From positions 1 through 31,260 of IMG/VR virus record IMGVR_UViG_3300047354_000692: a DNA stretch of 31,260 nucleotides; one strand, given 5' to 3'. The notes beneath the pieces are model-generated. The model was not told where the DNA came from and searched no databases. It was given only the letters and a program-made list of their open reading frames with translations. Numbering within the stretch: position 1 is the first letter of the stretch; every line of letters starts with the position of its first letter. The stretch is from a virus. Shown here one piece after another: positions 1 through 31,260 of this stretch. The translations under genes were made by a program, and so were the position numbers.

Positions 1-419
1 TTAGATTTATTTTTTATTACCCACCAATCTACTGATATAGGTTTAGGCCTATCTTCAAATTGTACTAAGGAATAAACTATAGTTCCTCTCTTTCCTTTAT
101 CCTCATTTTTTATAATTTGTATTTCACCGGAAGGATATGACAAAAGTCTTTTTGCATAAACTACTGAAATAAATTTTTCTATAGACTGTAAGTATTGTTC
201 AGAATTATTGCTATCTAAGCTTCTCCTGTATGGTCCTAAAACAAACAATGATATTCTTTTAATATCTAAATTGTTAACAAAAATTTCTTGCAATGGAGCT
301 TCTTTATCAATTGATACTGCATTTTGTCCAATATTTTTTACCCATAAAGAAGTTTCATTAGTAGTTGCATAAACTTGGGTGGAAAGTAAGCAAAGAATTA
401 TACTTAATAATCTAATCAT
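1..419 (-). CDS. MlaC-like periplasmic phospholipid-binding protein, 3' truncated by window edge
   Basis: The frame starts at ATG 419-417 and stays open to base 1, giving 139 codons with no stop, so the C-terminus lies outside the window. Residues 1-18 form a signal peptide (MIRLLSIILCLLSTQVYA, cleavage near the YA/TT boundary). The body follows the MlaC/Ttg2D pattern: a GPYRR segment near residue 64, a SEQYLQSIEKFISVVYAKRL helix, YPSGEIQII, then a GTIVYSLVQF strand and VDWWVI. MlaC ferries phospholipids across the periplasm between outer-membrane MlaA and the inner-membrane MlaFEDB transporter. The start overlaps the stop of the upstream nuclease gene as ATGA, so the two are translationally coupled. 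No other mla gene is visible. The gene is clearly more AT-rich than its neighbours, which suggests recent acquisition from a very AT-rich host. The family call is by pattern recognition; the role in infection is unknown. Confidence 0.7.
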   Translation of the reverse strand, partial: MIRLLSIILCLLSTQVYATTNETSLWVKNIGQNAVSIDKEAPLQEIFVNNLDIKRISLFVLGPYRRSLDSNNSEQYLQSIEKFISVVYAKRLLSYPSGEIQIIKNEDKGKRGTIVYSLVQFEDRPKPISVDWWVIKNKS

Positions 420-1096
420 CCATGCTTCTCGTAATACTGCTCACACCGTTTCCACCATTCTTGAGACCAGTCATCAAACTCATCCGGCCATAAGTCAAAC
501 TGCTGATACTCACCAGCACGACTACACATAAAAATATGTCCTTGACGTATATCAGTACCATGCACTTCATTATGACCTATTGCATATGCTGTAAGTTGTA
601 AGAAATAATCTTCAACCCATTCTAGTTTTTTAGGCTTGTTGGTTTGTTTAAAGTCCATTATGCAAGGATTACCTTTGTACTGACCTACTAAGTCAGTTGT
701 ACCAGCATAAATGCCAGGAACATATAGAGGGACTTCACTGCCCCATATTTCATCTACATCAACCATTGCATTATCACGCACTTTTGTTGCCATCATATGT
801 GCTTGCTGTGCATATGGATTGCTACCTGCTGTCGGCCATTCGCCAAACTCTATGTAGTCCTCTAGATACTTGTGCATTCTAGTACCTACGCCAGACGCTT
901 CAGTTACAATCTCTTGTGCTTTCTTTTCACCTACTCGCTTTTTCCATGCAATAAGGTGCGACATATCTTTGGTGCCGCTAAGGATAGTTGTTACACTTGC
1001 TACTGGAGGGTGACCTGGAGCTGCATACCTACGCTTTCCGTCTACTTCAACTCTTTGTAATCGTTCGTACTTGTACTTCTCAGTGATAAGGCTCAT
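416..1096 (-). CDS. PD-(D/E)XK (RecB/MGME1-like) exonuclease
   Basis: This 226-aa protein carries the RecB-type nuclease core: GTRMHKYLED (His75), an SEVPLY strand with Glu121, GTTD with Asp135, IMDFKQ with Asp148 and Lys150, and a downstream helix DYFLQLTAYA with Gln167 matching the QxxxY motif IV. These are the metal-binding and catalytic positions of the PD-(D/E)XK superfamily. Single-domain members of this size are common in T4-like marine phages and resemble the mitochondrial exonuclease MGME1. The likely role is DNA end processing in replication, recombination or host DNA breakdown. It lies 11 bases downstream of nfu on the same strand and overlaps the mlaC-like start, so the three genes probably form one early transcript from the sigma-70-like promoter at 1473-1501. 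Confidence 0.85.
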   Translation of the reverse strand: MSLITEKYKYERLQRVEVDGKRRYAAPGHPPVASVTTILSGTKDMSHLIAWKKRVGEKKAQEIVTEASGVGTRMHKYLEDYIEFGEWPTAGSNPYAQQAHMMATKVRDNAMVDVDEIWGSEVPLYVPGIYAGTTDLVGQYKGNPCIMDFKQTNKPKKLEWVEDYFLQLTAYAIGHNEVHGTDIRQGHIFMCSRAGEYQQFDLWPDEFDDWSQEWWKRCEQYYEKHG

Positions 1097-1107
1097 AAGT
1101 TCTCTTT

Positions 1108-1449
1108 TTAATCTTTGGCTATTACGTCATCGTCCCAGTAATCATCTGGGTTATAGTCATAGTTATGACGCATAAATGGATCAACACTTGAATTCGGATC
1201 GTCAACTCCTACAATAGTTTTAACTTCTGGAACCATAGATATCATAATACCTTCTATGCCTTGTTGGAGGGTCATTGCGGACATTGCACATCCAGAACAT
1301 GCTCCGCTCATTTCAAGTGTTAATGTTCCTTCTTGAAAGTCTACAAAGTTTACTACACCGCCATGTCCAGCTACTGCTGGTGCAACGTAATTTTCTAGGG
1401 TTTGTTTTATATTAGTAACAATTCTGTCATATTGCTCTTTATTATCCAT
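1108..1449 (-). CDS. Nfu-type Fe-S cluster scaffold/carrier (NifU C-terminal domain)
   Basis: The protein holds the NifU-like C-terminal domain: AGHGGVVNFVDF, then MSGACSGCAMSAMTLQQGIE with the paired cysteines C-S-G-C, then an acidic tail rich in Asp and Tyr. Nfu proteins bind a [4Fe-4S] cluster between two subunits through the CxxC pair and hand it to apo-enzymes. Two starts are possible. ATG at 1461 would leave only about five bases of leader after the promoter. The internal ATG at 1449 (MDNKEQYDR) is preceded by GGGA at a workable distance and is preferred. A standalone Nfu in a phage could support the radical SAM protein in this window or repair host Fe-S enzymes; that link is inference. 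Confidence 0.88.
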   Translation of the reverse strand: MDNKEQYDRIVTNIKQTLENYVAPAVAGHGGVVNFVDFQEGTLTLEMSGACSGCAMSAMTLQQGIEGIMISMVPEVKTIVGVDDPNSSVDPFMRHNYDYNPDDYWDDDVIAKD

Positions 1450-1472
1450 TACTTTTCCCATGTATAACTTAT

Positions 1473-1501
1473 ATTATAGCATCAAAGTATCAATTTGTCA
1501 A
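1473..1501 (-). promoter_or_regulatory. Consensus sigma-70 promoter for nfu
   Basis: Read on the minus strand this is TTGACA (1501-1496), a 17-base spacer, and TATAAT (1478-1473), identical to the bacterial sigma-70 consensus in both hexamers and spacing. Predicted initiation is about 5-17 bases before the two candidate nfu starts. It should be used early by unmodified host polymerase. Confidence 0.85.
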
Positions 1502-1508
1502 GTATTAT

Positions 1509-1838
1509 TTAGAGATCTTTACCAACGTCAGTTGCATTTTTCGCCATTTTGGAAACTTCATCTCCGGGACGTCCTGGATTTCCTGGCAAGTCTTCAACAT
1601 CGTCAACTTCAGAAGTTTTAAGTTCTATTTTGTCTTTGTCAAAGTTTTTAACAATTTTTTGGATTTTGGGATCGCTGTCATATGCAGCTTTGAATACATC
1701 ATATGAAAACTGATTACGTCCTGTATTCTGCATAAACTTGTCAAGTTTCTTTATGCTAATTACAGTTCTATCAGATTGTTTTAAATGATCTAGGATTTGG
1801 AATATAGACGTACTGTCTACATTTTCTTCTATTTTAGC
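1509..1838 (-). CDS. Start-less downstream frame, probably expressed by -1 frameshift from the scaffold-like gene
   Basis: A 109-codon open frame runs from 1838 to the stop at 1509 in the -1 frame relative to the preceding gene. Its first in-frame ATG is at 1733, which would leave a 74-aa protein, but the 35 codons before it also read as ordinary protein (for example IFQILDHLKQSDRTVISIKK) and join smoothly onto a motif I remember from T4-like phage proteins (FKAAYDSDPKIQKIVKNFD, then LKT). No ATG, GTG or TTG lies in those 35 codons. The frame is entered exactly at an A AAA AAG slippery heptamer at the end of the upstream gene. Either a -1 frameshift appends this domain to a fraction of scaffold molecules, or translation starts at 1733 and the conserved N-terminal part is lost. 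The C-terminus is acidic and Gly/Pro-rich. Function unknown, probably virion-related. Confidence 0.72.
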   Translation of the reverse strand, partial: AKIEENVDSTSIFQILDHLKQSDRTVISIKKLDKFMQNTGRNQFSYDVFKAAYDSDPKIQKIVKNFDKDKIELKTSEVDDVEDLPGNPGRPGDEVSKMAKNATDVGKDL

Positions 1839-1844
1839 TTTTTT
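1801..1844 (-). promoter_or_regulatory. Candidate programmed -1 frameshift signal (A AAA AAG plus stem-loop)
   Basis: On the minus strand the zero frame reads CCA AAA AAA AAG CTA AAA TAG. The heptamer A AAA AAG occupies 1844-1838, the same heptamer used by E. coli dnaX, and the zero-frame stop follows three codons later at 1831-1829. About 14 bases further on, AATGTAGAC (1823-1815) can pair with GTCTATATT (1809-1801) around a five-base loop, a 9-bp stem. The spacer is longer than the usual 5-9 bases and I see no strong Shine-Dalgarno-like stimulator upstream, so efficiency may be low. Confidence 0.65.
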
Positions 1845-2593
1845 TTTGGACGCTCTACAGACTCACGCTTTTCTCTGCCGCCTAGGTCTTCGCCACCTGC
1901 TTCTGCATCAGATGCACCAAAGTCGTCATCATCGGTACCAACAGTATCTAATGCATCGTCCATTTCGTCGTCAACTGGTTCCATGTCTGGATCTGCATCC
2001 GGGTCCATATCATCTGCACCCATAGTATCCATAGGCTCAGCTTCACCAGTAAGCTGTCCTACACCCTGTGTTAGTGTACCACGTGTTGTTTCCATTACAC
2101 CATACATTGATTCAAGTGCTGGCTTTACAAGACTAGTAAATGCTTCACTTGCTTCACTACCCATTTCATCACGGATTGCATCTGCTAGCTCTAACATAGA
2201 TTCGGTTTGCATTTCTGCTGTATCTTCCATCCATCCAGTTAGTCTGTCAACCATATCTTTAGCTGCCATTACTAGTTCTGCTTTATCTTCTTCGCCTTCA
2301 TTAACTTGCTGTACTGCTTCGTCAATAGCATCTACAATCGTGTCGTTGCGTTCTTCGATTGCTGTGTTAAGTACGTCAAGGAATAACTTACTCTTCTGAT
2401 ATGTTTTGTCTTGTACAGAATCAAATGCTTCATTTGTTTCCACTTGACTTAATGAGGTTCTAAGCTTGTTTCTAGCATCTTGTAACTGCTCAGTAGTAAA
2501 CTGATCAATATCAATTTTAGAACCAAACTTTTTAGCTAAACTTTCATTTAACTTTTTAGCACTGGCTGGTCTTGTAAATTCTCTAATATTCAT
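1829..2593 (-). CDS. Acidic, coiled-coil-rich prohead scaffold/core-like protein
   Basis: The 254-aa product has a mostly helical, charged N-terminal two thirds (residues 1-165), then a very acidic linker (about 166-235, rich in DD, DPD and MEP) and a basic tail ending RPKKKLK. Such composition is typical of phage head scaffold or core proteins, but I recognise no specific domain. The N-terminus MNIREFTRP fits the M-x-hydrophobic-x-E-hydrophobic leader shared by several genes here, and KKLNE at residues 13-17 matches the (L/I)xE cut site of T4-type prohead proteases. A good ribosome site (AAGGA, 8 bases before the ATG) and a late promoter at 2624-2631 precede it. The gene ends on the slippery run that opens the downstream frame, so a longer minor form is likely. 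Confidence 0.6.
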   Translation of the reverse strand: MNIREFTRPASAKKLNESLAKKFGSKIDIDQFTTEQLQDARNKLRTSLSQVETNEAFDSVQDKTYQKSKLFLDVLNTAIEERNDTIVDAIDEAVQQVNEGEEDKAELVMAAKDMVDRLTGWMEDTAEMQTESMLELADAIRDEMGSEASEAFTSLVKPALESMYGVMETTRGTLTQGVGQLTGEAEPMDTMGADDMDPDADPDMEPVDDEMDDALDTVGTDDDDFGASDAEAGGEDLGGREKRESVERPKKKLK

Positions 2594-2623
2594 TGCAACG
2601 TTCCTTGAACTTTTTTATATATG

Positions 2624-2631
2624 TATTTATA
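2624..2631 (-). promoter_or_regulatory. T4-type late promoter TATAAATA
   Basis: TATAAATA on the minus strand, 31 bases before the ATG of the scaffold-like gene, inside the last codons of the upstream gene. It matches the T4 late promoter -10 box exactly. Confidence 0.7.
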
Positions 2632-3055
2632 CTTTAGACAAAATTAATCTGTCTAAACTGTCTCGTACTTTTTGTGCTTCTACTAGAGAAATTTCTAATC
2701 TTGTTTCTCTAGTCTGTCTTGCTTGGTCACATTTACTTTTTCTTATCATATGCTTATAAAATACTGCATCATTATAGTGTTTTGCTAAATTATTTTCTAT
2801 ATCTATTATCTTATCGAACATATGACTCTTATTTTCAGCAAGATTCTTAGCTATTGCAATAGCTATTGACTTAAATTGTGTTTTATGTAGCTGTTTATTA
2901 CAAGAACTGTCATAAACAAGATAGCCTACTTTACTCTTCCTTACTACATATTGTTTAATACGAACACTATTACCTTTGGCAATTGGTATTGTAGTATCTT
3001 CTAGTCCTTTATCAACAATATCTTCAAGGTCATATATCAGATTGTCAGAAATCAT
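2627..3055 (-). CDS. Conserved T4-like phage protein of unknown function (142 aa)
   Basis: The protein begins MISDNLIYDLEDIVDKGLED and contains AKGNSVRIKQYVVRKSK and GYLVYDSSC, then a helical C-terminal half with KHYNDAVFYKHMIR. It resembles proteins found beside structural genes in marine T4-like phages, judged from memory of such sequences; I cannot assign a function. It has no signal peptide or membrane segment. It overlaps the next gene upstream by 11 bases and contains the scaffold gene's late promoter near its stop, consistent with a late, virion-linked block. Confidence 0.7.
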   Translation of the reverse strand: MISDNLIYDLEDIVDKGLEDTTIPIAKGNSVRIKQYVVRKSKVGYLVYDSSCNKQLHKTQFKSIAIAIAKNLAENKSHMFDKIIDIENNLAKHYNDAVFYKHMIRKSKCDQARQTRETRLEISLVEAQKVRDSLDRLILSKV

Positions 3056-3254
3056 TTTTTGTCACCATTACAGAGCGTTTGTCGAGCATTATTTTACTTA
3101 CCACACTTTTACGTATTAAGTTGTTAATTATGACTTGATCATGTTCTGTGAATGATGACAGCGGCTTTGTTTGATTGCCCAAAGTTTCTAATAATTCTTC
3201 TTCTTCATTGGTCAAGAATACTTCGAAGCTTTTAATGAGTTCGTTTAACTTCAT
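3045..3254 (-). CDS. Small hypothetical protein (69 aa) with MKxNEL leader
   Basis: The product MKLNELIKSFEVFLTNEEEE... is short, soluble and charged. Its first six residues fit the shared leader M-x-(L/I/V/Y)-x-(E/D)-(L/I/F). The remainder (TEHDQVIINNLIRKS) suggests a small helical fold. Both ends overlap neighbouring genes by a few bases (ATGA-type junction with the upstream gene at 3251-3254), so it is translated as part of one polycistronic block. Function unknown. Confidence 0.6.
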   Translation of the reverse strand: MKLNELIKSFEVFLTNEEEELLETLGNQTKPLSSFTEHDQVIINNLIRKSVVSKIMLDKRSVMVTKNDF

Positions 3255-3478
3255 TTTATTGCCGCTAGTTGTGTCTGTAGTTGTTTAAGCTGTTCGCGGG
3301 TAGCACGAATTTGATCTTGTATTACTTTCTTTTGTTCTTGCTTTTGCTTCGCTGCAACTGCTGGATTTTCTTCTGTACCCATTTGCTGTTTTGCTTGATC
3401 CATATTACTAACACCGGGTAGAGCGTCAGCTCTACCTTGCTGATCTGCAGGAGTGCCTACAAGTTCCATTATCTTCAT
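3251..3478 (-). CDS. Small hypothetical protein (75 aa) with C-terminal coiled coil
   Basis: The first half (MKIMELVGTPADQQGRADALPG) is flexible and the second half is a Gln/Lys/Glu-rich heptad region ending QLKQLQTQLAAIK, a likely coiled coil. The N-terminus again fits the shared leader, with IME at residues 3-5 resembling an (L/I)xE site. Start and stop overlap the flanking genes by four bases. It may be a small internal or scaffolding component; there is no direct evidence of role. Confidence 0.6.
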   Translation of the reverse strand: MKIMELVGTPADQQGRADALPGVSNMDQAKQQMGTEENPAVAAKQKQEQKKVIQDQIRATREQLKQLQTQLAAIK

Positions 3479-3789
3479 CGTTTGCTTCCCCTTCTCTTTC
3501 TAGGTCGAAGTGTTCTACGTGAACCAACATTTAACCTTTTAAGCTTTTGACTAGCTGGGCTAGTACGTTTTGTTCTATTAGATTTTATACTAACTGTTGC
3601 ACCTTTGCTACGCCTAGTCTTTTTCATTGTAGTCATTGCTTTTACATTTTTAGGTGCTGTACATGTTCCTGGTTTAGCAACAATACGTCCCTTACGTGAG
3701 CCACTAGTACATCTATACTTGCGTACGACTTTGTTACCTGTCTTACCAAATATAGGTGTTGCACCTTCTATTATCTCACGTACAAACAT
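3475..3789 (-). CDS. Highly basic VRKYRC-type phage protein, paralogue 1 (104 aa)
   Basis: After the leader MFVREIIEGATPIFG the protein is dominated by Lys and Arg. It contains VVRKYRCTSGSRKGRIV, a single later Cys (GTCTAPKNV), then a long basic tail ending RPRKRRGSKR. The next upstream gene shares the VVRKYRC core, the later Cys-x-APNV segment, a TKRxxPAS motif and the basic end, so the two are tandem paralogues. REIIE followed by Gly fits a T4 prohead-protease site (IIE at residues 6-8). Basic head-internal proteins are known in T4, and DNA binding inside the capsid is a reasonable inference. Confidence 0.7.
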   Translation of the reverse strand: MFVREIIEGATPIFGKTGNKVVRKYRCTSGSRKGRIVAKPGTCTAPKNVKAMTTMKKTRRSKGATVSIKSNRTKRTSPASQKLKRLNVGSRRTLRPRKRRGSKR

Positions 3790-3790
3790 A

Positions 3791-4207
3791 TTATCGCCTT
3801 CTACTTGTTGCTTTATTCAGACGCTGTACTCTAATTGATGCAGGATTAATACGTTTTGTCCTTTTTGCTTTCCTAGCAATTCTAGAACCTAATCTAGCTT
3901 TAACCCTTTTTAATGCAATACGCTTTTTTACATTTGGTGCAGCAAAGCATTGTTGTAACTTAGACACAATTCTATTTTTGCGTGGACCAGCTGAACATCT
4001 ATACTTACGTACAACTTTCTTACCAGATCTAGCCCAAGTAGGACCTTCGTCTAAGTCATCTTCCTCATGATGAACTTGAACTATCTTCCAACCTTTTTTA
4101 ACTAAAGCCACAGCTTTTTTCTTGTCAACTTTGTAAGAGAACCCTGTTTTAGGATTTTCTATTTCAACTGCGTCTTTAGGTGGTATGTATAGCTCGCGTA
4201 ATAACAT
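3791..4207 (-). CDS. Highly basic VRKYRC-type phage protein, paralogue 2 (138 aa)
   Basis: This is the longer paralogue of the preceding entry. An N-terminal part (residues 1-55) includes KTGFSYKVDKKKAVALVKKGWKIVQVHHEED, which looks like a small separate strand-helix unit. Then follow the shared KVVRKYRCSAGPRKNRIVSK core and a strongly basic tail ending ATSRRR. The start is set by the ATG at 4207, only five bases after the box GCTAAATA, so the mRNA may be leaderless. No Shine-Dalgarno sequence is visible. Likely nucleic-acid-binding virion protein, by composition only. Confidence 0.7.
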   Translation of the reverse strand: MLLRELYIPPKDAVEIENPKTGFSYKVDKKKAVALVKKGWKIVQVHHEEDDLDEGPTWARSGKKVVRKYRCSAGPRKNRIVSKLQQCFAAPNVKKRIALKRVKARLGSRIARKAKRTKRINPASIRVQRLNKATSRRR

Positions 4208-4212
4208 ATAGT

Positions 4213-4220
4213 TATTTAGC
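4213..4220 (-). promoter_or_regulatory. Late-promoter-like box GCTAAATA directly before an ATG
   Basis: GCTAAATA on the minus strand lies five bases from the ATG at 4207. The block CGCTAAATAACT(A/G)TATG recurs almost exactly before the basic protein gene starting at 25769. If it acts like a T4 late -10 box, transcription would begin at or next to the start codon. Confidence 0.5.
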
Positions 4221-4225
4221 GTAAT

Positions 4226-4459
4226 TTATAGGTTCATTACTAGAACTATGATGGTAGATAGCAGGCCGGCTGTAATTGTGCCTGCAGCGCCAATAATGAC
4301 TTTAGTCATACTTTTTTGGCCTTCAACAACATCTTTATGTATGCTGTCTACTTTTGATTCGATTTTGGTTAGTCTGCCCTCTAAAGCTTCGTAGCGTTGT
4401 TGACATAGATCAACGTGTGCTTCAAGGTTTTCTTTTTCTAATTCTGTGGCACCAGCCAT
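4226..4459 (-). CDS. Small coiled-coil plus single transmembrane protein, holin/spanin-like architecture (77 aa)
   Basis: Residues 1-50 form an amphipathic, heptad-like region (LEAHVDLCQQRYEALEGRLTKIESKV). A single membrane helix follows at the C-terminus (VIIGAAGTITAGLLSTIIVLVMNL). This layout is common among small phage membrane proteins of T4-like marine phages, some annotated as holins, but one membrane segment and no other lysis gene nearby make that only a possibility. The leader upstream contains a hairpin, GCTTAC (4492-4487) pairing with GTAAGC (4481-4476). A GATAAATA box overlaps the stop of the upstream gene about 100 bases before the start. Confidence 0.65.
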   Translation of the reverse strand: MAGATELEKENLEAHVDLCQQRYEALEGRLTKIESKVDSIHKDVVEGQKSMTKVIIGAAGTITAGLLSTIIVLVMNL

Positions 4460-4464
4460 CTTTA

Positions 4465-4554
4465 AACTCCGTAGTGCTTACGCTCAGTAAGCTTGATTAA
4501 GTAAACTCTTAGTTGGGCCTTAATTGTGTCTTTAGATGCCTGGTAGTTTTTGTG
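4465..4554 (-). other. Short protein-like frame without a start codon
   Basis: Thirty codons beginning CAC and ending at a TAA (4464-4462) read as plausible protein (YQASKDTIKAQLRVYLIKLT, ending RKHYGV). The frame is preceded directly by an in-frame TAG and holds no ATG, GTG or TTG. It could be a remnant of a small gene, a gene starting at a non-canonical codon, or chance. It fills most of the gap between two minus-strand genes. Confidence 0.25.
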
Positions 4555-4562
4555 CTACAATA

Positions 4563-4961
4563 TTATTTATCTAATAATTCAAAATTGGTATTGCTTATTT
4601 TAGGTTTTTGTGTGATAAAAACTGAATTTTTAAATTTTACTGTTTCAGCTAACTCAGTAATTATAGGAATTAAATTAAAATCATTGTTTAACATGTCTAG
4701 CGTTAATGAATCTGGTGCTGGAGATGTAAACTCAAACTGCCATATAGTTTGTTGTCCTTTGTAGTCACTTCCTAAACTTTTTTCCTTAGGAACTGCTGTA
4801 ATACATGTTGGACCACTAGTATATTCAATATTTGTTCTCAAACCTATCGTCTGTAGCACTGTGAGAAAGTTTTGCTGTTGTCTGTATGCAAGAGGATCTT
4901 CTCCACGCCTTGCTCCTGTTTCAGTAATGTCTACTAGTGTAGTAAGTCTAAACTTGTCCAT
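4563..4961 (-). CDS. Conserved hypothetical phage protein (132 aa)
   Basis: The product starts MDKFRLTTLVDITETGARRGEDPLAYRQQQNF and has alternating strand-rich segments (TIWQFEFTSP, KFKNSVFITQKPKI). I associate the opening motif (LVDITET, then QQQNF) with unassigned proteins of T4-like marine phages, but cannot give a function. It is soluble and has no signal peptide. The start lies four bases after the late-like box TGTAAATA (4973-4966) and lacks a ribosome binding site, which suggests a leaderless late mRNA. Confidence 0.65.
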   Translation of the reverse strand: MDKFRLTTLVDITETGARRGEDPLAYRQQQNFLTVLQTIGLRTNIEYTSGPTCITAVPKEKSLGSDYKGQQTIWQFEFTSPAPDSLTLDMLNNDFNLIPIITELAETVKFKNSVFITQKPKISNTNFELLDK

Positions 4962-4978
4962 ACAGTATTTACAGACAT

Positions 4979-5007
4979 AAAAAAAGAGCCCACATAAATG
5001 TGAGCTC
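4979..5007 (-). terminator. Intrinsic terminator after the small structural gene
   Basis: On the minus strand GAGCTCACAT (5007-4998) pairs with ATGTGGGCTC (4995-4986) around a two-base loop, with one G-U pair, and is followed by seven T (4985-4979). This ends the transcript of the 5047-5376 gene and insulates it from the gene at 4961. Confidence 0.85.
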
Positions 5008-5046
5008 TCAAAATCCTAAGGTAGATTTTATTTTTAGTTACGTAAA

Positions 5047-5376
5047 TTATGCACTTACGATAAACTGTCCGCCTTCAGTTACTGTTGCGGATGATAGGTC
5101 GATTGAATCAACTGTACCTAGTGCTTGTAAGCCAACTTGTAGACCAGCTGCGTTAGTTTGTGAAGCATCATATACGATGTTAATCAAACCAGCTGTGCCT
5201 TCACTGTTGATTGCAATTGGCTGTAGTTGCTGTGCAATAGCTTCAATAGTGGAACCAATTCCACCTTTAGCTGCTACTGAAGCACCACATGCTACAACTG
5301 CGAAACCTAAGTTTGCTGTTGAATAGATCGTTGCGTGTGCATGACCTAATCCGTTTACTCTTGTTACTGCTGCCAT
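5047..5376 (-). CDS. Small, probably abundant virion structural protein (109 aa)
   Basis: The protein (MAAVTRVNGLGHAHATIYST...) is rich in Ala, Gly, Thr, Ser and Val, with few charged residues and many short strands, as in head-decoration or other outer virion proteins. It sits alone between a late promoter (GATAAATA, 5443-5436) and a strong intrinsic terminator (4979-5007). Such a private transcription unit is usual for a product made in large amounts. A ribosome site (AGGAGAATATAAA before ATG) is clear. The 5' leader can fold a short AAGAAGA/TCTTCTT hairpin. Which virion part it forms cannot be told from sequence. Confidence 0.65.
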   Translation of the reverse strand: MAAVTRVNGLGHAHATIYSTANLGFAVVACGASVAAKGGIGSTIEAIAQQLQPIAINSEGTAGLINIVYDASQTNAAGLQVGLQALGTVDSIDLSSATVTEGGQFIVSA

Positions 5377-5435
5377 TTTATATTCTCCTATATTCTCTAA
5401 TGACTAAAGAAGACCTCTTCTTCTTTGTATACTTT

Positions 5436-5443
5436 TATTTATC
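5436..5443 (-). promoter_or_regulatory. T4-type late promoter GATAAATA
   Basis: GATAAATA on the minus strand, 60 bases before the ATG of the small structural protein gene. It is followed by a leader with a short hairpin (AAGAAGA with TCTTCTT). Confidence 0.6.
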
Positions 5444-5469
5444 ATCTATTAGGGAAAATATGGGGTGTT

Positions 5470-6354
5470 TTAGCTCTTTTTGGCTCGTTTATGTAATGCA
5501 CGTAGGTTATTTACGTATGCAGGTCCTGCTTGCACTATATCATCAAGCATTTCTATTGCAGGCATATATGCTTGCACCATACCACTACTAGCCGCTTGTC
5601 CATTGCTCGCTTGCTGTAGGAAACGTTTAGTTAGTGCTAGATTCTTAGATCCAACTAGATATCTATACAATGCTAGATTTTGTTGTGAGCCAGCTAGGTC
5701 TGGTTTTGATACTGTAGGCTCTGGATCAGTGACACTAGCTTTCTCCATGTTTTTAATTGCAGCCCACTTTTCAAAGTCATCAATTAAGTCTGAGCTTCTA
5801 AGCTTTGCCCTTGTCGCAAATATTAACCGTGTAGCAACTAAACGCTTATCTGATCTAGTTTGTTTATCCCAGTTCAGTATACTTCTACGAACTGCTTTGT
5901 AATCGGAGTTAGTAATTCTCAAAGCAGATTCGAGTTTAATAAACAAAGAACTAGGATTAACTTCACTACCGTTAGCTAATGCTCGAATATATCTATTAAT
6001 ATCAAGTACAGGAATACGTGAGTTTCTTTTCATTTCTTTAGCTGACTTAGGATCTTTTAACTTATTTTGTGCAGAATCACCTCCTACTATAAAATATATA
6101 AAGTTATAAAGATCTGTACCCATGATTCTATAATATCTATAAGTTTCAAAGCCCACAGTCTTTTTAGCGTATTTTTGCACTATGTTTTTAAAATCGGGAT
6201 ACTTACGCATAGTTTCTAATATTAATAGTGTTAGGTACAATCTCTCACAACAATCTGAGAATGTTAGCTTTTTTGAACTTCCATTATCTTTTGTCATACG
6301 TGCTTCGTGCAAGTCCTTAATGAATGAGAATGCTTCTTCTTTAGAAGTATCCAT
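5470..6354 (-). CDS. Conserved hypothetical phage protein (about 294 aa)
   Basis: Mostly helical, basic protein without recognisable domain. Landmarks are FIKDLHEARMTKDNGS near the N-terminus, TYRYYRIMGTDLYNFIYFI in the first third and a QQNLALYRYLVGSKNLALTK segment near the C-terminus. The start is uncertain. The frame is open back to an ATG at 6408, but the ATG at 6354 (MDTSKEEAFSF) has a strong ribosome site, AAGGAGG seven bases upstream, and is preferred. It lies in the virion gene block and ends near the late promoter of the next unit. Function unknown. Confidence 0.65.
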   Translation of the reverse strand: MDTSKEEAFSFIKDLHEARMTKDNGSSKKLTFSDCCERLYLTLLILETMRKYPDFKNIVQKYAKKTVGFETYRYYRIMGTDLYNFIYFIVGGDSAQNKLKDPKSAKEMKRNSRIPVLDINRYIRALANGSEVNPSSLFIKLESALRITNSDYKAVRRSILNWDKQTRSDKRLVATRLIFATRAKLRSSDLIDDFEKWAAIKNMEKASVTDPEPTVSKPDLAGSQQNLALYRYLVGSKNLALTKRFLQQASNGQAASSGMVQAYMPAIEMLDDIVQAGPAYVNNLRALHKRAKKS

Positions 6355-6414
6355 AGTATGGCCTCCTTCTATTGCTGCCCATTCAGTTGCTGTGTACCGA
6401 TCAGTCATTAAATA

Positions 6415-6879
6415 TTAGCCTCTTGCAAAGTCTTTTGCGTCGCGATCAATTTCGTCATCACTTGGTGCTTTATCTTCTGGTTCGTCATCTGGCTCATCTT
6501 GTGGCTCAGGGTCTTTAACACCAACATCAGTTTTCATACTAGCATTTTCTTCTGCTTTTTTAAGCAGTTTCATAATAGTTGGCTTGTCACAACCACAAGC
6601 AGATTCTAAATCTTTAAAAAATTTAGCAAGCTTTTGCTTTGGATCGCCGCTGCCTTCTGATGGATCTTTGATTCCAAAGGTGTTACCAACAGTAGTTAGT
6701 GCTGACCCAAGTGATCCCATTTTATTCATCATGCCTAGTTCTTCGTCTGACATTTTAGCTAGGCTTCCCGGCTCTCCTGTGCCTTGTCCTAGTTGTTGAA
6801 GTGTACGACCAAACCTTGCCATCTTTTGGGCAAAAGGTGATGCATCGTAGTAACCTTCTGTAATTTCATGTACTTTCAT
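6415..6879 (-). CDS. Hypothetical virion-block protein with capsid-targeting-like leader (154 aa)
   Basis: The start at 6879 (MKVHEITEGYYDASPFAQ) is chosen over an upstream in-frame ATG at 6921 because AAGGAG lies six bases before it. The leader contains ITE followed by Gly at residues 6-8, a match to the T4-type prohead protease site. The middle is Gly/Leu-rich (FGRTLQQLGQGTGEPGSLAK). The sequence CGCD near residue 105 is the only cysteine pair. The C-terminal 45 residues are strongly acidic with repeated EPxDEPxD units. Acidic tails and cleavable leaders are features of head-core proteins, so an internal head role is possible. Confidence 0.6.
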   Translation of the reverse strand: MKVHEITEGYYDASPFAQKMARFGRTLQQLGQGTGEPGSLAKMSDEELGMMNKMGSLGSALTTVGNTFGIKDPSEGSGDPKQKLAKFFKDLESACGCDKPTIMKLLKKAEENASMKTDVGVKDPEPQDEPDDEPEDKAPSDDEIDRDAKDFARG

Positions 6880-6889
6880 TTCTAACTCC

Positions 6890-7975
6890 TTAGTTTGGTT
6901 GCCATCTTGTACGAGGTACAAGTTTTACTTTTGATTTTTGTGCGACATAACCTTCGCCGCCTTTTTCGCCTGCTGTAGTTGCCTTAACGTCTGCATCTGC
7001 GGAATCTAATTGATCTATGATATTGTCCTTTACAGTCATTATTGTTTTGATAAGTCCAAATATACTTGCTAATGCTTTTGGTGAAGCATCATGCATACCT
7101 TTAATTTTTGCTTGCTTGTTTGCACTTACCTTACTAGTACTTAGCCATTCAAAGAATCCTGATTCTATATTTTTTAGCTGTTGTGTGCGTGTCATATGAT
7201 TGACATATGTATAAATGATATTCTTCATATCACTTAGACCTTTTTGTGGTGCAAGAAACTGATCAATTACTTTTGCACTTGCATTTGCTTTTTTACGTAT
7301 AGCATCTGTTTGTTTTGTATCAACCTTGGGTTGATGTGTTACATATGTTTGTCCTAGCACAACAACATCTCTATTATTAAAAATACTTACATCTTTAATA
7401 GGTGTGCTATCTTTACTCCCAAAAGTTTCATATGTAGTATGTGCTACGACACCAACTTGTGAGGCCGCTATGCGTTGCCCAAGCTCGCTTTTCTTAGTCA
7501 CGGTGTATGTAACTTTGTTAGGAGTAAAGACAACCGCATCGTCTGCGTCAGTGTAAGGCTTGCGTGGAGTATAAAGTAAGTCTCCATAAGCATAGCCTTT
7601 AAAGCTAGGAGGTGTTGCTGACTTCATTAGTTCAAATACGCTAGCCATATCGCCAGCAAAGTCTTTACGCCAGTCTTCGCCTTTACCTGTGTTTAAAATA
7701 AACTTAGACAAGTCAGCTGATGTTGTTGACTTTTGTCTCCCCCAGCCATTTTTACCTACACATACAAATGTGCCGTCTGGTTCACGTCCCCAATAAAATG
7801 TAGGGTTGCCGTCCCATTTAATAGCTACATCACCTGAGTCACTGCCCATGCCGTCTAGTATATCTGCTGCTTTCATTGCGCCAGCTGATCCGTTAACAGT
7901 CACAAGATCTTCTACGTGATTATATTCGCGACCCTTAAATTCTTCGGTCAGTATTTTAAACTCTTGATATCTCAT
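6890..7975 (-). CDS. Putative covalent nucleotidyltransferase/ligase-like protein (DUF6267-type phage family)
   Basis: The 361-aa protein has VAIKWDGNPTFYWG at residues 50-63, which carries the K-x-D-G motif I (Lys53) of ATP-dependent DNA/RNA ligases and capping enzymes. FKGYAYGDLLYTP (about 125-137) could be motif III, and KVKLVPR near the end is a possible but weak motif V. The phage family it resembles (I recall DUF6267) has no proven activity, so ligase function is inferred. The N-terminus MRYQEFKILTEEF closely resembles the T4 internal-protein leader MKTYQEF and includes LTE at residues 9-11, a prohead-protease-type site. The start overlaps the stop of the nucleotidyltransferase gene as ATGA, so the two proteins are made together. 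Confidence 0.6.
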   Translation of the reverse strand: MRYQEFKILTEEFKGREYNHVEDLVTVNGSAGAMKAADILDGMGSDSGDVAIKWDGNPTFYWGREPDGTFVCVGKNGWGRQKSTTSADLSKFILNTGKGEDWRKDFAGDMASVFELMKSATPPSFKGYAYGDLLYTPRKPYTDADDAVVFTPNKVTYTVTKKSELGQRIAASQVGVVAHTTYETFGSKDSTPIKDVSIFNNRDVVVLGQTYVTHQPKVDTKQTDAIRKKANASAKVIDQFLAPQKGLSDMKNIIYTYVNHMTRTQQLKNIESGFFEWLSTSKVSANKQAKIKGMHDASPKALASIFGLIKTIMTVKDNIIDQLDSADADVKATTAGEKGGEGYVAQKSKVKLVPRTRWQPN

Positions 7976-8742
7976 TTTGGTAGCAGTTCTTTGATCCGTC
8001 TAAGCTGTTTGTCTTCTAATGTTTCAGTTGGTGCAGGTATCTTCTTTTTCATCCAAGCACTTTCTGGATCAGCTTCGTACTTGTCTACAATTGCTTGTGC
8101 TTCTGGATTTGCTTTTACAATACTTTCAACACTTCCTAAGTCCGCAGCTTTTGCTTTTGGATTTAAAAGAATCTTAGCTACTTGATTAAGATCGCTTGAT
8201 ATAAGTTCGTTAGTTTCCCTGTCAACTAGTCCTTTATACGCACTCCATTTCATGCCATTAGGATGATCGTCTGTTGTTTTTACTTTAGCAAGGTCAGCTA
8301 TCATAATTTGCTTGTGTACACCTTTGTACAACGATCCTTTAGGTAAGTCGTGTACGTGAAACTTTTGGGCTGTAGCACCGTTGTCTACTACCATAATATC
8401 AACTTGTTGAGGTGTGTCACCTATTGTGGTTTTAACATGTACAATTTGTCCTGACTTGCGTGTTTCAAAGCCAGCTTGCTGAAATAACTTTTCTAATTCT
8501 ATTTTTGCATTTTTTGTATCTGCAACTTTGAAGTGCTTTATTATAGTACCAGCATCAACAATCATATCTAAATCGCCACTTAGTTTACCTGGTGTTGGTG
8601 TTGCACCAGAACCAATTGGTAGTGCTTTGGCACCTGTAACTTTCATGACTTTATTAATTTGTTTCATCATGTCCGGTATCAGCTTTTGATCGAACTCAGC
8701 TGTACCTTGGAAGATGTTGCCACCTTCGTTAAGAATTGTCAT
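7972..8742 (-). CDS. Pol-beta-type nucleotidyltransferase-like protein
   Basis: Residues 43-63 read GSGATPTPGKLSGDLDMIV, the GS...DxD signature of pol-beta superfamily nucleotidyltransferases (Asp57 and Asp59). A third carboxylate is expected in QQVDIMVV (Asp115). The rest is helical with a KHFKV linker and a C-terminal basic region. Members add nucleotides to RNA ends, proteins or small molecules; the substrate here is unknown. It is coupled to the KxDG protein downstream. Its N-terminus, MTILNEGGN, contains LNE followed by Gly (residues 4-6), another possible prohead-protease site. The start has a clear ribosome site (AAGGAAAGCAGA before ATG). Confidence 0.7.
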   Translation of the reverse strand: MTILNEGGNIFQGTAEFDQKLIPDMMKQINKVMKVTGAKALPIGSGATPTPGKLSGDLDMIVDAGTIIKHFKVADTKNAKIELEKLFQQAGFETRKSGQIVHVKTTIGDTPQQVDIMVVDNGATAQKFHVHDLPKGSLYKGVHKQIMIADLAKVKTTDDHPNGMKWSAYKGLVDRETNELISSDLNQVAKILLNPKAKAADLGSVESIVKANPEAQAIVDKYEADPESAWMKKKIPAPTETLEDKQLRRIKELLPK

Positions 8743-9004
8743 TCTGCTTTCCTTCTCGTATTCTATGGATTGCCCTACGAAACTTACGAGGATCGCCTGA
8801 TTTAATACTATTAATAAAACGGCGCTCTAGTTCAGAAGCTGTGTCTATATCATAATGACTATGTACCCGACTGAGCAGATTAATAGCACTCTCAATGATA
8901 TTATTCGCAGTGGTATCAATAAACAAATCATTATCACGATTGCCATGTACCTGGTTTAATTCGTCTAAAATTGATCTGGTACGTTTCTTCATAGTTTCTC
9001 TCAC
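8729..9004 (-). CDS. Conserved small T4-like phage protein (87-91 aa)
   Basis: The core KKRTRSILDELNQVHGNRD, ANNIIESAINLLSRVHSHYD and ELERRFINSIKSGDPRKF is a helical, basic protein of a type I recall from many marine T4-like phages, function unassigned. The listed start is GTG at 9004, with AAGGA three bases upstream. An alternative is ATG at 8992 (MKKRTRSILDEL), which matches the start remembered for relatives but has only a weak GAGAG site. It overlaps the nucleotidyltransferase start by 14 bases. A divergent late promoter pair lies just upstream. Confidence 0.7.
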   Translation of the reverse strand: MRETMKKRTRSILDELNQVHGNRDNDLFIDTTANNIIESAINLLSRVHSHYDIDTASELERRFINSIKSGDPRKFRRAIHRIREGKQNDNS

Positions 9005-9017
9005 ACTTCCTTATGTG

Positions 9018-9043
9018 TATTTATAAGGTTTGGAGTATAAATA
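9018..9043. promoter_or_regulatory. Divergent pair of T4-type late promoters
   Basis: TATAAATA occurs on the minus strand at 9025-9018, serving the gene ending its leader at 9004, and on the plus strand at 9036-9043, serving the lipase. Both are exact late-box matches, set back to back with 10 bases between them. Confidence 0.75.
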
Positions 9044-9080
9044 TTGCTGTAACGACTACTTCTAGTCGCTACTATAGCAA
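9044..9080 (+). other. Strong RNA hairpin in the lipase leader
   Basis: TTGCTGTA (9044-9051, partly overlapping) pairs with TATAGCAA (9073-9080), then CGACTA (9053-9058) pairs with TAGTCG (9063-9068) around a CTTC loop, with a small internal bulge. The stem ends two bases before the ribosome site AAGGAGG. No T run follows, so it is not a terminator. It could protect the mRNA 5' end or place the ribosome site. Confidence 0.55.
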
Positions 9081-9092
9081 TAAGGAGGAAAG

Positions 9093-9878
9093 ATGCCGGG
9101 TATTTTAGATCTCGATACATATAATCGATCATTACTTTTCGCGAAGTTATCAAAGTATGCTTATTATAACATCAATAGTGCAAAAAAGCAAGCGAAAAAA
9201 TTAGGTTTTACAACAACAGAATTTTATGACCGGGACGGTGCTCAAGCATATAGATTCCAAAATAAAACAGATATGGTTATAGCTTGTAGGGGAACACAGC
9301 CTACACAGTATAGTGATATACAAGCAGACTTAAAGGCAATGCCTGTCGTTGCTGAAACTGTGTCCAGAGTGCATAGAGGTTTTAAGGACGAAGTAGACGA
9401 CTTATGGCCTATGATACTAGAAGATATACAACGTAAAGCAAATGCAAAGAAAACTGTTTGGTTCTGTGGACATTCGTTAGGTGCAGCTATGGCAACTATT
9501 ATGGCTAGCAGATGTTATCATCATGAAGGTATTCCAAATCCGTATGAGCTTTACACTTACGGTAGTCCAAGAGTAGGATGGACCAAGTATTGTACATCTT
9601 TAGGCGTCAGACATATTAGATGGGTAAACAATAACGATATAGTCACAAGAGTTCCATTAAACATAATGGGATATAGACACCATGGCATGGAACACTATCT
9701 AAACACTTGGGGCAATGTTCGTACACTCACAGGATGGCAAAGAACTAAAGACAGGTTTAGAGGTATTTGGAGAGGTATCAAAGTAATGAAAGTTGATAGT
9801 TTCTCAGATCACTCTATTGATGCTTATGTAATGCACATTAAAAAAGCCGCTGAAGGTATGGAAACACCGCAAGTTTAG
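9093..9878 (+). CDS. Class 3 lipase-like alpha/beta hydrolase
   Basis: The 261-aa protein has the lipase (class 3) layout: an oxyanion-side [15 protein letters not shown] (about 66-80), the nucleophile elbow [14 protein letters not shown] with Ser128, [15 protein letters not shown], a likely catalytic Asp in NNDIVTRVP, and His in [11 protein letters not shown]. There is no signal peptide, so it acts in the cytoplasm or is released at lysis. The ribosome site TAAGGAGGAAAG is strong and the gene follows a late promoter and hairpin. It may hydrolyse host lipids late in infection. The stop overlaps that of prs on the opposite strand by four bases. Confidence 0.85.
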
Positions 9879-10807
9879 TCAAACAGTGAACTTACGCTTT
9901 CTTCGTTAGTAACTCTACGAATAGCTTCACCGAATAGTGTTCCAACACTTACTTCACGCAATTTCTTAAGTTTACTAAAGTCCCTAGTGTTGATACTGTC
10001 AGTAACTACTAGTTCATCAAGTACACTCTTTTCTACACGTTTAACTGCTTCTCCACTTAGCACTCCGTGTGTAATATAAGCTCTAACACTTAATGCTCCT
10101 GCATCCATAATAGCTTGTGCCGCACCACATAGTGTTCCTCCGCTGTCTACAATGTCATCTACTAGAATAGCATGCTTGTCTTTCACATCACCAATTAGTG
10201 CCATTACTTCACTAACACCTGCTTGTGGTCTACGCTTATCAACGACAGCAATATCTCCATGAAACATATCAGCAAACTTTCTAGCACGAACTGCACCGCC
10301 TGCATCAGGCGAAACAAAGACAGTGCCTTGATTAACATTAACATGTGATCTAATATCATCTGCAAATACGATACGGCTTGTTAAATCGTCCACTGGAATA
10401 TCAAAGAACCCCTGTATTTGTCCTGCATGTAAATCCATTGTAAGTATTCTATCTGCACCAGCTGTTGTAATTAAATTAGCAACCAACTTAGCAGTAATAG
10501 GTGTACGACTTGCACTCTTACGATCTTGACGAGCATAACCAAAGTAAGGAATAACTGCTGTAATACGACTAGCACTACTACGCTTGGCAGCATCAATCAT
10601 TATAAGCAATTCCATTAAACTATCGTTTACAGGAGTTGATGTTGAGTTACAAATAAAAACATCTTCTCCCCTTATATTTTCTAAAAACTCTACACTGGTT
10701 TCTCCGTCCGCAAAGTTACTTACTTTAGCAGGAACTAATGTGGCAAAACAGTGTTGTGCGATTCTATCAGCTAACTCCGGATTCGCATTGCCAGTTATTA
10801 TCTTCAT
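9875..10807 (-). CDS. prs: Ribose-phosphate pyrophosphokinase (PRPP synthetase)
   Basis: The protein makes PRPP from ribose-5-phosphate and ATP, the entry point to purine, pyrimidine and NAD synthesis. Visible signatures are [41 protein letters not shown] (ATP-binding loop region), [32 protein letters not shown] and the PRPP-binding loop [14 protein letters not shown]. Length (about 310 aa) is normal for bacterial class I enzymes. The frame can be extended to a TTG at 10813; the ATG at 10807 (MKIITGNAN), just after the TGA of the ugd-like gene, is preferred. It shares a transcript with that gene from the sigma-70 promoter at 11636-11664, so it should be an early gene. Confidence 0.93.
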
Positions 10808-10809
10808 CT

Positions 10810-11610
10810 TCAAGTGTCACCCTTCCTTACGTTATTATTATATTGAATAGCTTCTCGTATCAACGACAAGTCTATATCAAAGTCCTGTGCTGTTTTTAGA
10901 ATTGCTTGGGTGTCTTTGGGAAAACAGTGACCTCCGAAACCCCGTTCTGATGTTACTCTGCTGTGGCTATCTCCTATTCGGTTGTCGTCTGTTATTAAGG
11001 GTATGACTGCTTCGTGATCAACTTCAGCGGCTTTGCATAAATCATAAACTTGATTAAAGAAAGCAACTTTTGTAGCTAAAAAGCTGTTACGAAAATATTT
11101 AGCTAATATCAAATCTCTTGGATGTGCGTGTTTAATCTTTACTACTTTGTTGGGTCTGATCATTACTCTTTCTAATATTCTTTCCCAAAAGTAATAGTGT
11201 CCACCTCCCATATAAAAAGTTTCAGTAGCAAGCATATCTTCTACTGCATGTTCTGCTCTTATAAACTCAGGGGAGAATGTAATTGTATGTGTTGGGAACA
11301 AACTTTCTATTTGTTCCCAACCTTCAAGACTGATTGTGCTTTTGATTAGTACCGGAGTTTTTGGATCTGTATCTGTGAGTACATCAAAGACATTTGACAT
11401 ATCACATTCACCAGTTTCTGCTTGCGGAGTACTTACGCAGATTATTACTCCTTCAGCGTTTGTGTCACTGATTTTTAATCCGCATGTAAGATCTTTTCCT
11501 AGTATTCTATAATACTCAGGATCAACTATTTTGGTAGTTACACCACACTCTTTTAGATAGGCTTCGACAGCTCTACCAACATGGCCATACCCTGCAATAG
11601 TTATTCTCAT
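10810..11610 (-). CDS. Short UDP-glucose/GDP-mannose dehydrogenase-like protein
   Basis: The N-terminal Rossmann motif ([18 protein letters not shown]), VIICVSTPQ, an [15 protein letters not shown] segment and the catalytic cysteine loop [11 protein letters not shown] are characteristic of the UDP-glucose/GDP-mannose dehydrogenase family. At 266 aa it is far shorter than the usual 390-450; the C-terminal UDP-sugar-binding domain is absent. Such short versions occur in marine phages. It may oxidise a nucleotide sugar as a dimer with altered binding, or act on another substrate. It overlaps no other gene at its 5' end and is coupled to prs. Confidence 0.85.
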
Positions 11611-11635
11611 TGATACTTCCGCAAATGTTTCTTAT

Positions 11636-11664
11636 AGTATACTATCTAATACTAACATTGTCAA
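11636..11664 (-). promoter_or_regulatory. Near-consensus sigma-70 promoter for the ugd-like/prs pair
   Basis: Minus strand: TTGACA (11664-11659), 17-base spacer, TATACT (11641-11636). The -35 hexamer and spacing are perfect and the -10 differs by one base. The ugd-like ATG is 26 bases further on, after GGAAGTATCA. Confidence 0.8.
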
Positions 11665-11671
11665 GTTAAAT

Positions 11672-12631
11672 TTAAAATCCATTTGGTATTAATATATAAT
11701 GGATTGTTAATACAATAGCAACCGATGCTCCTAGTCCAATCATCATCTTTTGGAAGTCTCTTGCCACCAAAGGAAATACACTTTTGAACTTTGTCTTGCC
11801 AGTGAATTGTGCAATAGCAAGTTCTCTACCTGCAAGCATACCAACGAATACCCAAGTAGTTGACATAGGTATATCATTTAGCTCTTTGAAAAAGTACAAG
11901 CATAACCAATAGAACAAATCAATTAGTGTAGCACTTCGCACATATCTTGTGTTATGTTTTTCTAATACAATTGATTGTATCTTGCCGCCACGTTCTTTAA
12001 ACATCCAGAATAAACCTGCAACAAATACAAAACTAACAAGCACCATTAAATCTACAGGAACTTGTCGTGGTAGAAATACTGCAATGTTAGCCATATCATG
12101 TGATAACCAAGTCCACCATAGTCCGCCTGTTGCTACCCATTGTGCAACACGCCACCAAGACTTGTGTTCTTCTCTAACAGGAACTGTTTCATCAAGCTTC
12201 CTGCTTACTAGGTACCAAACACCGTATGCGAATAGTGCCGCAATACCATATCCCATTATACTTTTCATAAGCATTTTCTCTAGTACAAATGTACTTGCGA
12301 ATGCACTTAGTACTAAGAAGCTAGTTGATACAGGTACACCAAGTCTAGTAAGTAATACAAGTATACCTGGTGCCGCTGCATGATACCATTGTATTTCTTG
12401 CCACGGTATTTTATTAAGACGGCCATAACTTATATCGCCGCCATTAGTTGCCCAACCATACCAAAGCGTGGCAAGTAATACTGTACTTGCTGATGCCCAT
12501 AATATTTTGTAGTTGAATCTCTCATTGTTTGATGCCATCCATGTACCGAGAGTCTGTACTGAATCGTTTGCAATAACTGCATAAGCAGCAAATAGGAACC
12601 CGACCAGGCTCCATAAGGTGAGTGCGTCCAT
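11672..12631 (-). CDS. PiT-family inorganic phosphate permease
   Basis: The 319-aa membrane protein has the PiT signature in both inverted halves: AVIANDSVQTLGTWMAS near residue 17 with GVPVSTSFLVLSAF, and LSHDMANIAVFLPR with NDIPMSTTWVFVGMLAGRE. The ANDS/DMAN and PxST elements coordinate phosphate and cation. About nine to ten membrane helices are visible. It is shorter than typical bacterial PitA (about 500 aa). PiT proteins import phosphate, often as a metal-phosphate complex, driven by H+ or Na+. Phosphate limits marine phage yield, so an import boost is plausible. A TATAAATA box (12714-12707) and ribosome site AGAGGAGATAACAA precede the start; the leader folds a GATGG/CCATC hairpin. Confidence 0.9.
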   Translation of the reverse strand: MDALTLWSLVGFLFAAYAVIANDSVQTLGTWMASNNERFNYKILWASASTVLLATLWYGWATNGGDISYGRLNKIPWQEIQWYHAAAPGILVLLTRLGVPVSTSFLVLSAFASTFVLEKMLMKSIMGYGIAALFAYGVWYLVSRKLDETVPVREEHKSWWRVAQWVATGGLWWTWLSHDMANIAVFLPRQVPVDLMVLVSFVFVAGLFWMFKERGGKIQSIVLEKHNTRYVRSATLIDLFYWLCLYFFKELNDIPMSTTWVFVGMLAGRELAIAQFTGKTKFKSVFPLVARDFQKMMIGLGASVAIVLTIHYILIPNGF

Positions 12632-12706
12632 TTGTTATCTCCTCTGCTTGATGGCTTTACCCCATCGCTCACATATTAAGACCAGGCTCGACGTTGCCCG
12701 ACTGAT

Positions 12707-12714
12707 TATTTATA
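12707..12714 (-). promoter_or_regulatory. T4-type late promoter TATAAATA before the phosphate permease
   Basis: TATAAATA on the minus strand, 76 bases before the permease ATG. The leader between them contains the small hairpin GATGG/CCATC at about 12650-12666. Confidence 0.65.
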
Positions 12715-12747
12715 ATAACTCCTATTATTAACAATATCAATAGAGTA

Positions 12748-12776
12748 TTGACACGGTATGCATATCGTGCATAGTA
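12748..12776 (+). promoter_or_regulatory. Sigma-70-like promoter for the small-gene/AOX operon
   Basis: TTGACA (12748-12753), 17-base spacer and a weak -10 (ATAGTA, 12771-12776). The spacer contains TATGCATA, a palindrome that could be an operator. A second, late-type box GATAAATA lies at 12847-12854, so the operon could be read both early and late. Confidence 0.5.
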
Positions 12777-12846
12777 GGTATTTGCAAAAAAAATGGTAAA
12801 ATCGTGGTTTATCCGCTCTAAACTGTACGTTTTATAGCTTCTCGAT

Positions 12847-12854
12847 GATAAATA
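12847..12854 (+). promoter_or_regulatory. T4-type late promoter GATAAATA before the small-gene operon
   Basis: GATAAATA on the plus strand just upstream of the first hairpin of the leader and 48 bases before the first small ORF. Confidence 0.5.
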
Positions 12855-12859
12855 AAAGC

Positions 12860-12975
12860 GTTACAGTAAATGTAACCACACACAGACACATAGGATAGAC
12901 TATGGGAGTTGAAAGCACTCCTAAAACAGCAATTGACGATGTCCAAAGCGACATTGACGCCGAGAAAAGACTCGG
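12860..12975 (+). ncRNA. Structured leader with four consecutive hairpins
   Basis: Four stem-loops follow one another: GTTACA/TGTAAC (12860-12876), GGAGT/ACTCC (12905-12921), CGATGTC/GACATTG (12937-12956, one G-U pair) and CCGAG/CTCGG (12960-12975). The last three have short, A-rich loops of six or seven bases. Such a run is unusual for coding sequence and suggests a cis-acting RNA or a small RNA. However, the last three also lie inside a 35-codon ORF, so both readings must be kept. No known riboswitch class is recognised. Confidence 0.4.
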
Positions 12976-13009
12976 GGTATTGCTTTCCTTAAGCATCCAA
13001 CATTTTTAA
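12902..13009 (+). CDS. Possible 35-aa peptide in the structured leader
   Basis: ATG at 12902 with AGGA six bases upstream opens a frame to TAA at 13007-13009, encoding MGVESTPKTAIDDVQSDIDA and a further 15 residues ending SIQHF. The ribosome site is good and the next gene follows after 15 bases, as in the rest of this operon. Its DNA forms three hairpins, so selection may be on RNA, peptide or both. No family recognised. Confidence 0.45.
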   Translation: MGVESTPKTAIDDVQSDIDAEKRLGVLLSLSIQHF

Positions 13010-13024
13010 ACTAGGAGATTCACA

Positions 13025-13210
13025 ATGAGAAATGTGACTAAAGTCCTACGGCAACTGTTTGGATCTAAGACATCCAGTGACCACAACAGTTACCTAACAT
13101 GGGCAAAAACAGAGTACGGAAGCGATTGGCGTTTCGCGTATGATCATATGGTCAGGACTAGTGGTGAAAGACCACCACAATCAAATAATAATTTGAGAGG
13201 ATGGGTATAA
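13025..13210 (+). CDS. Small hypothetical protein (61 aa)
   Basis: MRNVTKVLRQLFGSKTSSDH begins a small basic protein with a central YLTWAKTEYGSDWRFAYDHM segment rich in aromatic residues and a polar tail. AGGAGATTCACA gives a clear ribosome site. Its stop overlaps the ATG of the next gene (TAATG). The length and amphipathic N-terminus recall the small alphaproteobacterial proteins near DUF1127 genes, but no family is assigned. Confidence 0.65.
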   Translation: MRNVTKVLRQLFGSKTSSDHNSYLTWAKTEYGSDWRFAYDHMVRTSGERPPQSNNNLRGWV

Positions 13211-13374
13211 TGGTATTATTAACTCCATTCAAAGCTATGGGTAATGCGTTGATGAGAGCAGCAGAAAGTGCTAGCTATGCTAGAGCGGCAGCTGAACTTG
13301 CTCGTCAAGGACAATACCAAGCAGCTAAAAGGTTGTACGAAGAACAAGCTAGAATAATTTCGGAGCGTTCTTAG
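13210..13374 (+). CDS. Small Ala-rich helical protein (54 aa)
   Basis: The frame from ATG 13210 to TAG 13372-13374 encodes MVLLTPFKAMGNALMRAAES followed by an Ala/Arg/Gln helix (SYARAAAELARQGQYQAAKR) and ends ISERS. The pattern, a short hydrophobic start then a helix with repeated AAELARQG-like units, looks like a small helical protein related in style to DUF1127-associated peptides. It is coupled to the previous gene through TAATG. Function unknown. Confidence 0.6.
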   Translation: MVLLTPFKAMGNALMRAAESASYARAAAELARQGQYQAAKRLYEEQARIISERS

Positions 13375-13392
13375 GACAACTATAACTTTTAT

Positions 13393-13410
13393 CGAGCAGG
13401 GGTCTGCTTG
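13393..13410 (+). promoter_or_regulatory. Hairpin covering the ribosome site of a 31-aa ORF
   Basis: CGAGCAG (13393-13399) pairs with CTGCTTG (13404-13410) around a GGGT loop, and the ATG of the next small ORF follows at once. The only purine run available as a ribosome site (GCAGGGG) lies in this hairpin, so translation of the next ORF may need the hairpin opened by ribosomes finishing the upstream gene. Confidence 0.4.
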
Positions 13411-13506
13411 ATGTTATTAACAACATTAATGATTACTGATTCATACGGAAGGGGTATGCTTTTTACTATGAGAGGTAATCAACACACACAGGAACGAAGA
13501 CTATGA
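13411..13506 (+). CDS. Possible small peptide (31 aa)
   Basis: ATG 13411 to TGA 13504-13506 encodes MLLTTLMITDSYGRGMLFTM and then a polar tail ending QERRL. An internal ATG at 13456 has a better ribosome site (GGAAGGGGT) and would give a 16-residue product. The stop overlaps the next start (ATGA). Its reality rests only on position and coupling. Confidence 0.4.
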   Translation: MLLTTLMITDSYGRGMLFTMRGNQHTQERRL

Positions 13507-13631
13507 TTAATAAAATTAAAGATCTACACAGCAGATGCACTGGAGAATTTTGTGAAGCAGTCCTAATGGGCGGACTTGGCATTATTATTTTTAGTTGCAT
13601 GTGGTTGTCTCTAGCACAACTTACAACTTAG
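13503..13631 (+). CDS. Small single-pass membrane protein (42 aa)
   Basis: The product MINKIKDLHSRCTGEFCEAV leads into one hydrophobic helix (LMGGLGIIIFSCMWLSLAQL) at the C-terminus. Coupled by ATGA to the previous ORF and separated from the next by two bases. It may sit beside the alternative oxidase in the inner membrane, but this is only a guess from co-location. Confidence 0.55.
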   Translation: MINKIKDLHSRCTGEFCEAVLMGGLGIIIFSCMWLSLAQLTT

Positions 13632-13633
13632 CC

Positions 13634-13720
13634 ATGTGGAAAGTATTAAAAAGCTTTTGGAAGGAGCTAACGAATCCTTACGAACCATCTAAGCATTATT
13701 TCAAAGGAAGGAAAGACTAA
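13634..13720 (+). CDS. Small basic peptide (28 aa)
   Basis: ATG 13634 to TAA 13718-13720 encodes MWKVLKSFWKELTNPYEPSK and HYFKGRKD. The amphipathic aromatic start (MWKVLKSFWKEL) is typical of small membrane-surface peptides. The stop overlaps the start of the DUF1127 gene as TAATG. No family recognised. Confidence 0.5.
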   Translation: MWKVLKSFWKELTNPYEPSKHYFKGRKD

Positions 13721-13890
13721 TGTTTGCTATTTTAAATAACTTTGTATCAAAGTTTAAACCAAAGTTTGATCGTAAAGTTTACAATGAACTTATTAAATTA
13801 AGTGATTATGAACTTAACGACATGGGCATCAGCCGTTGCGATATTAAACACATTGCATCAGGTGGCCAAATTTATAGAGGCACACACTAA
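13720..13890 (+). CDS. DUF1127 (YjiS-like) small protein
   Basis: The 56-aa product has the DUF1127 pattern: a basic aromatic start (MFAILNNFVSKFKPKFDRKV) then ELIKLSDYELNDMGISRCDI, equivalent to the family consensus L..LSD.EL.DIGl.R.dI. DUF1127 proteins are abundant in alphaproteobacteria, where several have been tied to RNA regulation and phosphate or stress physiology. AAGGAAGGAAAG provides a strong ribosome site. A phage copy could interfere with host RNA-based control. The gene is coupled on both sides (TAATG junctions). Its presence is one of the better signs of an alphaproteobacterial host. Confidence 0.8.
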   Translation: MFAILNNFVSKFKPKFDRKVYNELIKLSDYELNDMGISRCDIKHIASGGQIYRGTH

Positions 13891-13943
13891 TGTGGCCGTA
13901 CACTGACGAAGAATCAGATTGGCTAGATGATAAAAAGAGTTGA
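13890..13943 (+). CDS. Possible 17-aa acidic leader peptide before AOX
   Basis: ATG 13890 to TGA 13941-13943 encodes MWPYTDEESDWLDDKKS. It overlaps the DUF1127 stop (TAATG) and the first 17 bases of the oxidase gene. Because the oxidase start lacks its own clear ribosome site, translation of this peptide may deliver ribosomes to it. Confidence 0.45.
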   Translation: MWPYTDEESDWLDDKKS

Positions 13944-14520
13944 CATCGCCGATAGTATAGCGTTTAGGCTTACAATGATGTTTAGATGGTTTGCAGATAC
14001 TTTTTTTGCAAAGCGTTATGGACACAGAGCAGTAGTACTTGAAACTGTTGCCGGAGTACCAGGTATGGTAGCAGGCATGTGGAATCACTTACGTAGCCTA
14101 AGAAAGATGCAACCTGATGAGCGAGGCTGGATTAAGACTTTACTAGACGAAGCTGAAAACGAACGAATGCATTTAATGATCTTCATTGAAATTGCAAAAC
14201 CAAATATCTTTGAAAGATTATTAATTGCATTTGCTCAGCTTGTTTTTTGGCACTTCTATCTAGTTTTATACATTTTCTTTCCAGGCACTGCACACAGGAT
14301 GATAGGATACTTTGAAGATCAAGCTGTTATTTCATACACACAATATCTAGATGAAATAAAAAGTAGCAAGGTTGAAAATATTCCTGCTCCGCAAATTGCA
14401 ATAGATTATTACGGATTGAAAAAAACTGCAAAGTTAAGTGATGTAATTAAAAAAGTAAGAGCTGACGAGCAAGGGCATGCAGATGTTAATCACGGAATGG
14501 CTGACCAAATAAACAAATAA
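13927..14520 (+). CDS. Alternative oxidase (cyanide-insensitive ubiquinol oxidase)
   Basis: The 197-aa protein has every di-iron ligand of the AOX family: Glu39 in VLETVAGVPG, Glu79 and His82 in NERMHLM, Glu130 in YFEDQAV, Glu181 and His184 in RADEQGHAD. It oxidises ubiquinol and reduces oxygen to water without pumping protons, as a monotopic inner-membrane protein. The NERMH form fits AOX rather than cyanophage plastoquinol oxidase. It lacks the long plant N-terminus, as bacterial forms do. It is the last gene of the coupled small-gene operon. Its likely use is to keep carbon oxidation and ALA or TCA flux going, or limit oxidative stress, when the host respiratory chain is disturbed. Confidence 0.93.
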   Translation: MIKRVDIADSIAFRLTMMFRWFADTFFAKRYGHRAVVLETVAGVPGMVAGMWNHLRSLRKMQPDERGWIKTLLDEAENERMHLMIFIEIAKPNIFERLLIAFAQLVFWHFYLVLYIFFPGTAHRMIGYFEDQAVISYTQYLDEIKSSKVENIPAPQIAIDYYGLKKTAKLSDVIKKVRADEQGHADVNHGMADQINK

Positions 14521-14562
14521 AAAAGAGTGACAGAACTCTCCGCCAAGAAGGCTCTGCCACTC
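14519..14562 (-). terminator. Intrinsic terminator for the minus-strand membrane gene
   Basis: On the minus strand GAGTG (14562-14558), CAGA (14556-14553) and GCC pair in order with GGC, TCTG and CACTC (14529-14525). Six T follow (14524-14519). The plus strand has the same fold without a good T run, so it mainly serves the 14581 gene but may also slow AOX read-through. Confidence 0.75.
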
Positions 14563-14580
14563 AAAAAGTGTTATAAAATT

Positions 14581-14817
14581 TTACGCTTTGCGATTGTAGA
14601 TATGATATAACACCCAGACAGCAACTAAGCCAACAAGACCTTGTGCAGACAATCCTGAGATCATTGCAGTGATATTGCTAACAACGTTGATGTTTGGCCA
14701 GAACGGAATGTTTTGGCCGTTGAAGAGAACTTCCAGTACAACTGCTAAAGAAATAAGTGAAATACCTACTTCTGTGATAGCACCTGCCCATCCTCTTATT
14801 TTATTTAAGATTTCCAT
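14581..14817 (-). CDS. Small two-helix membrane protein (78 aa)
   Basis: The start at 14817 (MEILNKIRGWAGAITEVG) is chosen because AAAGGAGGT lies eight bases upstream; an in-frame ATG at 14889 has no such site. Two membrane helices are visible (ISLISLAVVLEVLF and GLSAQGLVGLVAVWVLYHIY) separated by a short polar loop. The gene is monocistronic, with ATTAAATA (14871-14864) as a late-type box and its own terminator, so it may be made in quantity. It could be a holin or another membrane effector; there is no proof. Confidence 0.7.
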   Translation of the reverse strand: MEILNKIRGWAGAITEVGISLISLAVVLEVLFNGQNIPFWPNINVVSNITAMISGLSAQGLVGLVAVWVLYHIYNRKA

Positions 14818-14863
14818 AATGGATACCTCCTTTGTTAACTGACATAAGCTTTCGTCAGTAGTG

Positions 14864-14927
14864 TATTTAATCTGGTTGATTATCATCATTCAGTACTACT
14901 TTAATGTTACACACCTAGACTTAAATA
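14864..14927. promoter_or_regulatory. Divergent late-promoter-like boxes
   Basis: ATTAAATA on the minus strand (14871-14864) faces the small membrane gene, and CTTAAATA on the plus strand (14920-14927) faces the yhhQ-like gene. Both share the TAAATA core of the late boxes elsewhere in the window but lack its first bases. Confidence 0.45.
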
Positions 14928-14957
14928 CCCAGTCGACAATATATAGAAAGGAATTTC

Positions 14958-15575
14958 ATGTTTAGTAATATATTCAAAGACGTTAATATGACGTTGGTAC
15001 GTAACCTAGTCATATTACACACCGCGGTAATTGCACTCAGCAACTACCTTGTTACAATTAGATTTAATGTATTTCCAGGAGCAGACCTACCATTGTTTGG
15101 AGAGTTTCCGTTAGCAGCAGCGGCGTTTACTTTTCCTATTGTTGTAGTAGCTACTGACCTTACAGTTAGACTAGTTGGCAAAGAAGCAGGACGAGCTGTT
15201 GTTGCAATGGCAATTATTCCTGCGATTGTTGCTTCTGTGCTTGTATTATTAGCACTAGGTGATGAACATGCATATCGTGTAGGTTTAGCTAGTGGTACTG
15301 CTTATGCAATTGGTACTATGCTTGACGTATACGTATTCCAACACATTCGTGAAAGAATGTCAGCTTGGTGGATAGCCCCTGCAGTTTCGACTGTTGCCGC
15401 TAACATCATTGATACTTACGCATTCTTTTACACAGCGTTTTATCCTGCACCATGGGTTGCAGACGTAGCGTTTAATAATACACTAACAAAAATTGTAGTA
15501 GGATTAATTGTATTCCTACCTGCATATGGTTTATTACTTAATGCACTACAAAAACGAACAACTAAAGAAGAGTAG
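14958..15575 (+). CDS. YhhQ/VUT-family queuosine-precursor transporter
   Basis: The 205-aa protein has six or so membrane helices and the family pattern FPLAAAAFTFPIVVVATDLTVRLVG near residue 60, VYVFQHIRERMS, and IDTYAFFYTAF. E. coli YhhQ imports the 7-deazaguanines preQ0 and preQ1. In phages the family occurs both with 7-deazaguanine DNA-modification genes and alone. No dpd, que or gat gene lies in this window, so the purpose (tRNA queuosine or DNA modification) is open. The ribosome site AAAGGAATTTC is clear. A strong stem-loop follows the stop. Confidence 0.85.
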   Translation: MFSNIFKDVNMTLVRNLVILHTAVIALSNYLVTIRFNVFPGADLPLFGEFPLAAAAFTFPIVVVATDLTVRLVGKEAGRAVVAMAIIPAIVASVLVLLALGDEHAYRVGLASGTAYAIGTMLDVYVFQHIRERMSAWWIAPAVSTVAANIIDTYAFFYTAFYPAPWVADVAFNNTLTKIVVGLIVFLPAYGLLLNALQKRTTKEE

Positions 15576-15587
15576 CGTAAAACGATT

Positions 15588-15619
15588 AACCCCCGACATA
15601 GTTTCCTGTGCCGGGGGTT
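15588..15619 (+). terminator. Strong stem-loop after the yhhQ-like gene
   Basis: AACCCCCG (15588-15595) pairs with CGGGGGTT (15612-15619), with further CA/TG pairing inside. It is GC-rich and stands out in this sequence. No T run follows on either strand, so it may be a 3'-end stabiliser or a factor-assisted terminator rather than a classical intrinsic one. Confidence 0.6.
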
Positions 15620-15679
15620 GCTAACTATCTATATGTTGTAAGGACTATGTCCCTTTATATTATATTCTCTTTATATTAG

Positions 15680-15994
15680 TTACTTTTTATCGTTAACGAA
15701 ATCATAGAACTTATTAGCAGTTTCTAAAATAGAGTCAACACCTGGAATAGGTGGCATCTCTACAGTTGTTACTATTTCGTTAGTCTCCGAATCTACGTGT
15801 GAAGTCTGTTGCCAGCCTGCAAACTTTGCATTATACTCAAAGTGTTCTTGATCTTTTGCAATTTGTAAGATCTTAGATCGGATTTCATATCCATTTTTGT
15901 TTGTGTTGATTTTTGGCATCATGTCTTTTACCATTTCTGCCATTGCTTGGGTCTGCTTTAAAATGTCAGCACCGTACTTAGTGTCTACAGTCAT
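15680..15994 (-). CDS. Conserved hypothetical T4-like phage protein (104 aa)
   Basis: The sequence contains NGYEIRSKILQIAKDQEHFE near the middle and PPIPGVDSILETANKFYDFVN at the C-terminus, both of which I associate with small proteins of marine T4-like phages. It is soluble with amphipathic helices. A ribosome site (AGGAGAATATA) and a near-consensus sigma-70 promoter at 16028-16056 show that it is an early, separately controlled gene. Function unknown. Confidence 0.75.
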   Translation of the reverse strand: MTVDTKYGADILKQTQAMAEMVKDMMPKINTNKNGYEIRSKILQIAKDQEHFEYNAKFAGWQQTSHVDSETNEIVTTVEMPPIPGVDSILETANKFYDFVNDKK

Positions 15995-16027
15995 TATATT
16001 CTCCTATGTGTCTGTGTGTACGCTATT

Positions 16028-16056
16028 AATATAGCATAGTATTTAGCACATGTCAA
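16028..16056 (-). promoter_or_regulatory. Near-consensus sigma-70 promoter
   Basis: Minus strand: TTGACA (16056-16051), 17-base spacer, TATATT (16033-16028). The -35 box overlaps the stop of the upstream 62-aa gene, and the ATG of the 104-aa gene follows 33 bases after the -10. Confidence 0.8.
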
Positions 16057-16241
16057 GTGTATTTTCCTGAAAGACGGTCCTCTATATATCCTGCAACTGT
16101 TACTAATTTCTGTATTTCTGCAACATCTGGATGTTCTTCTTTAGCCAAATCTTCAATTAGTTCTGCTATTCCTTTTCTTTCTGATTCTAATAATTCTTCA
16201 ACTGTCCATATTTGTGGATCATCAAATTCTACCTTAGCCAC
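16053..16241 (-). CDS. Small acidic hypothetical protein (62 aa)
   Basis: The start is GTG at 16241, with AAAGGAGAGG five to six bases upstream. The product MAKVEFDDPQIWTVEELLES is acidic and helical, ending VAGYIEDRLSGKYT. It overlaps the DUF454 gene by 13 bases, so it is the third gene of the hemA-DUF454 transcript. No family recognised. Confidence 0.65.
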   Translation of the reverse strand: MAKVEFDDPQIWTVEELLESERKGIAELIEDLAKEEHPDVAEIQKLVTVAGYIEDRLSGKYT

Positions 16242-16648
16242 GCAATCCTCTCCTTTGATTCTACTCTGCGATTGTACTCGTTAACCGACCCCGGATACCT
16301 CCAAGACCATATTGCTACGCCTAACATAAAAATGCCTGAGTAAAGAACTGCCTTGATATTGCCTGTAGTAAACCATGTAAATGCTAATGTACTTGACATT
16401 ACAATTATCATAGCATATTTTGCCCATGTTGGAAAAACTTTCTTTGTGGTCCAATTTGTTAGGAACTCTCCAAACCATGGATGGTTGTATAACCATGCAT
16501 GCATCCGTGGAGAACTCTTAGCAAATGCCCAAGCAGCCATTACTAGAAAAATACTAAATGGTATTCCTGGAGTAACGAAACCGATGTAGGCCATTCCTAC
16601 ACAAAAGAATCCAAACCCTTGATAAAGATATTTTTTAATTAAGTCCAT
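16229..16648 (-). CDS. DUF454 (YbaN-like) inner-membrane protein
   Basis: The 139-aa product matches the DUF454 layout: GFFCVGMAYIGFVTPGIPFSIF, AAWAFAKSSPRMHAWLYNHPWFG, then two more membrane helices. The start at 16648 (MDLIKKYLYQG) has AAAGGA six bases upstream and is preferred over ATG 16669. Family function is not established. It lies directly after ALA synthase and 18 bases from its stop, which suggests, but does not show, a link to heme or envelope physiology. Confidence 0.8.
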   Translation of the reverse strand: MDLIKKYLYQGFGFFCVGMAYIGFVTPGIPFSIFLVMAAWAFAKSSPRMHAWLYNHPWFGEFLTNWTTKKVFPTWAKYAMIIVMSSTLAFTWFTTGNIKAVLYSGIFMLGVAIWSWRYPGSVNEYNRRVESKERIAWLR

Positions 16649-16665
16649 GTTGTTCCTTTCTGCGA

Positions 16666-17859
16666 TCACTTTATAACCTTAACCAATGCGTCTACTAAAT
16701 CGCTCATCATAGCGTCAGTGTGCAAAGGAGTTGGTGCGATCCTTAACCTTTCTGTTCCTTCTGGAACAGTTGGGTAGTTAATGGGTTGTATATAAATCCC
16801 ATATTCATTAAGCAACTCGTCACTAATTTCTTTGCAACGCTTTGCATCTCTTATCATTACAGGAACTATGTGTGTGCTTGCAACATCTAGCACTTCTATG
16901 TCAACTTCTGCTAACATAGACTTTAACTTAGATGCACGTTCTTGATGTTGAACACGCAACTCATTATGATCCTTTAAATATTTAATTGCGGCTAAGGCAC
17001 CAGCACAAATCACAGGACTCATGCTGGTAGTGAATATAAATCCACTAGCTACTGATCTGATTGCGTCTATGACAATCCCTTCACCAGCTATGTAACCGCC
17101 TTGTACTCCAAACGCTTTGCCTAAAGTTCCGTTGACTATATCAACTACACCTTCTTGTCCGACTTCTTCTAGCTTACCGGCCCCTGATTCCCCGTACAAG
17201 CCTACAGCATGTACTTCGTCTAGATATGTTATGGCCCTATACTTTTCGGCTAGCTCGCAAACACCTTTAATTGGACTTACGTCACCATCCATGCTATACA
17301 CAGATTCAAATACAATACATGGTATCATATCGTTAGCTACGCAATCTTGCAATTTTTCTTCTAAGTCGCTCAGATCATTGTGCTTCCATCTTGCCTTAGG
17401 AGCACCACTATGTCTTATACCTTCTATCAGGCTGGCATGGTTCATGTCGTCACTTAAAAACATAATGTTGGGAATGATTTTGCTTAGAGCAACCAGTGTC
17501 CACTCATTGGCAACATATGCACTTGTATACAATAAAGCACTTGAAGTACCATGCAATTTTGCAAGCTCATGCTCTAGTGCTACATGGTAGTGCGAAGTAC
17601 CGCCAATGTTTCGCGTACCACCTGATCCACTTCCTGTTTGATCTAAGGCAGTATGCATTGCATCAATGACGACTTTATTCTGACCCATACCGAGGTAATC
17701 ATTACTACACCAGTTTACAATATTTTTTATTGCATAAGGCCCGTACCAAATTGATTTAGGAAAGTCACCGCGTTCACGAAGTATATCGTTAAACACTCTG
17801 TACCTACCTTGCTGTTTTAGGTCCCGTAGAACCTGTTCAAATGGATCCTTGTCTATCAT
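16666..17859 (-). CDS. hemA: 5-aminolevulinate synthase (ALAS, Shemin pathway)
   Basis: ALAS condenses glycine with succinyl-CoA to 5-aminolevulinate, the first step of heme synthesis in alphaproteobacteria. The 397-aa protein is full length and shows NWCSNDYLGMGQN, GSGSGGTRNIGGTSHYHVAL, a DEVHAVGLYG segment near residue 214, and the PLP lysine in NGTLGKAFGVQGG (Lys248), followed by FTTSMSP. Residues around SVYSMDGDVSPI and the ALAS-type TRNIGGTSH favour ALAS over the related KBL and AONS enzymes. The ATG lies five bases after the box CTTAAATA, so the mRNA may be leaderless. In a phage this could raise heme supply or drain glycine and succinyl-CoA; which, is unknown. Confidence 0.93.
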   Translation of the reverse strand: MIDKDPFEQVLRDLKQQGRYRVFNDILRERGDFPKSIWYGPYAIKNIVNWCSNDYLGMGQNKVVIDAMHTALDQTGSGSGGTRNIGGTSHYHVALEHELAKLHGTSSALLYTSAYVANEWTLVALSKIIPNIMFLSDDMNHASLIEGIRHSGAPKARWKHNDLSDLEEKLQDCVANDMIPCIVFESVYSMDGDVSPIKGVCELAEKYRAITYLDEVHAVGLYGESGAGKLEEVGQEGVVDIVNGTLGKAFGVQGGYIAGEGIVIDAIRSVASGFIFTTSMSPVICAGALAAIKYLKDHNELRVQHQERASKLKSMLAEVDIEVLDVASTHIVPVMIRDAKRCKEISDELLNEYGIYIQPINYPTVPEGTERLRIAPTPLHTDAMMSDLVDALVKVIK

Positions 17860-17864
17860 CAGTG

Positions 17865-17872
17865 TATTTAAG
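17865..17872 (-). promoter_or_regulatory. Late-promoter-like box CTTAAATA directly before ALA synthase
   Basis: CTTAAATA on the minus strand with five bases between it and the ATG at 17859; no ribosome binding site can fit. On the plus strand GGTAAATA (17872-17879) faces the 17899 gene. Confidence 0.45.
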
Positions 17873-17898
17873 GTAAATATTAATGTAGGAGTATTATT

Positions 17899-18366
17899 GT
17901 GGCAACAGAATGTTTAGTAGTATGTGATGCATGGAAGGAACCTTTACCTCATGATGCTCAAGACTTCCCTCATCTTGCAGATGAAACAAAAGCGTTTGGC
18001 GTTTATCTAAATCAAACACTTAAATTAATAAGATCCCGTTTTGATATTATTCATGTTGCAGATGGACGTGAAATAATGGAGGAGATGGATACAACACAAG
18101 ATAAAATATTCCCTTTCATACAAGATATACCAACCCACTATGACAAATATTACTTGTGTGGATTTCATTTAGGAAGATGTACCCACGGAAAAGCAATGAC
18201 TCTTGCAAAATTAGTAACACATAATCAGATTGGTATTGTGTTTAATTTAAGTTTATTATTTCCTTGTGATGACTACAACAAAATGCGTGAACGTGACTGG
18301 TTTACTTTATACAATTACGTACATGGTCTACAAGATTTTACAACAGATTGTGCTCCTAAAAAATGA
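17899..18366 (+). CDS. Hypothetical protein, weakly isochorismatase-like (155 aa)
   Basis: The start is GTG at 17899 with TAGGAG seven bases upstream. The product begins ATECLVVCDAWKEPLPHDAQ, has a central DIIHVADGREIM strand-turn and YYLCGFHLGRCTHGKAMTLA. The order of an early Asp strand and a later GxxxxxC element is reminiscent of isochorismatase-like hydrolases, but the match is weak and the catalytic lysine cannot be placed. Its stop overlaps the next ORF as ATGA. Function should be treated as unknown. Confidence 0.6.
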   Translation: MATECLVVCDAWKEPLPHDAQDFPHLADETKAFGVYLNQTLKLIRSRFDIIHVADGREIMEEMDTTQDKIFPFIQDIPTHYDKYYLCGFHLGRCTHGKAMTLAKLVTHNQIGIVFNLSLLFPCDDYNKMRERDWFTLYNYVHGLQDFTTDCAPKK

Positions 18367-18545
18367 TAGAACAATGGACACCTATTTCACTTTTAATTTT
18401 TGTATCAGTTCTTGTAATCCTTGTCTATGGAGTAGGATTGTGGGCAGGCACTGTACTTAAAGATCAAATTGAAAAAGATAAAATAAAAGACGCACAGCGA
18501 GCCGCTGAGGAAAAGAAAAACGCTAAGCCTGTACGAAGAAGATAA
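18363..18545 (+). CDS. Small membrane-anchored protein with charged tail (60 aa)
   Basis: One membrane helix (ISLLIFVSVLVILVYGVGLW) is followed by a long charged helix (KDQIEKDKIKDAQRAAEEKK) and a basic end (PVRRR). It is coupled by ATGA to the upstream gene and followed by an intrinsic terminator. Function unknown. Confidence 0.6.
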   Translation: MIEQWTPISLLIFVSVLVILVYGVGLWAGTVLKDQIEKDKIKDAQRAAEEKKNAKPVRRR

Positions 18546-18565
18546 ATAAACAGATGAAGAAATAG

Positions 18566-18594
18566 GCTCAATTTTTTTTGAGCAAATTTTTTTT
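18566..18594 (+). terminator. Intrinsic terminator before the AsnRS-like gene
   Basis: GCTCAA (18566-18571) pairs with TTGAGC (18578-18583) around a six-T loop and is followed by AAA and eight T (18587-18594). It separates the aaRS-tRNA-riboswitch unit from the genes upstream, implying a promoter between here and 18620 that I could not identify with confidence, or controlled read-through. Confidence 0.75.
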
Positions 18595-18622
18595 AGGTTG
18601 AATTTACTAAAAGGAAAAGAAA

Positions 18623-19453
18623 ATGACGCAACTAATATCGCCGAAGAAGTTTACAAACACCGTTGACCTTTTAAGGTCATTTTTTTTGGACAAAGGATTT
18701 TTAGAAGTCCATACGCAGAATAGGCTTAGTATACTAGCCGCATGCGAAGATCCATTTAATGTAGCAACATATAATTACGCAGGCCAAGTTTGGCCATTGC
18801 CGCAAACAGGCCAGATGTGGCTAGAACATGAATTATTAAGTAGCCCCGATAGTAAGGGGTTTTTTTGTGTCTCCACTTCCTATAGACAAGAACCAAACGC
18901 TATTCCGGGTAGACACGATATAATATTTCCAATGTTTGAATTTGAAATGCCAGGTAGTGTTGATGATCTTAAAGCAATGGAGTATGAACTATGTGAGTAC
19001 TTGGGCTTTGATGCACTAACAGAAAAAACATATAGAGAATGGCAACAGCATTGGGGTATAAGTGCAGACACTGAAATGGATGCAAGTCACGAACTAGCAA
19101 TGGAGATGAACTTTGGTAGTTGTTTGATTACAAACTTTCCAGAGCTAACATCACCTTTCTGGAACATGGCTAGAAACGATGATGGCAATACAGCAAAGAA
19201 AATGGATGTTATACTAGGCGGTATGGAAACTATTGGATCAGCAGAACGCTCATGCGATGTTGATATGATGCGTGATACATTCCATAGTATTGTAGATGGA
19301 GAGTATAGCGAATTACTATACAAACTATTTGGCAAAGAACGTGTAGAAGCAGAGCTTGAAAAGTTTTTAGAGTTTGACTTTTTTCAAAGAGTAGGCGGAG
19401 GTATTGGTATTACACGTATGATACCTGCACTAGAAAAGATCAACAAGATATAA
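18623..19453 (+). CDS. AsnRS-like class IIb aminoacyl-tRNA synthetase catalytic core without anticodon-binding domain
   Basis: The 276-aa protein is a bare class II core. Motif 2 is STSYRQEP with Arg88 and a later MFEFEM (103-109), and motif 3 is VGGGIGITRM with Arg265. Between them NDDGNTAKKMDVILGGMETI then GSAERS (about 186-210) corresponds to the NDDGKTVAAMDVL...GGSQRE stretch typical of asparaginyl-tRNA synthetases, so AsnRS is the closest relative I can see (AspRS and LysRS are the wider class). Normal AsnRS is about 430-470 aa and starts with an OB-fold that reads the GUU anticodon; that domain is missing, and the usual QRE reads AER. Ribosome site AAAAGGAAAAGAA. The gene lies six bases before a GUU-anticodon tRNA, so joint function is likely. 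Alternatives are amino-acid activation or protein modification, as for EpmA. Confidence 0.8.
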   Translation: MTQLISPKKFTNTVDLLRSFFLDKGFLEVHTQNRLSILAACEDPFNVATYNYAGQVWPLPQTGQMWLEHELLSSPDSKGFFCVSTSYRQEPNAIPGRHDIIFPMFEFEMPGSVDDLKAMEYELCEYLGFDALTEKTYREWQQHWGISADTEMDASHELAMEMNFGSCLITNFPELTSPFWNMARNDDGNTAKKMDVILGGMETIGSAERSCDVDMMRDTFHSIVDGEYSELLYKLFGKERVEAELEKFLEFDFFQRVGGGIGITRMIPALEKINKI

Positions 19454-19459
19454 GAATGA

Positions 19460-19559
19460 TCTGGGGTGGTGAAATGGTAGACACGCACGGCTGTTAACCG
19501 TGTGGTAAGTAACTCGCAAAGTATTTACCGTGGAGGTTCGAGTCCTTCCCCCAGAGCCA
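19460..19559 (+). tRNA. Mosaic tRNA, anticodon GUU (Asn), long variable arm, CCA encoded
   Basis: A complete cloverleaf of 100 nt: acceptor TCTGGGG/CCCCAGA; 3-bp D stem GTG/CAC with loop AAATGGTAGA, as in leucine tRNAs; anticodon stem CACGG/CCGTG with loop CTGTTAA and anticodon GTT (19493-19495); T arm GGAGG-TTCGAGT-CCTTC with one G-U pair; discriminator G and genomic CCA (19557-19559). The variable region is 29 nt with an 8-bp stem (GGTAAGTA with TATTTACC). Standard tRNA-Asn is class I with a short variable loop, so the anticodon loop and G73 are Asn-like while D arm and variable arm are Leu/Ser-like. It lies six bases after the AsnRS-like gene and is presumably cotranscribed. Confidence 0.93.
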
Positions 19560-19571
19560 ACTAAATACTAT

Positions 19572-19642
19572 ACGTTCATCCCATAAAGGGACGGAAGTAG
19601 CACTAGCGAAGGAACGCACTTTAACCGCAAGGGAGAGGTGTT
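19572..19642 (+). promoter_or_regulatory. Glutamine riboswitch (glnA / Downstream-peptide type)
   Basis: The core CGTTC (19573-19577), a small TCCC/GGGA hairpin, then ACGGAAGTAG and GAAGGAACGC (closing P1 by GAACG, 19612-19616) matches the glutamine aptamer consensus in order and spacing. A purine-rich ribosome site (GGGAGAGGTG) and an ATG follow at 19643. In the Downstream-peptide class, glutamine binding forms a pseudoknot that controls access to the ribosome site of a short peptide gene, exactly the arrangement here. Only 13 bases separate it from the tRNA, so it is probably on the same transcript. The pseudoknot partner was not worked out by eye. Confidence 0.88.
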
Positions 19643-19729
19643 ATGAATACTTACATGCTCTGGTGCTTTAAACGTGCCATCCGCAAAATGCATGAGAACA
19701 GAATAAACTTTATATTATCTAAACGTTAA
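19643..19729 (+). CDS. Riboswitch-controlled 28-aa basic peptide
   Basis: ATG 19643 to TAA 19727-19729 encodes MNTYMLWCFKRAIRKMHENR followed by INFILSKR. It is basic and amphipathic, and sits two bases after the riboswitch ribosome site. Peptides behind this riboswitch class are short and variable; in cyanobacteria, glutamine riboswitches also control small inhibitors of glutamine synthetase. A role in blocking host nitrogen control is therefore possible. It overlaps the stop of the minus-strand gene by four bases. Confidence 0.7.
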   Translation: MNTYMLWCFKRAIRKMHENRINFILSKR

Positions 19730-20067
19730 CTAAAATCCATGCGCCATGGTAACATGGTATAGCCTAGTGGTGCTAGGAAGTATTGTTCGAAGCAGTACAA
19801 AAGAACTACTGCAAATATAGTCCTAGCCCACCAAGGCAATTTTTTTAATTGATTTATTAAGGGTGTTAGTACCCATTCCCAAAAGCCTGCTACTTTACCC
19901 CAGAACCAATCACCTATATTAAATGGCGGCGTCTTCCATAGTACTACAGGAATTAGCAACCACCATACCCATACTGGATAGCTATCATCTGCTGCATCAA
20001 AATAGATTGCTAAAGCAATCATTCCTAATAGGTATAATCCTATGTATTTCTTTAGGTGTTCTATCAT
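19726..20067 (-). CDS. Small membrane protein (113 aa)
   Basis: Two N-terminal helices (YIGLYLLGMIALAIYF and VWVWWLLIPVVLW) and a C-terminal one (WARTIFAVVLLYCFEQYFL) are separated by a Trp-rich segment (GDWFWGKVAGFWEWVLTPL). The protein is the last gene of the gluconeogenic operon and overlaps the previous one by ATGA. No family recognised. Confidence 0.65.
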   Translation of the reverse strand: MIEHLKKYIGLYLLGMIALAIYFDAADDSYPVWVWWLLIPVVLWKTPPFNIGDWFWGKVAGFWEWVLTPLINQLKKLPWWARTIFAVVLLYCFEQYFLAPLGYTMLPWRMDFS

Positions 20068-20333
20068 ATAGTAATTCCTCTATCTCCTTCACCTTTTATT
20101 TCTTTAAGTTCTTCAAACAACTTTTGAGGAATACAGTTAACACCTCTAATAGGTCCTGGTAGTGTTCCTTTGTACGCTTCTACAAGTTTCATTGTATAAC
20201 TCTCTACACTTTTTTTATCTGTTAGTGTAAACCTACACTGTGCTTCTGTTTCAAATGTTGGTTTAGTAAACACATACATTGGCTGAGATCCGTCTGCGTT
20301 CAAAGCAGCAAAAAATATTATCACATACCACAT
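20064..20333 (-). CDS. Small probably exported protein (89 aa)
   Basis: The start is ATG 20333 within TGATG, coupled to the HAD gene stop. A short hydrophobic start (MWYVIIFFAALNA) looks like a signal peptide. The remainder contains two cysteines (AQCRFTL and GVNCIP) that could form a disulphide, and FTKPTFETEAQC. A similar layout (short hydrophobic start, two Cys) is seen in the 72-aa gene at 27888, which may be a distant relative. Function unknown. Confidence 0.6.
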   Translation of the reverse strand: MWYVIIFFAALNADGSQPMYVFTKPTFETEAQCRFTLTDKKSVESYTMKLVEAYKGTLPGPIRGVNCIPQKLFEELKEIKGEGDRGITI

Positions 20334-20671
20334 CACTCATAACTTTCGCCAGTTTCACGAAAGAAGTTTTCACTCCAAAACGCTTTGTCATCTATCCAAA
20401 TATCGTAGTTCTCTTTTTCACCTACGCTTAGTTCATGGAACTTTGCACCCCATTTTACTAATTGGTTATTTGTTAGATTGTAATAGTCTACTCCACTAAC
20501 ACAACCTCTAGCTGTCATATATTTAATTGTGTGTCCTGCGTCAAATAGTGCATTTACTTTTGCAATACGATCTGGCATTGGTATATGATTAGCATAGTCT
20601 TTTTTGCCACCGCTGTCAGGTATAATTACTTCTTTACAGATGGTGCCATCAATATCAATTACGTACTTCAA
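20333..20671 (-). CDS. HAD-superfamily phosphatase-like protein
   Basis: Motif I is YVIDIDGTICKE (nucleophile Asp6 and acid Asp8), motif II is YMTARGC, and motif IV is DIWIDDKAFW. At 112 aa it is a minimal, capless HAD fold, close to the phosphatases found with polysaccharide genes and in many phages. Substrate unknown; sugar phosphates are an obvious candidate because it lies directly after PEPCK, with an ATGA overlap. Confidence 0.85.
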   Translation of the reverse strand: MKYVIDIDGTICKEVIIPDSGGKKDYANHIPMPDRIAKVNALFDAGHTIKYMTARGCVSGVDYYNLTNNQLVKWGAKFHELSVGEKENYDIWIDDKAFWSENFFRETGESYE

Positions 20672-21852
20672 TTCAATAATCCTTCCAAAGTTTGTAGTAC
20701 TTGCTCACTGTTATCAGCTCTTCCTGTAACAATAGCATCTTTAACACATTGTCTAGTAAACTCTAACGGAAACCTTGCTCCGTCTTTGTCCATACCTGTG
20801 TTAACTAGATAGACATTAGCTTTATGTGTGTCTATTTTATCCATTAATAAATCGCTATATTCAGAAACTGCCCTAGGCATAAAGGGCGAACCATAGCAAG
20901 GACTAAACAAAGGTTTGATTTCGTTTGTTCCTGCTTCTGTTCCTGGCATTTGACTAGTGTATCCTGTTTCAAAAAACCTACGCACTGTGTTGCCGCTTAT
21001 TTTACTAATAGGTGGAAACATGCCTTTGGCATCCATTGTTAAAAAGAAAATGTTAGTAGGGTGATCAAAATCTGTTGTGTCATATGCATTTTCAACAAGG
21101 TTTAAAGGATAACTTAGCCTAGCATTAGCGGCGCCTGGGTTTTCTTCAACCAAACAATTGTTTGACCTTGCTAGCTCTACTGCATTAAAAATAGTTGGAT
21201 GTGTTTCAGGTGTTAGCCCTTCGCTCTTAGCATAACACCCTGTTTCTATCATATTAACGCCTTCGTAGTTCCATGCTATTTCGTCATCACCAATTAGTTT
21301 GTAATCAGGATCGCTAGACAATGTAGTTTTACCAGTGCCACTAAGACCAAACATAAGATTAGTACTGTCCTTGTAAGTAAATGCACTACAATGCATAGGA
21401 AGTACTTTATGTTCTGGTAATTCAAAACTTACAATACCAAACACGCCTTTCTTAATTTCTCCTAAGAACGTAGTGCCTGCAATTAGCATTACATGTTCGT
21501 CTAGATGTACGTGTATTTTAGGCTTTGACATTTCAATGTCTGTGTTATGTAGTATTGTCCAGTCAGCTGTATATTGTAATGGGTTATCAACCACAGGAAA
21601 CATATTGCGTACAAATTGTGCATGCCTGTCGTCATTTGTTTCTACTCTAAAACAAAGGCCGCAAGTATAAAACACAAGATTATGATTGTATTCTAATTCA
21701 TACATATCGTTATGGAAGTCTTTAAAGTCTTGCTCATTACCAATCTTATTATACTTAGGCCTAGTAAGATCTAATGCTTCAGTACGATGTCCAAAAAAGT
21801 ATTTGTTCTCCGGACTTCTACCTGTCGGGTGTGTCGTTATATTAATATTCAT
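20668..21852 (-). CDS. pckA: ATP-dependent phosphoenolpyruvate carboxykinase, shortened
   Basis: PEPCK converts oxaloacetate and ATP to PEP and CO2, the first committed step of gluconeogenesis. Catalytic elements are complete: TGRSPENKYF (Arg12, oxaloacetate binding), GEIKKGVF (Lys134/Lys135), MHCSA (His154), P-loop GLSGTGKTTLS (169-179), LIGDDE (Asp189/Asp190), NARLSYPL and a late ARFPLEFTR arginine. At 394 aa it is well short of the usual 520-540; about 50-60 residues are missing at the N-terminus and about 80 at the C-terminus, with small internal trims. The gene overlaps GAPDH by 11 bases and the HAD gene by four. A streamlined but probably active phage version. Confidence 0.92.
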   Translation of the reverse strand: MNINITTHPTGRSPENKYFFGHRTEALDLTRPKYNKIGNEQDFKDFHNDMYELEYNHNLVFYTCGLCFRVETNDDRHAQFVRNMFPVVDNPLQYTADWTILHNTDIEMSKPKIHVHLDEHVMLIAGTTFLGEIKKGVFGIVSFELPEHKVLPMHCSAFTYKDSTNLMFGLSGTGKTTLSSDPDYKLIGDDEIAWNYEGVNMIETGCYAKSEGLTPETHPTIFNAVELARSNNCLVEENPGAANARLSYPLNLVENAYDTTDFDHPTNIFFLTMDAKGMFPPISKISGNTVRRFFETGYTSQMPGTEAGTNEIKPLFSPCYGSPFMPRAVSEYSDLLMDKIDTHKANVYLVNTGMDKDGARFPLEFTRQCVKDAIVTGRADNSEQVLQTLEGLLN

Positions 21853-22813
21853 TTATTAATCCTATATGAGAAGCTGTATCGGCCATTCTATTACTGAATG
21901 CCCATTCGTTGTCGTACCAGCATAATACTCTAACTAACTTCCCACAAACAAGTGTACTGTCGGCTGCAAAGATACAACTTTCGTTTGTAGTATTAAAGTC
22001 CATGCTTACTAATGGTCTAGTTTCAAAACCAATAATTCCTTTCATTTCATTTTCGCTTGCTGTTTTTACAATATCATTTACTGTATCAACATCAACATCT
22101 GCTTCGCTATAAAAGTGTAAGTCAATACAACTTACATTCGGTGTAGGTACTCTTATAGCACTTCCAATAATTTTCCCTTCCATTTCAGGTAGTACCGACT
22201 TAAGAGCCTTAGCGGCTCCTGTTGTAGTTGGTATCATACTCATTGCGGCCGCCCTAGCACGATATAAATCATCATGCCTCCTATCGATTGTAGCTTGGTC
22301 GCCTGTGTAGCTATGAATTGTAGTCATTGAACCACGTATGATTCCTAAACTATCATTTAAAACTTTTACAATTGGGGCAAGGCAGTTTGTTGTGCAACTT
22401 GCACTACTAATGATACTATCTTTTACTGATATATCATTATGATTAACACCATAAACAACTGTACGGTCTACATTCTTTCCCGGCGAACTTATGAGAACAG
22501 TCTTTGCACCGTTTTGAAGATGTACACTAGATTGATTCCCATCTCTAAACTGCCCTGTGCATTCTAACAAAACATCAACACCTTTCCAATTTAATAGATT
22601 AATATCCCTTGTGTGTGAGTATGTTGTAGTGTCTTTTAGTTTGCCCTTCCATCTGCCATGCACACTATCAAAATTTAACAAATGATTGTTTACATGTTCA
22701 TCGCCTGTGGCGTTTATTCTAACTAGTTCAAGGTCGTCTCTTTCGTCTGTGATGATTCGGGCTAGGCAACGACCTATCCTTCCAAAACCATTTATTCCAA
22801 CTTTTGTTGTCAC
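21842..22813 (-). CDS. gap: Glyceraldehyde-3-phosphate dehydrogenase
   Basis: Full-length (323 aa) GAPDH with VGINGFGRIGRCLAR, the catalytic SSASCTTNCLAP (Cys140), His167 in TTIHSYTGDQ, RRHDDLYRARAAAMSMIPTTTGAAKA and the C-terminal WYDNEWAFSNRM. The start is GTG at 22813, directly after the aldolase stop. At the end of the second strand the sequence is VRINATGD, with Ala35 where NAD-specific enzymes usually have Asp binding the adenosine ribose; this may allow NADP use, common in anabolic enzymes. It links 1,3-bisphosphoglycerate and GAP, between PEPCK and aldolase in the pathway and in the operon. Confidence 0.95.
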   Translation of the reverse strand: MTTKVGINGFGRIGRCLARIITDERDDLELVRINATGDEHVNNHLLNFDSVHGRWKGKLKDTTTYSHTRDINLLNWKGVDVLLECTGQFRDGNQSSVHLQNGAKTVLISSPGKNVDRTVVYGVNHNDISVKDSIISSASCTTNCLAPIVKVLNDSLGIIRGSMTTIHSYTGDQATIDRRHDDLYRARAAAMSMIPTTTGAAKALKSVLPEMEGKIIGSAIRVPTPNVSCIDLHFYSEADVDVDTVNDIVKTASENEMKGIIGFETRPLVSMDFNTTNESCIFAADSTLVCGKLVRVLCWYDNEWAFSNRMADTASHIGLINEY

Positions 22814-23608
22814 TTATGTACTCGCTTCTGTTATATCCTTTATGTTCATGCTCAGAGTCATATCAAATTCTACATCTGTTTGATGATGAAACAAACCTTC
22901 ACTTAGGGCTCTACTAAAACTTGCAGTCATATTATCATTTTGTGCAAGTCGACGACATGCTTCCTCAGTAGAGTATCCTCCACTTAGACCAACAACTGCA
23001 TGTACACTTTTATGTCCTATAAGGTCTTTATACATATTTGGTTGTTCAGGTAGCGTTAATTTAAGAATACATTTACCATCAAATTCATCTAAACGTTTCT
23101 TAAGTCCGTGTAGCAAGGCTATCTCTAGTCCTTGCTTGTGTTCATGTTCTATTGGAACTTCAGGCTCTACTATTGGCATAAGTTCCCATGCATGTATTTT
23201 TTTAGCTAGCTCAAACTGCTGATCCAATACACTGTCTACTATTTCTTGAGTCTTAACAATACTACGCATCTTAGTACCTACACAGCCTTTGGCAACTGCA
23301 TATGTAAGTATTTCATTAGTATCAAAGTCTTTAAGTGTACCGTCATCTGCACAGCCACTGTCTATTTTTAGATAAGGGTGAATACCTTTTTGTCTAAGAA
23401 TAGGAACCATACCTCTATCAACTGTGTCACGATACAAAATAGCCGCCCATATACTATCATTATTAAAGTCTGGAGAGCTTACCATACGCAAACGCATATC
23501 ATGTACTTTATCCATTTTATCTTCTTCAGTATACGCTTGTCCGTATCGTTCTAGTACTCCTCCTGTTGAACCACCACTGTGATCCATTGCGGCTATAAAT
23601 CTACTCAT
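22814..23608 (-). CDS. Class I fructose-1,6-bisphosphate aldolase
   Basis: The protein joins GAP and DHAP to fructose-1,6-bisphosphate through a Schiff base. It follows the bacterial Fda-type class I family end to end: FIAAMDHSGGSTGGVLERYG, VHDMRLRMVSSPDFN, GTKMRS, LMPIVEPEVPIEHEHK, CILKLTLPEQ (Schiff-base Lys183) and VVGLSGGYSTEEA with NDNMTASFSRAL. The start at 23608 (MSRFIAAMDHSGG) forms an ATGA junction with the HNH gene and has GGAG nine bases upstream, so it is preferred to ATG 23623. Length (264 aa) is slightly under the usual 295. No metal is required, which suits iron- or zinc-poor seawater. Confidence 0.93.
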   Translation of the reverse strand: MSRFIAAMDHSGGSTGGVLERYGQAYTEEDKMDKVHDMRLRMVSSPDFNNDSIWAAILYRDTVDRGMVPILRQKGIHPYLKIDSGCADDGTLKDFDTNEILTYAVAKGCVGTKMRSIVKTQEIVDSVLDQQFELAKKIHAWELMPIVEPEVPIEHEHKQGLEIALLHGLKKRLDEFDGKCILKLTLPEQPNMYKDLIGHKSVHAVVGLSGGYSTEEACRRLAQNDNMTASFSRALSEGLFHHQTDVEFDMTLSMNIKDITEAST

Positions 23609-24114
23609 ATATAAGTTCTCCATGCTTCATGTTTAATTGGCATATCTAATTGTTTTCTTTTTGCAACTAGATCATAATAAGTTGGGGTGTATGGTTTATT
23701 TTTAGGCTTCATACGTGTTTTATTACCTTTGAGGGTATTACATGGACTACAAGCGGCAACCATATTATCCCATTTAGTTTTACCGCCTAGGCTCAACGGA
23801 ATGACATGGTCCATGGTTAGTTCTTTTCTTGTGTGGGTAGTGTTGCAGTATTGGCAAGTGTATAAGTCGCGGATGTAAAGATTAGTTTTTGAGAATCTTG
23901 GACGGCCACGCCGTCGTTGCATTTCTTTCAGCATAACTACCGCAGGAACTTTTGTTTCCCAACTAGGACTGCTTACCATCCAATCATCGTACCAATCAAG
24001 TACAACTACCTTGTCCATCCATACATAAGTAATTGCTTCTTTCCAATTGATAACTGAAAGGGGAATGTAACTAGTAGGCTGTGCGTCTGCGTTTAATAAT
24101 AGTACATCACTCAT
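23605..24114 (-). CDS. HNH endonuclease-family protein
   Basis: The 169-aa protein carries a Zn-ribbon HNH domain: CQYCNTTHTRKELTMDHVIPLSLGGKTKWDNMVAACSPCNTLKGNK. The two CxxC pairs bind zinc and DHV-N-N positions form the nuclease centre. The N-terminal part (LLLNADAQPTSYIPLSVINWKEAI) is the type found in free-standing bacterial HNH proteins, not LAGLIDADG or GIY-YIG homing enzymes. In phages such proteins act in packaging, DNA breakdown or mobility. It is embedded by overlap in the sugar-metabolism operon, so it does not look like a recent insertion. Confidence 0.88.
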   Translation of the reverse strand: MSDVLLLNADAQPTSYIPLSVINWKEAITYVWMDKVVVLDWYDDWMVSSPSWETKVPAVVMLKEMQRRRGRPRFSKTNLYIRDLYTCQYCNTTHTRKELTMDHVIPLSLGGKTKWDNMVAACSPCNTLKGNKTRMKPKNKPYTPTYYDLVAKRKQLDMPIKHEAWRTYI

Positions 24115-24115
24115 T

Positions 24116-24292
24116 TCAAACCATAATATCTAATTTATTACCAAGATGCCAAGCACCGTTGTGAACACGCTGATGCTCTCTAAAATCTTTTATTGCTTGT
24201 TCTGTTGTTTTTGGAAGTGTATGCTCGTGAAGCTTTGTTAGACTAAGTGTCTCTGCCACATAATTGTGAATAGAAATTGGGCTTATAGACAT
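24116..24292 (-). CDS. Small hypothetical protein heading the gluconeogenic operon (58 aa)
   Basis: ATG 24292 to TGA 24118-24116 encodes MSISPISIHNYVAETLSLTK, then a basic helical segment with repeated His (LHEHTLPKTTEQAI, REHQRVHNGAWHLGN). GGGAGTAGTAC gives a ribosome site, and a late promoter TATAAATA lies at 24320-24313. The stop is two bases from the HNH start, so it is the first gene of the operon running to 19726. No family recognised. Confidence 0.65.
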   Translation of the reverse strand: MSISPISIHNYVAETLSLTKLHEHTLPKTTEQAIKDFREHQRVHNGAWHLGNKLDIMV

Positions 24293-24312
24293 GTACTACT
24301 CCCTGTGTCTTC

Positions 24313-24320
24313 TATTTATA
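24313..24320 (-). promoter_or_regulatory. T4-type late promoter TATAAATA for the gluconeogenic operon
   Basis: TATAAATA on the minus strand, 20 bases before the first ATG of the operon that contains HNH, aldolase, GAPDH and PEPCK. If active it would place carbon rewiring in the late phase. Confidence 0.65.
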
Positions 24321-24344
24321 TTAGTGTATGTTGTTTGCGTTAAC

Positions 24345-24974
24345 TTACGGTTTAACGAGCATTTCGAACCCGTCTCCGCTGGCAAGTAGACATGCGTAAC
24401 CGTTTGGAAAAACACCTAACATTGCATAATTCTTATTCAAAGGGTTTACCATCATTAACATTTCTGGCTTTGCAAATTCAAATGTTTGTCCGTGACGCAC
24501 TACTGCATTTCCTTGTGCAAAAGGATAAAGCTGAAAATCATTCTGCATATTTTCAAGCCACGTTCCTAGTTCATGACAAGGTATCACTACAGGATAAATT
24601 ACAGGGTTACTCATTCCTGGAACACTAGGATCGGCTTCTTCCTCTTCTGAAACTTTAAACGCACAACTAGATGTCGCAAAGTCATTGACGTTGTCCTGCC
24701 AATGCAACTCTCTACCGTTTGCTTTTATATTTGGACATTGTTTCTTTTTAGATTTACCTTCTTCTTTTACTACTTTAAAGCATTCTTCTGCACCAATACC
24801 TTTTAAGCATAGCTCATATGGCATTGCGAGAATATCACAACGACAAGGAACCTTTTCTCCTTTGGGCCAAGGCATTTCCAATGGATCTTCATGGGCTTGT
24901 GCAACAAAAGAAAATGATAGTGAGGAATAAAAGATAGTAAGTAAAGTAATTAGTACTCTATTTGACAGTCGCAT
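24345..24974 (-). CDS. Secreted protein of unknown function (209 aa)
   Basis: The start at 24974 is ATG with GGAAA upstream; a longer frame from TTG 24986 is less likely. Residues 1-27 form a signal peptide (MRLSNRVLITLLTIFYSSLS, then FSFVAQA before HED). The mature part has several cysteines (CRCDILAMPYELC, EECF, KKQC, SSC, IPC, YAC), a Lys/Glu-rich stretch and YPVVIPCHELGTWLENMQ. This could be a periplasmic, disulphide-bonded protein. It follows algH by 13 bases. I do not recognise the family. Confidence 0.7.
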   Translation of the reverse strand: MRLSNRVLITLLTIFYSSLSFSFVAQAHEDPLEMPWPKGEKVPCRCDILAMPYELCLKGIGAEECFKVVKEEGKSKKKQCPNIKANGRELHWQDNVNDFATSSCAFKVSEEEEADPSVPGMSNPVIYPVVIPCHELGTWLENMQNDFQLYPFAQGNAVVRHGQTFEFAKPEMLMMVNPLNKNYAMLGVFPNGYACLLASGDGFEMLVKP

Positions 24975-24987
24975 TTTATTTTCCAAT

Positions 24988-25515
24988 CTAGAAATATTGT
25001 GCAGTGGTCTCTGATGCTACTAGGTTTAGAGCTCTTCTCCACTGCTTTAATCCCGTACTATTAAATAGCATAGCATCATTCGGTGTAGCTGTCAACCATT
25101 GTTTTTGTTTTTTTATTTCGTGATTTAATTGTCCTGGTGCCCAACTGCATATACCTGTTAGGAATCTAAATGCATTTGGTTTGTTGTCCATTGCTATTTT
25201 TTCGATCATAAGCTCGTCACTACTTACTGCAAACCCTCCAGGTAGATACATAGTGTTAGTAGAGCTAAAGTCATCTGTATGAATCATTACAAGAGCAGAA
25301 GTATTAAGAGGTCCTCCTTGATATAGAACATCAGCACTAGGCCATTCAATTCCTCTATCTCTCATTATTTTGTTTAGATCAATTTGACAAGGTTTGTTTA
25401 CTATAAATCCAACAGTACCACTATCATGGTGTTCGGTTAGAATTATAACACTCTTTCCAAATAATCCGCTTTCAAGTTTAGGGTGTGCTACGAGTATTTT
25501 GCCGGGAGCTAACAT
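24988..25515 (-). CDS. YqgE/AlgH family protein (UPF0301)
   Basis: The 175-aa protein matches YqgE/AlgH throughout: LAPGKILVAHPKLESGLFGKSVIIL at the start, GTVGFIVNKP, VLYQGGPLNTSALVMIH, LPGGFAVSSDE, and RFLTGICSWAPGQLNHEI. The family folds as a compact alpha/beta domain of unproven biochemical role; AlgH influences alginate and virulence gene expression in Pseudomonas. The short spacing to the basic gene upstream (stop at 25518) and to the secreted protein downstream suggests one late unit. A phage-borne copy may be a transcription or envelope regulator taken from a host. Confidence 0.9.
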   Translation of the reverse strand: MLAPGKILVAHPKLESGLFGKSVIILTEHHDSGTVGFIVNKPCQIDLNKIMRDRGIEWPSADVLYQGGPLNTSALVMIHTDDFSSTNTMYLPGGFAVSSDELMIEKIAMDNKPNAFRFLTGICSWAPGQLNHEIKKQKQWLTATPNDAMLFNSTGLKQWRRALNLVASETTAQYF

Positions 25516-25517
25516 AA

Positions 25518-25769
25518 TCAGCCCGTTGCAGTCGGACTAATTGGTCCACCATAATCTTTGGACTTTAGTTTTTTGCCCCCGAGTTTTACACGTTTTTTAC
25601 CTACTTTTTGAGTCTTGCCTGTCTGTCTTGCACGATAGCCTTGTGCTTTGCAAGATGCAAGGGCACTTGCTCCAATAGCATGATCTGGCTTGGAACTTTT
25701 ACATAGACTACGTGTTGCAGCCCACTCTTCAATATCCGCTTCTAGCTGTAATAAGTCTTGTACTCGCAT
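25518..25769 (-). CDS. Small basic phage protein with capsid-targeting-like leader (83 aa)
   Basis: The product starts MRVQDLLQLEADIEEW, has two cysteines (SLCKSSKPDH, ASCKAQGYRA) and a lysine-rich tail (KTQKVGKKRVKLGGKKLKSK). The leader fits the M-x-V-x-D-L pattern shared with virion-block genes. The ATG lies five bases from GCTAAATA in the same context as the 4207 gene, CGCTAAATAACTGTATG, so it may be read from a leaderless mRNA. Probably nucleic-acid binding, by composition. Confidence 0.65.
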   Translation of the reverse strand: MRVQDLLQLEADIEEWAATRSLCKSSKPDHAIGASALASCKAQGYRARQTGKTQKVGKKRVKLGGKKLKSKDYGGPISPTATG

Positions 25770-25774
25770 ACAGT

Positions 25775-25782
25775 TATTTAGC
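25775..25782 (-). promoter_or_regulatory. Late-promoter-like box GCTAAATA directly before an ATG
   Basis: GCTAAATA on the minus strand, five bases from the ATG at 25769 and overlapping the stop region of the upstream gene. Near-identical to the block at 4213-4220. Confidence 0.5.
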
Positions 25783-25993
25783 GGTATTTGTCAGCAGGAG
25801 TCTCGTAATGATTATTCTGTTGCTCACACAATTTAAACGTAAGAGCACTCCTTGGACCTTTGGTGGTATTTAATGATACCTGGCCTGACTTTTCGTGAAA
25901 TTCTATCTTGGTAATCTTTGCTGGTGAATCGTTTTGTCCCACAAGAATTGTTTGCCCAACTTCGAGGTTAAGCGATATGTTTCGTAATGTCAT
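25778..25993 (-). CDS. Small conserved hypothetical protein (71 aa)
   Basis: MTLRNISLNLEVGQTILVGQ begins a small, strand-rich protein (AKITKIEFHEKSGQVSLNTT) with a polar end (ADKYR). The pattern suggests a small beta-barrel. AAAGGAGAACTCC gives a good ribosome site and a GATAAATA box lies at 26036-26029. Function unknown. Confidence 0.65.
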   Translation of the reverse strand: MTLRNISLNLEVGQTILVGQNDSPAKITKIEFHEKSGQVSLNTTKGPRSALTFKLCEQQNNHYETPADKYR

Positions 25994-26028
25994 TGGAGTT
26001 CTCCTTTTGTGTACGAAGTGTACTCAGA

Positions 26029-26036
26029 TATTTATC
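26029..26036 (-). promoter_or_regulatory. T4-type late promoter GATAAATA
   Basis: GATAAATA on the minus strand, 35 bases before the ATG at 25993. The leader holds the direct repeat GTACAC-TTC-GTACAC. Confidence 0.6.
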
Positions 26037-26077
26037 CTTGTTTTTTTCCAAAGATAAGTATGTATATAGGAGGAACA

Positions 26078-26374
26078 ATGAAGATTGAAGATATACCTGC
26101 AGGTGAAAGTTGGGCCTGTCGCTTTAAAGTAACAACATTTGTAGACAAAGATTCTGGTCTTGCTGTACAAGATAAAAATGTACAACCAGGACAAGCACAT
26201 AAAGGTGTTCCAGGAGATTACGAAAGTATTGGTTTGATTGAAGTGCGAGATATCGAGAATCGTCTTGTTCAACTTCTAGATACCGTAACAGATATTACAT
26301 TCAAAGTAAATTTTGATGATTGCTGGGACGTAGATAAAGTTGAATGGATTAATGAACCGACCGAATTGGCATAG
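26078..26374 (+). CDS. Conserved hypothetical phage protein (98 aa)
   Basis: The start at 26078 (MKIEDIPAGESWACRFKVTT) has ATAGGAGGAACA immediately upstream, so an in-frame ATG at 26009 is rejected. The product is strand-rich with a single Trp-containing end (DDCWDVDKVEWINEP), probably a small beta fold. It overlaps the first oxygenase-like gene by 23 bases and starts that plus-strand cluster. I recall similar openings in marine phage proteins, without function. Confidence 0.65.
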   Translation: MKIEDIPAGESWACRFKVTTFVDKDSGLAVQDKNVQPGQAHKGVPGDYESIGLIEVRDIENRLVQLLDTVTDITFKVNFDDCWDVDKVEWINEPTELA

Positions 26375-26936
26375 AATAAACTTAGATGTAACAGATGCTC
26401 TAAAGATTAATCTAAAAGATTATATCCTCAGCGACCCATACCGCGAAGGCGAACATGCACTTTATATAGAAGGAAAAGCAGGCGTATGGACATTAAATCC
26501 TGATACTATATTTAAACAGGACTTTCTTAATGATCTAGGTATAAAAGTAGATCTAGCACAAATATTTTACAGAGCTCCACATTATCAACATCCAGGGGCC
26601 CATGTTGATCTTGGACAAACAGGAGAACTGTATGGTGCAGGGTTAAATTGGACAGTTGATCCGGATGATGCTGAGATGACTTGGTATGAAATGCCTAATG
26701 TAGAAGGTACAAATACCAAAAGAAGTGAAACAGATCAAAACATGGAATGGCCACTAGAACAATTGACAGAAATAGATAGGTTGTGCATAGGGCAAACTCC
26801 TACACTTGTACGCACAGATGTTCCTCATACTGTAGATATGGGTAGTAATGAACGTTGGTTGATTAGTGCAAGATTTTTATGGCACTGGTCATGGGACGAC
26901 TATACTAAAACATTAAAAGATAGGATTGTACAATGA
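26352..26936 (+). CDS. 2-oxoglutarate/Fe(II) oxygenase-like protein, paralogue A (194 aa)
   Basis: The facial triad is visible as HxD in HYQHPGAHVDLG and a distal His in RTDVPHTVDMG, followed by the cosubstrate arginine in NERWLISAR. This order and the PHxVDMG-RWxxSxR end resemble aspartyl/asparaginyl beta-hydroxylase-like oxygenases. The start at 26352 (MNRPNWHRINLD) is chosen because its register matches the openings of the two other paralogues (MKNWVRLDID, MRNWVETDLS); ATG 26340 is the alternative. Substrate unknown. Paralogues follow at 26933 and 28193. Confidence 0.75.
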   Translation: MNRPNWHRINLDVTDALKINLKDYILSDPYREGEHALYIEGKAGVWTLNPDTIFKQDFLNDLGIKVDLAQIFYRAPHYQHPGAHVDLGQTGELYGAGLNWTVDPDDAEMTWYEMPNVEGTNTKRSETDQNMEWPLEQLTEIDRLCIGQTPTLVRTDVPHTVDMGSNERWLISARFLWHWSWDDYTKTLKDRIVQ

Positions 26937-27694
26937 AAAACTGGGTAAGACTTGATATCGATACCAAAGATGCAATTAATATTGATGTTAAGAAGCACTG
27001 CTTTGACAACACAGATAGAGCTGACGTATTCATAGAAGGACACGGGGGTATTTGGACTTTTGGTAAAGATGAAATATTCAGCCAAACATGGGTAGACTAT
27101 GTAAAAGAAACATGCCCATTTTTAGACGTGACTGGCGCACTTATATTTTGGAGAGCTCCAGGTTATCAACACGCTGGCGCACATATAGACGTAGCCCCTA
27201 ACAATAGCCCTAGTAGGGTAGAGGGTGTAGAATATGAAAACGGATTTCATGCAACTAATTCTAGCGATAGCATGGATGTCAACGACTTTTACCCTGTAGT
27301 TAGTAGCTACAACTGGATACTAGATGAAGGCGATGATAGTGCTATGACATGGCACGAGCCTCTAGACACTGCAAAAATAGAACTAAAGAAATTTACTGAC
27401 GCTGTACACTATGATGAAATACCTGTGAGCGAATGTAAAGAAATAGATAGATGCACAATAGGACACGACAAACTTGTAATGGTTAGAACAAATGTACTAC
27501 ACAACGTAGACATGGGCCAACAAGAGCGTTGGGCTATTAGTGCTAGATGTATTATGAATTGGGCTACATGGGATGAAGCTGTTGACAAACTACAACCATG
27601 GATCGTACAGCCTAAAGAATTTGGTGGACCAACTGGTGCTGAGCCTACACGCTTTGGCACATGGGAACACAAAGGTAGAGAGGTTGACTTTTAA
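26933..27694 (+). CDS. 2-oxoglutarate/Fe(II) oxygenase-like protein, paralogue B (253 aa)
   Basis: The gene shares the NWVRLDIDTKDAINID opening, FWRAPGYQHAGAHIDVAP (His84, Asp86), a WILDEGDDSAMTWHEPL segment and RTNVLHNVDMGQQERWAISAR with paralogue A. It is longer because of an insertion of about 35 residues after the HxD motif (NSPSRVEGVEYENGFHATNS) and a C-terminal extension. It starts inside the stop of paralogue A (ATGA). The insertion probably reshapes the substrate pocket. Confidence 0.75.
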   Translation: MKNWVRLDIDTKDAINIDVKKHCFDNTDRADVFIEGHGGIWTFGKDEIFSQTWVDYVKETCPFLDVTGALIFWRAPGYQHAGAHIDVAPNNSPSRVEGVEYENGFHATNSSDSMDVNDFYPVVSSYNWILDEGDDSAMTWHEPLDTAKIELKKFTDAVHYDEIPVSECKEIDRCTIGHDKLVMVRTNVLHNVDMGQQERWAISARCIMNWATWDEAVDKLQPWIVQPKEFGGPTGAEPTRFGTWEHKGREVDF

Positions 27695-27891
27695 TGTTTA
27701 GTAAACAGTGTAAGGCACATTTAGAAGATGTAGGTGAAACCCGTTGGCAACACTTCAAGCATGCAATGTGGGTGTCATGGCAACTAGAAAAGGCAGCATA
27801 TGCTGTAGCATTACATGCGATTGCTCCTAGATGGTTTAAAACTTATGCAACTGACAAATGCAAAGAAGTATTAGAAAGTAGGAAAAAATGA
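27694..27891 (+). CDS. DUF6356-like small protein (65 aa)
   Basis: The product reads MFSKQCKAHLEDVGETRWQH then FKHAMWVSWQLEKAAYAVAL and HAIAPRWFKTYATDKC. The AHL-x-x-x-GET-x-x-x-HxxxA opening and the HAIxPxxF end fit a small family of alphaproteobacteria and their phages that I know as DUF6356, proposed membrane-associated. The ATG overlaps the stop of paralogue B (TAATG). Function unknown. Confidence 0.7.
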   Translation: MFSKQCKAHLEDVGETRWQHFKHAMWVSWQLEKAAYAVALHAIAPRWFKTYATDKCKEVLESRKK

Positions 27892-28106
27892 ATGTAACAG
27901 ACTTAGTAGTATTAGTAGTTTCTCTATGGGGACAAACAGCAGAAGGAGAGTGGAAGTACATTGGTAATCAATATGTACAGCAACAACCAATGCCATTAAC
28001 AGAATGTAGCGAACTAATTGCCGCAAAGAATTGGAAAAAGTTTGAAAACAATCCTTATTACAAAATTCAACTAGCATGTTATTATGCCGGAGAGAAAAAT
28101 GATTGA
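27888..28106 (+). CDS. Small hypothetical protein (72 aa), possibly exported
   Basis: A short hydrophobic start (MNVTDLVVLVVSLWGQTAEG) is followed by a polar domain with two cysteines (LTECSELIAA, LACYYAGEKND). The layout resembles the 89-aa gene at 20064. It overlaps both neighbours by four to eight bases. Function unknown. Confidence 0.6.
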   Translation: MNVTDLVVLVVSLWGQTAEGEWKYIGNQYVQQQPMPLTECSELIAAKNWKKFENNPYYKIQLACYYAGEKND

Positions 28107-28200
28107 TGTTATAATTGGCAATTTAATATTTTGGCCAATTTACTTTTGGGTATGCACAATACCCTACAAAATGTTTCAAGCAGCAATAGACAATGCGTAA
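28099..28200 (+). CDS. Small membrane peptide (33 aa)
   Basis: ATG 28099 to TAA 28198-28200 encodes MIDVIIGNLIFWPIYFWVCT and IPYKMFQAAIDNA, one membrane helix. It overlaps the end of the previous gene and its stop overlaps the ATG of the third oxygenase paralogue. GAGAAAA gives a weak ribosome site. Likely translated by coupling. Confidence 0.5.
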   Translation: MIDVIIGNLIFWPIYFWVCTIPYKMFQAAIDNA

Positions 28201-28837
28201 TTGGGTAGAAACAGATCTAAGTGTTGAAAATGCATTTAGTGTAGACCCTCGAGAATATCTACGCAATCACCCTGAGTTTATACAAATAGCCACAGGCGGA
28301 GCAACTGTTTGGCAATGCGATCATAAATTATTACTTACAAATGAGTTTACTGCATTACTTAACAACTATTTTGAATGTAACATTACCGGTGTACTTGTAT
28401 TTCATAGGAAAGCAGGATATCAACACCCTGGTGCTCATATAGATGTAGATCCACAAGAGGGATTAAATCTTCCTGTAACTTTAAGCTACAACTGGGTACT
28501 AGAGGAAGATAATAATCCTATGGTGTGGTACAAGCCCTGGTGGGATCCTGAAAACATGGATCAAGCTAGCCAAGCGGCTAAAGGACAACTACCTTTCCCT
28601 GGGCTAGAATCTAGTAGCCCAGATGCAGGCTCAATGACTTATCAGGAAACACCTTGTGAACTACTAGAACGTGATAGCGAACACTGTCTTAGTCATAAAG
28701 TAGTTACTGTATGTAGAACTAACGTTCCGCACAATGTTGATATGATATCTGATAAAGATAGATGGTGTGTTACTGCCCGCAGTTGGGGCGATCAAGACCC
28801 TATGTGGTCACAAGTATATAACAGTCTAGTTAATTGA
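28193..28837 (+). CDS. 2-oxoglutarate/Fe(II) oxygenase-like protein, paralogue C (214 aa)
   Basis: The third paralogue: MRNWVETDLSVENAFSVD, FHRKAGYQHPGAHIDVDP (His82, Asp84), SYNWVLEEDNNPMVWYKPWW and RTNVPHNVDMISDKDRWCVTAR. Between the halves it has its own insertion (DQASQAAKGQLPFPGLESSS). Conservation of the metal triad and the Arg in all three copies shows that none is an obvious pseudogene. It converges on and overlaps the radical SAM gene by 12 bases at their 3' ends. Confidence 0.75.
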   Translation: MRNWVETDLSVENAFSVDPREYLRNHPEFIQIATGGATVWQCDHKLLLTNEFTALLNNYFECNITGVLVFHRKAGYQHPGAHIDVDPQEGLNLPVTLSYNWVLEEDNNPMVWYKPWWDPENMDQASQAAKGQLPFPGLESSSPDAGSMTYQETPCELLERDSEHCLSHKVVTVCRTNVPHNVDMISDKDRWCVTARSWGDQDPMWSQVYNSLVN

Positions 28838-30445
28838 TGCCCACAGATCGCTAAGGCGTCTGTTATGAGTACACATTTCAAAATGCTTGTTCCTAGCTAG
28901 ATCTAAAAAGCCTGGTCCTGCTCCGTTTTGTTTAAGTGCTTCAAGTGATTGAATTCCTTCAAGTTTACGTCTTATATAAGGTACAACTATTTCATTATGC
29001 TGTTGTCCATTATGAATATTCCACATCATAGGACGTAGCTTTAATTCTAATAGTTCTTTGGTGCTTTTAACAAAAGGAAGATAGTTTAACAACTGAAAAC
29101 TACTAACTAACTGTTCATTCCTACAAAAGTCACCATCTTGCCATTCTTTTACAAATTTGCTTGCTTGTCCTATGTCAGCCCAATCAGCTTCCCAATATAA
29201 ACTTTTGTTATCAAACTTATGTTGGGTTCCTCCTGCTTCTCTATCATAGTAACTATGTATTTCTGCTAGACGCACAGGATCGGTTATTTCTCTATAACCA
29301 TGCTGACGCCATTCTTTTGAAAAAACGCTAGTGGTTGCTGTATTGGTATCTAAGCTAATCTCTAGAGGCCACCAATCCCAATTTTGGTCTCCCCAATTTT
29401 CTCTAAGCCAATCTTCTGAACGTTGCCAACTGTCTGGAGTTTCATGTGGTAACCCTGCAATCATTCCACAACTGCCTCTGTATAACCCAAGCTCACCCAT
29501 CATATGCTCACGCATATCCATTAGACCTTGTTTGATACGCTTAGACGGCATACCTTTGGCTACTGCTTTACCTGCGTCATCGTTAAATGTTTCTACACCA
29601 TAAAAATGATTCCATACCCTAGCTCTACTGAGTAGTTTAAGCTGTTGTGGTTTCGCAATTGTTAGATCCATACGTATAAAGCAAGCAAAGTTTGGTTCAA
29701 AAGGTAGGCTCTGAACAACATCTCCTAACATTTCTAGCTTGCTTTCCCTATCGTTTAGTGTATCATCAGCTAGTATATAATTAGTAGTGCCAAAGCGTTC
29801 ATAGTTATCCATTAGCTCTGCACGTAGTAGTTCTTCTTCAGTTGATGTATCTTCTTTGACGCCTAAGAATGCATAGTTACAGTATTTGCAACGAAACTTA
29901 CACCCACGACTGAGTTCAACAGTTAGCATTTCATAGGGTTGAATATAGTCATCATCTCTATAGTCTATGCTGTAGTCACCTAGGTTCATAGCTTGATAGT
30001 CTGTGTTGCAGTCAATAAACAGCCCACCTAGAATATCTTTGCCTTTGGGTTTAGGACCATTGTTGAACAGCCAGTTTACTGTGTCAGGAACTGCTTTTTC
30101 AGCATATCCAAACAACATAGCATCCATGCCTAAGTCAAGCTGAAAGAACTGCTGTCCGCCTGCGATATATTTACGTCCTGGGTAAGCCTCTTTGAGTTGT
30201 TCTACAAACTGTTTTGCCCACCATGGTTTCATCCATGTGTAGGATATAGCAAACAATACAGTGTCCTCACCTACAATAGCATCAAGATACCTTCGTAGAT
30301 CAGCTTCTGGCCAGTCAGCTGCCCAATCAACCACAGTTGCCCTCCAGCCCATACTTTCTAGTTGATTAGCAAACCTATACGCACCTGAAGTTCTTCTTTT
30401 GATTTCTTGATTGCTGTTAAAAATTACACAGTGTTTTATATTCAT
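28826..30445 (-). CDS. Radical SAM protein with N-terminal Rossmann (B12-binding-like) domain
   Basis: The start is ATG 30445 (MNIKHCVIFNSNQEIKRR); the upstream in-frame ATG at 30556 lies across the divergent promoter region. Residues 1-130 form a Rossmann-type domain (TVLFAISYTWMKPWW, KYIAGGQQFF) without a clear DxHxxG cobalamin motif. The radical SAM core begins LTVELSRGCKFRCKYCNYAF with Cys182, Cys186 and Cys189 binding the [4Fe-4S] cluster. Length is 539 aa. The product modified is unknown. GATAAATA lies seven bases from the ATG, so the mRNA is likely leaderless. Its cluster may be supplied by the phage Nfu protein. Confidence 0.88.
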   Translation of the reverse strand: MNIKHCVIFNSNQEIKRRTSGAYRFANQLESMGWRATVVDWAADWPEADLRRYLDAIVGEDTVLFAISYTWMKPWWAKQFVEQLKEAYPGRKYIAGGQQFFQLDLGMDAMLFGYAEKAVPDTVNWLFNNGPKPKGKDILGGLFIDCNTDYQAMNLGDYSIDYRDDDYIQPYEMLTVELSRGCKFRCKYCNYAFLGVKEDTSTEEELLRAELMDNYERFGTTNYILADDTLNDRESKLEMLGDVVQSLPFEPNFACFIRMDLTIAKPQQLKLLSRARVWNHFYGVETFNDDAGKAVAKGMPSKRIKQGLMDMREHMMGELGLYRGSCGMIAGLPHETPDSWQRSEDWLRENWGDQNWDWWPLEISLDTNTATTSVFSKEWRQHGYREITDPVRLAEIHSYYDREAGGTQHKFDNKSLYWEADWADIGQASKFVKEWQDGDFCRNEQLVSSFQLLNYLPFVKSTKELLELKLRPMMWNIHNGQQHNEIVVPYIRRKLEGIQSLEALKQNGAGPGFLDLARNKHFEMCTHNRRLSDLWASIN

Positions 30446-30452
30446 TATGCAA

Positions 30453-30471
30453 TATTTATCGTCGATAAATA
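30453..30471. promoter_or_regulatory. Palindromic divergent late promoter pair
   Basis: TATTTATCG-T-CGATAAATA is a perfect 19-base inverted repeat. GATAAATA on the minus strand (30460-30453) serves the radical SAM gene and GATAAATA on the plus strand (30464-30471) serves the gene at 30499. The two boxes are only three bases apart, so simultaneous use would be sterically hard. Confidence 0.7.
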
Positions 30472-30498
30472 CTATACAACCAGCAAAGAGGTATTTTA

Positions 30499-30813
30499 AT
30501 GAGCGATGATACAACCACAGTAGACGAAGTAGATATTCAACAAGTAGTAGAAGCATTACTAAACATCTGTGGGCAGGCCGCAGAAATGCAACTAGACGAA
30601 GAAGCTAGAACTGCTATATACGACATGTGTGATGCTGTAGCGGCATTCCATGATATTCCACGTTTTGATGCTGTTATTGAACAAGACGAAGAAGGCAACA
30701 GTCGAGTCAGCTATTATGGCTCAGAGGTAGTAGCAAACATGGAAGACAAACCCAAAACCTCACTCAAACTAGTGGTCAACAACGGTGATGATGATCCAGA
30801 AACCATACACTAA
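30499..30813 (+). CDS. Small acidic phage protein (104 aa)
   Basis: MSDDTTTVDEVDIQQVVEAL starts an acidic, helical protein with a central AFHDIPRFDAVIEQDEEGNS and SYYGSEVVANM region and an acidic end DDDPETIH. AGAGGTATTTT upstream is the ribosome site. The last residues resemble the TTIH end of the next gene, and both have the same promoter-to-start layout, so the pair may be distantly related or share a C-terminal signal. Confidence 0.65.
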   Translation: MSDDTTTVDEVDIQQVVEALLNICGQAAEMQLDEEARTAIYDMCDAVAAFHDIPRFDAVIEQDEEGNSRVSYYGSEVVANMEDKPKTSLKLVVNNGDDDPETIH

Positions 30814-30827
30814 ATACCTCTTGGGGC

Positions 30828-30835
30828 TATAAATA
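30828..30835 (+). promoter_or_regulatory. T4-type late promoter TATAAATA
   Basis: TATAAATA on the plus strand, 23 bases before the ATG at 30859, followed by the ribosome site AGAGAGGTATCACA. Confidence 0.75.
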
Positions 30836-30858
30836 TTCACAGCTAGAGAGGTATCACA

Positions 30859-31113
30859 ATGACAGACCAAACAGACGACATAGAAGCTGTATATGCAGCT
30901 GTACAAGGATTCAGCAATGGACTTATGGGCAAAATGAGCATTGATCCGTTGGTTGTGGCCGCGGTGTTGACATCAACTGCACTGAGCATATACAAAACCA
31001 CACTGAGCCCTCAAGATTTTGATGACATAGTTGATGCTATTGCAAACTCAAGAGATAATGTCAAACGCATACCCACACTAGACTATGATGACACAGATAC
31101 AACCATACACTAG
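30859..31113 (+). CDS. Small acidic phage protein (84 aa)
   Basis: MTDQTDDIEAVYAAVQGFSN opens a helical protein with a hydrophobic central segment (PLVVAAVLTSTALSIYKTTL) followed by SPQDFDDIVDAIANSRDNVK and the end DDTDTTIH. The segment is too polar at its borders for a certain membrane helix. It has its own late promoter. Function unknown. Confidence 0.65.
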   Translation: MTDQTDDIEAVYAAVQGFSNGLMGKMSIDPLVVAAVLTSTALSIYKTTLSPQDFDDIVDAIANSRDNVKRIPTLDYDDTDTTIH

Positions 31114-31122
31114 GAGACAAAT

Positions 31123-31260
31123 ATGAAACTGAGTAAAATGCGTCCTGATTGGGCAGAAACACAAAATTCACTAGATCCAGAAGTAGTTAGAGCTGCTAAA
31201 GAAGATCACACACAGCCCCAAGGAGTTTCACCAGCTGTACCAGCTGATCAACCCTTCGAA
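31123..31260 (+). CDS. Hypothetical protein, 3' truncated by window edge
   Basis: ATG 31123 follows TAGGAGACAAAT, which overlaps the stop of the upstream gene and gives a strong ribosome site. Forty-six codons (MKLSKMRPDWAETQNSLDPE...) are open to the window end. The start is hydrophilic, with Pro, Gln and Ala. No family can be assigned from this part. Confidence 0.6.
   Translation, partial: MKLSKMRPDWAETQNSLDPEVVRAAKEDHTQPQGVSPAVPADQPFE

Follow-up and report, generated by a model that had tools for sequence, protein, structure and literature searches.

A gene block with a common N-terminal start

Why should proteins as different as nucleotidyltransferases and small basic proteins begin alike, and could their common start be an address for the phage head? 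The window, by which we mean the entire 31-kb virus record analysed here (31,260 nucleotides, a fragment of its genome), contains 52 genes, and a block of 13 genes between positions 1829 and 8742 lies entirely on the minus strand. The preliminary description had listed seven starts of the form M-x-[LIVY]-x-E-[LIF], and all seven are found at the genes it named, that is, in 7 of the 52 window genes compared with 0.26% of internal positions (binomial P ~1e-10). All of them fall inside the 13-gene block (Fisher 1.3e-5). Since the motif was picked post hoc, after inspection of the data, we rely on tests outside the window, namely on relatives and on a model blind to T4. Judged from sequence, the block probably encodes phage-head cargo with T4-type capsid-targeting leaders. 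The features concerned are as follows, with carets marking the predicted cleavage positions.

1829–2593, minus strand: acidic 254-aa protein with MNIREF start at 2593; leader MNIREFTRPASAKKLNE^S at 2543–2593
3045–3254, minus strand: 69-aa protein with MKLNEL start at 3254; doubtful member
3251–3478, minus strand: 75-aa protein with MKIMEL start at 3478; doubtful member
3475–3789, minus strand: basic protein B (pI 12.0), paralogue of basic protein A, with MFVREI start at 3789; leader MFVREIIE^G at 3766–3789, 47 sites in the family
3791–4207, minus strand: basic protein A (pI 11.2) with MLLREL start at 4207; long leader MLLREL...DLDE^G at 4046–4207, containing an inserted mini-domain
6415–6879, minus strand: acidic 154-aa protein with MKVHEI start at 6879; leader MKVHEITE^G at 6856–6879
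6890–7942, minus strand: body of the ligase-like protein (DUF6267), from a PF19782 match and invariant motifs
7943–7975, minus strand: ligase-like leader MRYQEFKILTE^E with MRYQEF start at 7975; 37 distinct leaders in relatives
7972–8724, minus strand: body of a pol-beta-like nucleotidyltransferase, overlapping the ligase-like gene by 4 bases
8725–8742, minus strand: short nucleotidyltransferase leader MTILNE^GG, conserved in relatives
25518–25769, minus strand: small basic protein with MRVQDL start (pI 10.0), outside the block; site uncertain

With the first residue or residues after the site included, three of the leader peptides read MRYQEFKILTEEF, MKVHEITEG and MTILNEGG. The five cleavage sites originally proposed (IIE^G, ITE^G, LTE^E, LNE^G and LNE^S) are all present as well. 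Sites are convincing in six genes, to which the overlooked DLDE^G of basic protein A contributes, but the proteins starting MKLNEL and MKIMEL have no conserved site. The proposed eighth start, MRVQDL at 25769, fits once D is allowed but does not match the strict motif, and its site is uncertain. Relatives of this protein keep a leader-like start (MKVDNI, MKVYEI, MRINEI, MKLIDI), and a tblastn search of named phages with it found nothing.

Conservation and modularity of the leaders

Eighty loci were recovered from IMG/VR with the DUF6267 protein as query. Across about 80 related contigs, leaders of 5 to more than 50 residues are kept on unrelated protein families, with an (L/I)xE^(A/G/S/E) site directly ahead of the body in each convincing case; the L/I-x-E site precedes the mature body in six genes, and no consistent one is seen in the 69-aa and 75-aa genes. 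For the ligase-like protein, relatives supply 37 distinct readable leaders of 11 to about 48 residues. All of them begin M[RK][YFLW]x[ED][FI], in one case by way of an alternative TTG codon, and finish with [LIV][TNLY]E within a few residues of the invariant body sequence GREY that follows. A leader is also present on the DUF6267 proteins of the Methylophilales phage Melnitz (MLTLINFSKYITE^D) and of C48C1 (MMLDFKNFITE^Q).

The conserved site of basic protein A, at residue 54, is DLDE^G, and the site ahead of the body GPTWARSGKKVVRKYRC is kept in relatives, where leaders measure about 15–54 aa. The 47 distinct leader-body junctions of the basic family carry L26, I14, V4, F2 and T1 at P3 and G42 and A5 at P1'; composition would lead one to expect leucine plus isoleucine at 13% of P3 positions (P 1.6e-28, for junctions that are not independent of one another). 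The basic homologue of Salicola phage SCTP-2 starts at the body, and the sequence CTAAATAACT ahead of two basic genes is, as a word, within chance. The MKVHEI start of the 154-aa protein requires an internal ATG at 6879, where the ribosome site AAGGAG is better than that at the upstream TTG at 6921. Most of its relatives start MK[IVM][NH]E[VI](x)(T/I/S)E^[AGSV], and its leader scores p = 0.0002 with its own family excluded from training of the matrix described below. In the 254-aa protein, LNE^S is constant in the N-termini of relatives and the body matches the virion structural protein phrog_14154 (E 3e-12); tblastn against named phages found nothing. The 69-aa family keeps its start in relatives and has no conserved LxE site, and the 75-aa family keeps its start and shows a site in some relatives only, without consistency.

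The leader of the nucleotidyltransferase is short: its LNE^G site is present, but it does not have the M-x-h-x-E-h form. Residues E6, G7 and G8 are invariant in 20 sequences of 27–77% identity, and almost all of 58 relatives start M(T)IL[NK]E.

A Cys-rich insert, WVCGxCYAEPC, is common to ligase-like leaders (locus L068, with variants in L056–L064) and basic leaders (L005, L035, L048 and L052), and recurs in other proteins (L189, L195 and L196). A second type of insert, GGGKAADKVRGK...LVGES, is present in the ligase-like leaders of L014 and L073, and its first half also in a 188-aa protein of L069. The leaders thus look like exchanged cassettes and behave as modules. Leader presence varies by phage, such that orthologues may do without one. 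In a census of the complete 170-kb contig G002, few proteins besides the ligase-like one scored highly, the other leaders of this contig being of a short LFE^A type with low matrix scores. We found no description of the marine leaders in the CC-licensed papers searched.

Predicted activities of the two enzymes

Within the nucleotidyltransferase, the catalytic Asp triad formed by SGDLD (D57 and D59) and D115 is invariant among relatives. The AF2 model (pLDDT 87, with residues 1–7 below 50) matches the folds of DNA polymerase lambda (Foldseek E 1.6e-6) and DNA polymerase beta (Z 10.8 over 166 residues). The enzyme identity suggested for this gene is strongly borne out by the fold match and the triad, and the protein looks like a predicted pol-beta-type (Pol X-like) enzyme, in which a palm carries the DxD and a third Asp. 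PDB sequence searches with its profile gave no credible homologue, and tblastn against named phages found nothing.

The ligase-like protein matches PF19782 (DUF6267) with an E of 2.4e-27 and 96.7 bits (cut-off 27) over model positions 5–366 of 376. Invariant in 23 relatives are motif I K53-WDG, D132, motif IV EGYV (341–344) and motif V K349-x-K351, which we take to be the motifs KxDG, EGxV and KxK of the ATP-dependent nucleic-acid ligase superfamily. In the AF2 model (mean pLDDT 85) the leader is disordered, with pLDDT below 50, and the best fold matches of the body are nearly all nucleic-acid ligases, at weak scores (Z <=5.7; Foldseek E 0.18); PDB sequence searches with the profile returned no credible homologue. 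The ligase identity put forward earlier is thus borne out weakly, by invariant motifs and a weak fold match, and the tagged DUF6267 protein bears some resemblance to a ligase-motif nucleotidyltransferase of predicted activity. The DUF6267 proteins of the cyanophages S-WAM1, P-HM2 and Syn1 start at the body and have no leader. The enzyme can therefore do its work outside the virion, which counts against the interpretation as capsid cargo.

Likeness to T4 internal proteins and the head module of the lineage

A position matrix trained on marine leaders only, and so blind to T4, was used to score 279 T4 ORFs. Ranks 1–3 were taken by the internal proteins IPI, IPII and IPIII (the leaders of IPI and IPIII being MKTFKEF...ITE^A and MKTYQEFIAE^A); three given ORFs would occupy the top three of 279 by chance about 3 times in 10 million. 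The protein gp24, which is also a gp21 substrate, ranked 6th, and the DNA end protector gp2 11th. In T4, a capsid-targeting sequence (CTS) of 10 residues suffices for packaging, and gp21, which has an LIE site near its own start, cuts after L/I-x-E (PMC9026906).

The gp23 proteins of 76 related loci carry TLENTRxxL[SAMN]E^[TSA]A with an invariant LxE, and gp21 of the lineage itself starts MxxLxE^; both sites match the published cleavage rule and LIE site of gp21 (PMC9026906). The aligned proteases all keep residues H85 and S140 of T4 gp21. In contig G002 the DUF6267 block lies at about 16 kb; about 150 kb away are a T4-type portal (164 kb) and a core protein, an S77 protease (gp21), a scaffold and gp23 (167–170 kb). 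The likeness to T4 internal proteins proposed in the preliminary description therefore goes beyond resemblance, extending to conservation, variable length, unrelated carriers, the matrix ranking and gp21 and gp23 in the lineage. Against the capsid-cargo interpretation, linkage of block and head module comes from this one relative (66% identity in the ligase-like protein), and the 31-kb window contains no head genes. Two of the seven genes without a consistent site and the weak ligase fold match also count against it. No protease was found in the window record, and searches of the remaining contigs with the block, among them the largest relative contig (236 kb), turned up no portal, gp23 or S77 protease; as these contigs are fragments, such absences carry no information. 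A search for tail sheath was negative in nine of nine contigs.

The sequence TATAAATA, the T4 late-promoter word, occurs at two relevant positions.

9018–9025, minus strand: TATAAATA upstream of the block
2624–2631, minus strand: TATAAATA upstream of the 254-aa gene

Of 49 such sites across the window and its relatives, 39 fall in the 100 nt preceding a gene start, versus 16% for control words. The count in the window shows no excess (16 of 100 shuffles reach it), so only the placement is informative; this fits T4-type late transcription. Among 29 distinct regions upstream of the operon, only 5 contain the exact word.

In cyanophages, DUF6267 corresponds to T4-GC71 and its neighbour to the cytidylyltransferase T4-GC190. 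Translations of the latter begin MKKFSAFLNE^AERS in S-SM1, MKKFSTFISE^AVK in S-ShM2 and MRFRQFIIE^A in S-WAM1 (predicted sites), and a similar enzyme in relatives of the window has the leader MKIRSLFE^A or MKFKDIKE^A. T4-GC190 was detected in purified S-SM1 virions (PMC3037559), so an enzyme with a leader, encoded at the syntenic locus, is present in virions.

Proposed packaging and alternative explanations

We suggest that the short disordered leader on each cargo protein would bind the prohead core during assembly, and that a T4-type prohead protease (gp21, family S77) would then cut after (L/I)xE, freeing the mature protein inside the head for ejection with the DNA. The cargo would comprise the products of the two overlapping genes, a pol-beta-type and a ligase-like nucleotidyltransferase, together with acidic and basic, DNA-binding proteins, and may act on the entering genome by gap filling, nick sealing or end protection before phage gene expression. 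The sequences themselves show that leaders and sites are conserved and modular, that a relative has the head module and that the catalytic motifs are intact; we infer the packaging, cleavage, injection and repair role of the proteins of this phage. Joint delivery of a pol-beta-like enzyme and a ligase would suggest filling and sealing of gaps in the entering genome. The broader proposal that large marine T4-like phages package and inject an end-repair kit, consisting of a pol-beta-like gap filler, a ligase-like sealer and basic DNA-binding proteins, by means of exchangeable leaders is tentative, and we rate it somewhat below an even chance.

Alternatively, the leaders could direct the proteins to the prohead core, where they would serve as scaffold or core parts and be degraded or exit the head before DNA packaging, with nothing functional injected. 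The acidic 254-aa and 154-aa members do resemble core proteins in composition, and T4 core fragments are mostly removed (PMC9026906). However, the sites occur only at the start, directly ahead of a folded and catalytically intact body, the basic proteins keep a single terminal site as T4 internal proteins do, and T4-GC190 is retained in mature S-SM1 virions (PMC3037559); we regard this explanation as unlikely. It is less likely still that the shared start is a docking peptide for an intracellular complex on a common partner, unrelated to the capsid. Such a peptide would suit proteins able to cooperate on DNA, and DUF6267 of cyanophages functions in leaderless form, but docking would require neither a conserved (L/I)xE^(A/G/S) at the body boundary nor a match to the T4 internal proteins above all other T4 ORFs. 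Finally, a chance or compositional origin, in which short AT-rich gene starts often give MK[IL]xE[IL], draws on the post hoc motif and the two members without a site but is exceedingly improbable given the binomial value of 1e-10, the confinement to one block and conservation over about 80 contigs even where the bodies are no more than 27–30% identical; we reject it for six genes, and it could still account for the 69-aa and 75-aa genes.

If the block does encode head cargo, its leaders would matter beyond this locus. Three small proteins are known to carry the capsid-targeting leader in T4. In the abundant marine phages considered here it resembles an interchangeable, general-purpose address label, borne by apparent DNA-repair enzymes. 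This would provide a rule by which injected proteins could be recognised from sequence among hypothetical phage proteins, and further leaders with which to load foreign proteins into the head. Repair or end protection of the genome from entry, before any phage gene expression, would, if true, constitute an infection strategy.

Comparison with known systems

The leaders share with the CTS of T4 IPI, IPII and IPIII (Mullaney and Black; PMC9026906) their position, length range, YQEF/FKEF core and LxE/IxE^A site, and the two systems have small basic cargo and a gp21-type protease (here in a relative) in common. They differ in that T4 places nearly one leader on three small proteins, whereas here there are many variants with inserts of up to about 40 aa, on cargo that includes nucleotidyltransferase and ligase motifs. 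T4 Alt, a packaged ADP-ribosyltransferase (MELITE^L), is likewise an enzyme with a very short (L/I)xE propeptide, comparable to MTILNE^G; Alt acts on host RNA polymerase, whereas the present cargo looks like enzymes that modify or repair DNA. T4-GC190 of S-SM1, the neighbour of DUF6267 in cyanophages, carries the leader MKKFSAFLNE^A and was found experimentally in virions, but it belongs to another enzyme class and has no homologue in the window, and cyanophage DUF6267 has no leader. For PF19782 itself, of which the protein here is a clear member, Pfam gives no function; the ligase motifs and leader are features of this protein. The ejection proteins of the giant phages SPN3US and phiKZ also comprise many cargo proteins with cleaved propeptides (predicted here), whereas their cut motifs differ (A-X-E in SPN3US; PMC10052503) and they deliver an RNA polymerase and unrelated cargo.

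Metabolic and other genes of the window

Beside the leader-bearing proteins, the window encodes the following:

9875-11610, ribose-phosphate pyrophosphokinase, then a UDP-glucose dehydrogenase-like protein
13927-14520, alternative oxidase, matching PF01786 at E 2.9e-74
16666-17859, class I/II aminotransferase-family protein
18623-19453, class II D/K/N tRNA-synthetase-like protein
20668-23623, PEPCK, GAPDH and class-I fructose-bisphosphate aldolase, one after another
26340-28837, three proteins of similar appearance with HxD-type motifs

Together, PEPCK, GAPDH and the aldolase form a gluconeogenesis-like set within a virus record. The aminotransferase-family protein, whose gene lies near the tRNA-synthetase-like gene and a tRNA-Gly, resembles 5-aminolevulinate synthase in sequence. 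The three HxD-motif proteins are possibly 2OG-Fe oxygenases; they have no Pfam match, save for DUF1674 at the C-terminus of the middle one. All TATAAATA words in the window (6/6) precede a gene start by no more than about 80 nt and are in the correct orientation.

Relatives and comparison with T4

The Cys-rich WVCGxCYAxPC insert, found within leaders of ligase-like and basic proteins of relatives, is also present in proteins of 564 aa (L189), 1133 aa (L195, near the start) and 170 aa (L196), and may represent a small mobile segment that is metal-knuckle-like. Because the 236-kb contig of this lineage that carries L053 (G001) contains no T4 portal, gp23 or S77 protease, we suggest that it comes from a genome well above 240 kb.

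When the leader matrix, trained on marine leaders only, is applied to 279 T4 ORFs, the DNA end protector gp2 (L198, MAIFQIINE^S, where ^ marks the predicted cut) ranks 11th and gp61.1 (L197, MKTFKEFIKE^D) 12th, hinting that T4 itself may bear unrecognised leaders on both proteins.

Follow-up and report, generated by a model that had tools for sequence, protein, structure and literature searches.

In the genome of an aquatic phage, a gene for 5-aminolevulinate synthase (ALAS), the enzyme that carries out the first step of heme making from glycine and succinyl-CoA, is followed at once by a gene for a small inner-membrane protein of the DUF454 family. The pairing of these genes across viral genomes is almost certainly non-random, and together they probably make up the core of a module for heme and iron in phages, a reading to which we give a probability of roughly 0.6. 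The pair was found in a window of 31,260 bases, i.e., the whole stretch of DNA analysed, which is a virus record of IMG/VR (IMGVR_UViG_3300047354_000692). Why phages carry heme genes was considered enigmatic by their discoverers, who raised iron supply as one possibility (PMC11480375), and this question can now be approached concretely through a conserved membrane partner whose family is regulated by iron. Conversely, through a natural pair in which one member is an enzyme of known reaction, the function of DUF454 can be put to the test, and this family occurs in E. coli and in many of the alphaproteobacterial genomes sampled.

Three IMG/VR scans, with loci ordered by how similar they are to three ALAS seeds, provided 235 viral ALAS loci, which were grouped at 90% ALAS identity into 102 clusters. 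Genes were called mechanically and many of the contigs are fragments. DUF454 is encoded within 10 kb of ALAS in 161 of these loci and in 77 of the clusters; among the 25 clusters with no local DUF454 gene, the flanks are too short to judge in 15 and adequate in 10, and all five ALAS records of at least 50 kb that lack a local copy carry one elsewhere in the record. The preliminary description of this DNA had read the adjacency as a hint of a functional pairing, with a genome-context search for such pairs as the check; in that search the pairing turned out to recur far beyond chance and in two distinct genomic settings. The first, to which the window belongs, places ALAS beside an HNH gene, often with YqgE close by (48 clusters), and the second places it beside ribonucleotide reductase genes, with ThyX present where checked (29 clusters). 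At up to 5 kb from ALAS, DUF454 is encoded in 75% of the former clusters and in 100% of the latter, and no other family is frequent near ALAS in both settings. At this distance the two have otherwise almost disjoint gene families: the next families common to both occur in 27/41% and 25/24% of the clusters, and the remainder are specific to one setting or the other. The arrangement of the pair also varies, since DUF454 is encoded on the same strand and at most 50 nt downstream of ALAS in 34 clusters and elsewhere overlaps ALAS, is spaced from it, precedes it in reversed order or is encoded on the other strand; mapped onto the ALAS tree, the arrangement has changed at least 12 times. The distances among paired ALAS and DUF454 proteins correlate with an r of 0.54 (best of 999 permutations, 0.08). 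Closely related loci were grouped into clusters, which corrects for descent in part, and independent retention events are far fewer than loci. The likely history is descent from a single ancestral ALAS-DUF454 pair, and the fact that this pair has been kept through changed settings and gene orders fits the prediction of selection on a joint function. That DUF454 stays with ALAS across widely different phage genomes points to a shared task in heme or iron metabolism, a task of which the literature searched contains no description. DUF454 genes also occur in phage contigs where ALAS was not seen; in 11 records of such phages, glutamyl-tRNA reductase of the C5 pathway, as a possible counterpart, was not found.

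The ALAS gene of the window (16666..17859, minus strand) is complete and encodes 397 amino acids, and its identity is near certain from sequence comparison. It matches the ALAS model TIGR01821 with 549 bits in a profile search (cut-off 338.55), and the closest solved structures are the bacterial ALAS 7x98 and 2bwn. All 15 PLP- and substrate-contacting residues checked are present, 14 of them identical to Rhodobacter 2BWN and one changed (S277 to T); they include K248, D214, H217, H142, T83, R21, N85, S189 and R374 in Rhodobacter numbering, and the 15 are invariant among 234 viral ALAS. K248 is the Schiff-base lysine, with the roles of the 15 residues taken from the 2BWN structure. Related acyltransferases were tried and rejected: the KBL model NF005394 reaches 325 bits (cut-off 460) and the AONS model, bioF, 319 bits (cut-off 426), the models for serine palmitoyltransferase (SPT) also score under their own cut-offs, and the active-site residues rule out an AONS, KBL or SPT reading as well. 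The initial reading of a full-length, true ALAS with an intact PLP lysine, rather than an AONS or KBL, is thus borne out, and the coordinates then given for the gene pair are correct. The CP heme-regulatory dipeptide is absent from the protein. Compared with the related locus L006, dN/dS is 0.155 for ALAS and 0.088 for DUF454, and both genes are therefore under purifying selection. Just 5' of ALAS lies a weak promoter-like site, TTGCCA-17-TAATAT (17877..17905, minus strand; 9/12 consensus), which would leave a very short leader; its assignment as the ALAS promoter is tentative, and such matches are expected by chance.

The DUF454 gene (16229..16648, minus strand) encodes 139 amino acids counted from the ATG, and the protein matches PF04304 over profile positions 1-114 of 115 with 96.3 bits (cut-off 35.1). 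The open reading frame opens at an in-frame GTG at 16669 that overlaps the ALAS stop and represents an alternative start. The ATG at 16648, which lies 17 nt past the ALAS stop, is the likely start because it is preceded by a good ribosome-binding site, the Shine-Dalgarno-like AGAAAGGAA; the spacing of 18 bases reported before is essentially right. ALAS and DUF454 are probably co-transcribed. The AlphaFold2 (AF2) model of DUF454 is confident and helical (pLDDT 92), and searches of this model against PDB and BFVD with Foldseek and VIA-align gave no meaningful match. Two of its histidines, H50 and H56 when counted from the ATG, are conserved. Like E. coli YbaN, the protein belongs to the PF04304 family of small multi-helix inner-membrane proteins, but it scores 65.4 bits against the YbaN equivalog model NF007818 (cut-off 163) and is thus a member of the family rather than a YbaN equivalog; moreover, it is coupled to ALAS, whereas ybaN stands alone under Fur. 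Downstream, an ORF of 62 amino acids with no assigned function (16053..16241, minus strand) shares 13 nt with the end of DUF454, and its relatives sit directly after DUF454 in L006 and L020. The next gene on this strand (15680..15994) encodes a conserved phage protein of 104 amino acids, also functionally unassigned, which is found near ALAS in 52% of the clusters of the HNH setting; a strong promoter-like site that belongs to this gene alone, TTGACA-17-TATATT, is located at 16056-16028.

Links of both genes to heme breakdown and to iron come from related phages and from the literature. Of 42 viral records that carry ALAS or DUF454, 20 encode heme oxygenase, among them all three large DUF454-only records; two of these three have the same gene, so that they count as two independent cases. 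A heme oxygenase query of a phage collection, by a search method that differs from the one behind the 20/42 count, matched 19 of 50,697 records, and DUF454 was found in none of these 19; heme oxygenase without DUF454 is exemplified by the Mosig pelagiphage and by cyanophages. An IMG/VR scan seeded with heme oxygenase yielded two loci only. In the contigs L089-L093, which are mutual near-copies and in which ALAS was not seen, DUF454 overlaps a gene for a ferredoxin-dependent bilin reductase (PF05996), and in L124 it comes after the HSP20 gene found elsewhere in front of heme oxygenase. Neither heme oxygenase nor pcyA/X was found within the 31-kb window. Because the 52.6-kb contig G232, near-identical to the window phage (99.9% over 21 kb), breaks off within a heme oxygenase gene that the usual HSP20 gene precedes, the window phage probably carries heme oxygenase outside the window. 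Among bacteria, the DUF454 gene of E. coli, ybaN, is a conserved member of the Fur regulon (PMC7157518; PMC10164565; PMC3136457) that has been grouped with iron-acquisition genes (PMC7157518), a DUF454 gene of Avibacterium is upregulated under iron restriction (PMC7970244), and T11SS loci are enriched in DUF454 as well as in heme oxygenase domains (PMC12282271).

In the module that we propose, the ALAS of the window would push the supply of the heme precursor 5-aminolevulinate during infection. Since the enzyme is without CP-type heme regulatory motifs, host feedback by heme should not act on it, which would enable infected cells to hold or raise the flow of heme precursors. DUF454 would serve the same pathway at the inner membrane. 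Its most likely contribution there is to manage iron, heme or a tetrapyrrole precursor, and the increased flux would then yield usable heme instead of toxic or wasted intermediates. With heme oxygenase and bilin reductase, present in many relatives and probable for the window phage, both the provision of heme and the liberation of its iron would be under phage control. What DUF454 does at the molecular level in this scheme is a best guess: it may deliver iron or it may export a precursor. A broader version, which we consider possible at less than even odds, is that DUF454 is a general component of inner-membrane heme/iron homeostasis, e.g., a carrier of iron, heme or tetrapyrrole, and that the phage ALAS-DUF454 pair, as a minimal and self-contained cassette for heme supply, shows what this family does.

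A more specific role in iron supply, in which DUF454 would help to take up or deliver iron, or the iron of heme, at the inner membrane and so feed heme synthesis and the many iron enzymes of the phage, is a serious candidate that nevertheless falls short of an even chance. Membership of the Fur regulon and induction by iron restriction agree with it, as do the alternative oxidase (AOX), NifU-like Fe-S protein and radical SAM protein encoded in the window and the heme oxygenase of many relatives, but most alphaproteobacterial DUF454 genes are without an iron-transport neighbourhood and the predicted structure has no recognisable transporter fold. In two Pfam surveys around alphaproteobacterial DUF454 genes, two FecCD, one NapB and one catalase were encountered, with no clear heme/iron enrichment. 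It is unlikely that DUF454 acts instead as a vent that exports 5-aminolevulinate or porphyrins and so shields the infected cell when an ALAS free of feedback makes too much. Direct coupling to the enzyme at the entry point of the pathway would suit such a vent, and so would the helical, membrane-type architecture of the model; the absence of CP regulatory motifs from ALAS would create the need for it, a need that we infer. Nonetheless, the Fur control of E. coli ybaN (PMC7157518) fits iron limitation at least as well, and 139 amino acids is small for a transporter unless it is oligomeric.

The linkage itself could have arisen with no shared function if ALAS and DUF454, each useful in its own way, had been inserted at one shared hotspot and passed on together thereafter. 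Part of the linkage is possibly inherited, as the sampled viral ALAS form one clade; the HNH/YqgE setting is common to many loci, and some contigs have DUF454 with ALAS not seen. Such a hotspot would, however, have to account for a pair that is kept in two settings where no other family is common at comparable frequency, that occurs in several gene orders and on either strand, and that in large ALAS records persists as a non-adjacent DUF454 gene elsewhere, and we regard it as unlikely. That ALAS drains succinyl-CoA and glycine and thereby rewires central metabolism, with heme not the point, is improbable, because the PEPCK, GAPDH and aldolase homologues encoded by the phage and an AOX gene that overlaps ALAS in another clade, which would favour it, are set against the co-occurrence of heme oxygenase and bilin reductase and a partner from an iron-regulated family, both of which tie ALAS to heme.

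The heme/iron module built on ALAS and DUF454 extends a system already described. Wegner et al. (2024) reported phage alaS genes that occur alone or with genes for heme oxygenase and bilin reductase, and a freshwater phage copy that complements an E. coli auxotroph and makes 5-aminolevulinate (PMC11480375). The window ALAS falls in the viral ALAS clade and lies on a phage contig, and thus counts as a valaS auxiliary metabolic gene; it resembles valaS (PMC11480375) in its intact catalytic residues, its position in a viral clade apart from the sampled bacteria, the absence of CP-type motifs and the heme oxygenase and bilin reductase genes of the same phage group. The difference is that the conserved unit is here the ALAS-DUF454 pair, with no heme oxygenase in the window and the end of one in the near-identical contig. 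Neither DUF454 nor alternative oxidase is mentioned in the text of PMC11480375, and a search for DUF454 and phage in the main texts of the open-access literature found no relevant paper. Phage ALAS as a heme-boosting auxiliary gene has therefore been known since 2024, and the DUF454 partner is the new part within the open-access literature searched. The hemO-pcyA/pcyX cassettes of cyanophages and pelagiphages likewise consist of phage heme-pathway genes, and in relatives an HSP20 gene stands, in comparable fashion, before heme oxygenase and bilin reductase; in contrast, neither DUF454 nor ALAS was found in the hemO-pcyA/pcyX isolate phages of the phage collection searched.

The pair was probably assembled in phages. 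All sampled viral ALAS form one clade, which a quick tree separates from 16 bacterial sequences by a branch with support 100, and bacterial relatives of viral ALAS are at most 58% identical. An origin of the pair in bacteria was considered and rejected, since DUF454 was found within 8 kb of ALAS in 0 of 80 bacterial loci (the best 80 listed), despite the presence of DUF454 above cut-off in 40 of 142 alphaproteobacterial genomes. INPHARED matches to ALAS or DUF454 are below 60% identity, those annotated being KBL, BioF or YbaN, and at least one matching record is a bacterial contig of Salmonella. The viral nature of the group is supported by terminase genes in relatives that bear the ALAS-DUF454 pair and by T4 gp23 in one such relative. 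The assumption that ALAS constrains the host to alphaproteobacteria did not hold, as viral ALAS form a clade separate from the sampled bacterial enzymes and ALAS phages have been assigned to an alphaproteobacterium and to a gammaproteobacterium (PMC11480375); ALAS thus does not fix the host.

The window and its relatives encode further genes of metabolic interest. AOX, a heme-free di-iron quinol oxidase (13927..14520, plus strand; PF01786, 249.8 bits), occurs near ALAS in 25 of the 235 loci, and in a marine clade (L314, L329, L343, L346, L353-L356) it lies directly 3' of ALAS, mostly with a 4-nt overlap; no description of a recurrent ALAS-AOX pairing was found in the literature searched. A queuosine precursor transporter of the YhhQ family (TIGR00697) is encoded at 14958-15575 (plus strand). 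Between 18623 and 19620 (plus strand), a shortened class II tRNA-synthetase-like gene with a weak AsnRS/AspRS match is followed by a tRNA-Gly (anticodon ACC) whose length is unusual and then by a glutamine riboswitch (RF01739, 52.7 bits). At 20668-23623 (minus strand), genes for a fructose-bisphosphate aldolase homologue, a type I GAPDH and a short ATP-type PEP carboxykinase (394 amino acids) are adjacent and belong to the gluconeogenic line; GAPDH scores one bit below the equivalog cut-off, and all three genes have diverged from the curated equivalogs. Also on the minus strand are genes for the NifU-like Fe-S protein (1108-1461), a PRPP synthase (9875-10813), a UDP-glucose/GDP-mannose dehydrogenase homologue (10810-11610) and the radical SAM protein (28826-30556). 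In the ribonucleotide reductase setting, 38% of the clusters have, no more than 5 kb from ALAS, a gene that by sequence is likely to encode serine hydroxymethyltransferase (L323:7742-8902 and related loci); it could supply glycine, the ALAS substrate, together with one-carbon units. Finally, ALAS is encoded on the very large viral contigs (237-400 kb) of L392 (353 kb), L397 (400 kb), L009 and L010, whose size suggests that they belong to jumbo phages; in the records of the last two, terminase was confirmed.

Follow-up and report, generated by a model that had tools for sequence, protein, structure and literature searches.

As a rule, a tRNA with a long variable arm is one for Leu, Ser or Tyr. 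The stretch of viral DNA analyzed here (31,260 nucleotides; called the window) encodes a tRNA that breaks this rule: its variable arm is long, and its anticodon is GUU, that of asparagine. Directly in front of it lies a gene for a small synthetase-like enzyme. Is this a genuine tRNA? Is the enzyme its partner? Which amino acid would it carry, and for what purpose? The features concerned are as follows.

18623 to 19453, + strand: mini asparaginyl-tRNA-synthetase-like enzyme of 276 amino acids, with a class II catalytic core and no OB anticodon-binding domain.
19460 to 19559, + strand: class II (long variable arm) tRNA with GUU, G73 and an encoded CCA, identified by Rfam RF00005, ARAGORN and covariation.
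19491 to 19497, + strand: anticodon loop CTGTTAA of this tRNA, with GUU at 19493-19495 and A at position 37 (19496).
19504 to 19529, + strand: variable arm, an 8-bp stem (19504-19511 with 19522-19529) followed by unpaired GT, from the fold and the pair counts of helix 4.

The Rfam tRNA model RF00005 matches 19460-19556 with 52.8 bits against a cut-off of 29, and ARAGORN recovers the identical 100 nucleotides as a tRNA. The acceptor stem UCUGGGG/CCCCAGA is paired at seven of seven positions and is followed by G73 and the encoded CCA, the D arm (GTGAAATGGTAGACAC) is Leu-like, and the variable arm (GGTAAGTA/TATTTACC) forms 8 bp in the minimum-energy fold, a long paired arm of class II. The anticodon stem, CACGG/CCGTG (5 bp), sets the loop as CTGTTAA and thus the anticodon as GUU. 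The ARAGORN label for this tRNA, Gly-ACC, disagrees with the stem and was rejected as a mis-placement; relatives are labelled at random and inconsistently, as Asp, Glu, Stop or Asn. GUU together with G73 is of Asn type. The molecule has neither the Leu anticodon and A73 of a tRNA-Leu nor the Ser anticodon and Ser-type arm geometry of a tRNA-Ser, two unpaired bases following its variable stem. Its folding energy by itself is unremarkable (z -1.6), and the case for a tRNA depends on conservation rather than on folding energy.

This conservation is extensive, and the class II GUU tRNA is a conserved phage RNA family with members in many marine phages. In an alignment of 42 distinct relatives, 97.7% of the pairs across all five helices are standard, whereas slid controls give about 50% pairing; 135 cells are changed on both sides, as against 27 in shuffles. 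Every stem is supported by compensatory changes, and the variable arm (helix 4) is paired at 91%. The original prediction had described a 100-nucleotide GUU tRNA with G73 and CCA, whose D arm resembles that of tRNA-Leu and whose variable stem has 8 bp, and Rfam, ARAGORN and the fold bear out each of these elements, so that the observation holds and is stronger than originally put. The relatives that it proposed to look for exist, with covariation among 42 distinct tRNAs, and its proviso that the variable arm might be an intron or a random, unconserved insertion is rejected by the pairing and the compensatory changes in them. A relaxed ARAGORN search for introns gave only noise.

Within the family, all 42 aligned sequences have G73 and U1-A72, while two other tRNAs (L196 and L202) have A1-U72. 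The variable stem and the T stem are separated by two bases in all 73 parsed tRNAs. The variable region ranges from 13 to 32 nt, and some enzyme-linked tRNAs (L194, L195, L237 and L239) have lost the long arm. Copies in cyanophages keep the cloverleaf and are devoid of the encoded CCA. A conserved additional base is present in the 5′ strand of the T stem (GCATGG/CCTGC) in the enzyme-linked tRNAs of three loci (L006, L007 and L011).

How regular is the association with the enzyme gene? It was approached from both sides. Through the upstream gene (18623-19453), 80 IMG/VR loci were found, and in 75 of the 77 evaluable close relatives the tRNA lies directly 3′ of the enzyme gene, being absent in L040 and L049. 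In three cultured cyanophages, P-SSM2, P-SSM5 and P-SSM7, the tRNA also follows directly upon this 276-aa gene, tRNA and gene being annotated ‘tRNA-Asn’ and ‘tRNA ligase’ (in the P-SSM2 record the tRNA annotation is about 2 kb from the ARAGORN position), and more distant phages have enzyme and tRNA arranged likewise. The second search used a DNA pattern, the Leu-like D arm followed by the Asn loop, and made no use of the enzyme. Among the matches listed, the enzyme gene is directly upstream, at a median distance of 20 nt, in 79 of the 79 evaluable loci out of 80; in the remaining one the tRNA is at the contig edge, and the contig is the same as that of L061, where the enzyme is present. Under a stricter filter the enzyme is upstream in 64 of the 64 loci listed (47 distinct tRNAs). 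A control pattern with the same D arm and a Leu UAA loop found the enzyme anywhere in the locus in none of the 69 matches listed (66 distinct). Among the matches listed, this strict linkage is one-sided: the class II GUU tRNA occurs only with the enzyme gene, and the gene is also found without the tRNA.

In the enzyme tree, tRNA linkage appears in several well-separated branches (the clade of the window and the P-SSM phages; the L093/L221/L204/L209 clade; L238/L242; L196/L202; L184; and L214), and the starred branches require at least nine gains or losses of linkage, on a quick tree with weak deep branches. With this proviso on the tree, the recurrence of the association speaks for a functional link. 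No conserved neighbor gene that would explain the pair was found in the phage loci.

The enzyme also occurs in other viruses. In the huge phages LR756501 and LR756508 no tRNA adjoins it, and their best class II matches are Leu. Two phages with the enzyme and no adjacent tRNA contain tRNA-like matches that measure 131-141 nt and include very long inserts (L296, about 1501-1641; L297, about 1501-1631). Part of L199-L258 is a large viral group, possibly giant viruses of eukaryotes, in which the enzyme has no adjacent tRNA and is often beside an HSP70 gene.

Behind the tRNA, the window continues with two further features.

19571 to 19620, + strand: glutamine riboswitch aptamer (Rfam RF01739, 52.7 bits), 12 nt downstream of the tRNA.
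19643 to 19729, + strand: 28-aa open reading frame behind the riboswitch, read from the sequence.

Besides the window and its copies, only two close relatives (L045 and L083) have the riboswitch behind the tRNA, and it is probably a neighboring unit and not part of the enzyme-tRNA pair. The Methylophilales phages Melnitz match at the riboswitch region, under a feature annotated SsrA. Elsewhere, the window encodes PEPCK, GAPDH and a class I aldolase-like protein consecutively (20668-23623), a gluconeogenesis-like cluster in a phage, as well as a PRPP synthetase (9875-10813), an alternative oxidase (13927-14520), a class I/II aminotransferase (16666-17859) and a B12-binding radical SAM protein (28826-30556).

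What kind of enzyme is linked to the tRNA? A PF00152 match spans nearly the whole 276-aa protein, which also matches PHROG 29758, annotated as of unknown function. Its AlphaFold2 model has a pLDDT of 94.7, and the nearest PDB fold is that of AsnRS in complex with asparaginyl-adenylate (1x54). The pocket motif of the family, QTGQMWLE, has the form found in AsnRS (QSSQLYLE) rather than in AspRS (QSPQLYKQ), with L67-E68 where AspRS has K-Q, and R88, R209 and R265 are essentially invariant in 160 sequences. L67-E68, R209 and the fold together constitute a class II core with an Asn-specific pocket. The OB domain is absent, and the score against the AsnRS equivalog TIGR00457 is 32.9 bits, far below the cut-off of 342.6. 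By sequence and predicted structure, what the gene encodes is an AsnRS catalytic core lacking the anticodon domain, with a pocket of AsnRS and not AspRS type. The tRNA-linked enzymes are unusually acidic, with a mean net charge of -19 versus -8 in cellular relatives, and have almost no residues peculiar to them, the invariant residues being common to phage and cellular enzymes. Because of these shared residues and this acidity, aminoacylation is treated here as putative.

The best explanation, to which we give an even chance, is a phage-private, asparagine-linked pair of enzyme and tRNA, used in Asn decoding or outside it. The mini-synthetase would probably activate asparagine and load the dedicated tRNA. 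Asn identity in bacteria resides in the anticodon and G73, and U1-A72, a determinant for GatCAB, marks tRNA-Asn for amidation (PMC9976931). G73 would also keep LeuRS off the tRNA, G73 of E. coli tRNA-Ser being listed as an element against LeuRS (PMC9976931). The long arm may hinder the full-length class II AsnRS and AspRS of the host, and an enzyme consisting of the core only would tolerate it. Such an exclusion is suggested because class II synthetases, AsnRS and AspRS among them, bind tRNA on the side of the variable loop. The two unpaired bases between the variable stem and the T stem, which we take to be Leu-type and not Ser-type geometry, would disfavor SerRS. The charged tRNA would then serve Asn codons during infection or have a use outside normal decoding, the latter being proposed because loop bases needed by the ribosome are often lost. 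The analysis demonstrates the tRNA, its conservation and strict linkage to the enzyme gene, the AsnRS-like core and pocket, and the loop pattern; that this enzyme charges the tRNA we infer, as we do the amino acid, the orthogonality of the pair and the purpose of the charged molecule. That the adjacent phage enzyme might charge the tRNA in a private system had been suggested beforehand, and the linkage of 79 of 79 against 0 of 69 among the matches listed, together with the AsnRS-type core, lends this suggestion good support. Several observations speak against a pair: GUU is conserved although the enzyme has no anticodon-reading domain; acidity and the near-absence of specific residues are unlike the trace expected of a new tRNA-binding role; cellular relatives, often in pyrimidine clusters, have no such tRNA adjacent or in the genomes examined; and the long arm is missing in the few linked tRNAs mentioned above.

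Is the tRNA used in decoding? GUU is invariant in the enzyme-anchored set except for L214 (GUC). Position 37 is mostly U in the family, A in the window and a minority, and sometimes C or G; position 33 is U in the window, C in L186-189 and L242, and A in L238. The tRNA-anchored set is uninformative on the conservation of GUU and U33 because the search pattern fixes both. As a control, all 74 other distinct tRNAs of the same loci, leaving out one listed family member, have U33 and a purine at 37, and almost all listed phage tRNA-Leu controls keep purine 37. The anticodon triplet is thus kept and the flanking bases on which ribosomes depend are not, which raises a sharp question: what reads this anticodon? 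The loop evidence leans against normal decoding, which is possibly weak or absent, and a non-decoding role, already envisaged in the original prediction, appears plausible, given that the family does not consistently retain U33 and purine 37. The window also encodes a Vut_1/YhhQ-type transporter (PF02592; 14958-15575), a family presumably linked to precursors of queuosine, which we take to modify G34 of GUN anticodons such as GUU.

A bolder form of the non-decoding role would be an orthogonal viral aminoacyl-tRNA system in which the class II Asn tRNA, charged with Asn by (or feeding) the AsnRS core, delivers activated asparagine to a pathway outside the ribosome, possibly the synthesis of pyrimidines; we advance it tentatively, as possible but rather improbable. 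The same loop can be read in the opposite way, and we think this unlikely: as a backup, the tRNA would read Asn codons after the host has destroyed its own tRNA-Asn, the altered loop resisting anticodon nucleases and the enzyme guaranteeing charging. A pattern of this kind, with altered bases beside the anticodon, has been proposed for phage tRNAs that resist nucleases (PMC10264068), GUU is preserved, and other phage tRNAs lie nearby. However, those other tRNAs of the same loci retain U33 and purine 37, altered U33 and pyrimidine 37 should harm decoding, and nuclease resistance alone requires neither a private enzyme nor a class II body.

Cellular relatives raise another explanation. The enzyme family is widespread, occurring in Patescibacteria, Dependentiae, Chlamydiae, Midichloriaceae, DPANN archaea and others, and also in the giant virus Pithovirus LCPAC304; among plasmids no homologue was found. 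The adjacent tRNA is absent at cellular copies, except in a few marine MAG contigs (L087, L088, L089, L093 and L126) that look phage-derived. A partner tRNA in trans was sought and rejected, the class II matches examined in 14 genomes being without exception tRNAs for Leu, Ser or Tyr; the copies of tRNA-Asn seen in cellular genomes have normal CTGTTAA loops. At about 14-16 loci, the enzyme gene adjoins homologues of pyrE, pyrF or pyrD (among them L096, L109, L111, L113, L119, L124, L135, L138, L146, L160, L161, L164 and L165). PyrB over the cut-off is missing in 13 of 14 such genomes, several of them incomplete MAGs, and so is CarB, each being present in 14 of 14 controls. A convincing PyrC-type amidohydrolase is missing in most of the 14 and present in all 14 controls, this broad family giving the weakest of the three results. 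Full-length AsnRS is found in 7 of the 14 and GatB in 11. An alternative pyrimidine route is possible in genomes mostly devoid of CarB and PyrB and often of PyrC; the ancestral activity may have been metabolic, and the pyrimidine-cluster setting hints at an undescribed enzyme activity.

Since asparagine and one carbonyl carbon contain the atoms of dihydroorotate, a metabolic role is conceivable: the enzyme would make a pyrimidine precursor from asparagine and, where the host forms Asn solely on tRNA, this asparagine would come from the special tRNA after charging by the host ND-AspRS and amidation by GatCAB. We consider this doubtful. The pyr neighbors, the missing PyrB and CarB and the invariance of U1-A72 in the 42-sequence set favor it, as does motif 3, GGGIGxTR, which we take to resemble that of AsnA. 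Against it, L196 and L202 have A1-U72; the sample of 14 genomes is small and includes incomplete MAGs, and Coatesbacteria retains PyrB; the GatB count is for cellular genomes with the enzyme gene rather than for hosts of the phages; some bacteria without pyrBC, such as Haemophilus, do without the enzyme gene; and we know of no precedent for the chemistry.

Very improbable is a role of the tRNA-like element as a 3′-UTR control element of the enzyme's own mRNA: it does lie about 20 nt behind the stop codon, but encoded CCA, U1-A72 and G73 are kept, as expected of a mature aminoacylated tRNA, and the cyanophage copies keep the cloverleaf though without the encoded CCA. At least as improbable is the earlier idea that Leu or Ser is placed at Asn codons through the host LeuRS or SerRS, for which the class II body, the Leu-like D arm and the reliance of SerRS on the long arm and G73 could be cited, but against which stand G73, invariant in the 42 aligned sequences and acting against LeuRS, the Leu-type spacing in 73 of 73 tRNAs and the strict linkage to an AsnRS-like enzyme.

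How does the phage-private pair compare with known systems? With bacterial tRNA-Asn (GUU) and AsnRS it shares GUU, G73, U1-A72, the enzyme core and the Asn-pocket residues, and it differs in the class II arm, the Leu-like D arm, the frequent U37 and the missing OB domain. The tRNA resembles tRNA-Leu in its D arm and in having two unpaired bases behind the variable stem; it differs in its GUU, its discriminator G instead of A, and the adjacent synthetase-like gene. Phage tRNAs proposed to evade anticodon nucleases have similar changes beside the anticodon, but are of another tRNA class, whereas the present tRNA is strictly linked to a synthetase-like gene (PMC10264068). AsnA and AS-AR (archaeal asparagine synthetase, 3p8t) are likewise stand-alone class II cores with Asp/Asn chemistry and no anticodon domain, and AsnA presumably has a similar motif 3; AS-AR matches the phage enzyme weakly, and the latter is linked to a tRNA gene. 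No description of the enzyme-tRNA pair was found in the open-licence literature. To our knowledge, a natural compact virus-encoded synthetase-tRNA pair, present in cultured cyanophages, would be the first of its kind and, if true, a new small orthogonal pair. In tRNA-Pyl/PylRS and the allo-tRNAs, a dedicated unusual tRNA is also paired with a dedicated class II synthetase; the phage pair differs from them in its sense anticodon GUU, its encoding by viruses, its class II arm and its AsnRS-like core.
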